Under the pieces are notes generated by a model. The model saw nothing but the letters and a program-made list of their open reading frames with translations, was not told the origin of the DNA and ran no database searches. From NCBI GenBank assembly GCA_903876765.1, contig CAIRBH010000038.1, positions 1 to 52,089 of the forward strand: DNA of 52,089 nt. Reading direction: 5' to 3'. This document shows, one piece after another, positions 1 to 52,089 of this stretch. The DNA comes from an uncultured Pseudomonadota bacterium. Its GTDB lineage: Bacteria > Pseudomonadota > Gammaproteobacteria > Burkholderiales > Methylophilaceae. How positions within the stretch are numbered: the first letter of the stretch is position 1; each line of letters starts with the position of its first letter. Both the position numbers and the translations under genes were made by a program.

Positions 1-153
1 AGAAAACACATCAAAATTGAGTTTGATGACTTAGCCTATATCGACCATGCGTGTATTGATTTGCTCAGTGGTTGGCAAAAACAATATATTGCGGCGGGCG
101 GTAAGGTCGAAGTGCATTGGGATAACCTACACAGCAAGTATCACAAACGTTAA
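1..153 (+). CDS. C-terminal end of a SulP-type anion transporter (STAS domain), 5' truncated
   Basis: An open frame enters from the window edge and ends at TAA 151-153, giving 50 residues. The tail contains an IEFDDLAYIDHACIDLL stretch followed by a helix and a short beta strand (GGKVEVHW). This is the usual shape of the end of a STAS domain, the cytoplasmic regulatory module of SulP transporters. The carbonic anhydrase gene begins 21 nt downstream, and SulP transporters paired with carbonic anhydrases are a known arrangement for bicarbonate uptake. That supports a bicarbonate or sulfate carrier, but the membrane part lies outside the window and the substrate cannot be read here. A stand-alone STAS protein is the main alternative. 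Confidence 0.6.
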   Translation, partial: RKHIKIEFDDLAYIDHACIDLLSGWQKQYIAAGGKVEVHWDNLHSKYHKR

Positions 154-174
154 TCATCATTAAGCGAGTATTCA

Positions 175-813
175 TTGTATAAACATCCATTATTAGATCG
201 CGATAAAATTTCGCCCAAAGAGGCGTTAGAGGTACTCATTGAAGGCAATGCGCGCTTTACCAAAAACCTTTCGCTGCATCGCGATTTGTTAAGTATCGTT
301 AATATTACTAAAGACAAACAGCACCCTTTTGCAGCTATTTTGGGGTGTAGTGATTCGCGTACTGCCTCTGAGATTATTTTTGACCAAGGCTTGGGTGATA
401 TATTTAGTGTGCGTTTAGCCGGTAATATTGCGTCCCCCTTTGCTATTGGGAGCTTAGAGTTTTCTAGTAAATACTTAGGCAGTAAGTTAATTGTGGTGCT
501 TGGTCACAGTAACTGTGGTGCGGTTATGGCTGCTTGTGATTATTATACCGGTGGGCACATAGGCGAAATTTTAAAACATATCGAGCCTGCCGTTTTGCGT
601 GAGCAAGATGGGGAACTAGAAAAAACTTCGACTGATACGGAATTTGTCAGTCGGGTGTGTCAATCAAACGTAGAGTTACAAATTCAAGCTATTTTAGCTG
701 GCAGCGAAACGTTGAGTAGCATGTTAGCTGCTCAGCAGATTGGCATCGCCGCGGCAGTTTATGATATTAGCTCTGGCATAGTAACTTTCGATCACTCAAA
801 ATCCTTATTTTAG
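175..813 (+). CDS. Beta-class carbonic anhydrase
   Basis: The protein interconverts CO2 and bicarbonate in the cytoplasm. It has 212 residues, normal for the beta class. The zinc ligands are visible: Cys58 in GCSDSR, then His111 and Cys114 in GHSNCGA. Asp60 and Arg62 form the conserved Asp-Arg dyad. The start codon is TTG at 175, preceded by a purine-rich GCGAG about six bases upstream, and no in-frame ATG lies close enough to replace it. It follows the SulP/STAS gene by 21 nt on the same strand, so co-transcription and a joint inorganic-carbon role are likely. The gene converges on fdx with a 20-nt gap. The family call is firm; the physiological role is inference. Confidence 0.93.
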   Translation: MYKHPLLDRDKISPKEALEVLIEGNARFTKNLSLHRDLLSIVNITKDKQHPFAAILGCSDSRTASEIIFDQGLGDIFSVRLAGNIASPFAIGSLEFSSKYLGSKLIVVLGHSNCGAVMAACDYYTGGHIGEILKHIEPAVLREQDGELEKTSTDTEFVSRVCQSNVELQIQAILAGSETLSSMLAAQQIGIAAAVYDISSGIVTFDHSKSLF

Positions 814-833
814 TGTGGTCTGTGGGCGGTTGT

Positions 834-1175
834 TTAGCGGTGGCCTTCTTTAGCCATATTAATGCTGTATTTTGGAATTTCCACTACCAAGTCTTGCTCG
901 CCAACCACCGCTTGGCAAGATAGGCGCGAATGAGGCTCTAAGCCCCAAGCTTTATCCAATAAATCGTCCTCTTGCTCATTAGATGGATTGAGTGATTTAA
1001 AGCCTTCACGAACGATGACATGGCAAGTAGTACAAGCACAGGCTTGGTCACAGGCATGGTCAATATCAATATGGTTGTTAAGCAGTACATCGCAGATAGA
1101 GTCGCCGCTGTTCGCCTCTATGACCGCACCTTCAGGGCAAAGCTCAATATGGGGCAAAATGATAATTTGTGGCAT
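834..1175 (-). CDS. fdx: ISC-type [2Fe-2S] ferredoxin
   Basis: This is the electron carrier of the Isc iron-sulfur cluster assembly pathway. It has 113 residues. The adrenodoxin-type cluster ligands are present as Cys42, Cys48, Cys51 and Cys87, with the extra Cys46 typical of the ISC ferredoxins in the motif HACDQACACTTC. An AGGAAA ribosome site precedes the ATG. It is the last gene of the isc operon and is separated from hscA by about 400 nt of REP repeats, so its expression may be partly uncoupled from the upstream genes. No iscX-like gene follows; the next gene is the convergent carbonic anhydrase. Confidence 0.95.
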   Translation of the reverse strand: MPQIIILPHIELCPEGAVIEANSGDSICDVLLNNHIDIDHACDQACACTTCHVIVREGFKSLNPSNEQEDDLLDKAWGLEPHSRLSCQAVVGEQDLVVEIPKYSINMAKEGHR

Positions 1176-1223
1176 GGGATTTCCTAATATTATTGTGTAT
1201 TAACAGCTGTGCGCGGTCTATTG

Positions 1224-1582
1224 GTAGGAGCGGTTACAGACCTAGAAAGCTTGATTTGAATATGCAATTTTTCTCCGTATATTAGTGTAGGAGCGGTCTG
1301 TGACCGCGAAAGCATGGTTGCAAATTGACCGTTGCTGGTTCGCGGTCATAGACCGCTCCTACATTAATTCTCTGTTCGTTATGCGATTGCTGGTTCGTGG
1401 TCATAGACCGCTCCTACATTAATTCTCTGTTCGTTGTGCGATTGCTGGTTCGCGGTCACAGACCGCTCCTACACTAATTCTCCGCTCGTTGTGCGATTGC
1501 TGGTTCTCGGTCATAGACCTCTCCTACATTAATTCTCCGCTCGTTGTGCGATTGCTGGTTCGCGGTCATAGACCGCTCCTAC
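1224..1582. repeat. REP/REPIN cluster with 55-bp tandem array in the hscA-fdx gap
   Basis: The 403-nt gap holds seven copies of a REP-like palindrome whose core reads GTAGGAGCGGTCTGTGACCG, with GCGGTC pairing with GACCGC. Two copies are forward (1224-1250 degenerate, 1287-1313 intact) and five are reverse, starting at 1339, 1394, 1449, 1504 and 1559. The five reverse copies are spaced exactly 55 bp apart because the whole unit, including the linker, is duplicated in tandem. The pair 1287-1313 and 1339-1362 forms an inverted REP doublet (REPIN) around a 25-nt loop. The last copy runs into the hscA stop codon. No coding potential was seen. Confidence 0.9.
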
Positions 1583-3483
1583 AGGTTAATAGCATCTAAA
1601 TTTTTGCCGTTTAAGGCACGTTGTACGCTGGCATTCATGCGTGCCGCAGCAAAAGCCTCAGTCGCATGGTTGAGCTTATCCACGCCTTGGTTAATCGCCA
1701 GCGCATCGTCATTTTGGCTAAGCGTTTGCAGTGTCTCTATTTCAGCTTCTATCGCTTGTTTTTCTGCGGCAGTAATCAGCGCACCATCCTGATTTAAGGC
1801 GATGTTGACCGCGCTAATAATCGCCCCAGCGTTAACCCGTGCTTCAGCCAGCATACGCGCTTTTTTGTCGGCCTCGGCACTACCAAACGATGATTTCAAC
1901 ATATAGGTAATTTCATCTTCCGTCAGGCCGTATGAAGGTTTTACCAGCACATGGGCTTCAATGCCTGTGGCTTGTTCACGGGCGCTCACCGATAATAAGC
2001 CATCAGCATCCACTTGAAAAGTCACACGTATGCGCGCCGCGCCAGCCGCCATGGCCGGTATGCCTCGCAGCTCAAAGCGTGCCAACGAGCGACAATCAGC
2101 CACTAGTTCACGTTCACCTTGCACCACTTGTATGCTCATGGCGGTTTGGCCATCTTGGTAGGTGGTAAAGTCTTGTGCTCGGGCAACGGGCAATGTGCTG
2201 TTGCGCGGAATAATTTTTTCTACTAGGCCGCCCATGGTTTCCAGGCCCAGCGATAAAGGCGTGACATCTAGCAGTAATAAATCATTGTCGCTGCGGTTGC
2301 CGACTAAAGCATTGGCCTGAATGGCCGCCCCTAGCGCCACCACTTTATCGGGGTCTAAATTGGTCAGTGGTGTTTGTTTAAAATAATCTTCTACCGCTTG
2401 CCTGACTTGAGGCATGCGTGTTGCGCCGCCTACCAGCACCACGCCATTAATCTGCGTGAGTTCTAGGTTAGCGTCACGCATGGCTTTACGGGTAGGGGTG
2501 AGCGTTTTTAGCACCAGTTGTTGCGTTAGTGCCACAAATTGTTGTGCGCTCAACATCACGTCAACTAAGCTACCATTACTTAAGCGGCAGACAATTTGTG
2601 CTTCATGGTTGTCGGTCAGCCATTCTTTGGCTTGGCGGGATTTGGTCAGAAGTAGGCGCGTGTCTTGCTCGTTTAGCGGGCTAAAGTGGCTGTCACTTTC
2701 ACGAATTTTATCTAACACCCAGCAATAAATGCGGTGGTCAAAATCATCACCGCCCAATGCAGAATCGCCATTGGTGGCCAGCACTTCAAACACACCTTTA
2801 GTGAGCTTTAAAATCGACACATCAAAGGTGCCGCCGCCCAAATCGTAAATCACAAACGTGCCTTCGGCCGCATTGTCTAGGCCGTAAGCCACAGCTGCTG
2901 CGGTGGGTTCATTGAGTAAACGTAGCACGGTTAAGCCAGCTAGACGCGCGGCATCTTTGGTGGCTTGACGTTGGGCATCATCAAAATAAGCGGGCACGGT
3001 AATTACCGCACCGAGTAATTCACCGCGGCCATTATCCACACCTAGCGATTTTTCGGCACGCATTTTGAGGGTTTTTAGTATGTCAGCCGAGATTTCTACT
3101 GGTGTTCTAAGCCCTGCGCGCGTTTGTAATTGCAATAATTTGTTGGCGTCAGCGCTATCTACAAAGTGGTAAGGAATATGCGCTCTATCAGCAATATCTT
3201 TTAAGCTACGCCCCATAAAACGTTTGGCTGAGGCGATGGTATTTGCAGGGTCATGACTTTGTTGGGCTTGCGCCTCGTGCCCCACTTGCACGCTACCATC
3301 TGGCATATAACGCACTACAGAGGGCAATAAGGCATGGCCATGCTCATCTTGCAATACGGTGGCCATGCCACTTTTGACCGTAGCGACTAATGAATTAGTC
3401 GTACCTAAATCTATGCCTATCGCTAGTTTGTGCTGGTGGGGTGCAGCAGATTGGCCAGGTTCTGAAATTTGTAAAAGTGCCAT
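1579..3483 (-). CDS. hscA: Fe-S assembly chaperone HscA (Hsp70 family)
   Basis: This Hsp70-class ATPase helps transfer the nascent cluster from IscU to acceptor proteins, with HscB as its J-domain partner. It has 634 residues, slightly longer than the usual 615-620. The Hsp70 phosphate-1 motif [12 protein letters not shown] is at residues 23-34 and the [12 protein letters not shown] motif at 214-225. The substrate-binding domain follows and ends in a helical lid. It starts 42 nt after hscB in the isc operon. Its stop codon, TAG at 1581-1579, lies inside the first five bases of a REP element, so the present C-terminus may have been set by that repeat. Confidence 0.96.
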
Positions 3484-3525
3484 AGTTAGTCGTTAGTTTC
3501 TAGTCGCTAGGGAATTTGCGGGTGT

Positions 3526-4044
3526 TTAGTCTAGGTGTTCAATTGCTTGCTGTATGTCTGCACATACTTTATCAATAAAAATCAGTTTTCGGGTAGTCTC
3601 GCAAGCATTCGTGTAGTCTTTTTTTTCATCAAACAATTGTGCCAAATCGGCTGCTAGGCCTTTTGCTGCTGCGAGCATTTCATCATACAGGGCTTGTAAT
3701 GTCAGTATGTCACTAGCCATGCTAGCGTCTTCTAAGGTTTCACGCCATTCCATTTGTTGCATTAAAAAATCAGCGGGCATACTGGTATTGCTTTCGTTTG
3801 TGGCATTAATGCCGTTGAGTGTAAGCAGATATTGCGCCCGATTTGCTGGGTTTTTCAGTGTTTGGTAAGCTTCATTGGCCAAGGTGGCTAATTGCATAGA
3901 CTTGAGCTTATCAGCCGAGCTGGCAGTGACAAAGCGGTCAGGGTGCGCTTCTGATTGTATTTTACGATAATTGGTTTCTAGTGTTGCCAACGCAATATTG
4001 AATATTGGCGGCAAATCAAACAGTTGATAGTAGTTCAAACTCAC
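3526..4044 (-). CDS. hscB: Fe-S assembly co-chaperone HscB (J-domain protein)
   Basis: HscB presents IscU to HscA and stimulates its ATPase. It has 172 residues, the normal size. The N-terminal J domain carries the diagnostic HPD tripeptide at residues 34-36, and the C-terminal half is the helical HSCB domain that binds IscU. The start is GTG, overlapping the iscA stop by four bases (GTGA), which implies translational coupling. The gene lies between iscA and hscA in the standard isc order. Confidence 0.95.
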
Positions 4045-4364
4045 ACTGTAAAGCTTTCACCGCAACCACACTCGTCTTTGACGTTGGGGTTGTTAAATTT
4101 AAAACCTTCGTTTAAGCCCTCTTTGCTAAAGTCTAGTTCAGTGCCATCAATGTAAACTAAGCTTTTCGGGTCCACAATCACTTTAACACCATGGCTTTCA
4201 AAGATGGTGTCTTCGTCATGCAGTTCATCAACAAATTCTAGCGTATAAGCCATGCCAGAGCAGCCTGTGGTTTTAACGCCCAAACGCAAGCCTAGGCCTT
4301 TGCCTCGATTGGCTAAAAATTTTTCTACGCGGTCTGCCGCAGTTTTTGTCAGTGTAATTGCCAT
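4041..4364 (-). CDS. iscA: A-type Fe-S carrier protein IscA
   Basis: IscA is an A-type scaffold or carrier that takes clusters, mainly toward [4Fe-4S] proteins. It has 107 residues and the three invariant cysteines Cys35 (GCSG), Cys99 and Cys101 (ECGCGESF). It is coupled to hscB by a four-base stop/start overlap. A REP array of about 300 nt separates it from iscU upstream, where most isc operons have only a short spacer. Confidence 0.96.
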
Positions 4365-4392
4365 AGTTTATTTTTTCTCAATTTCTGCTGTT

Positions 4393-4665
4393 GTAGGAGC
4401 GGTCTGTGACCGCGAAGCATTTCAAGCATTTTTTGTAGGTTGGTTCGCGGTCACAGACCGCTCCTACAAAAGGTTTTATTTGGCGGTTACCAGTGCAGGG
4501 CATATATATTCACAGGTCACAGATCGCTCCTACAAAAGGTTTTATTTGGCGGTTACCAGTGCAGGGCATATATATTCACAGGTCACAGACCGCTTCTACA
4601 AAAGGCTTTATTTGGCGGTTACCAGTGCAGGGCATATATATTCACAGGTCACAGACCGCTCCTAC
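4393..4665. repeat. REP/REPIN cluster with 66-bp tandem array in the iscU-iscA gap
   Basis: The 308-nt gap contains one forward REP (4393-4418) and four reverse REPs starting near 4444, 4513, 4579 and 4645. The first two form an inverted doublet. The last three are 66 bp apart, because a unit made of the REP core plus a linker (containing GGCGGTTACCAGTGCAGGGC) is duplicated in tandem. Single-base differences between units (for example GATCG or GCTTC in the core) show some divergence after duplication. The period is a multiple of three, which gives artificial repetitive open frames here; I do not regard them as genes. Confidence 0.9.
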
Positions 4666-4672
4666 TTATTAA

Positions 4673-5068
4673 TTAGGCCGCCTCTTTGGCCGCTTGCTTA
4701 GCCTTAATATCCGCCACTGCTGCTTTAATTGCGTCTTCGGCTAATACTGAGCAATGAATTTTAACTGGCGGTAATGCTAGCTCTTCTGCAATTGCAGAGT
4801 TTTTAATCGCATAGGCCTCATCTATGGTTTTGCCTTTTAACCATTCCGTCACCAATGAGCTAGAGGCAATCGCAGAGCCGCAGCCGTAGGTTTTAAATTT
4901 GGCATCTTCAATAATGCCATCATCGTTGACTTTAATCATCAGCTTCATGACATCGCCACAAGCAGGTGCTCCCACCATGCCAGTGCCTACATTGGGGTCG
5001 TTTTTATCTAAGGTTCCCACGTTACGTGGGTTTTCATAGTGGTCTAGAACTTTGTCTGAATATGCCAT
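4673..5068 (-). CDS. iscU: Fe-S cluster scaffold protein IscU
   Basis: IscU is the scaffold on which IscS-derived sulfur and iron are assembled into [2Fe-2S]. It has 131 residues. The cluster ligands Cys37, Cys63 and Cys106 and the modulating Asp39 are present. The HscA recognition motif LPPVK is at residues 99-103. A GGAGA ribosome site lies upstream of the ATG. It is flanked on both sides by REP-containing spacers of 308 nt and 100 nt. Confidence 0.97.
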   Translation of the reverse strand: MAYSDKVLDHYENPRNVGTLDKNDPNVGTGMVGAPACGDVMKLMIKVNDDGIIEDAKFKTYGCGSAIASSSLVTEWLKGKTIDEAYAIKNSAIAEELALPPVKIHCSVLAEDAIKAAVADIKAKQAAKEAA

Positions 5069-5089
5069 TTTGTTTCTCCGTTTGTTTTT

Positions 5090-5166
5090 GTAGGAGCGGC
5101 CTGTGACCGCGAAAGCAAGGTTGCAATATTGACCATTGCTAGTTCTGGGTCACAGACCCCTCCTAT
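5090..5166. repeat. REPIN (inverted REP pair) in the iscS-iscU gap
   Basis: A forward REP at 5090-5116 faces a degenerate reverse REP at 5143-5166 (TTCTGGGTCACAGACCCC). The loop between them (AGGTTGCAATATTGACCATT) closely resembles the loop of the doublet at 1287-1362, so the two are copies of the same REPIN-type element. This is the simple, unexpanded version of the arrays in the other isc gaps. Confidence 0.85.
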
Positions 5167-5168
5167 AT

Positions 5169-6422
5169 TTAGTGCGCTGCCCATTGCACCTTAGTAAGGT
5201 CAATGCCGTCTTTAAACATTTCCCATAATGGGGATAATTCTCTTAACTTATCAATTTTACTTTTCATTAAATTAATTGTGTAGTCCACATCTTCTTCACT
5301 GGTGAAACGACCAATCGAGAAGCGAATTGAGCTGTGTGCTAATTCATCTGAGCGACCTAGAGCGCGCAACACATAGCTGGGCTCTAAGCTAGCAGACGTA
5401 CAAGCAGAACCGCTAGAAACCGCGATGCCTTTTACCGCCATAATCAATGACTCGCCTTCAACATAGTTGAAGCTAATGTTGAGGTTATGCGGCACGCGGT
5501 GTGCTAAATCGCCGTTGACATAAACTTCTTCCATGCTACTAAGACCAGCCAACAATTTGTCGCGTAAACGGCGTATGCGTGCGTTTTCTATGGTCATTTC
5601 TTCGCGGGCAATTCTAAATGCCTCGCCCATGCCGACAATTTGGTGGGTGGCTAAAGTGCCAGAACGCATGCCGCGCTCATGGCCACCACCGTGCATTTGC
5701 GCTTCGATACGAATACGTGGTTTACGCCGCACATATAACGCCCCTATGCCTTTAGGGCCGTAAGTTTTATGGGCGCTAAAGCTCATTAAATCGACTGGCA
5801 GTTGTTCCAAGTTAATGTCTACCTTACCCGTTGCTTGCGCTGCATCTACGTGAAAAATAATGCCGTTTTCACGGCAAATATTGCCTATCGCGCTAATGTC
5901 TTGAATCACACCGATTTCATTATTCACCAACATGACTGACGCTAATACCGTATCAGGGCGAATGGCTGCTTTGAATTTGGCCAAATCAACCAGCCCATTG
6001 GGCTCAGGGTCTAAATAAGTGGCGCTAAAACCTTGCCGCTCTAGTTCGCGTATGGGGTCTATCACCGCTTTATGCTCGGTGGTGATGGTGATGATATGTT
6101 TGCCTTTATCGCTGTAAAAATTAGCTGCGCCTTTAATAGCCAGATTGTTAGATTCAGTCGCGCCTGAGGTCCAAACGATTTCTCTAGGGTCTGCGCCTAC
6201 TAAGTTTGCCACTTCTTGCCGTGCATTTTCTACGGCTTTTTCTGCCGTCCAGCCATAAGGATGGCTGCGCGACGCAGGGTTGCCGAAATGTTCGGTAATG
6301 TAGGGAATCATTTTTTCTGCAACGCGAGGGTCAACGGGCGTGGTGGCCGAGTAATCCAAATAAATGGGGTGTAGGCTATCTTCTGAATTTTTTACAACTG
6401 GCATTTCTATTGTGGCTGACAT
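5169..6422 (-). CDS. iscS: Cysteine desulfurase IscS
   Basis: IscS is a pyridoxal-phosphate enzyme that converts L-cysteine to alanine and passes persulfide sulfur to IscU and to tRNA thiolation. It has 417 residues, with a short N-terminal extension compared with the roughly 404 of E. coli IscS. The PLP lysine is Lys219 ([10 protein letters not shown]) and the catalytic cysteine is Cys341 in [17 protein letters not shown], the long-loop group I signature. It lies between the second desulfurase and iscU in the isc operon. Confidence 0.97.
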
Positions 6423-6471
6423 GCTTGCATTTATCCTTGCAGGTTTTATTTGAGTAAACTGGGCTATCGGC

Positions 6472-7641
6472 CTATGCGGCCATCGCAGACAGTTGCTTTA
6501 ATTTGCTAATTTGATTGGTAAATACCGCTAAAAAATCCGCCACTTGTGCAGCAGTGTTATGCGCAGAAAAACTGACCCGTACCGCGCCCCTGGCAATATC
6601 TGGTGCTACGCCCATGGCCAATAAGACATGGCTGGGTTCGGTACTGTCGCTAGAGCAGGCTGAACCACTCGCCACTGCATAGCCTTGACGGTCTAGTGCC
6701 ATGACCAAAGTCTCGCCTTCAATGTCCTGGACTGCAAAAAAACTGGTGTTAGATAAGCGCGCCGTTTTATCGGCAAAAATATTCAGGTTAAGCGCGCTCA
6801 AACCTTGCTCAAGTTGCGTTCTAAGTGCTTGTGTGCGGGCTTGATAATCTCCTAAATTGCTCACCGCTAATTCACACGCCAAGCCAAAACCAACTATTGC
6901 CGCTATATTTTCAGTGCCGCTACGCAAGCCTTTTTCTTGTCCGCCGCCATGCAGCAAGGGTTGAATGTCAATGCGTTTATCTAAAATCAGTGCTGCAGCG
7001 CCTTGCGGGCCATGTATTTTATGGCTAGAAACCGACATGGCGTGTAGCCCTAATTCGCTAAAATTGACTGCAACTTTACCCAAAGCTTGTACTGCATCGC
7101 TGTGAATGAGCGCACCGTTGGCACGGGCTAATTGAGCGATTTCAGCAAGGTCTTGCACGGCGCCAGTTTCGTTATTGGCCAGCATGACTGACACCAAAGC
7201 GGTCGGCGTTTTCAGCTGATTTTGTAATTGGGTTAAATCTATTTTGCCTTGGCGATCTACCGCAATTTGATTGCTGCTATAGCCCAAGGTTTGCATGGCT
7301 AATGCTGGGCGCGTTACACAGGGGTGCTCAATGGCGCTGCATAAAATTTGGCTCGTTGGCCTGCTGGCAGCCATGCCCTTGATGGCAAAATTATTCGCTT
7401 CTGTACCACTAGCGGTAAAAATCACTTGATTAGCATATGCGCCACAGGCCTCTGCCACTTGTGTTCTAGCGTGCTCTATGGCATCACGCGCTGAGCGGCC
7501 AAAACTATGACGGCTGGTTGGGTTGCCGTTTTGCAGCTGCATCCAAGGCAGCATCGCTGCTAATACGCGGCTATCGATCTGCGTAGTAGCGTTATGGTCA
7601 AAATAGACGCTGTTCATAGGTTTAGGCGACGACAGACTCAT
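6472..7641 (-). CDS. Second group I cysteine desulfurase (IscS/NifS-like)
   Basis: This is a second PLP-dependent cysteine desulfurase of 389 residues, clearly diverged from the neighbouring IscS. The PLP lysine is Lys208 ([10 protein letters not shown]) and the catalytic cysteine is Cys329 in [17 protein letters not shown]. Its ATG overlaps the 3' end of iscR by 20 bases, so it is probably translationally coupled to the regulator, and iscS follows after 49 nt. Both catalytic residues are intact, so it is unlikely to be a pseudogene. A specialised role such as tRNA thiolation or support under stress is possible but cannot be read from the sequence. Confidence 0.93.
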
Positions 7642-8149
7642 TCGCTTTTAGCTGCGGGTTGATGTTATTGATGCGGGGCTTGATAGTAATTTTTTGTTTT
7701 GCGGTTTGCGAAGCCACCATGTCGGCCAAGCTGATACCCGCTAAGTGGTCTAAAATTTTCTCGTTCAGCGCTGCCCATAAGTCATGCGTCATGCAGCGAC
7801 GCTCATCACGGCAGTTTTCGTGGCCACCGCACTGCGTTGCATCTATTTGTTCATCAACCGCTTTAATCACTTCGGCGACAGAAATATCAGCATAATTTTT
7901 GGCCAGTTTATAACCGCCGCCTGGGCCACGCACGCTGCTCACTAAGCCTTGGCGTCGTAAGCGGCTAAATAATTGCTCTAAATAAGACAGTGAAATATTT
8001 TGTCGCTCGCTAATCCCAGCTAGTGTCACAGGTTTAATTTCTGAGGGCAGGCTACCGGCAGGCATCACTTCATTATGGGCTAGTGCTTCATGCAAAGCTA
8101 AATCTAGCATGGCAGTGACGGCAAAACGGCCTTTAGTCGTGAGTTTCAT
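7622..8149 (-). CDS. iscR: Fe-S cluster-sensing transcription regulator IscR (Rrf2 family)
   Basis: IscR represses the isc operon when it holds a [2Fe-2S] cluster and controls other genes in its apo form. It has 175 residues with an N-terminal winged helix ([20 protein letters not shown]). The cluster ligands are Cys107, Cys113 and Cys119 with His122. Compared with the E. coli protein as I recall it, there is an insertion of about 15 residues near positions 22-42, between the first helix and the HTH. It is the first gene of the operon, and its own promoter carries an IscR box. Confidence 0.96.
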
Positions 8150-8191
8150 GTCTTAGTTAACCTCTGAGTATCGAGTGAGTATCGAGGCGTC

Positions 8192-8224
8192 ATAGTATAA
8201 TACCTGATAACTTTAGTCAACTAT
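8192..8224 (-). promoter_or_regulatory. isc operon promoter with overlapping type 1 IscR box
   Basis: On the minus strand a -35 TTGACT (8220-8215) and a -10 TACTAT (8197-8192) are separated by 17 nt, about 45 nt upstream of iscR. A 25-bp sequence at 8224-8200 starts ATAGTTGACTAAA and ends TCAGGTAT. It matches the type 1 IscR consensus (ATA-YYGACT ... AGTC-STAT) at nearly all key positions. Because the box covers the -35 and spacer, holo-IscR should repress here. This is a sequence match; binding is inferred from the family. Confidence 0.85.
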
Positions 8225-8266
8225 TAATCGGGCCACGCTGCGGCTGATTTACGGCTAATTTATAAA

Positions 8267-8307
8267 GACTGGCAGGCCTTAGGATTTAGGCAAAGTAACT
8301 GCCAGTC
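8267..8307 (-). terminator. Possible terminator hairpin after cysE
   Basis: The arms GACTGGCAG (8267-8275) and CTGCCAGTC (8299-8307) form a perfect 9-bp stem with a 23-nt loop just past the cysE stop. In the cysE direction the stem is followed by TTTATAAATT rather than a clean U run. It may be a weak terminator or a transcript-end stabiliser that separates cysE from the isc promoter. Confidence 0.45.
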
Positions 8308-8320
8308 AATGCGGTTAAGC

Positions 8321-9073
8321 TTATTTTTTTGCAGTAGGTTTGATGTCAAATGCGCTGGCGACCTTGCTATCACTCACAGCATCATTGCTCAGTTGTTGTA
8401 ATTGCAAAGTCATTTCGGCTAATTTAATGTCTTGCGCTGCACTGTGCTCTAGCAAGGCTTGCAGGGCTTTGGACATCGCTTCATGATTAAATTTCTCATT
8501 ATCATCAATCACTGCGTAAGCAGTAAAGCTGGTTTTAGCTGTTTGATCTTGCGGGCTGGTTTCCTCTATCAAAATTCTGGCAGGGATGCCAATCGCCGTG
8601 GCATTCGCTGGAATATCTTTCACCACTACTGCGTTAGAGCCTATTTTAGCGCCTGCGCCTATGGTAATCGGGCCTAGTATCTTTGCGCCAGCACCAATGA
8701 CTACGCCATTTTCTAGTGTAGGGTGACGCTTACCTTTATTCCAAGACGTACCGCCCAAGGTGACGCCGTGGTATAGCGTGCAATCGTCGCCTATCACGGC
8801 GGTTTCGCCAATGACTATACCCATGCCGTGGTCAATAAATACGCGGTGGCCTATGCTAGCACCGGGGTGAATTTCAATACCAGTCAGCCAACGGGCGATA
8901 TGCGAACTAAACCGCGCAAGCCAGAAAAAGCGTTGTTGCCACAAGCAATGCGATATGCGGTGCATCAATAAGGCGTGTACACCAGGGTAGGTGGTTAAGA
9001 TTTCCCAATGCGTTCTGGCGGCGGGGTCGCGCTGAAAAACGATAGCAATGTCTTCTTTGAGGTGATCGAACAT
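8321..9073 (-). CDS. cysE: Serine O-acetyltransferase
   Basis: The enzyme acetylates serine with acetyl-CoA to O-acetylserine, the first step of cysteine synthesis. It has 250 residues: an N-terminal helical part, then a left-handed beta helix of hexapeptide repeats from about residue 66 to 165 (for example [17 protein letters not shown]). Catalytic candidates are Asp81/His82 and His102, and the [13 protein letters not shown] loop is at 108-120. The C-terminal tail of about 80 residues is longer and more polar than in many short CysE proteins. It sits immediately upstream of the isc operon, linking cysteine supply to sulfur mobilisation. Confidence 0.94.
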
Positions 9074-9148
9074 ATTAAGCCTTATCCATTAAATCGTACC
9101 TAAAACTGATCAGTGCCAGATTATCACCAATAAATTCTAGCCGCCATT

Positions 9149-9925
9149 TTAGTACTTATTATGCTTTCTTGGGCTGACGGTGAGCGTTAGTATGCCACGT
9201 AATAGGTTGACTTCTTCTTTTTCTAGCCGACTTCTTGCATAAATTCGTCTTAAACGCTCCATGAGTTTTTTTGGCGCATTGGGGTTTAAATAGCCGATAT
9301 GTAGCAAAGTTGCCTCTAAATGTGCGTAATATGCTTCTAAACTATCAATAGTGGCGTATTCAGGGCTGGTGTTAAGGTTAAGATTATCATCGGCGATGTG
9401 TTGAGCGGCTAAGGCCGTCATTCTGAGTTCGTAACACATAATTTGCACGGCGGCTGCCAAGTTGAGCGAGGAGTATTCAGGGTTGGCTTGTATCATGGCC
9501 AGTAATTGGCAGTGGTCTAGCTCAGCGTTAGATAGGCCGCTCATTTCGGTACCAAAAACTAGCGCAACAGGCTGTGAGCTGGCGATTTCTATGGCTTTTG
9601 CAGCGGCAGTTCTGACATTGACAAGTTCATGCGATAGGCCACGTTTACGGGCACTCATGCCTATGGCAAAAGCGCATCCAGTTAGGGCTTCGGCTAAAGT
9701 ACTAGTAACTATGGCATTGTCTAGTAAATCAGCCGCACCAGTCGCTAGCGCCGTAGCATGAGCGTCAGGAAAGTGTTGCGGATTGACTAAATATAAATGC
9801 TGCAAGCCCATGGTTTTCATGGCGCGTGCAGCCGAACCTATATTGCCAGGGTGGCTGGTTTGGCATAACACCACACGAAAATTGCGCAAGCACAGTAACT
9901 GAGGCGACTCTGTATTTTCTGACAT
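9149..9925 (-). CDS. trmJ: tRNA (cytidine/uridine-2'-O-)-methyltransferase TrmJ
   Basis: TrmJ methylates the ribose at position 32 of certain tRNAs using S-adenosylmethionine. It has 258 residues with the SPOUT-family motifs in order: VVLCQTSHPGNIGSAARAMK at the N-terminus (motif 1), VALVFGTEMSGLSN (motif 2) and SLNLAAAVQIMCYEL (motif 3), which form the trefoil-knot cofactor site. A C-terminal helical extension follows. It is upstream of cysE on the same strand; trmJ-cysE-iscR is a recurrent neighbourhood in beta- and gammaproteobacteria. Confidence 0.93.
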   Translation of the reverse strand: MSENTESPQLLCLRNFRVVLCQTSHPGNIGSAARAMKTMGLQHLYLVNPQHFPDAHATALATGAADLLDNAIVTSTLAEALTGCAFAIGMSARKRGLSHELVNVRTAAAKAIEIASSQPVALVFGTEMSGLSNAELDHCQLLAMIQANPEYSSLNLAAAVQIMCYELRMTALAAQHIADDNLNLNTSPEYATIDSLEAYYAHLEATLLHIGYLNPNAPKKLMERLRRIYARSRLEKEEVNLLRGILTLTVSPRKHNKY

Positions 9926-9943
9926 TAAAATACTGCAAAAATA

Positions 9944-10567
9944 CTATTTTTGCGCTTCAAATTTTTCAGCTTTACGGTCTATCAGCCCACACATGAATTC
10001 TTTCATTTCCCAAAATGGGATAGGGTCTTTGTTATACAAGCGCACTCTTTTTGGCAGTCCAGCTTTTTCAACTATATTTTCTTCAGTCAAGTCAGTAATG
10101 ACAACAATGGCCATAGCGGAAAATGCGGGGATGTCTCGCAGCGCATTGAGCATGGCAAAGCTGTCGATTTCTGGCATGGTGAGGTTAGTCAACAGCAAGT
10201 CAGGATTGTGCTGAGCTAGGTAAATCAGGCCTTCATAGGCGTTAGTAAAGTACTGAATATCAATCGCCAAGCCCCAAGCTTCTATGGTTTGCTTATATAG
10301 ATCCACTGTTGCCGCGTCGTTTTCTATGACGACTACACCTAAGGCCGTGCTATTGTGCCTAGGCAGCTGCGGAAACTTTTTCGCGGCCACCATGCGGTCG
10401 AACGAAGCTCGGGTAATGCGTCTATGGCCACCCGGGGTTTTCCATGCTTCTAAGGCGCCGCGTTCTACCCAAAGTTGAACGGATCGTATGGTGACGCCTA
10501 GCTCTTTTGCTACATCGCTGGTCGTCATGAGGTCAAGCGCCTGTAATGCTAATTTTTTCATTGCCAC
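9944..10567 (-). CDS. MerR/excisionase-type HTH fused to a receiver-like domain lacking the phospho-Asp
   Basis: This 207-residue protein joins two modules. Residues 14-60 are a MerR/excisionase-type winged helix (TTSDVAKELGVTIRSVQLWVERGALEAW followed by TPGGHRRI). Residues 76-197 fold like a response-regulator receiver: the acidic patch is reduced to Glu82/Asp84, the phosphoacceptor position is Asn128 (DLLLTNLTMPEID), Thr158 and the conserved Lys180 remain. It is therefore probably a DNA-binding protein with a non-phosphorylatable receiver. The listed start is GTG; ATG at codon 3 or Met14 are alternatives. It is the last gene of a six-gene signalling run, 50 nt after the CheY-like gene and 18 nt before trmJ. 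The target DNA is unknown. Confidence 0.85.
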   Translation of the reverse strand: MAMKKLALQALDLMTTSDVAKELGVTIRSVQLWVERGALEAWKTPGGHRRITRASFDRMVAAKKFPQLPRHNSTALGVVVIENDAATVDLYKQTIEAWGLAIDIQYFTNAYEGLIYLAQHNPDLLLTNLTMPEIDSFAMLNALRDIPAFSAMAIVVITDLTEENIVEKAGLPKRVRLYNKDPIPFWEMKEFMCGLIDRKAEKFEAQK

Positions 10568-10617
10568 TTTAATTTAACCTTTATTGATTAATATGTTGAT
10601 TGAGCTAGATTAATTAT

Positions 10618-10989
10618 TTAAACGATCTGTTCATTTAATACGCGCTCTATTTCACTGAGCAAATGTGTAGGGCTAAACGGCTTAGTAATATAGCCATTTG
10701 CGCCTGCTTGCAAGCCTTCTATTATTTCATTTTGCTGAATTAAAGCGCTGATTAAAATAATTTTGATGTCGCTGTATTCATACCAACGTCTAATCAGTTT
10801 GCACCAATCTAAGCCATTGACCCCTGGCATCATGATGTCGAGCAAAATTAAGTCTGGCTTATCATCTTCTAATCTAAGGCTGGCATCAACTGCACTAATC
10901 GCCTCAGTGACTATATATTTTGTTCCCACACTGACTTTGATGAGTTTTCTAATTTCAGCATTGTCATCAATTACTAAAATTTTCTTCAT
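10618..10989 (-). CDS. Single-domain response regulator (CheY-like)
   Basis: This 123-residue protein is a stand-alone receiver. The acidic pair is Asp8/Asp9, the phosphoacceptor Asp51 (LILLDIMMPGVNG), and Lys103 lies in YITKPFSP; all are intact, so it should be phosphorylatable. There is no output domain. It starts 63 nt after the histidine kinase stop and is the obvious partner of that kinase. Its position before the HTH/pseudo-receiver gene suggests that output passes through protein-protein contacts, perhaps with that protein. The partner assignment is inference from adjacency. Confidence 0.9.
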   Translation of the reverse strand: MKKILVIDDNAEIRKLIKVSVGTKYIVTEAISAVDASLRLEDDKPDLILLDIMMPGVNGLDWCKLIRRWYEYSDIKIILISALIQQNEIIEGLQAGANGYITKPFSPTHLLSEIERVLNEQIV

Positions 10990-11052
10990 TACCGCCTCCC
11001 TGCCGAACTATTCTACATATATTCTAAAAAATGCGCTATCACTTCGCTATCA

Positions 11053-13695
11053 CTAAGTATTTTTTATGACCGCGTCTATTGATATAGAATCAGCCACGGG
11101 TAAATACAGCATCACTTTAGTCCCTAGTTTGTATTTACTTTCTATTTCTACTGAGCCACCATGTTGATCCATAATGTTCTTTATAATCGCCATGCCTAGG
11201 CCTGTTCCTGGAATAGCGCCCGCTGGGTTCGCTCGATAAAACTTTTCAAATACCCGCGCTAGCTGCTCAGGCGTCATGCCTATGCCATAATCTTCAATGG
11301 CAATTAATAGTTTGCGCTGTCCATCGTGCATCACTTCAGCGACGTGCATATCAATTGGGCCATGCTTGGGCGAGAATTTATAAGCATTACTTAAGCAGTT
11401 TTTAACAGCCTGCTCAATTTTAGCTATATCGACTTTAACTTCAGGTAAATTTTGCGCTAGGTGTAGATTGATTTTGTTATGATTGTCAGAGGTAATAAAA
11501 GTTTCAGCCAGCGTTACTAGGCTTGGGCCTATCTGCTGAGTTTTCATCTGCAACAATCCTACCGCCTGCGCTTCGATTCTAGCCACATCTAGCATGTCGT
11601 TGAGCAAGTTAATCATGGCGTTAGATTGGTTGTAAATTACTTCTAGCATCTCGTGCTTTTCATCAGCATTACCCGCGCCCATTTTTAACAGTTCGGTATA
11701 ACCATAGATCATGGTCATAGGCGTTCTTAACTCATGGGCAGCAGTGGCAACAAACTCAGATTTCATTTTGTCTATTAAGATTCTTTCGGTAATGTCGTTA
11801 TAGTAAATAATTCTACTGATACGAGGAATGTTGCAGTCTATATAGTGGCGTGCAATAACTTTTCCATCAGTCAACTCTAAGTTGAATCCTAGCGCATGGT
11901 CTTTGGATGCGATTGTTTTGCCTACTTTTATATCAGATTTAATCGCTAAATTGGATGTCGCTATATAGTTATCGGTATGAATGCATTTTTCTTTAATAAA
12001 ATTATCAAGTTCAATTTCATGAATAGATAAAATTTGCTTTGCTTTAACCTTAAATAGCTGGCAAAAAGCTGGGTTAACATAAGAAACCTGACGTTCAGGA
12101 CTAATCGCCAGCATAGGGTTAGGGTTAGAATCAAATAGCGCTTCTTTGTCTTCATGTTCACGTTCAGTGCTTGCTAAGACCTGCTTTTGCGATGTGATGT
12201 CGCTTTGTATAGACACATAGCCAGAGTTTTTATTATCCTCATCAATGGGCGTGGCAATGATGTGTGTCCAATATTTTTCACCTGACTTTTTATAATTGAC
12301 CACTTCTACATTAAAACCTTTATGGTGTTTAATGGCGCCATGCATGATTTTTACCGTATCTGGGTTGGTCTCTGCACCTTGCAAGAATGAGCCTAGTTTT
12401 TTACCCAGCATAAATGCCGCAGAATAGCCCGTGAAAGCTATAAAAGCAGGATTCACCCAAAGCACATGGCCATAACAGTCGGTGATGCTGACGGAATTGG
12501 TGGTAGTTTGCGCAACAATGGCGAGTTTTTTGTACTCCTCTTTGCTGGCTGATAGCATGGCTTCTCTAGCGCCGTTAATGGCGAGTAGCTGATTAAAGGC
12601 TTTAATTAAAGTGCCAATTTCATCATGGTGATGCACCTTTAAGTGTTGCTGGGTAAAGTTTTCAGGGTTTTTTGACCAAGTTGCAAGGGTTTGTGCCGCT
12701 TCAGTCATGGGTATAAATAGTTTTTTTAGGCTCCATCTAGACAAGATAATCATGAGCATGATAGCGATTAAGGCGCACAACATAGTGCGAGCGTTATTGA
12801 GGGCACGTATTGGGGCAAAAATCTCTGCGGTGGGCAATGTCACAATGAATTGCCAGCCAGCTAAGGGAATTAATTTAGACGACTCTAGTACTTCAACGCC
12901 CTTGGAGTTCAAACCCACACTACTGCTACTATGGCTGGCCAGATATTCATCTATTAACGCTATCTTGTCCAGTGGGGGCAGTTGTTCCATGACGCGGTTT
13001 TTATCGGTTGCCGATACTATCAGGCGATGTTGATGGTCCACAATCAGAAACTCACCATTTTCACCATACTGATTGCTAGTGACTTTATCAATAAAGTTGA
13101 TTTTTGCCAGATTGGTTGCACCCACTAAGGCGGCGATGACTTGACCTTGCTCGTCACTAATGGCGTTCACCATTAAAAATAGCGGGGCTTGATGATATTG
13201 ATCTAAGCTGGGTGTGCCGACTATGCTTTTGGCTTGACCACTCAATACGGCTTTAATTGAAGCTTGGTCGATAAATGGTTTAATCTCACGCGCTTGGTCG
13301 CTAATGATAGTGCCATCGGCTTTAACGATGTATAAGCCTTCATTAAATAGCGTTTCAAGCACAGGGTGGCGACTTATTTCGGCTTGTATTAAGGGTGGCT
13401 GATTGAGCATGGCGCGGGTAAAAAATTGAGTCGCAACTGCCAGTGCGGTCAATCGGTCATAGAACTCATGGTTGAGTTGCGCGGCTGCCACATTGGCGGT
13501 AGAGACTTGCTGCTTAGCGCTTAAGCTTAGGATGTCTTCGCGAATATTCTTTTTGGCAAAGCTAATTAATAATATGGCCGCTAGCACAAAACTTGCTAAA
13601 ACAGCAGCTATCACCTTGGTTTTTAAAGAAAGCGATTTGAGATTTTTCATCTTATTTAAGTGTTCGTTTATTTTCTCAAATGGTTTCCAAGTCAT
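11053..13695 (-). CDS. Membrane sensor histidine kinase (Cache-HAMP-PAS-PAS-HisKA-HATPase)
   Basis: This 880-residue sensor kinase has a first membrane helix at about 27-47, a periplasmic double-Cache sensory region at about 50-300, a second helix at about 303-321 and a HAMP-like linker at about 322-375. Two PAS domains follow (about 385-500 and 515-640). The HisKA domain has its phospho-acceptor at His654 (FVATAAHELRTPMT). The ATPase domain has the N box near 764-774 (VKNCLSNAYKFS), G1 DYGIGM at 802-807 and G2 GTGLGM at 830-835. There is no receiver or HPt module, so the flanking receiver genes are likely targets. The ligand is unknown; Cache domains often bind amino or organic acids. The start is weakly supported, and Met16 is an alternative. 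Confidence 0.92.
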   Translation of the reverse strand: MTWKPFEKINEHLNKMKNLKSLSLKTKVIAAVLASFVLAAILLISFAKKNIREDILSLSAKQQVSTANVAAAQLNHEFYDRLTALAVATQFFTRAMLNQPPLIQAEISRHPVLETLFNEGLYIVKADGTIISDQAREIKPFIDQASIKAVLSGQAKSIVGTPSLDQYHQAPLFLMVNAISDEQGQVIAALVGATNLAKINFIDKVTSNQYGENGEFLIVDHQHRLIVSATDKNRVMEQLPPLDKIALIDEYLASHSSSSVGLNSKGVEVLESSKLIPLAGWQFIVTLPTAEIFAPIRALNNARTMLCALIAIMLMIILSRWSLKKLFIPMTEAAQTLATWSKNPENFTQQHLKVHHHDEIGTLIKAFNQLLAINGAREAMLSASKEEYKKLAIVAQTTTNSVSITDCYGHVLWVNPAFIAFTGYSAAFMLGKKLGSFLQGAETNPDTVKIMHGAIKHHKGFNVEVVNYKKSGEKYWTHIIATPIDEDNKNSGYVSIQSDITSQKQVLASTEREHEDKEALFDSNPNPMLAISPERQVSYVNPAFCQLFKVKAKQILSIHEIELDNFIKEKCIHTDNYIATSNLAIKSDIKVGKTIASKDHALGFNLELTDGKVIARHYIDCNIPRISRIIYYNDITERILIDKMKSEFVATAAHELRTPMTMIYGYTELLKMGAGNADEKHEMLEVIYNQSNAMINLLNDMLDVARIEAQAVGLLQMKTQQIGPSLVTLAETFITSDNHNKINLHLAQNLPEVKVDIAKIEQAVKNCLSNAYKFSPKHGPIDMHVAEVMHDGQRKLLIAIEDYGIGMTPEQLARVFEKFYRANPAGAIPGTGLGMAIIKNIMDQHGGSVEIESKYKLGTKVMLYLPVADSISIDAVIKNT

Positions 13696-13714
13696 TTTTA
13701 CACATAATGGTGCG

Positions 13715-14011
13715 TTAAAGTGCGTCGACTGATGTTTTATTTAGACGATCTTTGAGCATTTTTCCGCTCTTAAAGCTGGGGTAAGCGGTCTCAGCGCGCT
13801 GAATTTTTTCACCTGTGCGCGGGTTTCTAACGATACGTGCTGCCCGCTGCTTGCTTGAAAATGTGCCAAAGCCGCGTATTTCAAATTTATTGCCACAACT
13901 TAATTGGTGGCTCATCGCGTTAATCATCTCGTTGATACATAGCAGGCAATCCGCCTCTGATAGTTCTGGGAAGTTCAGTTTGATATTGGCTACTAGTTCA
14001 GATTTAGTCAT
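13715..14011 (-). CDS. HU/IHF-family nucleoid protein (IHF-beta-like paralogue)
   Basis: This 98-residue protein belongs to the bacterial DNA-bending HU/IHF family. The MTKSELV start, GNKFEIRGFGTFSSKQR beta region and RNPRTGE arm tip, whose proline intercalates in DNA, are all present. It resembles the IHF beta subunit most. The usual ihfB neighbour rpsA is absent, so this is probably an additional paralogue rather than the housekeeping copy. It lies inside the signalling run, 19 nt before the histidine kinase and 39 nt after the HD-GYP gene, so it is likely co-transcribed with them. A role in local promoter architecture is inference. Confidence 0.88.
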   Translation of the reverse strand: MTKSELVANIKLNFPELSEADCLLCINEMINAMSHQLSCGNKFEIRGFGTFSSKQRAARIVRNPRTGEKIQRAETAYPSFKSGKMLKDRLNKTSVDAL

Positions 14012-14050
14012 GGTTAATCCTAGGTTTTCATTAAGTTCATCATTAATTAT

Positions 14051-14815
14051 TCAAGCGGGCCACATAAATTTAGTGTGTGAGTAGTTGAGTAGCTGGCTAT
14101 ATTGCTCTGGGCTGGTGTTAATGCGCAGCCGTAATTGCTGGAAACATTCAATATGGGCCATAAAAACTGCCAGTATGTCAGGGTCAAACTGTTGGCCAGT
14201 TTGGCTTGCTAGCATTTTTATCGCCTGATCATCAGTAAAAGCCGCTCGATAAGGTTTGTGCATGGTGAGCGCATCAAAACAATCAACCAAGGCAATAATT
14301 CTGGCTGCCAGCGGAATGGCGTAAGCGGCTAATTGATAAGGGTAGCCAGTGCCGTCAAATTTCTCATGGTGGCTAAGCGCAATGCTGGCTGCTAGCTGGA
14401 ATAAGGGCGTATCGGCTTGGCTTAAAATATGATGGCCAATCTCTGTATGCCTGTTCATGATTGCCCGCTCTGCGGGGCTAAGTGCGCCAGGCTTATTTAA
14501 AATAGCCTCAGGAATACCCAAATTGCCTACATCGTGCATAGGGGCGGCTAAACGCATCAGGTCACAAAATTCATCAGGCTCACCCAATAAACTGCTTAAT
14601 TTTCCTGCCATGTAAGCCAGCCGAATATTGTGTTGCAGGGTCGTTTGATCTGGGTGTTGGCCTGCGATAGCCAAGCGCATCAGCACTTCATGATGCGCCT
14701 CATGGCTAGTCAGTAAAGCTTGATCTGTAGGAGTATTTTGGCTGGCAGTATGCCCCAGTATGCCCCAGTTGGGCTGGGCTACATCGCTTTGCTGCGAATA
14801 ATTATGCCTTGCCAT
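14051..14815 (-). CDS. HD-GYP domain protein, probable c-di-GMP phosphodiesterase
   Basis: The HD-GYP domain hydrolyses cyclic di-GMP in characterised members. With the start used here the protein has 254 residues: the metal-binding HD pair is at 94-95 (MHDVGNLGIP) and the second signature HHEKFDGTGYP is at 149-159, both complete. The open frame extends upstream to ATG 14857, but that would overlap the preceding receiver gene by 56 bases. ATG at 14821 or 14815 gives a shorter overlap and loses no domain; ribosome sites are weak for all. There is no attached receiver, so the upstream response regulator may act on it in trans. Confidence 0.87.
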   Translation of the reverse strand: MARHNYSQQSDVAQPNWGILGHTASQNTPTDQALLTSHEAHHEVLMRLAIAGQHPDQTTLQHNIRLAYMAGKLSSLLGEPDEFCDLMRLAAPMHDVGNLGIPEAILNKPGALSPAERAIMNRHTEIGHHILSQADTPLFQLAASIALSHHEKFDGTGYPYQLAAYAIPLAARIIALVDCFDALTMHKPYRAAFTDDQAIKMLASQTGQQFDPDILAVFMAHIECFQQLRLRINTSPEQYSQLLNYSHTKFMWPA

Positions 14816-15317
14816 GACCATCTTTATGCTTAGCGGTATGTTTATGCCCGCCATCATTAGTCATTGCTGAAAGTTGCCGCATAGCCACCTCCATTAAATG
14901 AATCACACTAAATGGCTTAACAATATACTCATTAGCCCCGGCTGCAAGCCCTTTTTTGATGTCGCTAGTTTGACCCCTAGAGCTGACTAACACTATAGGC
15001 ATATAGGCCAGTTCTGGCGTATCTTTGACTATGCGGCACAAGTCCAGTCCATTAGTCATTGTTGGCGTATCAGTATCGGCACCTTTGGACAAAACAATAT
15101 CGAGCAGCATTAAATCTGGCTTAAGTGTGCGTGCTAGATGCAGCGCAGTTTGGCAGTCACTGGCTTCGTAAATTTTATGCTGGGTAGGCGCTAGTGATAA
15201 TTTAATCAATTGACGTATATGGTCTTGATCTTCAACAAGCAAAATCACCTTGGCTGGTTTGCTTGTATCAAGCGCAGCAGCGTCATTCTCTATATAGGGG
15301 TGGTGATGTTGATTCAT
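14802..15317 (-). CDS. Response regulator receiver protein with a loop insertion
   Basis: This 171-residue protein is a receiver domain with short polar tails and no output domain. The acidic pair is Glu29/Asp30, the phosphoacceptor is Asp73 (LMLLDIVLS) and Lys134 is in YIVKPFS. About ten extra residues (KGADTDTPTMTNG) follow the phospho-Asp where canonical receivers have a short PGMDG turn. The C-terminus is rich in His and Lys. It is the first gene of the signalling run and overlaps the HD-GYP gene. In other bacteria receiver and HD-GYP are often fused, so these two probably function as a split pair. Confidence 0.88.
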   Translation of the reverse strand: MNQHHHPYIENDAAALDTSKPAKVILLVEDQDHIRQLIKLSLAPTQHKIYEASDCQTALHLARTLKPDLMLLDIVLSKGADTDTPTMTNGLDLCRIVKDTPELAYMPIVLVSSRGQTSDIKKGLAAGANEYIVKPFSVIHLMEVAMRQLSAMTNDGGHKHTAKHKDGHGKA

Positions 15318-15675
15318 AAAATAGGGTTAATAGTTAAGGGTTTTTGTAACTTTGATAAATTTAAAAAGTATTTTTTATTTTATCAGATTGAATTATTATT
15401 TTGCATAAAAATATCAATTTAAAGTTAATTTTTTATGCGCTTAATCTGTAGCATCATGTAAGTTTGGCGGGCTTAAGTTGCAAATTTTGTTCAGCTTAGG
15501 CTAAGCTGGTCGATTGCTGACCCATTGCGGGTTGTGGTAGGTTAATATGCAAAATCGTATTAAAATACAGGCTGAATAGTTCTTTAACACGCCTTTCAAT
15601 CCAATGGTGAACTATGCAAATTCGGCATATTCATGATTTGATAAAAGTAAAGCACCTACACAGATTCGAGAAAAT
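15318..15675. other. Divergent intergenic region, AT-rich
   Basis: This 358-nt gap separates the minus-strand signalling operon from plus-strand suhB, so it must hold promoters for both. The half next to the signalling genes (15340-15430) is very AT-rich. On the minus strand a TTGATA (about 15411-15406) followed by A/T-rich sequence is a possible promoter, but no good -10 is clear. I saw no gene, repeat or strong hairpin here. Confidence 0.5.
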
Positions 15676-16482
15676 ATGCATCCTATGCTCACTAACGCAG
15701 TGAAAGCTGCACGCCGCGCTGGCAACATTATTACCCGTGCCTCCGAGGATATAGGCTCACTAAAAATTCAAACAAAAACCTATAATGATTTTGTTACCGA
15801 GGTCGATAAAGCCGCAGAACAGGCCATTATAGACACCCTTAAAACGCTATATCCAACACACGGCTTTTTGGGCGAAGAAAGTGGCGAATCGAATATTCAA
15901 TCAGACTTTATTTGGATTATTGACCCGCTAGATGGCACCACCAATTTTTTGCATGGTCTGCCACAATATTGCATTTCAATTGCCCTGCAAGAGCGCGGCG
16001 TATTGACCCATGCCGTGGTTTATGACCCCAACCGTAATGACTTGTTTACCGCCACCAAAGGGCGTGGCGCATTTTTAAACGATAAGCGTATTCGCGTCAC
16101 ACAGCGCACTAAATTGCAAGAATCAATTATCGGCACGGGCTTTCCGTTTCGTGATTTTAGCCATTTAGACACCTATTTAGCCATGCTCAAAGACATGATT
16201 AAAAAAACCACAGGCATACGCCGTCCTGGCTCTGCCGCCCTAGATTTAGCTTACGTAGCTGCGGGTTGGTATGATGGCTTTTGGGAAATCGGCCTATCTA
16301 CTTGGGATATCGCCGCAGGTGGTTTAATTGTGCAAGAAGCAGGCGGCATAGTTGGCGATTTTGAAGGTAATGAATCTTGGCTTAAAACTGGCAATATTGT
16401 TGCGGCTAACCCTAAAATATTTGCACAAATGCTACAAACCTTAGCGCCACATTTAACCGAAGGCCTGACCAGCCCTAAATAG
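15676..16482 (+). CDS. suhB: Inositol-1-monophosphatase family protein SuhB
   Basis: The family hydrolyses inositol phosphates in a magnesium-dependent way; SuhB of E. coli is also part of the rRNA antitermination complex. The protein has 268 residues. The metal-site motifs are present: Glu67/Glu68 in GEESG, DPLDGTT with Asp83 and Asp86, and Asp211 in STWDIAAGG. It is followed by mutS after 45 nt on the same strand. The start ATG is the one matching the usual MHPML N-terminus. Confidence 0.94.
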
Positions 16483-16527
16483 ACGACCACCCCCAATTCT
16501 TTTGCAGGCTATAAGTCCACTCATGAT

Positions 16528-19137
16528 ATGCAGCCCGATGGTTTAGATAATTCTGACTTAATGCATCACACCCCCATGATGCGCCAGTATTTAGGCCTAA
16601 AAGCACAACATCCTGATATGTTGTTGTTTTACCGCATGGGCGATTTTTACGAATTATTTTTTGATGATGCCGAAAAAGCTTCGCGCCTATTGGGCATTAC
16701 CCTCACGCAACGAGGTACCAGTAACGGCCAGCCGATTAAGATGGCAGGTGTGCCCTACCATGCGGCAGAAGGCTATTTAGCCAAGCTTGCCAAAATGGGT
16801 GAGGCGGTGGCCATTTGCGAGCAAATAGGTGACCCCGCCACCAGTAAAGGCCCAGTAGAGCGACAAGTGGTGCGCATTTTAACGCCAGGCACGCTGACCG
16901 ATAGCGCATTATTAGATGAGTCGCGCGACAACCAACTATTAAGTATTTTTCAGGCCGATGGCTTGATAGGCCTAGCACGCCTGAATTTAGCGGCTGGCAC
17001 TTTTATTTTAAGTGAAATCGCTATTGGTCTATTGGGGCAAGAGTTAGAGCGCATCTCGCCAGTAGAGATTTTGCTGGCAGATGATTTTGGGCATGCGGCG
17101 ATAGCGACCAGCAAAGTGGCTAAAAAGCGCTTAAGCCCATGGCAATTTGATTTTGATTCCGCCTTCACTACCCTGACTAAACAGCTCAACACTTACGACC
17201 TTAATGGCTTTGGTGCTGCGGGTCTTAAACCCGCCATTTGTGCGGCTGGCGCCTTGCTAGACTACGTTAAGCATACGCAACGCAGTACTTTGCCGCATAT
17301 TAATGCCTTGAGTGTAGAAACTAGCAGCGCTTATCTGCAACTAGACGCGGCGACGCGGCGCAACCTAGAGATTGACCTCACGCTGCGTGGCGAACTGGCG
17401 CCTACGCTTTATTCATTGCTCAACACCACGCAAACAGCCATGGGTGCACGCTTGCTGCGGCATTGGCTGCATCACCCCTTGCGAGATCGTTATGCGGTCT
17501 CCGCTAGACATAAGGCGGTGACTGAGCTCATGCAGCATGACCAGTACCTACATTTAAATTCGCCGCTTAAAGCTGTAGGCGATATAGAGCGTATGACGGC
17601 TCGCATTGCCTTAAAAACAGCACGGCCACGCGATCTTTCTGGCTTGCTGATGAGCTTGCAGCAGCTGCCTTTGTTGCAAAATGCCTTAGAGGGTGCGAAA
17701 ACCAATATGTTGCAAAGCTTGGCTAGCCATCTGCTAGCCCCGCATGAGGTCATTAGTTTGTTAAGCCTAGCGATTAAGCCAGAGCCCAGCGTGGTGCTGC
17801 GTGAAGGCGGCGTGATTGCTGATGGCTATGATGCTGAGTTAGATGAATTACGTGCCTTGCAAAATAATCATGGAGAATTTTTATTGCAGTATGAGGCGGC
17901 TGAAAAAACCCGTACTGGCATCACTAACCTCAAAGTAGAGTACAACAGCGTACATGGCTTTTACATAGAGATGAGCCGCATTCAGGCCGAAAGTGCGCCA
18001 GCTGATTATAGGCGCCGCCAGACCTTAAAAAATGTAGAACGATTTATTACGCCAGAATTAAAGGCGTTTGAAGATAAAGTCTTGAGTGCTAATGACCGAG
18101 CCTTAGCGCGTGAAAAAATACTCTATGAGCAAGTGCTCAACCAGCTACTGCCGTTTATTGCAGCCCTGCAAGCCAATGCCAACGCGGTAGCTGGCTTAGA
18201 TGTGCTATCTTGCTTTGCTGAGCGTGCGGTCACTTTAAAATACATTGCCCCACAATTTAGCAGCGAGCCTGGCATACATATAGTGGCGGGCCGTCACCCC
18301 GTGGTTGAGCAAATCACCCTTACCAACTTAGGTCAACCGTTTATTGCTAACGATGTGCTGTTAAACCCGTATCGCCAATTGCTACTCATTACTGGGCCAA
18401 ATATGGGCGGCAAATCGACCTTTATGCGGCAAACAGCGCTCATCGTTTTATTGGCACATTGTGGCTGTTTTGTGCCAGCTAGCCATGCCAAAATAGGTGA
18501 GATAGACCGCATTATGACGCGCATTGGCGCCTCTGATGACTTGGCAGGTGGGCGCTCTACCTTTATGGTAGAGATGACAGAAACCGCCAATATTTTGCAC
18601 AATGCTACGGATAAAAGTTTGGTATTGTTGGATGAGATTGGCCGAGGCACATCCACCTTTGACGGCCTGAGCTTAGCTTGGGCGGTAGCTAAGCAACTGC
18701 TTGAGAAAAACCGCAGCTATACTTTATTTGCCACCCATTATTTTGAGCTCACCCGCATCGTCGATGAATTTAAACAAGCCGCCAATGTGCATTTAGACGC
18801 CATAGAGCATGGCAATGAGCAAAATAAATCGATAGTATTTATGCACAAAGTAGAAGAGGGTGCGGCCAGCCAAAGTTATGGCTTACAAGTGGCGCAGTTG
18901 GCGGGCATCCCCAAATCGGTAGTAGCGGCCGCCAAGCGCAAACTGATACAGCTAGAGCGTAATAATGTGGCACAGGATAGCGCACAACCTGATATGTTTA
19001 GCAGCCATGAACCGATTGCTGAGTTGCCAATACACCCCGCGCTAAGCGCGTTAGAGACCATACAAACCGATGACTTAACGCCTAAACAAGCGCTAGATAT
19101 GCTGTATCAGCTGAAAGCCTTAATCAAGCAAGGCTAA
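16528..19137 (+). CDS. mutS: DNA mismatch repair protein MutS
   Basis: MutS recognises base mismatches and small loops and recruits MutL. It has 869 residues. The mismatch-reading Phe-Tyr-Glu is at 40-42 (GDFYELFF), and the Walker A motif GPNMGGKST is at 623-631. The Walker B segment [17 protein letters not shown] and the signature STFMVEMTE region follow. The C-terminal region includes the short dimer or tetramer-type tail. It is followed by a strong bidirectional terminator. Confidence 0.97.
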
Positions 19138-19247
19138 GCTAGCAGCTCGTATGCAATACAGGAAAAGCTAACTCATCCTACAAACCTGTACGAGCTTCGC
19201 TTCTACGTGCTACAAGCTGGGAATTTTGTCTATTTAGCAAGCTCAAT

Positions 19248-19280
19248 TAAAAAGGCGCTCAATGATTGAGCGCCTTTTTA
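19248..19280. terminator. Bidirectional rho-independent terminator between mutS and slyD
   Basis: The arms GGCGCTCAA and TTGAGCGCC form a perfect 9-bp stem with a 3-nt loop, extended by an A run on the left and a T run on the right (19248-19280). The symmetry serves both convergent genes, mutS from the left and slyD from the right. Confidence 0.92.
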
Positions 19281-19312
19281 ATGACTAGTCACTTTAATTA
19301 GTGACGACGGTA

Positions 19313-19792
19313 TTAGTGATGATGGCCACCCGCACCATGCACGTGCTGATGTGTCACTTCTTCTTTATTGGCAGCACGCACATCGGTAACTTTTGCGCTA
19401 AATATCACGCGTTCACCAGCCCAAGGATGGTTGCCATCGACCACCACTTTGCCGTCGGCAATTTCTGTTACGGTGTATAAAATCACTTCACCGGTCTCGT
19501 CTTCGCCTTCAAATTGCATGCCGACTTTTAAATCAGCGGCAGGAAAAGCGCTAGCAGGCTCAATTTGCACCAGTTCTTCATCGTATTCACCAAAGGCATC
19601 TGCGGGCTGTAAATCGACTAGCACGAGGTCGCCAACATTTTTGCCGTGCATGGCTTCTTCTACTTTAGGAAAAATATTGTCGTAGCCACCATGTAAATAA
19701 GCCACTGGCTCAGCGCTTGATTCGAGCACGTTGCCGTCGGCATCTTTAAGTTCGTAAGTCATTGTTACTACTGTGTTCATTGCGATTTGCAT
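19313..19792 (-). CDS. slyD: FKBP-type peptidyl-prolyl isomerase SlyD
   Basis: SlyD is a cytoplasmic prolyl isomerase and metallochaperone. It has 159 residues: a FKBP half (TMTYELKDADGNVLESS), the inserted IF chaperone flap (about 70-125) and a return to FKBP. It ends in a short metal-binding tail HQHVHGAGGHHH, much shorter than the histidine- and cysteine-rich tail of E. coli SlyD. MQIAMNTVV offers two in-frame Met starts; the first matches family N-termini. Confidence 0.93.
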   Translation of the reverse strand: MQIAMNTVVTMTYELKDADGNVLESSAEPVAYLHGGYDNIFPKVEEAMHGKNVGDLVLVDLQPADAFGEYDEELVQIEPASAFPAADLKVGMQFEGEDETGEVILYTVTEIADGKVVVDGNHPWAGERVIFSAKVTDVRAANKEEVTHQHVHGAGGHHH

Positions 19793-19883
19793 GTGGATTT
19801 CCTAAATCATAAGTGGATGAATTTTTAATGTTTAGAAGTTTAATCTATTTTTTTAGTTTACTAAAAGATTAAAGAAAATTTAA

Positions 19884-21365
19884 TTATCGGCCTCGACCAC
19901 CGCTGCGGTGCAAGCCATTTGGATTGTTGCCGCTAGTGCGAGCGGGATTGCCGCCCTGACCATTGCCGCGTTTGCCGTTGTGCGTGCTAGTCGGCGAGAA
20001 CAGGGCCGGTTGTGGCATGGCTTGGTGACGCGCCGCTTCTGACATGTTTTTCTTATTGGCATTGCGCTCATCGCTACGCGGCGCATGGCCTTCGGCGTTT
20101 CTCGGTCGCTGGCCGTTGCTGGCTGCGGGTGAGCTGCGTTGATTATTACGAGCTGGGCGACCATGTGGCTGACGTGGTGCGCGCGGTGCTTCGGGTTCAG
20201 GGTTGGCGCTGGGGGTGTAGCCTTCCACTTGTATTTTTGGAATCTCGCGTTTAATCAGCTTTTCAATATCTTTGAGAAATTTCAATTCCTCACGGTCCAC
20301 TAAAGAGATAGCGGCGCCGCTGCTGCCTGCCCGACCTGTACGACCAATGCGGTGCACGTAATCTTCTGGCACATTTGGCAATTCAAAATTCACCACTTGC
20401 GGTAATTGGTCTATATCTAAGCCACGTGCGGCAATGTCGGTGGCGACTAACACACGCATACTACCATCTTTAAATTGCGCTAATGCTTTGGTGCGCGCCC
20501 CTTGGCTTTTATTGCCGTGTATGGCAGCTGCCTGAATGCCATCTTTAATGAGTTTTTCGGCTAGGCGATTAGCGCCGTGCTTGGTGCGGGTAAATATTAA
20601 CACTTGCTGCCAATCATGGTGCTTAATCAAATAGCTCATGAGTTCACGTTTATGGCTTTGTGCCACCATGTGCACGGTTTGTTCAACCAATTCAGACGCG
20701 GTATTGCGCCTTGCCACTTCAACAAAGCCAGGCTGATGCAACAAGCCGTCAGCCAAGGTTTTGATTTCATCTGAAAAGGTGGCTGAAAATAATAAATTTT
20801 GACGTTGCTTAGGCAGCATGGCGAGAATTTTTTTAATATCGCGAATAAAGCCCATGTCTAACATGCGGTCGGCTTCATCTAGCACTAAAATTTCCACACC
20901 AGATAAATCTACATTTTTTTGATTGGCATGATCTAGCAAGCGACCTGGGGTGGCCACTAAAATATCCAGTGGTTTTTTTAGACGTGCGATTTGTGGATTA
21001 GCATTGACGCCGCCAAAAATCACCGTAGACGTGAGCGGTAAATATTTACCGTATGTTTTAACCGATTCTTCAATTTGTGCCGCCAGTTCACGGGTGGGCG
21101 TCAACATTAAGCAACGCGGCCTGCCTTTGGTGACGCTGGCTAAAGGCTTTTGGCTGAGTATATGTAAAATTGGCAAGGTAAAGCCCGCTGTTTTGCCTGT
21201 GCCAGTTTGTGCGCCTGCCAGAAGATCTCCGCCACTTAATACTTGCGGAATAGCCTTAGACTGAATAGGCGTGGGGGTGGTGTAGCCTGCGTCGTTAATG
21301 GCACGCAAAATGGCTTCGGATAATCCTAACTGGTCAAAGTTAAGTAAATTTGTTTCTATGGTCAA
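19884..21365 (-). CDS. rhlE: DEAD-box ATP-dependent RNA helicase (RhlE-like)
   Basis: This 493-residue RNA helicase carries the family motifs in order: Q motif region ([11 protein letters not shown]), Walker A AQTGTGKT at 52-59, PTRELA, DEAD at 163-166, SAT, and [10 protein letters not shown]. From about residue 370 onward the tail is low-complexity, rich in Arg, Asn, Gly and Pro, and probably a disordered RNA-binding extension. The start is TTG with a GGAG ribosome site about nine bases upstream, and no in-frame ATG fits better. The RhlE subgroup assignment rests on the compact core and Arg/Gly tail. Confidence 0.92.
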
Positions 21366-21723
21366 TGCAGTGCTCCAGCTTGGGTTTAGCGAAACGCTGC
21401 CTTAGTAATGGTGCGGATTAACTGCGGCCTTGCGCTGCGATCAAATACTCGCTGTACTAATGTACTGTCTGGTATTTTGCGCACGCTACGCCTTGCAATT
21501 TAATGCCACTCAATTACTTTTTCAGAGTTTCTATCGCCGCCCCATTACTTTATACAGCAACACCAATCGAGGAGGGCAAATGTAATAATCATTCAGGTGA
21601 TTTGAACATCAAGAAGATTAAGGGTAAGGACCGCTATGCAGATTGGTAGGCACAGGGTGCGTGCATTATACGTAAGATTCAGATTAAAGCTAGCGCTAGA
21701 TATGTTTTGCTTTTACGCGCTGG
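21366..21723. other. Intergenic region between rhlE and the nuclease gene
   Basis: Apart from the imperfect palindrome at 21430-21498, this 358-nt stretch holds no convincing gene. It must contain the rhlE promoter and the end of the nuclease/nadB transcript. I saw no clear terminator with a U run on the minus strand and no consensus promoter. Confidence 0.4.
21430..21498. repeat. Long imperfect palindrome in the rhlE-nuclease gap
   Basis: The segment begins TTGCGCTGCGATCAAATACTC and ends CGCTACGCCTTGCAA. The two halves are inverted around GTACTAATGTAC, with GTAC/GTAC at the centre, AGTATT against GGTATT in the middle and GCGCAA against TTGC.. at the ends, with several mismatches. It would fold into a roughly 30-bp imperfect hairpin. 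It is unrelated to the REP sequence of the isc operon. It looks like a non-coding repeat family, but only one copy is in the window. Confidence 0.5.
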
Positions 21724-22218
21724 TTATTGTGCATGGCGATGCCGCCAAACCCAAGGCGGAATAGGCTGGTCATCGGCCCACAGCGAGATTTTTAGCGATT
21801 TAGCTTGGCGTGCAGCGCGGCTTAGCTGCATGTTATGACTAAATTTTGCGCTATGCCAAGCCAGGCCTCGTTCGACTAAATACAGGCTGACGTCAATATG
21901 ATTGCACTGCAAACGACCTAATGTACGCTGGTATTGATCTCGCCCCACTAGCGTTGCCGTAACCAATATGGAATCCCCCTGGCAAAGCTGCATCAGTGCT
22001 TGACGGGACTGCATGCCATAAGCTTGGTCGAGTTCTGGGGCGTCAATGTCGGTGAGCCGCAGCTTGAATGTCTCGCCTTTAGCAATGCCTTGCAATGTTT
22101 GCAGTTTAACGGTGTCGCCATCATAAACGTAAATAAGGCTATAGACCTCAGTCGCTTGGCTAGTAGTAAAGATGACTAGGCCAATACTCAGCAAAAATAA
22201 GCGTATCAATAACAGCAT
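21724..22218 (-). CDS. Secreted thermonuclease-like (SNase) nuclease
   Basis: This 164-residue protein has a staphylococcal-nuclease fold after a hydrophobic signal peptide (about 1-22, ending TSQATE). The calcium and catalytic residues line up: Asp33/Asp35 in YDGDTV, Arg54 in KLRLTDIDAPE, Glu62, and Arg98 in RDQYQRTLGRL. It probably degrades nucleic acid in the periplasm or outside the cell. It starts 20 nt after nadB, so it may be co-transcribed with it, though no functional link is obvious. Confidence 0.88.
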   Translation of the reverse strand: MLLLIRLFLLSIGLVIFTTSQATEVYSLIYVYDGDTVKLQTLQGIAKGETFKLRLTDIDAPELDQAYGMQSRQALMQLCQGDSILVTATLVGRDQYQRTLGRLQCNHIDVSLYLVERGLAWHSAKFSHNMQLSRAARQAKSLKISLWADDQPIPPWVWRHRHAQ

Positions 22219-22238
22219 ATTAGCTAGGGATGGTTCTG

Positions 22239-23879
22239 CTAGCGATCTAGCAAGCTATAATAATTTAGTGGCTCAAGCACGGTGGGGATAGGCTCTGGAT
22301 CGGTATTGGGGTGGTCTTTGCTGTAATGCAGACCGCGACTTTCTAGGCGAGAAATCGCGCTTTCAACGATTAATTCGGCCACTTGCAATAAGTTACGCAG
22401 TTCGATTAAATCGTTGCTTATTTTGAAGTTGCTATAAAATTCATTGACTTCGTCACGCAGCATGTGAATACGATGCATGGCGCGGCTTAGTCGTTTATCG
22501 GTGCGGACTATGCCTACGTAGTTCCACATAAAGCGGCGTAATTCATCCCAAGTATGGGTGATCAGCACTTCTTCATCGGCATCCGTGACGCGACTTTCAT
22601 CCCAATACGGTAATTGTGGCAAAGATTTTTGTGGCTGACTTAGGATGTCCTCGGCCGCGGTTTGGCCAAATACCAAGCATTCCAGCAAAGAGTTGCTGGC
22701 CAAACGATTGGCGCCGTGCAAGCCTGTGCAGGCACTTTCGCCTATCACATATAAATTTTTAATATCGGTGCGGCCTTTATCATCCGTCATCACCCCGCCA
22801 CAAGTATAGTGCGCGGCTGGTACCACTGGGATAGGTGTTTTGCTGATGTCTATGCCAAAGCTTAAGCAGCGTTGGTATATGTTGGGAAAGTGCGCCTGAA
22901 TAAACGATAAAGGCTTGTCGCTGATATCTAAATAGACGCAATCTAAACCACGTTTTTTCATTTCAAAGTCTATGGCTCTAGCGACAACGTCACGCGGCGC
23001 GAGTTCTAAGCGTTCATCATGTTCAAACATAAAACGCGTGCCGTCAGCAAGTTTGAGTAAACCGCCTTCACCACGCAGCGCCTCACTAATCAAAAACGAT
23101 TTGGCATGGGGGTGAAATAAGCAAGTGGGGTGAAACTGAATGAATTCCATATTGGCCACACGGCAGCCTGCACGCCAAGCCATTGCAATGCCGTCACCTG
23201 TGCTGACGTCGGGATTAGTCGTATAAAGATAGACTTTACCCGCGCCACCCGTGGCTAAAATGGTATTTTGTGCGGCAATTGTCATGACTTTGCCTGTGCT
23301 TTTATCTAGCACATAAGCCCCAAGGCAAGCGTTGGCATCGGTGTAATCGTCCTCAGGTTGGCGCTTGCTGTCGGTGTGATGCCCTGCGTTGAGTTTTCTG
23401 GCGGTGATTAAATCTACGGCAATGTGATTTTCCATCACGGTGATATTAGGGTGCTGTTTTACTTTTTCTGAAAGTGTGACTTGTACTGCGTGGCCAGTGG
23501 TGTCTGCCGCATGAATAATCCGTCTGTGGCTATGGCCACCTTCGCGGGTTAAATGAAAGCTGTTGTTATCATGCTCACGGGTAAAGCCTACGCCTTGCTC
23601 AATTAGCCATTCGATAGCATTTTTGGCGCGCTCAGCTACCATTTTTGTGACCGCCGCATCGCAAAGGCCAGCCCCAGCAGTCAAGGTGTCTTGAATATGA
23701 TTTTCTATGGAATCTTCATCGTTAAGCACGGCGGCAATGCCGCCTTGTGCCCAGTCGCTGGCGCTATCGTTGATGCTACGCTTACTCACTAAGCAGACTT
23801 TTTTATGCGCCGCGGTGCGCAGCGCAATGGTCAAGCCAGCCAGACCGCTACCTATGATTAATACATCAAATTGCTGCAT
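22239..23879 (-). CDS. nadB: L-aspartate oxidase
   Basis: NadB oxidises L-aspartate to iminoaspartate with FAD, the first step of de novo NAD synthesis. It has 546 residues. The FAD-binding GSGLAGLT is at 10-17, and the HTREGGHSHRRI active-site segment and the NRLASNSLLE stretch that separates the family from succinate dehydrogenase subunits are present. The C-terminal helical domain is complete. It is divergent from rpoE, as in many proteobacteria, with the shared promoter region at about 23880-24033. Confidence 0.95.
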   Translation of the reverse strand: MQQFDVLIIGSGLAGLTIALRTAAHKKVCLVSKRSINDSASDWAQGGIAAVLNDEDSIENHIQDTLTAGAGLCDAAVTKMVAERAKNAIEWLIEQGVGFTREHDNNSFHLTREGGHSHRRIIHAADTTGHAVQVTLSEKVKQHPNITVMENHIAVDLITARKLNAGHHTDSKRQPEDDYTDANACLGAYVLDKSTGKVMTIAAQNTILATGGAGKVYLYTTNPDVSTGDGIAMAWRAGCRVANMEFIQFHPTCLFHPHAKSFLISEALRGEGGLLKLADGTRFMFEHDERLELAPRDVVARAIDFEMKKRGLDCVYLDISDKPLSFIQAHFPNIYQRCLSFGIDISKTPIPVVPAAHYTCGGVMTDDKGRTDIKNLYVIGESACTGLHGANRLASNSLLECLVFGQTAAEDILSQPQKSLPQLPYWDESRVTDADEEVLITHTWDELRRFMWNYVGIVRTDKRLSRAMHRIHMLRDEVNEFYSNFKISNDLIELRNLLQVAELIVESAISRLESRGLHYSKDHPNTDPEPIPTVLEPLNYYSLLDR

Positions 23880-23930
23880 GCTAGGTGTAATGTTCTATTT
23901 TAAACTTCGAGAAAAGGGGACGTCATTGCA

Positions 23931-23960
23931 GGAACTAATGAGAGTGTATCGCTGTCTTGA
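23931..23960 (+). promoter_or_regulatory. Possible sigma-E-type promoter of rpoE
   Basis: GGAACTA at 23931-23937 is one base from the sigma-E -35 element GGAACTT, and TCTTGA at 23955-23960 resembles its -10 (TCTGA/TCAAA). The spacing of 17 nt is one more than usual. Autoregulation of rpoE through such a promoter is typical of this circuit. The match is partial. Confidence 0.4.
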
Positions 23961-24033
23961 TAAAAGGCAATACAAATTAACAATCAGCCAGCAAATAAAC
24001 CCACGGTTTTTTTTAGATGAAGAGGAACGCAGC

Positions 24034-24807
24034 ATGATGCATCTTGGTAAAATGCTAGAAATTACGCAACTAAGTTTAGTGCAAGCAGCAGTGCAAGGTT
24101 ATACTGCCCAAACTCAGAAAAACATCCATGAAGATAATACTTATGCCATTAATAGTCATCAGCGCAACACAGCAGGAAACCTAAGCGTAGTGGCCGCTAA
24201 TCATTCAGCCGAAAATCGCGAGATAGACCACGAGTTGGTTTTGCTTGCCCAGCGCGGCGATAAGCGTGCCTTTGGTATGCTGGTAGATAAATATCAGCGT
24301 AAGTTGGCGCGTTTATTATCACGCATGGTGCGAGACCAAGCTGAAATTGAAGACATCGTGCAAGATACCTTTATCAAAGCCTACCGCGCGCTGCCTAATT
24401 TTCGCGGCGATAGTGCTTTTTATACTTGGCTTTATCGCATAGGCATTAATACCGCTAAAAATTACTTAGTGTCTATGGGGCGCAGGCCTACCGTTAGCAC
24501 TGGTGTAGAAATTGAAGATGCTGAAAACTTTGAAGATGCCGATGAATTGCGCACCACAGAAACGCCAGAATCGTCTTTGATGACCAAGCAAATTGCCCAA
24601 ACGGTGAATGATGCGGTGGCTAACTTACCTGAAGATTTACGCACAGCGATTACCTTGCGCGAGATAGAAGGCTTGAGCTATGAAGAGATTGCCACGGTGA
24701 TGGCTTGCCCGATAGGCACAGTGCGCTCGAGAATTTTTAGAGCGCGCGATATGATTTCGCTCAAGTTAAAACCGCTGTTAGATACGCCAGACCATAAAAG
24801 ATGGTAA
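24034..24807 (+). CDS. rpoE: Extracytoplasmic-function sigma factor RpoE (AlgU type)
   Basis: This envelope-stress sigma factor has region 2 at about residues 65-135 (LVDKYQRKLARLL ... FRGDSAFYTWLYRI) and region 4 at about 185-240 (LREIEGLSYEEIATVMACPIGTVRSR). The start chosen is ATG 24034, preceded by GAGGAA at an ideal distance, which gives 257 residues. That leaves an N-terminal extension of about 60 residues compared with the usual 190-205. A GTG at 24190 would give 205 residues and match the family length, with a weaker AGGAAA site. The open frame runs still further upstream, but into nadB. It heads the rpoE-rseA-rseB-rseC-mucD operon. Confidence 0.92.
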   Translation: MMHLGKMLEITQLSLVQAAVQGYTAQTQKNIHEDNTYAINSHQRNTAGNLSVVAANHSAENREIDHELVLLAQRGDKRAFGMLVDKYQRKLARLLSRMVRDQAEIEDIVQDTFIKAYRALPNFRGDSAFYTWLYRIGINTAKNYLVSMGRRPTVSTGVEIEDAENFEDADELRTTETPESSLMTKQIAQTVNDAVANLPEDLRTAITLREIEGLSYEEIATVMACPIGTVRSRIFRARDMISLKLKPLLDTPDHKRW

Positions 24808-24871
24808 GACGGTTCTGGCTTTATTTAAGTAATAATGTAAAGAAAGAATATATAGGATTTTGGAGTGAATC

Positions 24872-25378
24872 ATGAACGAACAAATATCTGCTTTAGCTGA
24901 TAACGAAATTGCCTTAAAAGATGTGGCCTATTTGATGACTGCGATGCAGCCTAATAGCCCATCAGTTGAAGCTTGGCATGAATACCATTTAATTGGTGAT
25001 GTGATGCGTGGTACGCCATTACTGAGTGCTAACTTTAAGGAAAACCTGATGGCAAAAATTGACAGCGAGCCCACCGTGTTAGCACCTAATGCCGCTTTGG
25101 TTAATTTGGTTAAAACGCACAGCAGCACCGCAGTAAGCAGCGCGGCAGCAGACAAGCATGGCAAAATGCCTATTGCTTGGTCAATTGCCGCATCCTTTGC
25201 CGCCGTCATGGTGGTGGCTTGGTCAGTATTGCAAATGCAAGTGACCGATAATGTGACGCCAACGCTTGCTCAAGCCGAAACGGCGCAAGCTGTCCCCGAA
25301 GAGTATTTGATGGCGCATCAGTCTTCTGCTCCTTCTGCGAGTTCTTACTATATTCAATCAGTGAGTTATTCAGAATAA
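24872..25378 (+). CDS. rseA: Anti-sigma-E factor RseA (MucA type)
   Basis: RseA is an inner-membrane protein whose cytoplasmic N-terminus holds RpoE inactive until stress proteolysis. It has 168 residues: the sigma-binding segment (NEQISALADNEIALKDV ... WHEYHLIGDVMRG) at 1-50, a membrane helix at about 109-127 (IAASFAAVMVVAWSVL) and a short periplasmic tail. The gene order and the one-base stop/start overlap with rseB support the call. A clear AGGA-type site lies upstream of the ATG. Confidence 0.9.
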   Translation: MNEQISALADNEIALKDVAYLMTAMQPNSPSVEAWHEYHLIGDVMRGTPLLSANFKENLMAKIDSEPTVLAPNAALVNLVKTHSSTAVSSAAADKHGKMPIAWSIAASFAAVMVVAWSVLQMQVTDNVTPTLAQAETAQAVPEEYLMAHQSSAPSASSYYIQSVSYSE

Positions 25379-26385
25379 TGCCCATTTCTGCGATGGCCTC
25401 AATAACGGGCAGGCTAAGAAAACTTCAGCGTTTGGCTTTGTCAGTGTTATTGCTGAGCAGTGCCTGTCATGTACGCGCTGCCAGTGATGATGAAGCTTGG
25501 CAAATGTTGCAAAAAGCCGCAGTTGCGGCACATGCCTTAAGTTATCAGGGTATTTTTGTTTGCCAGTCAGGCCAGCAATCTAAGCCAGTACAAATTAGAC
25601 ATTTGTTTAATGGCCAGTTTGAGTTTTCACGCAATGTGGTGTTAGATGGCTCGCCGCGAGAAGTCCTCAGCCAAGGAGGCGATGTCGTCATTTATAATCC
25701 TAAAAATGAAAAAATAGTCATAGAAAAGCGCCGAGGCCAAAATATGTTCCCCGCCATTTTGCCTACTGATTTAGAGGCAATTAAGGCCAGCTATGTGCTA
25801 CGTGTGGGAGAAACTGAGCGGGTAGCGGATCGCCAAGCGCAGATATTATTTTTAGATGGCAAAGATAAATTACGTTATAGCTATAAATTTTGGCTAGATA
25901 CTGAATATGGCCTGTTATTAAAGTCGGTGATGGTCAATAGCCAAAATGAGGTGATAGATAGTATCGCTTTTAACCAGCTGGGACTGATTAATAATGTAGA
26001 CTTAGATTGGTTTAAACCTAACATAGATAGCAAAAAACATTATGTGATGGAAGATGAACCCAGCGCCGTGACAGACAACCATGCTAGCCCGCATTGGAAG
26101 CTAAAAGACTTGCCAGTGGGCTATGTTAAAGTAGATCAAATGATGCGCAGCGTGCGTGGTAAATCGCTACCCGTCACGCATTTGATATTTTCTGATGGCT
26201 TAGCCTCAGTTTCATTGTTTATTGAGCCGATTGAAAGTGGCGTAAAACCTAGGTTAGGCCATAAAGTCGTGGGTAATACCAGCTTTTATTCTAGCGTCAC
26301 CGGGTATTTGCAAGTGACTGTATTGGGTGAAGTGCCAGAAGCTACCGTTGCGCAAATTGCCAACGCTGTGTTATTTGTTAAGTAG
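25378..26385 (+). CDS. rseB: Periplasmic sigma-E regulator RseB (MucB)
   Basis: RseB binds the periplasmic part of RseA and protects it from DegS-type cleavage until lipopolysaccharide signals arrive. It has 335 residues with a signal peptide at about 1-35 (LALSVLLLSSACHVRA). The LolA-like N-terminal domain and smaller C-terminal domain follow. Its ATG overlaps the rseA stop by one base, which implies coupling. No lipobox was assigned, although a Cys precedes the cleavage region. Confidence 0.92.
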   Translation: MPISAMASITGRLRKLQRLALSVLLLSSACHVRAASDDEAWQMLQKAAVAAHALSYQGIFVCQSGQQSKPVQIRHLFNGQFEFSRNVVLDGSPREVLSQGGDVVIYNPKNEKIVIEKRRGQNMFPAILPTDLEAIKASYVLRVGETERVADRQAQILFLDGKDKLRYSYKFWLDTEYGLLLKSVMVNSQNEVIDSIAFNQLGLINNVDLDWFKPNIDSKKHYVMEDEPSAVTDNHASPHWKLKDLPVGYVKVDQMMRSVRGKSLPVTHLIFSDGLASVSLFIEPIESGVKPRLGHKVVGNTSFYSSVTGYLQVTVLGEVPEATVAQIANAVLFVK

Positions 26386-26428
26386 GTTTAGGTTTTTAAA
26401 TTTCATTAAAAAGTAATAAAGTATTGCT

Positions 26429-26953
26429 ATGATAGAAGAATATGCAATTGTAACTGAGCTCATTAACGAGCAGGCCACGTTAGAACTAGAAAGGCGCACC
26501 GCCTGCGGGCTTTGTGGGCAAAAGCGCGGTTGTGGCAATGCGGCCTGGGGTAAGCTGCTCGGGCATAATCGTCATGCTTTTATTGCGGATAACCCAGTCA
26601 ACGCTAAAATAGGCGACAGCGTACTGGTGGGTATCAATGAAAAAGCCGTATTAAATTCCGCATTCTTTTTATATGTTCTGCCTCTGGTTGGCTTATTGAT
26701 AGGCGCCTTGCTGGCAGATTACTTTTTTAGCAACCAGTTTTATGTCATGTTGGGCGCTGCGCTTGGCCTGACATCGGGTTTCTTGTGGGTAAAAGGCCAT
26801 TTGATAGGCCGCAATCAATCAGGGCTAGCTTATAGCTCAGCATATCGCGCAGTTATTTTACGCATAGCAGAAGCAGACAACGCACTTGAAAATGCTACTG
26901 CCGCCCCAACTATTAAGCTAGGCATGAAAGCTGACAATACGCAAATGAAATAG
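26429..26953 (+). CDS. rseC: RseC/MucC family membrane protein
   Basis: This 174-residue inner-membrane protein has a cysteine cluster near the N-terminus (Cys26, Cys29, Cys35 in ACGLCGQKRGCG) and two membrane helices at about 72-92 and 100-120. The family is associated with SoxR reduction and positive modulation of sigma-E. It lies between rseB and mucD in the stress operon. The biochemical role is poorly defined even in model species. Confidence 0.88.
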   Translation: MIEEYAIVTELINEQATLELERRTACGLCGQKRGCGNAAWGKLLGHNRHAFIADNPVNAKIGDSVLVGINEKAVLNSAFFLYVLPLVGLLIGALLADYFFSNQFYVMLGAALGLTSGFLWVKGHLIGRNQSGLAYSSAYRAVILRIAEADNALENATAAPTIKLGMKADNTQMK

Positions 26954-27025
26954 CGCCATAGTCATGGTCTATCAGTCAGGCAGATTAAATGCCAGTTTTT
27001 TCTAAAAATGATACGAGGTGTATAG

Positions 27026-28447
27026 ATGATAAAACAATGGATTGCAGTAATTGGTCTAAGTTTACTGACTAGCATAAATAGCCCAGTGTATGCAAAAGAG
27101 CTGCCAGACTTTACTGAGCTGGCTGAAAAGCACGGCGCTGAAGTCGTGAATATTAGCGTGACTCAAATATCCCATAACGAAGCAGCTAACATGCCTTTTC
27201 CGGGCATGGAAGGCGACGACCAAATGCAAGAGTTTTTTAAGCGTTTTGGTATTCCGCTCATGCCAGGTATGCCAGGTCAAGGCTCGCCGCAGCCAGATTA
27301 CAAGTCACAATCACTAGGTTCAGGTTTTATTATCAGCAGCGATGGCTATATTTTAACCAATGCGCATGTGGTCAATGAAGCCGATGAAGTCATCATTAAA
27401 TTATCAGATAAGCGCGAATTTAAAGCCAAAATTATCGGTGTGGATAAACGTACCGATGTTGCGCTGGTGAAAATTGAAGCAACAGGGCTGCCAAAAGTCA
27501 CTGTGGGTGATCCTGCCAAATTGAAGGTAGGCGAGTGGGTGGCTGCCATAGGCTCACCTTTTGGCTTAGAAAATACCATGACGGCCGGCATAGTCAGTGC
27601 AAAAGGCCGTGCTTTGCCACAAGAAAATTTTGTGCCATTTATCCAAACCGATGTTGCCATTAATCCGGGTAATTCTGGCGGCCCCCTATTTAATTTAGCG
27701 GGTGAAGTGGTGGGCATCAATTCGCAAATTTACAGCCGTAGTGGCGGTTCTATGGGCTTATCTTTTTCTATACCGATAGACGTTGCCATTGATGTTTCTA
27801 ATCAATTAAAGGCCAATGGCAAAATCACCCGTGGTTGGTTAGGTATCGCCATACAAGAACTGACCAAAGATTTAGCGGAATCCTTTGGCATGAAAAATAC
27901 CAATGGGGCCTTGATCGCTGGGGTAGAGAAAAATGGTCCTGCCGACAAAGGTGGCTTAGAAGCTGGGGATGTGATTACCAAGTTTGATGGCAAAGCAATT
28001 GCGGCTTCTTCTGACTTGCCTAGGGCTGTAGGGGCAAGCAAACCTGGCAAAATTGCTGCGGTTGAGATTTTGCGCAAGGGCAGTGCAAAAACGTTGAATA
28101 TAGGCGTGGGCGAAATGCCTACAGATGCGACTGAGATTGCACAAAATAGCAAAGCTGCACCTAAGGCAGAAGCCAATAAAATTGGCTTAACGCTCAGGGA
28201 GCTGACTGCGGCACAGAAGAAAAAGCTTAACGGTAAAAATGGCTTATTAGTCCAAGAGAGCACTGGTGCGGCAGCTCAAGCAGGTATTCGACGCGGTGAT
28301 GTGATACTGGGCTTAAATAACAGCGAGACCCAAAGTGTAGAGCAGTTTAATAAACAAATTAATGCGGTGTCAGCAGGTAAAACTGTGGCGGTGCTAGTGC
28401 AGCGTGGCGACAATACGCTGTATGTGCCGATAAAAGTAAGCAAATAA
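27026..28447 (+). CDS. mucD: Periplasmic serine protease MucD/DegP (Do family)
   Basis: This periplasmic protease and chaperone removes misfolded envelope proteins. It has 473 residues. A signal peptide ends at about 23 (PVYA-KE). The catalytic triad is His114 (TNAHVV), Asp144 (TDVALVKI) and Ser217 (NPGNSGGPLF). PDZ1 covers about 265-360 and PDZ2 about 385-470. It closes the rpoE operon and converges with the clsB gene after eight bases. Confidence 0.95.
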   Translation: MIKQWIAVIGLSLLTSINSPVYAKELPDFTELAEKHGAEVVNISVTQISHNEAANMPFPGMEGDDQMQEFFKRFGIPLMPGMPGQGSPQPDYKSQSLGSGFIISSDGYILTNAHVVNEADEVIIKLSDKREFKAKIIGVDKRTDVALVKIEATGLPKVTVGDPAKLKVGEWVAAIGSPFGLENTMTAGIVSAKGRALPQENFVPFIQTDVAINPGNSGGPLFNLAGEVVGINSQIYSRSGGSMGLSFSIPIDVAIDVSNQLKANGKITRGWLGIAIQELTKDLAESFGMKNTNGALIAGVEKNGPADKGGLEAGDVITKFDGKAIAASSDLPRAVGASKPGKIAAVEILRKGSAKTLNIGVGEMPTDATEIAQNSKAAPKAEANKIGLTLRELTAAQKKKLNGKNGLLVQESTGAAAQAGIRRGDVILGLNNSETQSVEQFNKQINAVSAGKTVAVLVQRGDNTLYVPIKVSK

Positions 28448-28455
28448 TTCGATGT

Positions 28456-29640
28456 TTATTGCTGGTCAGATTGACCAATGAGGCCTAAAAACAATCTGAC
28501 CAAGCCAAACGCCAGCCATGATGCGGCGCGTTTAGCCACATTGCCCTTAAGCCATGCCTGTGGGGCTATATAAAATGCCCCAGCTTGTATGTTGGCCATA
28601 ACCTCAGCACCTAGCTCACAGGCAAAACCACGGTCTTTGACCATGATATTTGCCTCACGGGCAAGCAGCAGGCTAAATGGATCAATGTTAGAAGACCCTA
28701 CGGTTGACCAATAATTGTCTATCACCGCCACTTTGCTATGCATAAAGCTTTTACGGTATTCATATATCTGTATGCCATGCTTTAAAAATTCAGTATAAAA
28801 CGCATGGGTTGCAAACATTAAAAAATACTCCATGCGGCCTTGTAACAGCAGCTTGACGGTAACCCCGCGTTTTGCTGCATCTATTAACGCTTTACGAAAA
28901 GTTCTACCAGGCACAAAGTAAGCGTTAGCGATGATAATTTCAGATTGGGCAGCCCGAATTGCTGTTAAGTAAGCGTCTTCAATGTCGTGTCTATGCAGCA
29001 CGTTATCACGTATGACAAATGCCGCTAGCAGGCCTGCTTTACTCACTGGTTTGCTGGGCGCTATATCTGCTTTGCTCCGCACAGCGCCTAGTAAGCTAAA
29101 ACTATCCAGCCGTGCCATGCGCCGCCAAAGGTGCTGAACACGCGCAACAATGATTGGCAGCAAATTGCCTTGAATTTTTGCCGCGTAGTCTATGCGTGGC
29201 GGGATATTGTTGGGCTTGGTTTGGGCATGAGGAATATTGTAATCATCAATAATATTAATGCCGCCGACAAAAGCGATTTTGTTATCGATGACGACGACTT
29301 TTTGATGTAAGCGGCGCAAGCGATTTTTTTTGAAAGTCCAAGGCGATATTTTTGCACGATAAAATATCAGCTTAAGTCCTGCTGCTTGTAGCGATTTAAC
29401 ATAGGTTTTGCTTAAATCCTGACTGCCAAATCCATCAAGTAATAGATGGACAATCACCCCGCGACGGGCGGCTTCTATCAAGGCGTTGGCAATGCGCGTC
29501 CCAACTGAATCTTGTTGAAAAATATAACTTTGTATATAAATCTCGCTATTGGCGGCAGCGATGGCAGATTCCAAGGCAGGAAAATATTCCGTGCCATTGC
29601 GTAATAGCTCAATTTGATTGCCGCTAATAAAATGAGTCAT
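28456..29640 (-). CDS. clsB: Cardiolipin synthase B-like phospholipase D family protein
   Basis: This 394-residue protein carries two complete phospholipase D motifs. The first is His112-Lys114-Asp119 (HQKVVVID) and the second His301-Lys303-Asp308 (HSKVAVID), each followed by the GG/GS-N signature. It lacks the N-terminal membrane helices of ClsA, which fits ClsB. Its start overlaps the end of the upstream EEP-family gene by four bases (ATGA), matching the ybhP-ybhO(clsB) pair of E. coli. Cardiolipin or phosphatidylglycerol synthesis at the inner membrane is expected. Confidence 0.9.
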   Translation of the reverse strand: MTHFISGNQIELLRNGTEYFPALESAIAAANSEIYIQSYIFQQDSVGTRIANALIEAARRGVIVHLLLDGFGSQDLSKTYVKSLQAAGLKLIFYRAKISPWTFKKNRLRRLHQKVVVIDNKIAFVGGINIIDDYNIPHAQTKPNNIPPRIDYAAKIQGNLLPIIVARVQHLWRRMARLDSFSLLGAVRSKADIAPSKPVSKAGLLAAFVIRDNVLHRHDIEDAYLTAIRAAQSEIIIANAYFVPGRTFRKALIDAAKRGVTVKLLLQGRMEYFLMFATHAFYTEFLKHGIQIYEYRKSFMHSKVAVIDNYWSTVGSSNIDPFSLLLAREANIMVKDRGFACELGAEVMANIQAGAFYIAPQAWLKGNVAKRAASWLAFGLVRLFLGLIGQSDQQ

Positions 29641-30404
29641 GATTTGCGTTCGCCTTGCCTAGTCAGCGTCGCCGTGAGTATGGCATGGTCAGATATTTGC
29701 AAGAAATGCACGCCAGAGTGAATGTTGACACGATTAATATCAAAGCCGCGCACGTATATGCGATCTAAACGCAGCATAGGTAACCAAGATGGAAAGCTGC
29801 GTGCAGGCTTGCCTGTGTGCTGTTCAAAAACCTCTTTTAGTGCGAGTTGTTCGGCAAAACTTTGGCCAGTACGCAAGCCCCAATCGTTAAAATCACCCGC
29901 AATAATCAGCGGTGACTGGGCTGGTATATGCTGCCTTATATAGGCTGTTACTGCCTGCAATTGCTGGCGCCGCCATGTTGCAAATAGACCAAGATGCAGG
30001 CAAATAGTGTGTAGCGATACATCCCAATTTGGTATGCTGATTTCAGTATGCAACAAACCGCGCTGCTCGCTGCTATGCGCGGAAATGTCTAGGTTATTGC
30101 TATCAATAATCGGGAATTTTGACAGTAAAGCATTGCCGTGATGGCCAGCAGGATAGACAGAATTTTTACCGTAGGCATAGTCTGGCCAGACCGCGTCTGC
30201 CAAAAACTCCATTTGCCCAGCATTTGAGAGCGCCAGAAAGCGGCTGCTATGCCGTGTATGCTTATCTTGCACTTCTTGCAAAAAAATCACATCTGCTTGC
30301 AATTTTCTGAGCATCTCGCGTTGCCTATGTAAAGAAAAATGGGCGTTAAAATGCGTATAGCCTTTATGAATATTAAAAGTAGCGATGCGCAGCGTGTTAT
30401 GCAA
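29637..30404 (-). CDS. Endonuclease/exonuclease/phosphatase (EEP) family protein, YbhP-like
   Basis: This 255-residue protein has the EEP fold with its active-site motifs: ATFNIHKG at the N-terminus, FLQEVQD, AGDFNDWG and SDHAILTATL at the C-terminus. No signal peptide is evident. It is directly coupled to the clsB-like gene, so a phosphodiesterase role in phospholipid metabolism fits better than DNA repair, but the substrate is not known. Confidence 0.85.
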   Translation of the reverse strand: MHNTLRIATFNIHKGYTHFNAHFSLHRQREMLRKLQADVIFLQEVQDKHTRHSSRFLALSNAGQMEFLADAVWPDYAYGKNSVYPAGHHGNALLSKFPIIDSNNLDISAHSSEQRGLLHTEISIPNWDVSLHTICLHLGLFATWRRQQLQAVTAYIRQHIPAQSPLIIAGDFNDWGLRTGQSFAEQLALKEVFEQHTGKPARSFPSWLPMLRLDRIYVRGFDINRVNIHSGVHFLQISDHAILTATLTRQGERKS

Positions 30405-30517
30405 AATGGGCTTAGAAAATGCAATCGGTCATAACACCGATGATACAACAATGAGCTTTTTAAGCAATTAGTTAGAAACTAATCAAGCATTTGTTGTAAA
30501 ATCACGCCTATTGTGAA

Positions 30518-30536
30518 AAGGCGCTTATGGCGCCTT
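30518..30536 (+). promoter_or_regulatory. Leader hairpin upstream of lepA
   Basis: The arms AAGGCGC and GCGCCTT form a 7-bp stem with a 5-nt loop, followed by GTTTGTTTGT, 29 nt before the lepA start. It resembles a weak terminator or attenuator in the leader. It could equally be the end of an upstream transcript, but none is transcribed in this direction. Confidence 0.4.
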
Positions 30537-30565
30537 GTTTGTTTGTATAAAAGCTTAAAGACTAA

Positions 30566-32359
30566 ATGAAAAATATCCGTAACTTTTCTATTATTGCCCA
30601 TATTGATCACGGTAAATCTACCTTAGCTGATCGCATTATTCATTTATGCGGAGGCTTGGCCGACCGTGAAATGGAAGCGCAAGTGCTCGATTCTATGGAT
30701 ATTGAGCGTGAGCGTGGTATTACCATTAAGGCGCAAACTGCTGCCTTAGAATACAAAGCCGATGATGGGCAAATTTATCACTTAAATTTAATTGATACGC
30801 CAGGCCATGTGGATTTTAGTTATGAGGTTTCACGCTCGCTCTCAGCCTGTGAAGGCGCCTTGTTGGTGGTGGATGCCAGTCAAGGGGTTGAGGCGCAAAG
30901 TGTGGCCAATTGCTATACCGCGCTAGATTTAGGCGTAGAAGTTACTGCTGTGCTCAATAAAATTGATTTACCCTCCGCCGACCCAGAACGCGTTATTCAA
31001 GAAATTGAAGATGTGATAGGCATAGATGCAAGTGATGCGGTGCGCTGTTCGGCCAAAACCGGCTTAGGGGTGCGTGATGTACTAGAAGCGGTGATAGCAA
31101 AAGTACCGCCGCCGCAAGGCAATATTGACGGCCCATTAAAAGCGCTAGTGATAGATGCTTGGTTTGATAATTACGTGGGTGTGGTCATGTTGGTACGAGT
31201 CATTGATGGGGTGCTAAAACCTAAAGATAAAATACGCTTAATGGCGACACATACCGAATTTTTATGTGAGCAAGTGGGTGTATTTACCCCTAAATCCCTG
31301 CAAAAAACTTCACTGTCCGCTGGCGAAGTGGGTTTTATTATTGCGGGGATTAAAGAGCTCGCTAGCGCTAAAGTGGGCGATACCGTGACTTTGGTGAATA
31401 AGCCGGCGAAAGAGGCTTTGGCTGGGTTTAAAGAAGTTAAACCGCAAGTGTTTGCTGGTTTGTACCCAGTTGAATCTAATCAGTTTGAAGCCTTGCGCAC
31501 TGCCCTTGAAAAACTCAGCTTAAATGACGCGTCGCTTTTGTTTGAACCAGAAAATTCAACGGCATTAGGTTTTGGCTTTAGGTGTGGCTTTTTAGGTCTG
31601 CTGCACATGGAGATTGTGCAAGAACGCCTAGAGCGCGAGTACGACATGGATTTGATTACTACCGCACCTACCGTGGTTTATGAACTGTTGTTAAAAGACG
31701 GTAGCGTGGTGCAAATTGAAAATCCATCACGTTTGCCTGAAACCTCGCGTGTCGAAGAAACGCGCGAACCCGTCATTAATGTTAATTTATTGATGCCGCA
31801 AGATTATGTAGGGCCAGTCATGACCTTATGCAATAACAAACGTGGCATACAAAAAAATATGCAGTACATGGGCAGGCAAGTGATGTTGAGCTACGAAATG
31901 CCGCTCAATGAAGTGGTGTTAGACTTTTTTGATAAATTAAAGTCGGTATCACGCGGCTATGCCTCTATGGATTATGAGTTTTTAGAGTTTCGGGCAGCAG
32001 ATTTGGTCAAGCTGGATATTATGGTCAATGGCGAGAAAGTGGACGCGCTGAGCATGATAGTACATAGGGCCAATAGCGTGCATAGAGGCCGCGAAGTGGC
32101 GGCAAAAATGCGTGAGTTGATTCCTAGACAAATGTTTGATGTGGCAATTCAGGCGTCTATAGGGGCAAATATTATTGCCCGTGAAACGGTAAAAGCCATG
32201 CGTAAAAATGTGATTGCTAAATGTTATGGTGGCGATGTTTCACGTAAGCGTAAATTATTAGATAAGCAAAAAGAAGGCAAAAAACGCATGAAACAAGTGG
32301 GTAACGTGGAAATTCCACAAGAAGCATTTTTAGCTATTTTACGGGTAGAGGATAAATAA
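30566..32359 (+). CDS. lepA: Elongation factor 4 (LepA)
   Basis: LepA is a ribosome-associated GTPase that acts in translation under stress and in initiation. It has 597 residues. The G1 motif AHIDHGKST is at 11-19, then G2 in the RGITIKAQT segment, DTPGHVD and NKIDLP. The LepA-specific C-terminal domain with conserved basic residues ([14 protein letters not shown]) is intact. Its stop overlaps the lepB ATG by one base. Confidence 0.97.
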
Positions 32360-33138
32360 TGTATTTCGCACTGTTTATGGTGGCCATATTGGCTGTTACA
32401 GGTTTCATTTGGTTGTTAGACAGTCTGTTGTTGCGTAAAAAGCGTGCAGCAGATGCGGCGGAGCCAATATTAGTCGAATACTCCAAAAGTTTTTTCCCAG
32501 TGATTTTACTGGTATTTTTTGTTCGTTCTTTTATTGTAGAGCCTTTCAAAATTCCATCGGGCTCTATGATGCCCACCTTGCTGGCGGGCGATTATATTTT
32601 GGTGAATAAGTTTACTTACGGTTTGCGCGTGCCGATTTTAAACAATACTTTTTTTGCCATGCAGCAGCCTAGTCGTGGCGATGTGTTTGTGTTTCACTAC
32701 CCACCAGAGCCTTCTGTAGATTACATTAAGCGCGTGGTGGGCTTGCCTGGCGACAAAATTCGCTATTTAGATAAACGATTGACGATTAATGGCAAATTGC
32801 TAGAAGTCGCTGATGTAGGCGATTATAACTATGTTAAGCCAGGCTTGAACTTGGTAACAGCCAAACAATATCGCGAGCAACTAGGCAGTGTGCAGCACGA
32901 TATTTTGATTAATCAGTGGGTAGGTAATTATGACGCTGATGCGATAGGCGCTAAGTTCGCCAATAATGAAGAAGTGGTGGTGCCTGCTGGACATTATTTG
33001 GCGATGGGTGATAATCGTGATGATAGTTCTGATAGTCGGGTTTGGGGTTTTGTGCCGGAGAAAAACTTAGTGGGTAAGGCATTTTTTATCTGGATGAATT
33101 TTGATCAAAGTTCTAGAATAGGCCATGCAATCCATTAG
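32359..33138 (+). CDS. lepB: Signal peptidase I
   Basis: This membrane protease cleaves signal peptides from exported proteins. It has 259 residues. The two N-terminal membrane helices are at about 1-20 and 45-60. The catalytic serine is Ser69 in PSGSMMPTL, and the general base is Lys124 in DYIKRVVGLPGD. The GDNRDDSSDSR box is present. The lepA-lepB pair is standard in proteobacteria. Confidence 0.96.
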   Translation: MYFALFMVAILAVTGFIWLLDSLLLRKKRAADAAEPILVEYSKSFFPVILLVFFVRSFIVEPFKIPSGSMMPTLLAGDYILVNKFTYGLRVPILNNTFFAMQQPSRGDVFVFHYPPEPSVDYIKRVVGLPGDKIRYLDKRLTINGKLLEVADVGDYNYVKPGLNLVTAKQYREQLGSVQHDILINQWVGNYDADAIGAKFANNEEVVVPAGHYLAMGDNRDDSSDSRVWGFVPEKNLVGKAFFIWMNFDQSSRIGHAIH

Positions 33139-33565
33139 CAGCGGCAGTAATTTAACGATGGATCATGGGCAAAGTATGCATAATCAAAATAAGCAAATAG
33201 CTGGCTTTAAACAACAAATCGGCACAACGCTTTTAGGCACTATGCTTGTTATTGCGTCACTTGGTTTTGTGGGTTTTGTCGGCATCAAGGTATTGCCAGC
33301 TTATAAAGAATATTATTCAGTTAACACTGTGCTGCACGTCCTGAACAAGGAGTCATTGAGTAGTATGAGTAAATCAGAAATTCAAGCATCATTTGATAAG
33401 CGCGCTAGTATTAACAATGTGACATCAGTCAAGGGTGCCGACCTCGTCATAGATAAAAACACTGATGGTAAAACCGTCATCTCTGCGGAGTACCAAGTCA
33501 TTACCCCGCTGTTTAGCAACGTCAGTATTTTAATCAATTTTTCCTCGTCAAACGACGGCCAATAA
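33125..33565 (+). CDS. DUF4845 single-pass membrane protein
   Basis: This 146-residue protein has one N-terminal membrane helix at about 33-53 (TTLLGTMLVIASLGFVGFVG) and a small extracytoplasmic domain. It corresponds to the DUF4845 family that sits between lepB and rnc in many proteobacteria. Its listed start overlaps lepB by 14 bases; Met12 and Met18 are alternatives. The function is unknown. Confidence 0.8.
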   Translation: MQSISSGSNLTMDHGQSMHNQNKQIAGFKQQIGTTLLGTMLVIASLGFVGFVGIKVLPAYKEYYSVNTVLHVLNKESLSSMSKSEIQASFDKRASINNVTSVKGADLVIDKNTDGKTVISAEYQVITPLFSNVSILINFSSSNDGQ

Positions 33566-33592
33566 GTCAGTACTCAGTATCTTTCATTATTC

Positions 33593-34288
33593 ATGACTCA
33601 GCAGGATTTAACCAAGCGTATTCCCTACCGGTTTGTAGAAACTCATCTGCTCACCCAAGCCTTAACCCATAGAAGCTACAGTGCGCAGAATAATGAGCGC
33701 TTAGAATATTTAGGTGATGGCGCGCTTAATTTTATTATTGCCAATCAGCTCTATAAACGCTTTCCTAGCTTAGATGAGGGTGATTTAAGCAGGTTGCGAG
33801 CGCAGTTAGTCAAAGAGGCAACCATCAGTGAAATTGCCATTACACTAGATTTAGGTGATGCACTTAAGTTAGGTGAAGGTGAATTAAAAAGTGCGGGCTG
33901 GCGCAGACCCTCTATATTGGCAGATGCGCTAGAGGCAATCATAGGCGCCGTTTATTTAGATGGCGGTTTTGCCGCTGCTGAGGCGTTAGTAATGCATTTG
34001 TATGCCGATAAGTTGAGTACCATAGACCCTAAAGTGATAGATAAAGACCCTAAATCACTGTTGCAAGAGTTATTGCAAGGCAAAAAAGTTGCTGTACCAG
34101 AATATGCCGTAGTCCACACGGGTGGTGAGGCACATGCTCAGGTGTTTATCGTTGAATGTTTTATCCAAAAAATGGATATCCGCACGGTGGGGGAAGGAAC
34201 TAGTCGGCGCATCGCTGAGCAAAAAGCCGCACAACTTGCATTGTTAGAGTTAGAAAAAATACGTTTTGTAAAAAGCCGCAGTGCCTAA
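33593..34288 (+). CDS. rnc: Ribonuclease III
   Basis: RNase III cleaves double-stranded RNA, including rRNA precursors. It has 231 residues. The signature NERLEYLGDGALNF contains Glu38 and Asp42, and Asp111 and Glu114 complete the metal site. A double-stranded RNA-binding domain occupies about 155-225. It is followed by era after 24 nt in the standard rnc-era-recO order. Confidence 0.96.
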   Translation: MTQQDLTKRIPYRFVETHLLTQALTHRSYSAQNNERLEYLGDGALNFIIANQLYKRFPSLDEGDLSRLRAQLVKEATISEIAITLDLGDALKLGEGELKSAGWRRPSILADALEAIIGAVYLDGGFAAAEALVMHLYADKLSTIDPKVIDKDPKSLLQELLQGKKVAVPEYAVVHTGGEAHAQVFIVECFIQKMDIRTVGEGTSRRIAEQKAAQLALLELEKIRFVKSRSA

Positions 34289-34312
34289 ATTTAAATTGGA
34301 TAGCCAGTAAAA

Positions 34313-35224
34313 ATGACAGAGAAAGACTCAGATTTGGTAGCACTTTCAGCATTTAGATGCGGTACGGTGGCTATTGTAGGTCGGCCTAATGTGGGTAAAT
34401 CTACGCTACTCAACCATATTTTAGGGATGAAGCTGGCGATTACCTCGCGTAAAGCGCAAACCACGCGGCATCGGTTACTGGGTATTCATACGACTGAAGA
34501 TACGCAGTTTTTATTTGTCGATACGCCAGGCTTTCAGCAAAAGCATCTAAATGCCTTAAATAAAGGCCTGAATAAAACCGTCACGCAAGTGCTGACGGAA
34601 GTGGATGTGGTGTTGTTTGTCATAGAACCAATGAAATTGGGCGATGCAGATCGCAAAGTATTGCAATTATTATCTGAAAAAACGCCCACTATTTTGGTGG
34701 TGAATAAAGCGGACTTGATGGGTGATAAAGGCAATTTATTGCCTTTAATTCAAGATTTTGATTTGGAGTTTCCATTTTCAGGCATTGTGCCTGTCAGCGC
34801 CAAGAAAAGTCTGCATTTAGATGAGCTGCTCAGCGCTATTCGGCAATATCTGCCTGAACAAGCGGCTATTTATTCTGAAGATGAGCTGACTGATAAAAAC
34901 GAACGTTTTTTAGCTGCTGAGTTAGTGCGTGAAAAAATATTCAGATTGCTCGGTGATGAGATTCCCTATTCGGTTGCGGTAGAAATTGAAAAGTTTGAAG
35001 TGATAGGCAATCTTAGGCGTATTTTTTGTGCAATTATTGTCGATAAAGACAGCCAAAAACCGATGCTAATTGGTAAAAATGGCGACAAAATGAAGCAGAT
35101 TTCTACTGAGGCTAGGCAGGACATGGAAAAGCTATTTGGCGGAAAAGTCTATCTTGAGACTTGGGTAAAAGTTAAAGGTGGCTGGGCCGATGACGAGCGA
35201 GCTTTAAAGTCGCTAGGTTACTAA
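34313..35224 (+). CDS. era: GTPase Era
   Basis: Era assists 16S rRNA maturation and 30S assembly. It has 303 residues. The P loop GRPNVGKS is at 23-30, DTPGF and NKAD motifs follow, and the C-terminal KH domain binds rRNA (about 220-300, with the IGKNGDKMKQI segment). Confidence 0.97.
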   Translation: MTEKDSDLVALSAFRCGTVAIVGRPNVGKSTLLNHILGMKLAITSRKAQTTRHRLLGIHTTEDTQFLFVDTPGFQQKHLNALNKGLNKTVTQVLTEVDVVLFVIEPMKLGDADRKVLQLLSEKTPTILVVNKADLMGDKGNLLPLIQDFDLEFPFSGIVPVSAKKSLHLDELLSAIRQYLPEQAAIYSEDELTDKNERFLAAELVREKIFRLLGDEIPYSVAVEIEKFEVIGNLRRIFCAIIVDKDSQKPMLIGKNGDKMKQISTEARQDMEKLFGGKVYLETWVKVKGGWADDERALKSLGY

Positions 35225-35323
35225 TCACTAGCCTGCAAAGCGCTTATTTACTTACATGATCACAGAGCAATAAATGAATAAGCTGTTTCTGATGTGCCTA
35301 GCAATTTGGTCTAACTAGTATTT

Positions 35324-36052
35324 ATGCAAGCCAACTTTCGTTACGACAACCAGACCGTGTATGTGCTGCATACTTATCCGTTTAAAGAGACTAGCTTAGT
35401 CGTTGAGTTATTTACCCAAGGCTATGGCCGCGTAGCCGCCACAGCCAAGGGGGCAAGAAGGCCGCGTTCTGCCATGCGCGGCATGTTGCAGTCATTTCAA
35501 CCTTTGCTGGCGACTTGGTCGGGTAAGTTAGAGCTCAAAACCTTGCATAGTCTGGAATGGGCGGGTGGCCTGCTGTTGCTCAAAGGTGAGGCCTTGATGT
35601 GCGGCTTTTATTTAAATGAGCTGTTATTACGTTTATTGCCTCGCGAAGACGCTCACCAAGCATTGTTTGAATATTACAGTGCCACCATCAAAATTCTGGC
35701 GCACAGTGAAGATTTAGCCAGTACGCTTAGGCGCTTTGAATTAAAGCTATTGCAGGAGTTGGGTTATGCGATCCCGTTGCTAAAGGATGTCAATGATGCC
35801 GCTATAGCGCCAGATATAAGCTATATTTATCAGGCAGAGCATGGAGCTAGCCCGTTAAATGGCGCATTTAGTCCTGCAAAAAATGGCGTACAATTGCTAG
35901 GTAAAACCCTGCTAGACATGGCCAATGACGATTACAGCAACGTGCAAACCCAGCAACAAAGTAAGCAACTGATGCGCTATTTGTTAGCGCATTACTTAGG
36001 CGATAAACCCTTACATACCAGGCAATTGTTGATTGATTTGCAAGGGCTATAG
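35324..36052 (+). CDS. recO: DNA repair protein RecO
   Basis: RecO works with RecR to load RecA on single-stranded DNA. It has 242 residues: an N-terminal OB-fold (VYVLHTYPFKETSLVVELFT) and a helical C-terminal domain. The zinc-finger cysteines seen in some RecO proteins are absent, as is common in proteobacteria. It is preceded by a 99-nt spacer after era and followed by pdxJ after 41 nt. Confidence 0.93.
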   Translation: MQANFRYDNQTVYVLHTYPFKETSLVVELFTQGYGRVAATAKGARRPRSAMRGMLQSFQPLLATWSGKLELKTLHSLEWAGGLLLLKGEALMCGFYLNELLLRLLPREDAHQALFEYYSATIKILAHSEDLASTLRRFELKLLQELGYAIPLLKDVNDAAIAPDISYIYQAEHGASPLNGAFSPAKNGVQLLGKTLLDMANDDYSNVQTQQQSKQLMRYLLAHYLGDKPLHTRQLLIDLQGL

Positions 36053-36093
36053 CTATTTTTTGTAAAAATGAACCATCACTTGAAGATTAAAAA

Positions 36094-36822
36094 ATGATTA
36101 AGTTAGGTGTCAATATCGATCACGTCGCCACAATACGCCAGGCGCGCGGTACAAAATATCCCAGCGTGGTGCAGGCCGCTTTGCGTGCCGAGCAGTCGGG
36201 CGCGGATAGCATTACTCTACATTTGCGTGAAGACCGCCGCCACATGCAAGATGCGGATGTACGAGCCTTGCGTAGCCTGCTACAAACCCGTATGAATTTA
36301 GAATGTGCGGTCACCGAAGAAATGATTAATATTGCCGTAGAGGTGGCACCGCAAGATGTTTGTTTAGTGCCAGAGCGCCGTGAAGAGCGTACCACCGAAG
36401 GCGGCTTAGACGTCATCGCAAATTTTGCACAAGTTGCTCGTGCCGTAAAACGTCTTAGTAACGCGGGCATTCGGGTGTCTTTGTTTATTGGCCCAGATAC
36501 AGCGCAAATTGATGCAGCTAAAAAAGCTGGTGCGCCTTTGATCGAATTACACACGGGCACGTTTGCCGATGCCGAACATTTACCGGCCAGACAATATGAA
36601 TTGCAGCGCATTAAAGATGCCGTCAAATACGCGCTCAGCTTAGGCCTAGTGGTCAATGCTGGCCACGGCTTGCATTATCATAATGTGCATGAAATCGCCT
36701 CAATAGAGGGCATAGACGAACTGAATATTGGCCATGCCATCGTCGCCCACGCGCTATTTGTAGGTTGGGATAATGCCGTGCGCGAAATGAAAGCCTTAGT
36801 CAAAGAATTTGCTTTTAAGTAG
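36094..36822 (+). CDS. pdxJ: Pyridoxine 5'-phosphate synthase
   Basis: PdxJ condenses 1-deoxyxylulose 5-phosphate with 3-amino-2-oxopropyl phosphate, the last ring-forming step of vitamin B6 synthesis. It has 242 residues. The N-terminal [17 protein letters not shown], the HLREDRRHM and the [11 protein letters not shown] motifs are present. PLP made here serves both cysteine desulfurases of this window. Confidence 0.97.
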
Positions 36823-36828
36823 CCAAAA

Positions 36829-37209
36829 ATGATTTTTGGCATAGGCACAGATATTGTAGAAGTGGCGCGCATTGAGGCCTCAATAGCCCAGTTTGGTGAT
36901 GAATTTGCCAAGCGTATCTTGGCCGACAGCGAATTTTCTGTGTATTTACAATCTCATATTAAAGCGCGTTTTTTAGCCAAACGCTTTGCCGCTAAAGAGG
37001 CGTTTTCTAAGGCGCTGGGAACAGGCTTGCGGGCACCTGCCACGTTTGAAAATATCGCCGTGACGCACGACGCATTAGGTAAGCCTATTTTGCAATTAGC
37101 ACCAGAATTGCAACTGTTTTTGCAGACTAAAAAAATCACGCAAACACATATCAGTATCAGTGATGAGCGCAATCTGGCTGCGGCATTTGTGGTGCTAGAA
37201 AGCATATGA
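36829..37209 (+). CDS. acpS: Holo-[acyl-carrier-protein] synthase
   Basis: AcpS transfers the phosphopantetheine arm from CoA to acyl carrier protein. It has 126 residues. The magnesium ligands are Asp8 in GIGTDIVEVARIE and Glu57 in RFAAKEAFSKALGTG. It starts six bases after pdxJ and overlaps the next gene by four bases (ATGA). Confidence 0.95.
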   Translation: MIFGIGTDIVEVARIEASIAQFGDEFAKRILADSEFSVYLQSHIKARFLAKRFAAKEAFSKALGTGLRAPATFENIAVTHDALGKPILQLAPELQLFLQTKKITQTHISISDERNLAAAFVVLESI

Positions 37210-38042
37210 CGCAGACAGAAACCATAGATGCTGCAAGGCGTTTTGGCGGGGTTTCACGCCTATATGGGCCAGATGGCATGGCTAAACTACGGGCGGCGCA
37301 TATTTGTATTATTGGCATTGGCGGGGTGGGCTCTTGGGCGGCAGAAGCGGCAGCGCGCAATGCTGTAGGCACGATCACCTTGATTGATTTAGATCATATT
37401 GCAGAATCCAATGTTAATCGGCAACTGCATGCCTTAGCCGGAGAATTTGGCAAGGCCAAAGTCACCGCCATGGCTGAGCGTATTAGACGCATTAATCCAG
37501 ATGCAGCAGTGATAGAGATTGAAGATTTTGTGACACCTGAAAACGTCGGTGAGCTTTTAACTAAGCAATTTTCTGGGGTGATTGATTGCATAGATGACGC
37601 AAAAGCCAAGGCTGCGATTGCTGCTTTTTGTGTTGCTAATAATATTCCATTAGTCATGACAGGCGCAGCTGGCGGCCGACTAGACGCCACACACATTAAA
37701 CAGGCTGATTTAAGTTTAGTCAGTCACGATAAATTGTTGGCTAAAGTGCGTCATTTATTGCGCCGAGATTATGGCTTTGCCAAAGCAGTTAATGCAAAAA
37801 ATAAGGCAAAAAAATTAGCCGTACCGTGTATTTATTCTGATGAAACTGTGCGGCTGCCAGAGCGTAGCTGTGAGCTGCCTGATCAAGAAGTTGAGGTGAC
37901 GGCTATTACTGGCTTGAACTGCGCCGGCTATGGCTCTAGTGTCTGCGTGACTGCGCCATTTGGCTTTGCCGCAGCAGGTTTGCTCATGCAACAATTGCTC
38001 AATACAGCAAAGCCTAAAGATACAATTTTAGCTACCCAATAA
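37206..38042 (+). CDS. tcdA: tRNA threonylcarbamoyladenosine dehydratase (TcdA/CsdL)
   Basis: TcdA is an E1-like enzyme that uses ATP to cyclise t6A to ct6A at position 37 of ANN-decoding tRNAs. It has 278 residues. The nucleotide-binding GIGGVGSWAAEA is at 37-48, and Asn-Arg-Gln in SNVNRQLHA and the CIDDAKAK segment are typical. Its partner sulfur-accepting desulfurase in E. coli is CsdA, so the extra desulfurase gene at 6472-7641 is a conceivable functional partner, though distant. It is coupled to acpS. Confidence 0.9.
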   Translation: MTQTETIDAARRFGGVSRLYGPDGMAKLRAAHICIIGIGGVGSWAAEAAARNAVGTITLIDLDHIAESNVNRQLHALAGEFGKAKVTAMAERIRRINPDAAVIEIEDFVTPENVGELLTKQFSGVIDCIDDAKAKAAIAAFCVANNIPLVMTGAAGGRLDATHIKQADLSLVSHDKLLAKVRHLLRRDYGFAKAVNAKNKAKKLAVPCIYSDETVRLPERSCELPDQEVEVTAITGLNCAGYGSSVCVTAPFGFAAAGLLMQQLLNTAKPKDTILATQ

Positions 38043-38064
38043 AGCGTAAATTTATTTCATTAAA

Positions 38065-38098
38065 TGGTCATCAATTTGTCACAATTGGCGCATACCAT
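38065..38098 (+). promoter_or_regulatory. Probable Pho box and -10 of the ppk promoter
   Basis: Two 7-bp direct repeats TGGTCAT and TTGTCAC are separated by CAAT (38065-38082), the 11-bp periodicity of a PhoB box whose consensus repeat is CTGTCAT. TACCAT at 38093-38098 lies ten bases further, where a PhoB-dependent -10 should be. This suggests induction of ppk under phosphate limitation. Confidence 0.6.
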
Positions 38099-38125
38099 TC
38101 AATAAATTAAATAGCTAAAAATTCT

Positions 38126-40204
38126 ATGCGCACAAAATTCCCACCTTTAAAATTACTCAATCGCGATATCAGCATCCTAGCGTTTAACGAGCGTGTATTG
38201 AGTGTTGCACAAAATACTGAATACCCACTGGTTGAGCGTTTGCGCTATATTTGCATCGTTTCGTCTAATTTAGATGAGTTTTTTGAAGTGCGTGCCGCGC
38301 CGCATGTTGATGCCATGCGAGATGACGAGCATAAAACTGATATTAATGTGCAAAGCTATGAAATGATTTCTGCTGCTGCTCATGCTTTGGTCGATAAGCA
38401 ATATAAAATTCTTAATACTGAATTAATGCCCGCCTTGGCTGCGCAAGGGGTACATTTGGTTTCACATAGCGATCGCACGTTAGAGCAAAAGCGTTGGGTT
38501 TCGCGTTATTTTGAAACAGATGTGCGTCCGCTCTTAGTACCCGTGGCGCTGGATCCCTCCCATCCTTTTCCGTTAGTTGCTAACAAATCGCTTAATTTTA
38601 TAGTGTTGCTAGGGGGCAGTGATGCCTTTGGCCGCAGTAACAATATTGCCATTGTCAAAGTGCCTAGGGTACTTCCCAGATTGATTAGATTGCCTAAGCA
38701 TTTGAGTGATAAGCAGCAAAAATTTGTTTCACTATCTAGTGTGATTCGCGCCCATTTGTCTAGCCTGTTTACTGGCCGTGAAGTCTTAAATTTTTCTCAG
38801 TTTAGGGTAACGCGGCATTCTGATTTAGCGGTTGATGAAGATGATGTAAAGAACCTGCGTACAGCGCTGCGTAAAGGCTTGGTACATCGCAATTTTGGTG
38901 AGGCAGTTCGATTAGAAGTCTCGCATGACTGCGATGAGAAATTAGCTAAATTATTATTACAGCAGTTTGATTTGCCCAAACAATCTTTGTATCGGGTCAA
39001 TGGTTTGGTTAATTTGGCGCGTTTGATGCAGTTGGCAGACTTAGCTGAAGGCAGTCAGCTTAAATTTAAGCCATTTGAGCCAGCCACCAGCTTGCAAATT
39101 GTGCCCAATCAGTCATTTTTTACCCAGTTAAAACAAAGAGATATATTAATTCACCAGCCTTATGAAAGTTTTGAATCCGTCATCGACTTTTTGCGTGAAG
39201 CGGTGAACGACCCGGATGTGCTCTCTATTCAACAAACGATTTACCGTACTGGCTCAGACCCGCGTATGCTGCATTTACTACAAGAAGCTGTACGCCGTGG
39301 CAAAGAAGTGATGGCCGTGGTTGAGCTGAAGGCAAGGTTTGATGAAGAGGCCAACATCAATTGGGCGGAAAGTTTAGAATCAGTGGGTGCGCAAGTGGTT
39401 TATGGTGTTGTTGGCTTGAAAACCCACGCAAAAATGCTGCTGGTGATGCGCCGTGAGGGTGCAGGCCTAAAATATTATGGGCATGTCTCTACGGGTAATT
39501 ACAACCCGAGAACGGCTAGGTTATATACCGATGTCAGTATGCTGACCGCAGACTTAGACATTACTCGCGATATGGAGCACTTATTTAGGCATATTGCTAG
39601 CCAAGTTAAATTGCCACGTATGAAAAAATTACTGGTGGCACCGTTTAATTTGCATAGGCAAATGCTACTTAAGATCAGAGCTGCAGAACTAGCAGCGGCA
39701 GCAGGCAAGCCTGCTCATATTATCTTAAAAATGAATGCGCTCACTGATGAGGCTTTGGTGATGGCTTTGGTAAAAGCAGGGCGCGCTGGTGTTGAAGTGG
39801 ATTTGATTTTGCGCGGCGCTTGTATTTTACCAGTAGATGCGCCAGGCTTGGATGGACGTATTCGCGTCCGTTCCATCATTGGCCGCCTATTAGAGCATTC
39901 TAGGGTGTTTTATTTCAATATTGATAGTGTTGAAAATATGTGGCTTGCCAGTGCCGACTGGATGAATCGCAATATGATGCGCCGCATTGAAATTGCCTGG
40001 CCGATTGATGATGTTAAAAATCGCGCACGTATTTTGCTAGAGTGTTGCCAAATGAGCTTAGATGACAATAAGAACGCTTGGCTACTAACGGAAGACGGCA
40101 GCTATATACCCACTGGTCAATCTATTAATGCCAAAGTCAAAGGTGCTGGGCAAGTAGCAGACTTTAATGTGCAGCAGCAGCTTATCAATCAATACACGCA
40201 TTAA
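38126..40204 (+). CDS. ppk: Polyphosphate kinase 1
   Basis: Ppk1 reversibly polymerises the gamma phosphate of ATP into polyphosphate. It has 692 residues. The autophosphorylated histidine is His453 (GHVSTGNYNPRTARLYTD) and the second catalytic histidine is His591 (EHSRVFYFN). The N-terminal four-helix domain (LNRDISILAFNERVL) and the two phospholipase D-like catalytic domains are complete. sixA follows after 19 nt. Confidence 0.97.
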   Translation: MRTKFPPLKLLNRDISILAFNERVLSVAQNTEYPLVERLRYICIVSSNLDEFFEVRAAPHVDAMRDDEHKTDINVQSYEMISAAAHALVDKQYKILNTELMPALAAQGVHLVSHSDRTLEQKRWVSRYFETDVRPLLVPVALDPSHPFPLVANKSLNFIVLLGGSDAFGRSNNIAIVKVPRVLPRLIRLPKHLSDKQQKFVSLSSVIRAHLSSLFTGREVLNFSQFRVTRHSDLAVDEDDVKNLRTALRKGLVHRNFGEAVRLEVSHDCDEKLAKLLLQQFDLPKQSLYRVNGLVNLARLMQLADLAEGSQLKFKPFEPATSLQIVPNQSFFTQLKQRDILIHQPYESFESVIDFLREAVNDPDVLSIQQTIYRTGSDPRMLHLLQEAVRRGKEVMAVVELKARFDEEANINWAESLESVGAQVVYGVVGLKTHAKMLLVMRREGAGLKYYGHVSTGNYNPRTARLYTDVSMLTADLDITRDMEHLFRHIASQVKLPRMKKLLVAPFNLHRQMLLKIRAAELAAAAGKPAHIILKMNALTDEALVMALVKAGRAGVEVDLILRGACILPVDAPGLDGRIRVRSIIGRLLEHSRVFYFNIDSVENMWLASADWMNRNMMRRIEIAWPIDDVKNRARILLECCQMSLDDNKNAWLLTEDGSYIPTGQSINAKVKGAGQVADFNVQQQLINQYTH

Positions 40205-40223
40205 ACTACGCTAGTTTTTCATC

Positions 40224-40715
40224 ATGGCAAACTTGATTTTATGGCGTCACGCAGAAGCAGAAATGCAAAGTGTCACAGGCGAAGACGCAGAGAGAGCGTT
40301 GACTAAACATGGCCGTAAAGATGCCGCTAGAATGGCCGCATGGCTAGACCAGCATTTGCCGAAAAATACCGAAATTATATCTAGCCCAGCGCGCCGATGT
40401 ATAGAGACGGTCGCGGCTTTACAGCAGTTAAACACGCCTAAACTAAGGCGTGAAGTCAAAGTGGCCGCGTTTTTGAGTGCCGATAGCTATGTGCATGCCA
40501 TAGCTAAACAGGTGTGTAACGACGATGTGAGTAAAACCATACTCATCGTCGGACATCAGCCCAATTTAGGTTTATTGATTAGCCAGCTGATAGGTATGCA
40601 AGCGGGGGCTTGCAGTGTAAAAAAAGGTGCAGTCTGGTGGTTACGCCAGCGGCACCTTGTTGCGGGCACTGCACCGCAAACTTATTTATTTGCAGTGCAG
40701 CAGCCACATTATTGA
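40224..40715 (+). CDS. sixA: Phosphohistidine phosphatase SixA
   Basis: SixA belongs to the histidine phosphatase (phosphoglycerate mutase-like) branch and removes phosphate from protein histidines. It has 163 residues. The RHAE motif has the nucleophile His9, the SSPARRCIET stretch holds conserved arginine, and the second histidine is in IVGHQPNLG. It is probably co-transcribed with ppk; that pairing recurs in bacteria and its meaning is unclear. Confidence 0.92.
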   Translation: MANLILWRHAEAEMQSVTGEDAERALTKHGRKDAARMAAWLDQHLPKNTEIISSPARRCIETVAALQQLNTPKLRREVKVAAFLSADSYVHAIAKQVCNDDVSKTILIVGHQPNLGLLISQLIGMQAGACSVKKGAVWWLRQRHLVAGTAPQTYLFAVQQPHY

Positions 40716-40745
40716 TAGTAAGATTAGTGAGTGACAAGCGCTCAC

Positions 40746-41222
40746 TTACTTCTTGTTAGGTCTGCCCGTTTTAATGGTGGGCACTTTAGCCATCACCACT
40801 TTTAGTGCGGCATCTGTCATTGCTGCAAGTTGCATAATGCCAGCACGCAATAATTCACTTTTTTTCGCAGGTTGACCCAGTTTTACTAGGCGTTCTTTGA
40901 GTACGGCAAATTGTGCGTATTCAGTTTTTGGCATGGTAAAGCTGTCACGCTCCATTTTTAGCTTGACGACTTTTTGCTTGGCTGGCTTAGCTGGGCTAGC
41001 TTTAGCTGCGGCAGGTTTAGCGGCCGCCGTTACTGGTTTTGCAGCAACTGGTTTTGCTGCTACTGGTTTAGCAATGACAGCTTTAGGCACCGCAGGCTTC
41101 TTGACCACTGCCTTAGTTACTGCTGGTTTGCTGGCAACTGCTTTGGTTACAGGTGCTTTTGTTGCCAGTACTTTATTAGCTGGAACGCTTATTGAAGCTG
41201 GCGTTGAGTTGGGTTTTGACAT
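40746..41222 (-). CDS. Histone H1-like Lys/Ala/Pro-rich protein with a C-terminal RHH-like domain
   Basis: This 158-residue protein is low-complexity over residues 15-85, with degenerate KPAV, KAVV and AKPVA repeats like those of bacterial H1-like proteins such as AlgP. Residues 88-145 look folded: a strand RDSFTMPKTEY followed by two helices (FAVLKERLVKLG, KKSELLRAGIMQLAAM), the layout of a ribbon-helix-helix DNA-binding domain. It ends in KTGRPNKK, similar to an AT-hook core. It lies between ppk-sixA (convergent) and ppx. Binding to DNA or polyphosphate is inferred; no enzyme motif is present. Confidence 0.8.
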   Translation of the reverse strand: MSKPNSTPASISVPANKVLATKAPVTKAVASKPAVTKAVVKKPAVPKAVIAKPVAAKPVAAKPVTAAAKPAAAKASPAKPAKQKVVKLKMERDSFTMPKTEYAQFAVLKERLVKLGQPAKKSELLRAGIMQLAAMTDAALKVVMAKVPTIKTGRPNKK

Positions 41223-41244
41223 GTTATTATCCTAATTAAACGGT

Positions 41245-41266
41245 GTAAACAGTTTATACTGTTTAC
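41245..41266 (-). promoter_or_regulatory. 22-bp palindromic operator-like site upstream of the H1-like gene
   Basis: Perfect 9-bp arms GTAAACAGT and ACTGTTTAC flank a 4-bp centre. On the minus strand the centre contributes TATAAA, a possible -10, about 25 nt upstream of the start codon, with TTGCAA fourteen bases further up as a poor -35. The symmetric site over a -10 suggests repression by a dimer, possibly by the gene's own RHH-like domain. Confidence 0.65.
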
Positions 41267-41300
41267 TTAGGCTTGCAAATGAATTTTTTATGACAATTGC

Positions 41301-42818
41301 CTAGGCTAAGCTTAGCTCAAATAGCCAGTTTGTTTTTTGCCATGCCAGCGTTTCTTCGTCTAATAAATAGTAAGACTGCGGATATTTTTCTGGCCAAGTT
41401 TTTGGCAAAGTTAACTGTATGGTATTTTGCGCTACATGCAGTTGAAAGCCTCGCAGATTAGGTGTTTGACGGGCATGACATAAAATTACGGCTAGGCGTA
41501 AGCAGATGAGCTGCATGACAAAAATGCGGTCAGAGAAGTCTGCTTCCAAGCGTTTTAATTTGCCTCTATAGCCTAAAATTAACAAGCTTAAACAATGTAA
41601 TTCACTTTGCGAAAAACCGGCTGGTTCGGCATGATCTAGTATGTAAGCACCATGCAGGTGTGCGTCTATCGGCGAAACTACGCAGCCTATTTCATGTAAC
41701 AAGCCTGCCCAATGCAGTTTGCGGCTATGCGTTTGTTGTTCATCTGGGGCAAATTGAATGTCGATACTTATTTTTTCAAATAGCTTTTCTGCAACATCGG
41801 CTACGGTTTTAGCGTGACGCTCATCTACATCAAACTTACGCGCTAAGCGCTGCACCGAGGCATTGCGTAAATCGACCATGGCATTATCTCTAGCCAGCAT
41901 GTCATACAGCAAGCCATGTCTGAGGGCGCCTTTAGCGACATTTAAGGTGTCTATTTTTAAAAAATCAAATGCGCCCAGCATAATGGCAAGGCCGCCAGCA
42001 ATCACTGCTTTACGATCCTCTTTTAGACCGAGTAAGCGCAATTTATCGGTATGTTTGGCGCGTAATAATTCTTCGCGCAGCCAGAGTAGGCCTTCTTTAG
42101 TGATGATGTCGGCGGGTCTGCCATATTGCACTAACACGTCGGCAATCGCGCCCACCGTGCCCGATGCGCCATAAGCGACATCCCAATGTTTATGGCTAAA
42201 ATTGACGCCTAAAGTATCAAAAATAGATTCTGCGGCAATTTCTGCACGGGTAAAAGCGTTTTCGGTTAAATCGCCATGAGCAAAATGTTTGAGTGACCAA
42301 GCTACCGAGCCTACATGCAGTGAGGCAGTATGTTGCGCTTGAAAGCCTTGCCCTAAAATAAACTCAGTTGAGCGACCGCCAATATCAATCACTAAGCGCC
42401 TTTCATTGGATTGCGGTAAAAAGCGGCTCACGCCTTGATAGATTAAGCGCGCTTCTTCTACCCCAGAAATCACTTCAACATCAAAGCCTAGGGCTTTTTT
42501 AGCCATTTTAATAAACACATCACGATTATTTGCCTCGCGCAAAGTTTGGGTGGCAACCGCACGAACATGAGAGGGCGCAAAGCCTTGAATGCGCTCGCCA
42601 AATCTGGCTAGACAGCGTATGCCACGCTCCATCGCTTCAACCGTGAGGTTGCGATTTTCATCCAAATCGCCACCTTGCCTGACAGGCTCTTTTAAATACT
42701 CAACGCGCTGAATATGGCCACTATCTAGCTGGCCGATTTCCAGCCTAAAACTATTAGAGCCTAAGTCTATTGCGGCGAGTAAGGATTTATCTGCGGGCAT
42801 ATTGGGTTTATTTTCCAT
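41301..42818 (-). CDS. ppx: Exopolyphosphatase / guanosine pentaphosphate phosphohydrolase (Ppx/GppA)
   Basis: This enzyme hydrolyses terminal phosphates of polyphosphate and possibly pppGpp. It has 505 residues. The ASKHA-type N-terminal motif AAIDLGSNSFRLEIG, the catalytic GVEEARLIYQGV stretch and the RLVIDIGGRSTEFILG phosphate loop are present, and the C-terminal HD-like helical domain follows. It is divergent from htpG and oriented toward the H1-like gene, which follows after 78 nt. Ppx and GppA cannot be told apart with certainty, but the proximity to ppk favours Ppx. Confidence 0.92.
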   Translation of the reverse strand: MENKPNMPADKSLLAAIDLGSNSFRLEIGQLDSGHIQRVEYLKEPVRQGGDLDENRNLTVEAMERGIRCLARFGERIQGFAPSHVRAVATQTLREANNRDVFIKMAKKALGFDVEVISGVEEARLIYQGVSRFLPQSNERRLVIDIGGRSTEFILGQGFQAQHTASLHVGSVAWSLKHFAHGDLTENAFTRAEIAAESIFDTLGVNFSHKHWDVAYGASGTVGAIADVLVQYGRPADIITKEGLLWLREELLRAKHTDKLRLLGLKEDRKAVIAGGLAIMLGAFDFLKIDTLNVAKGALRHGLLYDMLARDNAMVDLRNASVQRLARKFDVDERHAKTVADVAEKLFEKISIDIQFAPDEQQTHSRKLHWAGLLHEIGCVVSPIDAHLHGAYILDHAEPAGFSQSELHCLSLLILGYRGKLKRLEADFSDRIFVMQLICLRLAVILCHARQTPNLRGFQLHVAQNTIQLTLPKTWPEKYPQSYYLLDEETLAWQKTNWLFELSLA

Positions 42819-42967
42819 AGCGTGTTAGGTGGCTTGCCCAGACTTGGCTAGGCTCTTTTTATTGAAAAAACAGTATTATTGTTTATTTTGTCATTATAGT
42901 TTGAAAGTTTTATGACAAAGTAATATTTCATCTAAAGTCTGATCATTTATTCTCATTAAAAATGTGG

Positions 42968-42993
42968 CTTGAAAAATCTAGGCTTAGCCCCAT
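42968..42993 (+). promoter_or_regulatory. Sigma-32 heat-shock promoter of htpG
   Basis: CTTGAAA at 42968-42974 and CCCCAT at 42988-42993 are separated by 13 nt, a near-perfect heat-shock promoter. It lies 45 nt upstream of the htpG ATG, which has a GAGGAG ribosome site. Confidence 0.85.
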
Positions 42994-43038
42994 TAAAGTT
43001 GTATCGTTTTTTTACTATCACATTGAGGAGCTTAATTT

Positions 43039-44940
43039 ATGGCCAAAGACACCAGTGCAAAACAGACTGCACAAAAACAATCTATGCCTTTTCAGGCAGA
43101 GGTAAAGCAGCTTTTGCAATTGATGATTCATTCGCTATACAGCAATAAAGAGATTGTTTTACGTGAGTTAATTTCTAATGCATCGGATGCCGCAGATAAA
43201 TTGCGTTTTGAGGCCATTGCCAATGGCGCGCTGTATGAAGGTGACAGTGAGTTAACCATTCGTATCGCTTTTGATAAAGCGGCGCGCACCTTGAGTATTA
43301 GCGATAACGGCATAGGCATGAGCCGCGACGAGGTGATTGCCAATATTGGTACGATCGCTAAATCTGGCACTAAAGAATTCTTTAATGCTTTGTCTGGCGA
43401 CCAAGCCAAAGATGCTAATTTAATAGGTCAATTTGGTGTGGGGTTTTATTCAGCCTTTATTATTGCTGATAAAGTCAGTTTAACGACGCGCCGAGCAGGT
43501 GCGGCTGAGGCGGTGCGTTGGGAATCTGCGGGTGAAGGCGACTTTACCCTAGAGGCGGCCGATAAGGCGACGCGCGGCACAGAAGTGGTGTTGCACTTAC
43601 GTGACGGTGAAGATGAGTTTTTAAACGACTGGAAGCTTAAAAGTATTATTCGCAAGTATTCAGACCATATCACCTTGCCGATAGTGATGAAAAAATCCGA
43701 GTGGAAAGATGGCGAGCAAGTAGCTACCGATGAAGATGAAACGGTGAATAAAGCCTCTGCATTATGGGCACGCAGTAAAAATGATATTACTGAAGAAGAA
43801 TATCAAGAGTTTTACAAGCACGTTTCGCATGATTTTGAAAATCCGCTAAGCTATACGCATAGTCGGGTTGAAGGCAAGCAAGAATATATTTCATTGCTGT
43901 ATATTCCGAGTAAAGCGCCGTTTGACTTGTACGACCGCGAGCGTCGGCATGGCATTAAGTTATATGTCAAACGGGTGTTTATTATGGAAGACGCTGAAAA
44001 GTTGATGCCACAATATTTGCGTTTTGTCCGTGGCGTGATTGATAGCGCCGATTTACCGCTCAACGTGTCGCGCGAGATTTTGCAATCTAGCCGTGATGTT
44101 GATGCGATTAAAGCTGGCTCTGTGAAAAAAGTCTTAAGCTTGCTAGAAGATATGCGCGACAACAAGGCTGAAGACTATGCGAAATTCTACAAAGAATTTG
44201 GCCGTGTGCTCAAAGAAGGGCCTGGTGAAGATATTGCTAATAAAGATAGAATTGCTGGTTTGTTAAGATTCGCCTCCACCAAGGCTGATAATGATGTGCA
44301 AGATGTTTCTCTAAAAGACTACATTGCGCGTATGCAGGCTGAGCAAGATGTGATTTATTACATCACCGCTGAAAGCTTTGCGGCGGCGCAGCACAGCCCG
44401 CACTTAGAAATTTTCCGCAAAAAAGGCATAGAAGTGTTATTGATGTCTGACCGTGTTGACGAATGGCTATTAGGCAGTTTGACTGAGTTTGAAGGCAAAA
44501 AATTACAGTCGATTGCCAAAGGCGATTTAGATTTAGGCAAGCTAGAATCAGATACCGAAAAAGAAATACAAAAGAAAATTGAAGAAGAGGCTAAATCTTT
44601 AGTTGAGAAGATTAAAACTACTTTAGCTGAGCAGGTTAAAGAGGTGCGAGTCACGCATAGGTTGACTGATTCGCCAGCTTGTTTGGTGAGTGATGCCAAT
44701 GATTTATCAGGTAATTTGGCGCGTATGCTAAAAGCGGCAGGGCAAGCCGCGCCAGAGACCAAGCCTATACTTGAGATTAATCCTAATCATAAACTGATTA
44801 AGCGCTTGGCAGCCGAAAGCGCCGAGGCCTTGTTCTCTGACCTTGCATTGGTGTTGTTTGACCAAGCGCTGTTGGCTGAAGGCGGCACGCTGGACGATCC
44901 AGCTAGCTTTGTAAAGCGTATGAATAGTTTAATTAATTGA
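43039..44940 (+). CDS. htpG: Chaperone HtpG (Hsp90)
   Basis: HtpG is the bacterial Hsp90, an ATP-dependent chaperone. It has 633 residues. The GHKL-type ATP site includes [28 protein letters not shown] and [11 protein letters not shown]. Middle and dimerisation domains follow and are of normal length. The sigma-32 promoter upstream and the terminator downstream indicate a single-gene unit. Confidence 0.97.
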
Positions 44941-44976
44941 ATGGTTTGATTAATTAAAGATTTTCTCTGACCTAAG

Positions 44977-45010
44977 CCCGCTCAGACTTAATAACTTGAG
45001 CGGGTTTTTT
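44977..45010 (+). terminator. Rho-independent terminator after htpG
   Basis: The arms CCCGCTCA and TGAGCGGG (with ...CAAGTT in between) form an 8-bp GC-rich stem followed by TTTTTT, about 36 nt past the htpG stop. Confidence 0.88.
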
Positions 45011-45136
45011 GTCGCTAAATTTCGGGTTGTTGTTAGCGCGCTGCCCTGTCAAATAACATTCATTATATAGCTGGCACATTATTTGCTAAAATACACCCTA
45101 ACCACGATTGATATATAAATGCACTAAAAGGCCAGC

Positions 45137-47707
45137 ATGAAAAACTCTGATAAAACTCCTAGCAAAAAACCAATAAAAGCCAGCGCAAAAATAAAGGCTA
45201 AACCACAAACCAATACCGCATCTAAATTCAAAAAAGCCAGTAAAGCTAAGCCAGCAGTATTGGCTAAGTTAGCACCTATTGAGCAGGCCCTACAAAATCA
45301 TTTGGTTTTTTCTAGTTTTAAAACTAATGCAGCGGCAACCGCCAGAGATTGGTACGATGCAGCCAGCCATACAGTGCGTGACCACGTGGTTGAACGTTGG
45401 GTGAAAACAGCAGAATCTTACTATCGTGACGATTTGAAACGTGTTTATTATTTGTCTTTAGAGTTCTTAATCGGGCGTATGCTCAGTAATGCCGCACTAA
45501 ACTTGGGCATCAACGATGAGCTCAAAGCGGGTTTGGCCAGTTTAGGCCGTGATTTAGAAAATACCGTAGAGATGGAAACCGATGCCGCTTTAGGTAATGG
45601 TGGTTTAGGTCGTCTAGCTGCCTGCTTCTTAGATTCTATGGCAACCATGGATATTCCCGCGACTGGTTATGGCATTCGCTATGAATATGGCATGTTCAAG
45701 CAATCTATAGAAAATGGCCAGCAGATGGAAAATCCTGATAATTGGTTGCGCTATGGCAATATATGGGAGTTCCAACGTCCAGAAGTCAGCTACAACATTA
45801 AATTTTATGGTCATGTGGTCAAATATGATGTTGATGCGGGGCAAGCCCAGCACTGGGTAGATGCAGAACATGTGGTGGCGATGGCCTATGATGTGCCTGT
45901 GCCTGGTTTTGGCGGTCACACAGTTAATAGCTTACGTTTATGGTCAGCCAAGGCGGCGCGCGAGTTTGATTTGAGCCATTTTAATGATGGCAATTATGAA
46001 AAGTCGGTACAAGAGCGCAATGACAGTGAGAATATTTCTAAAGTACTCTACCCCAATGACACCTCAGTATTGGGTAAAGAGTTACGTTTAAAACAGCAGT
46101 ATTTCTTTGTCTCGGCTTCTATACAAGATATTTTACGGCGCTTTTTGAGCGCGCATGACATTAAAAAACCAGCTGACTGGAAGATATTGCCAGATAAAAT
46201 CGCCATACAGCTGAACGACACGCACCCATCTATAGGGGTGGCGGAGATGATGTACCAATTAGTAGATGTGCATGGACTACCTTGGGATTTTGCTTGGTCA
46301 TTGGTGGTGAAGATTTTTGCATACACCAACCACACTTTGATGCCAGAAGCCCTAGAGACTTGGTCGGTAGATTTATTTGGCCGCCTGTTGCCACGCCATT
46401 TAGAGATTATTTATAAAATCAACTTTGAATTCTTGCACATGGTCAATCACCACTTCCCAGGGGATGCTGATTTACTTAGCCGCGTCTCAATTATAGACGA
46501 GTCGCATGGCAGACGAGTGCGTATGGCGCATTTGGCGGTGGTGGGCAGTCATACTGTTAATGGCGTTGCCGCCTTACATAGTGAGTTGTTAAAACAACAC
46601 CTATTTGCTGATTTTGATCGCATTTATCCTGGCAAAATGACCAATGTCACCAATGGCATTACCCCGCGGCGCTGGTTAAATCAGGCTAACCCTGGCTTAA
46701 CAGCGTTGATAGAAAAAGCCATAGGGCCAGACTTTAAAAAAGACCTGACGCAAATCAAAAAAATTACGCCGTTGGCCAATGATGCAGATTTTAGAGCCGC
46801 TTTTGCCGCCGTCAAACAAGCCAATAAAGTGCGTTTAGCGAATAAAATCGAAGAAAAAACGGGCATTAAACTCAATACCCATAGTTTGTTTGACGTGCAA
46901 ATTAAACGTATACACGAATATAAACGTCAGCTACTTAATGTCTTGCATGTGATTACTTTGTATAACCGCATACGTGCTGGCGAAAAAGGCATTACCCCGC
47001 GTACTGTCATTTTTGGCGGTAAAGCCGCGCCTGGCTATTGGATGGCAAAACAGATTATTCGCCTGATTAACGATGTGGCGACTATCGTCAATGAAGATTT
47101 AGCGGTTGGCGATCAGCTCAAAGTGGTGTATTACCCCAATTATGAAGTCTCAGCGGCAGAAATTTTATTCCCAGGCAGTGATTTGTCTGAGCAAATTTCT
47201 ACAGCAGGCACAGAAGCCAGCGGTACCGGCAATATGAAAATGGCCTTAAATGGCGCGTTGACCATAGGCACGCTAGATGGCGCTAACGTAGAAATTATGG
47301 AAGAAGTGGGCATAGAAAATATCTTCATTTTCGGCCTGACCACCCCGCAAGTGGCTGAAACTAAAGCCAATGGCTATCATCCGCGCGACTACTATGAGGC
47401 TAATCCAGAGTTAAAAGCAGTGTTGGATATGATTAGTAGCGGCTTTTTCTCGGTAGAAGAGCCCAATCGTTATCAGCCTATAGTCGATAATTTACTGAAA
47501 AATGGCGACAATTATTTGTTGTTGGCAGATTACGCCAGTTACATTGAAACGCAGGATAAAGTAGGTAAACTCTATCAAAATCAAGATGAATGGACACGTA
47601 TGGCGATTTTAAACGTCGCCAATATGGCTAAATTTTCTAGCGATCGTGCTATCAGCGATTATGCCAAAAATATTTGGCATGCCAGTGCGAGTAGCTCTGC
47701 TGACTAG
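45137..47707 (+). CDS. glgP: Glycogen/starch phosphorylase with a Lys-rich N-terminal extension
   Basis: The enzyme releases glucose 1-phosphate from alpha-1,4 glucan. It has 856 residues, about 40 more than E. coli GlgP. The PLP lysine is Lys701 in GTGNMKMALNGALTIGTLDG. The usual core starts near residue 48 (IEQALQNHLVFS). The preceding 45 residues are a basic Lys/Ala/Ser/Pro stretch (for example KASAKIKAKPQT), apparently disordered and similar in composition to the H1-like protein. No other glycogen genes are in the window, and two terminator-like hairpins follow. Confidence 0.94.
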   Translation: MKNSDKTPSKKPIKASAKIKAKPQTNTASKFKKASKAKPAVLAKLAPIEQALQNHLVFSSFKTNAAATARDWYDAASHTVRDHVVERWVKTAESYYRDDLKRVYYLSLEFLIGRMLSNAALNLGINDELKAGLASLGRDLENTVEMETDAALGNGGLGRLAACFLDSMATMDIPATGYGIRYEYGMFKQSIENGQQMENPDNWLRYGNIWEFQRPEVSYNIKFYGHVVKYDVDAGQAQHWVDAEHVVAMAYDVPVPGFGGHTVNSLRLWSAKAAREFDLSHFNDGNYEKSVQERNDSENISKVLYPNDTSVLGKELRLKQQYFFVSASIQDILRRFLSAHDIKKPADWKILPDKIAIQLNDTHPSIGVAEMMYQLVDVHGLPWDFAWSLVVKIFAYTNHTLMPEALETWSVDLFGRLLPRHLEIIYKINFEFLHMVNHHFPGDADLLSRVSIIDESHGRRVRMAHLAVVGSHTVNGVAALHSELLKQHLFADFDRIYPGKMTNVTNGITPRRWLNQANPGLTALIEKAIGPDFKKDLTQIKKITPLANDADFRAAFAAVKQANKVRLANKIEEKTGIKLNTHSLFDVQIKRIHEYKRQLLNVLHVITLYNRIRAGEKGITPRTVIFGGKAAPGYWMAKQIIRLINDVATIVNEDLAVGDQLKVVYYPNYEVSAAEILFPGSDLSEQISTAGTEASGTGNMKMALNGALTIGTLDGANVEIMEEVGIENIFIFGLTTPQVAETKANGYHPRDYYEANPELKAVLDMISSGFFSVEEPNRYQPIVDNLLKNGDNYLLLADYASYIETQDKVGKLYQNQDEWTRMAILNVANMAKFSSDRAISDYAKNIWHASASSSAD

Positions 47708-47813
47708 TGCTTACCGTTGATTACCACCCAGACTAAAAAAATTAGCCTAAGAAATTAGCCTAAGAAGCAGACTGAACTGCACTAAAAACCCCCTCTAGCC
47801 AGTGCGTCTGGCT

Positions 47814-47861
47814 AAGTAAAAACCCCGTTAGGCTCTTGATAAGCCTAGCGGGGTTTTTTAA
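47814..47861 (+). terminator. Rho-independent terminator after glgP
   Basis: AAAAACCCCG with TTAGGCT pairs with AGCCTAG and CGGGGTTTTTT around a CTTGATA loop, giving a long GC-rich stem and a T run at 47852-47858. A second hairpin just upstream (arms TAGCCAG at 47796-47802 and CTGGCTA at 47808-47814) lacks a T run on this strand. Confidence 0.88.
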
Positions 47862-48093
47862 TTTACCGCTCCGTCAGGCATGGCTTGCAACCCATAAGCG
47901 CTGCAACATGCCACCCCCCCCACCTAAATTTGGCCTAGCTAAATTTTTTGCTGAACTCGCCTAGTGATTTGAACTTATTCATATCAATTAATAATTGATA
48001 AATAAAATTTATACACAAGTATGTAAATTGATAGTAAAGTGCTCAAATAAATAAATTTAATATTACTTTGCCAACCTAACCGCCTATTAACTG
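47862..48093. other. Upstream region of the TPS exoprotein gene
   Basis: Together with the terminator region this forms a 386-nt non-coding gap (47708-48093). It includes a run of eight C residues (47914-47921), a palindrome TATCAAT-TAATA-ATTGATA (47982-48000), and a possible promoter with TTGATA at 48028-48033 and TAAATT at 48052-48057 (18-nt spacer). No gene was found. Confidence 0.45.
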
Positions 48094-51000
48094 ATGAAGC
48101 GCCACGCATCCTTAAATCGCATTTATAGACTAGTCTGGAATCAGACTTTAAGCGCATGGGTGGCAGTTGCAGAAACGGCACGCGGCCGCGGTAAATCATC
48201 AGCCAGACGTAAATTAATAGTCAATGCAGCCGCAGCGACGGCGGCACTGGCGCTGGCTTTTTCGCCCTATGCCCAAGCAGGCCCCACAGATGGCCAAGTG
48301 GTGGCAGGTACTGGCGCTATTAGTCAAGCTGGCAATACCACCACCATCAATCAAAGCAGCCAAAATCTGGCCATAAACTGGGCTGACTTTAGTGTGGCGG
48401 CTCATGAGGCGGTGCGCTTTAATCAACCTAACGCATCGGCTATTGTGCTTAATCGAGTGCTAGGGCAAAGCGTCAGCCAAATTTATGGCGCGGTGTCAGC
48501 CAATGGCCAAGTGTTCATCTTAAATCCCAATGGCGTGCTGTTTGGTGCAGGTGCACAAGTGAATGTAGGTGGCTTAGTCGCCTCTACCTTAAGTCTCAGC
48601 AATGATGACTTTATGGCCAACAAATTGAGCTTTAGCAGTACTGGCGGCGCAGGACAGGTGATTAATCAGGGTACCCTAACCGCTGCACAAAGCGGCTATA
48701 TCGCCCTCTTAGCACCGCAAGTGATAAACGAAGGGGTGATTTCTGCCACCTTAGGCAGCGCCTTACTGGCCGCTGGCAATCAAGTAACGATTAATTTAAG
48801 CCAAGGTGCTTTAATCGGCTTTAGCATAGATAAAGGCGCATTTAAGGCGCTGGTAGATAATAAGCAGCTGATAGAAGCTGACGGTGGGCAGGTGTTTATG
48901 TCGGCCAAGGCCGCTGAAGCCATTACCACGGCCATGGTCAACAATACCGGCATTATAGAAGCGCGCACCATGGCTAACGTCAATGGTCATATTGAAATGA
49001 TTAGTGACATGGCGCAAGGCACTACCCATGTTGGTGGCACCCTAGACGCTAGCGCGGCTAATGGCGGCAATGGCGGCACTATTGAGACCTCAGGCGCGCA
49101 TGTAAAAATTGCCAATAGCGCACATATCACCACAGCCGCACCATCTGGCAATACTGGCTCATGGTTGATAGACCCACTGGACTTTACAGTAGCGGCCACA
49201 TCTGGCGATATTTCAGGAGCAGACTTAGGCAGTTTATTAGATAGCACTAGCATTACCATACAAACGGCAGACCCCACGCCCAGCGGCGGCAGTAATTTAA
49301 TTGGTGCCAGCGGTAGCAATGGCAATATTTTGATCAACGATACAGTGTCATGGTCAGCGGCTAACACGCTCACATTAGATGCCTACCGCAATATCACCAT
49401 TAATCAAGCCATCACTGCTAGCCATGCTGATGGTATGTTGGCTTTAAAATATGGTCAGGCTGACAGTAATGGTTTGTTTGGCGGCATCGCCGCAACTTAC
49501 AGCATCAATGCCCCAGTGAATTTGCAGGCCGGATTAAATTTTAGTACGCAATTAGGCTCAGGTCATTCTGCTGAAATTTACCAGGTGATTACCAGTTTAG
49601 GGGCCCAAGGCAACCCTGCTGGCGAAGGTTTGCAAGGCATCAATGGTGGTAATTATGCGCTAGGCAGCAATATTGATGCTACAGAGACTAGCCTCTGGAT
49701 TGGCTCGGCGGGCTTCCAACCGCTAAGCTCCATGAGTATTAATTTTGATGGCTTAGGTCATACCATCAGCAATCTTACGATTAATCATGCTAGCGAAGAC
49801 AATGTGGGGCTATTTAGTACTACTGTTTTTTCAACGATTAGCAATCTAGGCTTGGTCAATGCGAGCATTACTGGGCGAGATTATGTAGGCGGTCTGGTCG
49901 GCTCGGCAACAGCGACTAATGTCAATAATAGCTATATCACAGGCGCAGTGGCTGGTAGAAATGTCGTGGGTGGCTTGCTAGGCGACAATAACGGCGGCGC
50001 GGTGAGCGCCAGCCACTCGGCGGCAACGGTTCATGGTGTAGATGTAGTCGGCGGCTTAGTGGGAAGTAATCGGGTCTGGGATTTAGGTGCTGATAATGTC
50101 CGTGCTGGCATGATCGCTAACAGTGAGGCTACAGGTAATGTCAGTGGCGAAAATTTCGTTGGCGGCCTACTAGGACATAACCAAAGATACACTCATATTG
50201 ATGGAGTTACTGTTTCTTACGCTAGCGTTATGGATAGCCGCGCCAGCGGCAATGTAACAGCTAATTCTTCTGTCAATAACCTTGTTAATCCCAATTTTTG
50301 GGAGGGCGCTCAAAAAGTCGGTGGTTTGGTTGGATTAAATGAAGGCTTCGTAGTAATGAGCCATGCGTCAGGTAACGTCAATAGTAGTTTTAACCTGAAT
50401 GTTGATCTTCCTTTAAACGGCGATACCCAAGGCATTAGCAAAGTTGGCGGCCTGATTGGCGCTAACGTTAATGGATTTGTATATGGCAGTGATGCTACGG
50501 GCAATGTGAGTAGTGTATTTAATTATAATTTAAACGAGGCAGTCACTGGCAATGTCACTGCCGTTGGCAGCGTTGGCGGCTTGATTGGTGTTAACTTTGG
50601 CTACCTAATGGCGAACCACGCCAGCGGCAATGTGAGCAGTCGGTATAATATTCAAAATGTTGCATCTTATGGGAGTAGTCATTTTGTCAATGCGGTAGGC
50701 GGTTTAGTTGGCTACAATTTACCTGACTTTGGTAGTAGCAAGGTAGGTATTGATAATAGCTATGCCACTGGCAATGTAAGCGGAAATGCCACCAGGAATT
50801 TTGGTGGACCTAGAGTGAACTATGATGATGTAGGTGGCTTGGTTGGCATTAATTATGGTTTTATCGATAATAGCTATGCCACTGGCAACGTCTCTGGTAA
50901 TTTTGATGTCGGCGGTTTGGTGGGTTACAACGATGGTCATATTAGTAATGCTTACGCCATAGGCAAAGTGGCGGGTGCCGATTATGCGGGTGGCTTGGTT

Positions 51001-52089
51001 GGTTACAACAGTGGCACTATCGACACCACTTATGCCACGGGGGCGGTAGCAGGTAGCAGTTTTGTGGGTGGTTTGGTTGGTGAGGGCACTGGCTCGGTGT
51101 TTGATAGTTATTGGGACACTGACACTACAGGTCAATTCAGCTCAGCTGGCGGCGCTGGCAAAACCACCGCAGAACTCTTGAGTTCATTCACCTATGCGGG
51201 CTGGAGTTTTGGAGATTCACCAGGCATGTACACTTGGTTCATGCTAGAAGACCAAACCCGTCCGTTCTTACAATCTGAATACAGCATGACGATTACGAAT
51301 AGCCACCAATTACAACTGATGGCCATGGTTTTAAACGCCGATTACACACTGGCCAATAACATAGACATGAGCCATGAGTTCAATAATGTGAGTGGCATGT
51401 GGGCGACTAATAGCCTAGCGGGTAGTGGCTTTTTGCCAGTCGGTGCGGGTTATGGCAGCCCATTCACAGGCACGTTTGACGGGCAAAATCACACCATCAC
51501 AGGCTTAACGATTAATCGCCCAAGCACTTGGGGCGTAGGCTTATTCGGTTATGGCAATGCTAGCATCAGCAATGTGGGTTTGATAGATGTTGCTATTAGT
51601 GGCTACGGTGGTGCGGGTGGTTTGGTTGGTAAGAATTACGGCAACATTAGTAATAGCTTTGTGACAGGCACCGTGTACGGCGCAGATAATGATGTCGGTG
51701 GCTTGGTAGGCAATAACGTAGGCGGTATCGTTGATAGCTACGCCAGTGCCAGTGCCACAGGTTTTTATCATGCTGGCGGCTTAGTGGGTCACAACGACGG
51801 CAGCATCACCAGTAGCTATGCGACTGGCTCGGCCACAGGCGATATCAGCGATGGTGGTACGGGAGGCTTAGCTGGCTTTAACAGCAGCAGCGGCATTATA
51901 GATACCAGTTATGCCACTGGCAATGTCAAAGGCGGTAGCGATGTTGGCGGTTTGGTGGGCTATAACGGTGGCGACATAGATAATAGCTACGCTACTGGTG
52001 GCGTCATAGGTAAGCAAAATGTCGGTGGCTTGGTCGGTTATAACGGTGGTGTGGTCACTAGCAGTTTTTGGGATACACAAACCACAGGC
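48094..52089 (+). CDS. Two-partner-secretion exoprotein (TpsA, filamentous hemagglutinin type) with GLUG modules, 3' truncated
   Basis: The frame stays open for 1332 codons to the window edge. Residues 8-34 (LNRIYRLVWNQTLSAWVAVA..) are an extended signal peptide region typical of type V secretion, followed by a hydrophobic core and a likely cleavage after AQA at 62. The TPS secretion domain follows, with NQPN at 110-113 and NPNG at 144-147. From about residue 570, glycine-rich GLUG-type modules of the form (D/Y)VGGLVGxN...SYATG occur; I count 18 GGLVG-like cores. They fall in two blocks, each introduced by a FDGxxHTI segment and the first closed by a SYWDTDTTG segment. No TpsB transporter gene is in view. 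The start codon lacks a good ribosome site. Confidence 0.93.
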   Translation, partial: MKRHASLNRIYRLVWNQTLSAWVAVAETARGRGKSSARRKLIVNAAAATAALALAFSPYAQAGPTDGQVVAGTGAISQAGNTTTINQSSQNLAINWADFSVAAHEAVRFNQPNASAIVLNRVLGQSVSQIYGAVSANGQVFILNPNGVLFGAGAQVNVGGLVASTLSLSNDDFMANKLSFSSTGGAGQVINQGTLTAAQSGYIALLAPQVINEGVISATLGSALLAAGNQVTINLSQGALIGFSIDKGAFKALVDNKQLIEADGGQVFMSAKAAEAITTAMVNNTGIIEARTMANVNGHIEMISDMAQGTTHVGGTLDASAANGGNGGTIETSGAHVKIANSAHITTAAPSGNTGSWLIDPLDFTVAATSGDISGADLGSLLDSTSITIQTADPTPSGGSNLIGASGSNGNILINDTVSWSAANTLTLDAYRNITINQAITASHADGMLALKYGQADSNGLFGGIAATYSINAPVNLQAGLNFSTQLGSGHSAEIYQVITSLGAQGNPAGEGLQGINGGNYALGSNIDATETSLWIGSAGFQPLSSMSINFDGLGHTISNLTINHASEDNVGLFSTTVFSTISNLGLVNASITGRDYVGGLVGSATATNVNNSYITGAVAGRNVVGGLLGDNNGGAVSASHSAATVHGVDVVGGLVGSNRVWDLGADNVRAGMIANSEATGNVSGENFVGGLLGHNQRYTHIDGVTVSYASVMDSRASGNVTANSSVNNLVNPNFWEGAQKVGGLVGLNEGFVVMSHASGNVNSSFNLNVDLPLNGDTQGISKVGGLIGANVNGFVYGSDATGNVSSVFNYNLNEAVTGNVTAVGSVGGLIGVNFGYLMANHASGNVSSRYNIQNVASYGSSHFVNAVGGLVGYNLPDFGSSKVGIDNSYATGNVSGNATRNFGGPRVNYDDVGGLVGINYGFIDNSYATGNVSGNFDVGGLVGYNDGHISNAYAIGKVAGADYAGGLVGYNSGTIDTTYATGAVAGSSFVGGLVGEGTGSVFDSYWDTDTTGQFSSAGGAGKTTAELLSSFTYAGWSFGDSPGMYTWFMLEDQTRPFLQSEYSMTITNSHQLQLMAMVLNADYTLANNIDMSHEFNNVSGMWATNSLAGSGFLPVGAGYGSPFTGTFDGQNHTITGLTINRPSTWGVGLFGYGNASISNVGLIDVAISGYGGAGGLVGKNYGNISNSFVTGTVYGADNDVGGLVGNNVGGIVDSYASASATGFYHAGGLVGHNDGSITSSYATGSATGDISDGGTGGLAGFNSSSGIIDTSYATGNVKGGSDVGGLVGYNGGDIDNSYATGGVIGKQNVGGLVGYNGGVVTSSFWDTQTTG

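Follow-up and report, generated by a model that had tools for sequence, protein, structure and literature searches.

IHF and other nucleoid proteins are seen as acting globally, and RpfG gives its name to a type of REC-HD-GYP phosphodiesterase. The nitric-oxide network of Shewanella comprises HnoK, HnoB, HnoC and HnoD. In the sections of its description drawn on here, one kinase serves several targets, one of them a transcription factor, and there are c-di-GMP outputs (PMC8738867). The available sections of two further sources describe BldC-family MerR-like regulators as having a small winged HTH that lacks the coiled coil of MerR (PMC5859096) and pseudo-receiver domains as having lost the key phosphorylation residues (PMC12632262). 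Neither MerR nor HTH is used as a term in the main text of the latter, where HnoC is confined to the reference list.

Here we describe a six-gene cassette in a 52,089-nt stretch of DNA (the window) from an uncultured member of the Methylophilaceae, a freshwater methylotroph of the genus Methylotenera. The best explanation of the whole, which we put tentatively at just short of an even chance, is a signalling cassette that arose by a single insertion and has as its output core an HTH-receiver and a dedicated IHF-beta paralogue.

Structure and boundaries of the cassette

The first-pass annotation had placed six collinear minus-strand reading frames at 9944–15317, and all of them lie there (Table 1). 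Coding-strand gaps between consecutive genes are -56, 39, 19, 63 and 50 nt, which agrees with its "overlaps or gaps of 63 nt or less", and the gene for a DNA-architecture protein does sit between those for the kinase and the HD-GYP protein. Pfam backs each domain that it had named, the kinase's dCache and HAMP matches falling below the Pfam cut-offs. Since trmJ starts 18 nt past the end of the cassette, spacing does not close the run at 9944; the boundary is placed there because suhB and trmJ adjoin each other in relatives.

Table 1. Features of the suhB–trmJ region in window coordinates
Feature	Position	Strand	Basis
trmJ, downstream boundary gene outside cassette	9149..9925	-	synteny
HTH-receiver (207 aa)	9944..10567	-	Pfam HTH_17 40, MerR 31.2, Response_reg 38.9 bits
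REC2, lone CheY-like receiver (123 aa)	10618..10989	-	Pfam 91.4 bits; alignment by eye
Histidine kinase (880 aa)	11053..13695	-	Pfam; motif alignment
IHF-beta-like protein (98 aa), dedicated paralogue by sequence	13715..14011	-	Pfam Bac_DNA_binding 86.1 bits; tree
HD-GYP protein (268 aa) without own receiver	14051..14857	-	Pfam HD_5 120.4 bits; alignment to 4mcw
REC1, lone receiver (171 aa)	14802..15317	-	Pfam Response_reg 68.8 bits; alignment by eye
Intergenic region: putative cassette promoter and conserved block read as suhB leader	15318..15675	.	alignment
suhB, divergent upstream boundary gene outside cassette	15676..16482	+	synteny

An alignment of the intergenic region contains a block conserved in all 8 sequences, which we read as the suhB leader (boxA-like). 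A shared operator was rejected on this assignment and on the repeats, which differ between the 6 regions scanned. Neither the alignment of 8 sequences nor the repeat scan of 6 regions yielded a shared binding motif, and there was no excess of promoters (13 sites against a shuffle mean of 16.4) or terminators (6 against 7.1).

Components

Judged by their residues, the kinase, REC1 and REC2 all appear intact. The kinase runs dCache, HAMP, PAS, PAS, HisKA, HATPase_c, and its HELR motif is conserved in the alignment. In alignments read by eye, REC1 has the acidic pair, phospho-Asp, Ser/Thr and Lys, and REC2 has its phosphorylation residues. Inspection of the kinase by eye revealed no amino-acid-type dCache ligand motif.

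The HD-GYP protein keeps the HD pair and the GYP residues. As the mark of a catalytic HD-GYP phosphodiesterase we used the full set of metal and substrate positions of the solved HD-GYP protein 4mcw, and here the window protein falls short: Thr72 and Asn112 replace Glu and Lys. The same two active-site positions are altered in all three members of the full-cassette lineage (window, G015 and G020), which makes hydrolase activity doubtful; Asp and Lys stand there in HD-GYP proteins of G032 (three), G048, G012, UBA6140 and LSUCC0135. The earlier label of c-di-GMP hydrolase is upheld for the domain and weakened for the activity. REC1 and the HD-GYP protein are separate overlapping reading frames rather than an RpfG-type fusion; by sequence they look like a split REC-HD-GYP protein, whose present role is more likely to bind c-di-GMP or a protein than to act as a fast hydrolase.

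The HTH-receiver, which starts at GTG with an ATG two codons further, has an N-terminal MerR/excisionase-like winged HTH and a C-terminal pseudo-receiver. The HTH belongs to the excisionase type (TIGR01764, 35.8 against a cut-off of 28.8) and lies outside the BldC family (NF033787, 35.3 against 77). The 50 matches listed from a structure search with its predicted model (mean pLDDT 84.7) are to receiver domains, and the protein passes the Pfam Response_reg cut-off (38.9 against 30.2 bits) but fails on the residues themselves (two acidic, phospho-Asp, Ser/Thr, Lys), the quintet positions being occupied by E82, N83, N128, T158 and K180. The quintet is complete in none of the seven HTH-receivers at the suhB–trmJ site, against 65 of 67 named relatives. 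The second acidic position is altered in all seven, as expected of one shared change, and second alterations differ among G000, G015 and G042. The site protein is a pseudo-receiver, probably beyond normal phosphorylation.

The IHF-like protein is a member of the HU/IHF family (86.1 against 22.4 bits). Its closest named family is IHF-beta, although it falls below both cut-offs (NF001222, 98.1 against 115; TIGR00988, 93.6 against 119.95), and it keeps the RNPxTG arm motif. It is one of five HU/IHF genes in the genome, the others being two HU, one IhfA and one IhfB by sequence and tree. In the tree the protein sides with IhfB rather than IhfA or HU and has a group of its own; judged by this placement it is a separate IHF-beta paralogue. 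In the LSUCC0135 and UBA6140 forms (loci L155 and L156) the RNPxTG-type DNA-binding arm motif is lost, yet the genes still lie near an HTH-receiver; the loss of the motif speaks for a function in these forms that does not involve bending. LSUCC0135, whose IHF form is diverged, is an isolate according to PMC5095479.

Evolution of the site

We examined 30 fetched trmJ loci for suhB and cassette genes. In 15, suhB and trmJ are immediate neighbours and the cassette is absent; another 7 have cassette genes upstream of trmJ, and the remaining 8 have no suhB within the short stretch. G015 has the full six-gene order, split over contigs C201 and C68, the ends of which overlap inside the HTH gene. G020 has the first four genes in order, its contig ending inside the kinase, and no HTH-receiver match was found in that genome. 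This recurrence argues that the order is not due to chance; the conserved order supports the cassette as one unit, where an order confined to the window would have spoken against the earlier proposal.

The reduced versions of the site all come from small genomes. In G002, G027, G038 and G049 the genes for the IHF-like protein and the HTH-receiver are the only cassette genes there, and in G042 the HTH-receiver is the sole one. No HD-GYP match at E<=1e-20 was found in any of these five genomes, which have 0 or 1 GGDEF gene and 5–7 HisKA genes each. Both members of the pair are under purifying selection in the four pair genomes (omega 0.095–0.159 for the HTH-receiver and 0.066–0.253 for the IHF-like protein), at values several times higher than those of trmJ (0.014–0.030). 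We infer that the input genes were lost in the small-genome relatives and not added elsewhere.

The seven carriers of the site form one clade in the trmJ tree (support 97/90), as do their HTH-receivers (97/93), and both trees divide them into G000 with G015 and G042 with the four pair genomes; branching within the four differs, with weak support in the trmJ tree. Most simply, the cassette was inserted once between suhB and trmJ in one Methylotenera clade and then inherited. A recent mobile island is not favoured, as the two trees agree on the main splits and the cassette, with a G+C of 0.430, is just slightly below the remainder of the window (0.458). However, vertical inheritance alone does not account for every part, because the placements of G032 conflict: its IHF-like copy, on a contig without an HTH-receiver, groups with the cassette copies (93/87), next to those of the pair genomes, and its HTH-receivers fall outside the suhB-site clade. 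Transfer of parts involving G032 may have occurred, to judge from these trees. Related component sets, rearranged, occur in G032, LSUCC0135 and UBA6140, and also in G048 and G012, where the IHF-like genes are more distant. In all these neighbourhood comparisons, those of the suhB–trmJ site included, the genes are mechanically called reading frames, identified through their resemblance to proteins of the window or through profiles built from these.

Proposed function and alternatives

We hypothesize that the pair most likely provides the core of the output and that the other four proteins (kinase, two receivers, HD-GYP protein) are dispensable input. That the two stand alone at the site in four small genomes suggests that they work together, and with their purifying selection this strengthens the link that the first-pass annotation had drawn between them; its "nucleoprotein complex at target promoters" gained no target or shared motif from the intergenic alignment and scans. 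In the proposed mechanism, the winged HTH would bind target DNA, which the IHF-like protein would bend or stabilise. The kinase would phosphorylate REC1 and REC2, and phosphorylated REC2 would probably control the HTH-receiver by binding to it, a step proposed because the latter's own receiver is probably no longer phosphorylatable in the normal way. A more specific form, possible but well short of probable, is that a MerR/BldC-like HTH pseudo-receiver and its own IHF-beta paralogue together make up a DNA-binding switch that works without phosphorylation and that, once the output of a kinase/c-di-GMP circuit, outlived it during streamlining.

The cassette could also be an ordinary two-component operon. 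The working pathway would then consist of the kinase and the two receivers; the HTH-receiver would be the usual kind of regulator for a single operon, and the IHF-like gene an unrelated hitchhiker kept by position. The intact look of the first three proteins fits this, as does the company of HTH-receivers elsewhere: of the 80 top-ranking loci, out of at least 566 named ones, 44 have a kinase no more than 8 kb away, 19 an HD-GYP gene, 12 a lone receiver at a distance of 300 nt or less and just 6, all of them in genomes of this family, an HU/IHF gene. The earlier statement that no described system has this composition was too strong for most parts and holds for the HU/IHF member, which is unusual; our search of open-licence papers found no such cassette described. 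HTH-receivers near kinases are common, and what is new is the dedicated IHF paralogue. Outside the family, HU/IHF genes lie near HTH-receivers once in G090 (L127), probably as an ordinary ihfA since it stands beside pheT-like genes by eye, and once in G084 (L124). We nevertheless consider a hitchhiker unlikely, because four of the five reduced sites have the IHF-like gene without kinase, receivers or HD-GYP gene, and because dedicated IHF-like genes accompany the HTH-receiver. By the IHF search alone, they occur in 8 of 52 Methylotenera genomes, 7 of which have the HTH-receiver against 17 of 52 overall (hypergeometric 9.4e-4); across the family the figures are 9 of 10 against 37 of 187 (1.7e-6), a comparison biased by a profile built from those ten sequences and by LSUCC0135 and UBA6140 having been met through the HTH-receiver search, and neither value is a true probability, as the IHF-positive genomes represent few lineages. 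The dedicated IHF is absent from 28 of the family's 37 HTH-receiver genomes.

Alternatively, the IHF-like protein could serve as an alternative beta subunit, partnered by the housekeeping IhfA and active across the genome, with no part for the HTH-receiver beyond control of its expression. Its affinity to IhfB and the four other HU/IHF genes are in keeping with this, but its scores below both IHF-beta cut-offs and the forms that lack the arm motif and still adjoin an HTH-receiver make it rather improbable. Least probable, and only a slim chance in our view, is that the cassette is decaying, the altered residues and absent genes being steps to full loss under streamlining. Streamlining in this family, accompanied by the disappearance of two-component systems, has been reported (PMC6794327). 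Key residues are indeed altered in two of six proteins, with second changes in the HTH protein that differ among G000, G015 and G042; yet the window's reading frames are open, omega is well below 1 for the pair, and the second acidic position, altered in all seven, fits a single shared change.

If gene order and co-occurrence do tie an IHF paralogue to one regulator, it would be a private DNA-architecture factor. Full cassette, pair alone, HTH alone and empty site at one chromosomal address in related genomes provide a natural experiment on which signalling parts are essential, and the same series informs how a receiver is repurposed after losing phosphorylation.

Comparison with known systems

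The cassette resembles the Hno network in having a single kinase that would serve several targets, including a transcription factor, with c-di-GMP outputs, and differs in its IHF gene, none being seen in the sections of that description drawn on here (PMC8738867). With RpfG-type phosphodiesterases and 4mcw it shares the HD-GYP domain and most active-site residues, unlike them in the two altered positions and in a receiver encoded separately. The HTH part of the HTH-receiver matches the BldC model and is likewise a small MerR-like winged HTH without the coiled coil, but a receiver domain is fused behind it and the score is below the family cut-off. It shares the absence of key phosphorylation residues with pseudo-receivers, as the portion of the source used here presents them (PMC12632262). 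The best PDB sequence match to its profile (E 1e-16) is 3cnb, a solved receiver from Colwellia named "merR family DNA-binding response regulator", which is also among the top structure matches, the matched chain spanning the receiver only. Finally, the IHF-like protein has integration host factor beta as its best named family and carries the RNPxTG arm, but differs from it in its sub-threshold scores, its distinct tree group and its place inside a signalling cassette.

A six-gene signalling unit beside trmJ

The first-pass annotation described six collinear minus-strand signalling genes at 9944-15317, and the ORF listing of the window, the gaps along the run (-56, 39, 19, 63 and 50 nt) and the Pfam domains all agree with it. 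The six-gene unit is real. Gene spacing cannot delimit it, because the run goes on into trmJ after 18 nt; its limits come from synteny. Judging from the sequence, transcription of the cassette could read through into trmJ. After trmJ come genes that, from a reading of their ORFs, are cysE-, iscR- and iscS-like. The window is a complete contig (C38, 52,089 bases) of a 1.91-Mb genome (G000) in 53 contigs, 90% complete. By its hits among named records, its close relatives belong to Methylotenera.

Features of the window and of loci in relatives
Feature	Position	Strand	Description
REC1	first gene	minus	Pfam receiver
HD-GYP gene	second gene	minus	Pfam HD_5
IHF-like gene	third gene	minus	Pfam Bac_DNA_binding
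Kinase gene	fourth gene	minus	Pfam PAS, PAS, HisKA, HATPase_c; dCache_1 and HAMP below Pfam cut-offs
REC2	fifth gene	minus	Pfam receiver
HTH-receiver gene	sixth gene	minus	Pfam HTH_17/MerR and weak receiver
Gap before trmJ	9926-9943		
boxA-like element	15579-15589	plus	suhB leader
Surface protein ORF	48094-52089	plus	large, repetitive, haemagglutinin-like by eye; runs off contig end
IHF-like, UBA6140 (L155)	2215-2547		
IHF-like, LSUCC0135 (L156)	2244-2543		
G048 locus (L108)	7051-11023		bactofilin and M23 peptidase genes near HTH-receiver
LSUCC0135 locus (L156)	7923-9630		similar bactofilin-like gene, by eye
G054 locus (L116)	7038-10345		distant HTH-receiver directly upstream of mutS; mutS also near window cassette

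Distribution and history of the cassette

Gene order in other Methylophilaceae, proposed earlier as a check, bears the unit out: the full order recurs in G015, split between two contigs that overlap at their ends within the HTH gene, and the first four genes recur in G020 and G032. In G020, suhB is followed by REC1, HD-GYP, IHF-like and kinase genes up to the contig end; a search of this genome gave no HTH-receiver match, the contig ending after the kinase start. G032 has the first four genes on one contig (C64) and REC2-HTH-receiver pairs on two others (C27 and C157). Six HTH-receiver matches occur in this one genome (L096, L112-L115), and two share a contig with an HU-like gene. Four genomes (G002, G027, G038 and G049, the pair genomes) carry only the IHF-like and HTH-receiver genes, and G042 only the HTH-receiver. 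The cassette exists in a graded series of versions at a single site. Elsewhere, G048 and G012 have an HTH-receiver (incomplete or broken in G012) in close proximity to REC1, HD-GYP and a distantly related IHF-like gene, and LSUCC0135 and UBA6140 have kinase, IHF-like, kinase, HD-GYP, REC1 and HTH-receiver genes within about 8.6 kb. The kinase input domain differs, being a weak dCache in the window versus SBP_bac_3 in G032 and LSUCC0135.

Of 52 genus genomes, 45 gave a trmJ match at the search threshold applied, and 30 trmJ loci were retrieved. suhB lay upstream of trmJ with nothing found between in 15, cassette genes preceded trmJ in seven, and eight had no suhB within a short stretch. The seven carriers form one clade in the trmJ tree (97/90), adjoining the empty-site genomes G007 and G001, and their proteins form one clade in the HTH-receiver tree (97/93), where G015 is represented by the longer piece of its split gene only. 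Both trees separate G000 and G015 from G042 and the pair genomes; they disagree on branching inside the latter, where trmJ support is weak. One insertion and subsequent descent is the simplest history. The REC1-HD-GYP-IHF-kinase order is also found in G032, at a different place, which suggests that the fuller cassette is ancestral. The small versions would have arisen by loss. Against so simple a history counts the tree conflict in G032, whose IHF-like protein clusters with those of the pair genomes (93/87) and whose HTH-receivers fall outside the suhB-site clade.

In the suhB leader, GTTCTTTAACA fits the boxA consensus GYTCTTTAANA taken from PMC5725501, which describes repression of E. coli suhB by Nus factors. 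All seven cassette-bearing relatives and all eight empty-site loci scanned have the core TTCTTTAA upstream of suhB.

The IHF-like protein and its partner

The central idea of the first-pass annotation, an IHF-like protein dedicated to the HTH regulator, gains support. The genome has five HU/IHF genes, cassette copy included, and the cassette protein is nearest to the IHF-beta family, with a score below the IHF-beta cut-offs. The eight dedicated Methylotenera copies cluster (80/91), the LSUCC0135 and UBA6140 forms attach to them with moderate support (87/79), and canonical IhfB lies alongside; deeper joins are unsure because of long branches. The RNPxTG DNA-binding arm motif is absent from the LSUCC0135 and UBA6140 proteins, yet their genes lie near kinase, HD-GYP and HTH-receiver genes.

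By IHF search alone (E<=1e-25), the dedicated gene is present in 8 of 52 genus genomes, and seven of these have an HTH-receiver versus 17 of all 52 (hypergeometric 9.4e-4, kinship among genomes ignored). The ten known copies were used to build a profile, which was run on 187 family genomes: the ten source genomes, which do not include G048 and G012, scored 114.2 to 176.2 bits and all others among the matches listed at most 92.3. By this gap, none of the 187 genomes contains an additional copy that stands out, although the ten were not blindly found. Nine of the ten have an HTH-receiver versus 37 of 187 (1.7e-6, with two of the ten met through the HTH-receiver). Of the two co-occurrence figures, the one for the genus is weaker and carries less bias.

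Among the pair genomes, omega (Nei-Gojobori, own script; some comparisons with G000 saturate) is 0.095-0.159 for the HTH-receiver, 0.066-0.253 for the IHF-like gene and 0.014-0.030 for trmJ. The pair is constrained, less strongly than a housekeeping gene. The pair genomes, like G042, are 80-86% complete and gene absences are provisional; all five gave no HD-GYP match at E<=1e-20 and have 0 or 1 GGDEF genes and 5-7 HisKA genes. Loss of two-component systems toward pelagial life is described for Methylophilaceae in PMC6794327; against that background it is notable that the pair is present.

A pseudo-receiver at the suhB site

The predicted HTH-receiver structure (mean pLDDT 84.7) shows an HTH at the N-terminus and a receiver fold at the C-terminus, and the matches listed from a structure search with it are receiver domains, 3cnb among the first. 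PMC12632262 describes five phosphorylation positions (two acidic residues, phospho-Asp, Ser/Thr and Lys), where the window protein has E, N, N, T and K. The second acidic residue is missing in all seven suhB-site proteins, the phospho-Asp position is Asn in G000 and Glu in G042, and G015 is without the Lys. The quintet is complete in 13 of 14 other Methylophilaceae-genome rows (the exception is G032_C12) and in 65 of 67 named-locus rows, three of the 67 also from Methylophilaceae by title; phospho-Asp is kept in 68 of 68 named rows, LSUCC0135 among them. Thirteen of 80 loci were left out of the named rows (nine on the same contigs as genome rows, L155 and L156 counted by strain name, two partial G045 copies uncounted). 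Since the quintet is complete in nearly all other rows, its loss is characteristic of the suhB site.

Those 80 were the best of at least 566 relatives in a scan of named records. Within 8 kb of the HTH-receiver, at least 44 of these loci have a kinase gene, 19 an HD-GYP gene and 6 an HU/IHF gene, and at least 12 have a same-strand lone receiver no more than 300 nt away, all minima given contig ends. Of the six loci with an HU/IHF gene, four are again contigs of G002, G027, G015 and G032 (in G032 the gene is HU-like), and two are UBA6140 and LSUCC0135. From these counts among the best 80, kinase, receiver and HD-GYP company is frequent and the IHF-like gene is a local addition.

Four MAGs titled Methylococcales or Crenothrix (L145, L146, L148, L150) have HTH-receivers 53-54% identical to the window's, closer than most other genera listed, reflecting either binning error or genes exchanged between methanotrophs and methylotrophs. 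Four larger Methylotenera genomes (L098-L101) have a 351-aa kinase after the HTH-receiver, and in L098 CheW, chemoreceptor and CheZ genes adjoin it.

A putative output core with signalling input

The label "c-di-GMP hydrolase" fares less well. Aligned to the solved HD-GYP structure 4mcw (E 1.5e-43), the window protein has Thr72 where 4mcw has a Glu and Asn112 in place of the HDxxK-motif Lys; the remaining tabulated residues are unchanged. The tabulated positions are metal-ligand and substrate-contact positions. The same two positions are altered in G015 and G020. Asp and Lys occupy them in three G032 proteins, G048, G012, UBA6140 and LSUCC0135, and in four of nine further loci, the other five having gaps or other residues, some probably alignment error. 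On these residues, c-di-GMP hydrolysis is doubtful, not disproved.

The best explanation of the whole, which we hold tentatively as slightly short of an even call, is an output core of HTH-receiver and IHF-like paralogue with kinase, receivers and HD-GYP as input. The kinase would feed both REC1 and REC2, and REC1 and the HD-GYP protein may be a split REC-HD-GYP unit. REC2 may dock on the pseudo-receiver of the HTH protein; a lone receiver also lies directly upstream of the HTH-receiver in G032, L143, L145 and L146. We hypothesize that the IHF-like protein and HTH-receiver act at the same DNA. No BldC-type direct-repeat site was identified in the cassette regions scanned. BldC is described in PMC5859096 as binding direct repeats and distorting DNA, and because of this distortion a bending partner for the HTH-receiver would fit.
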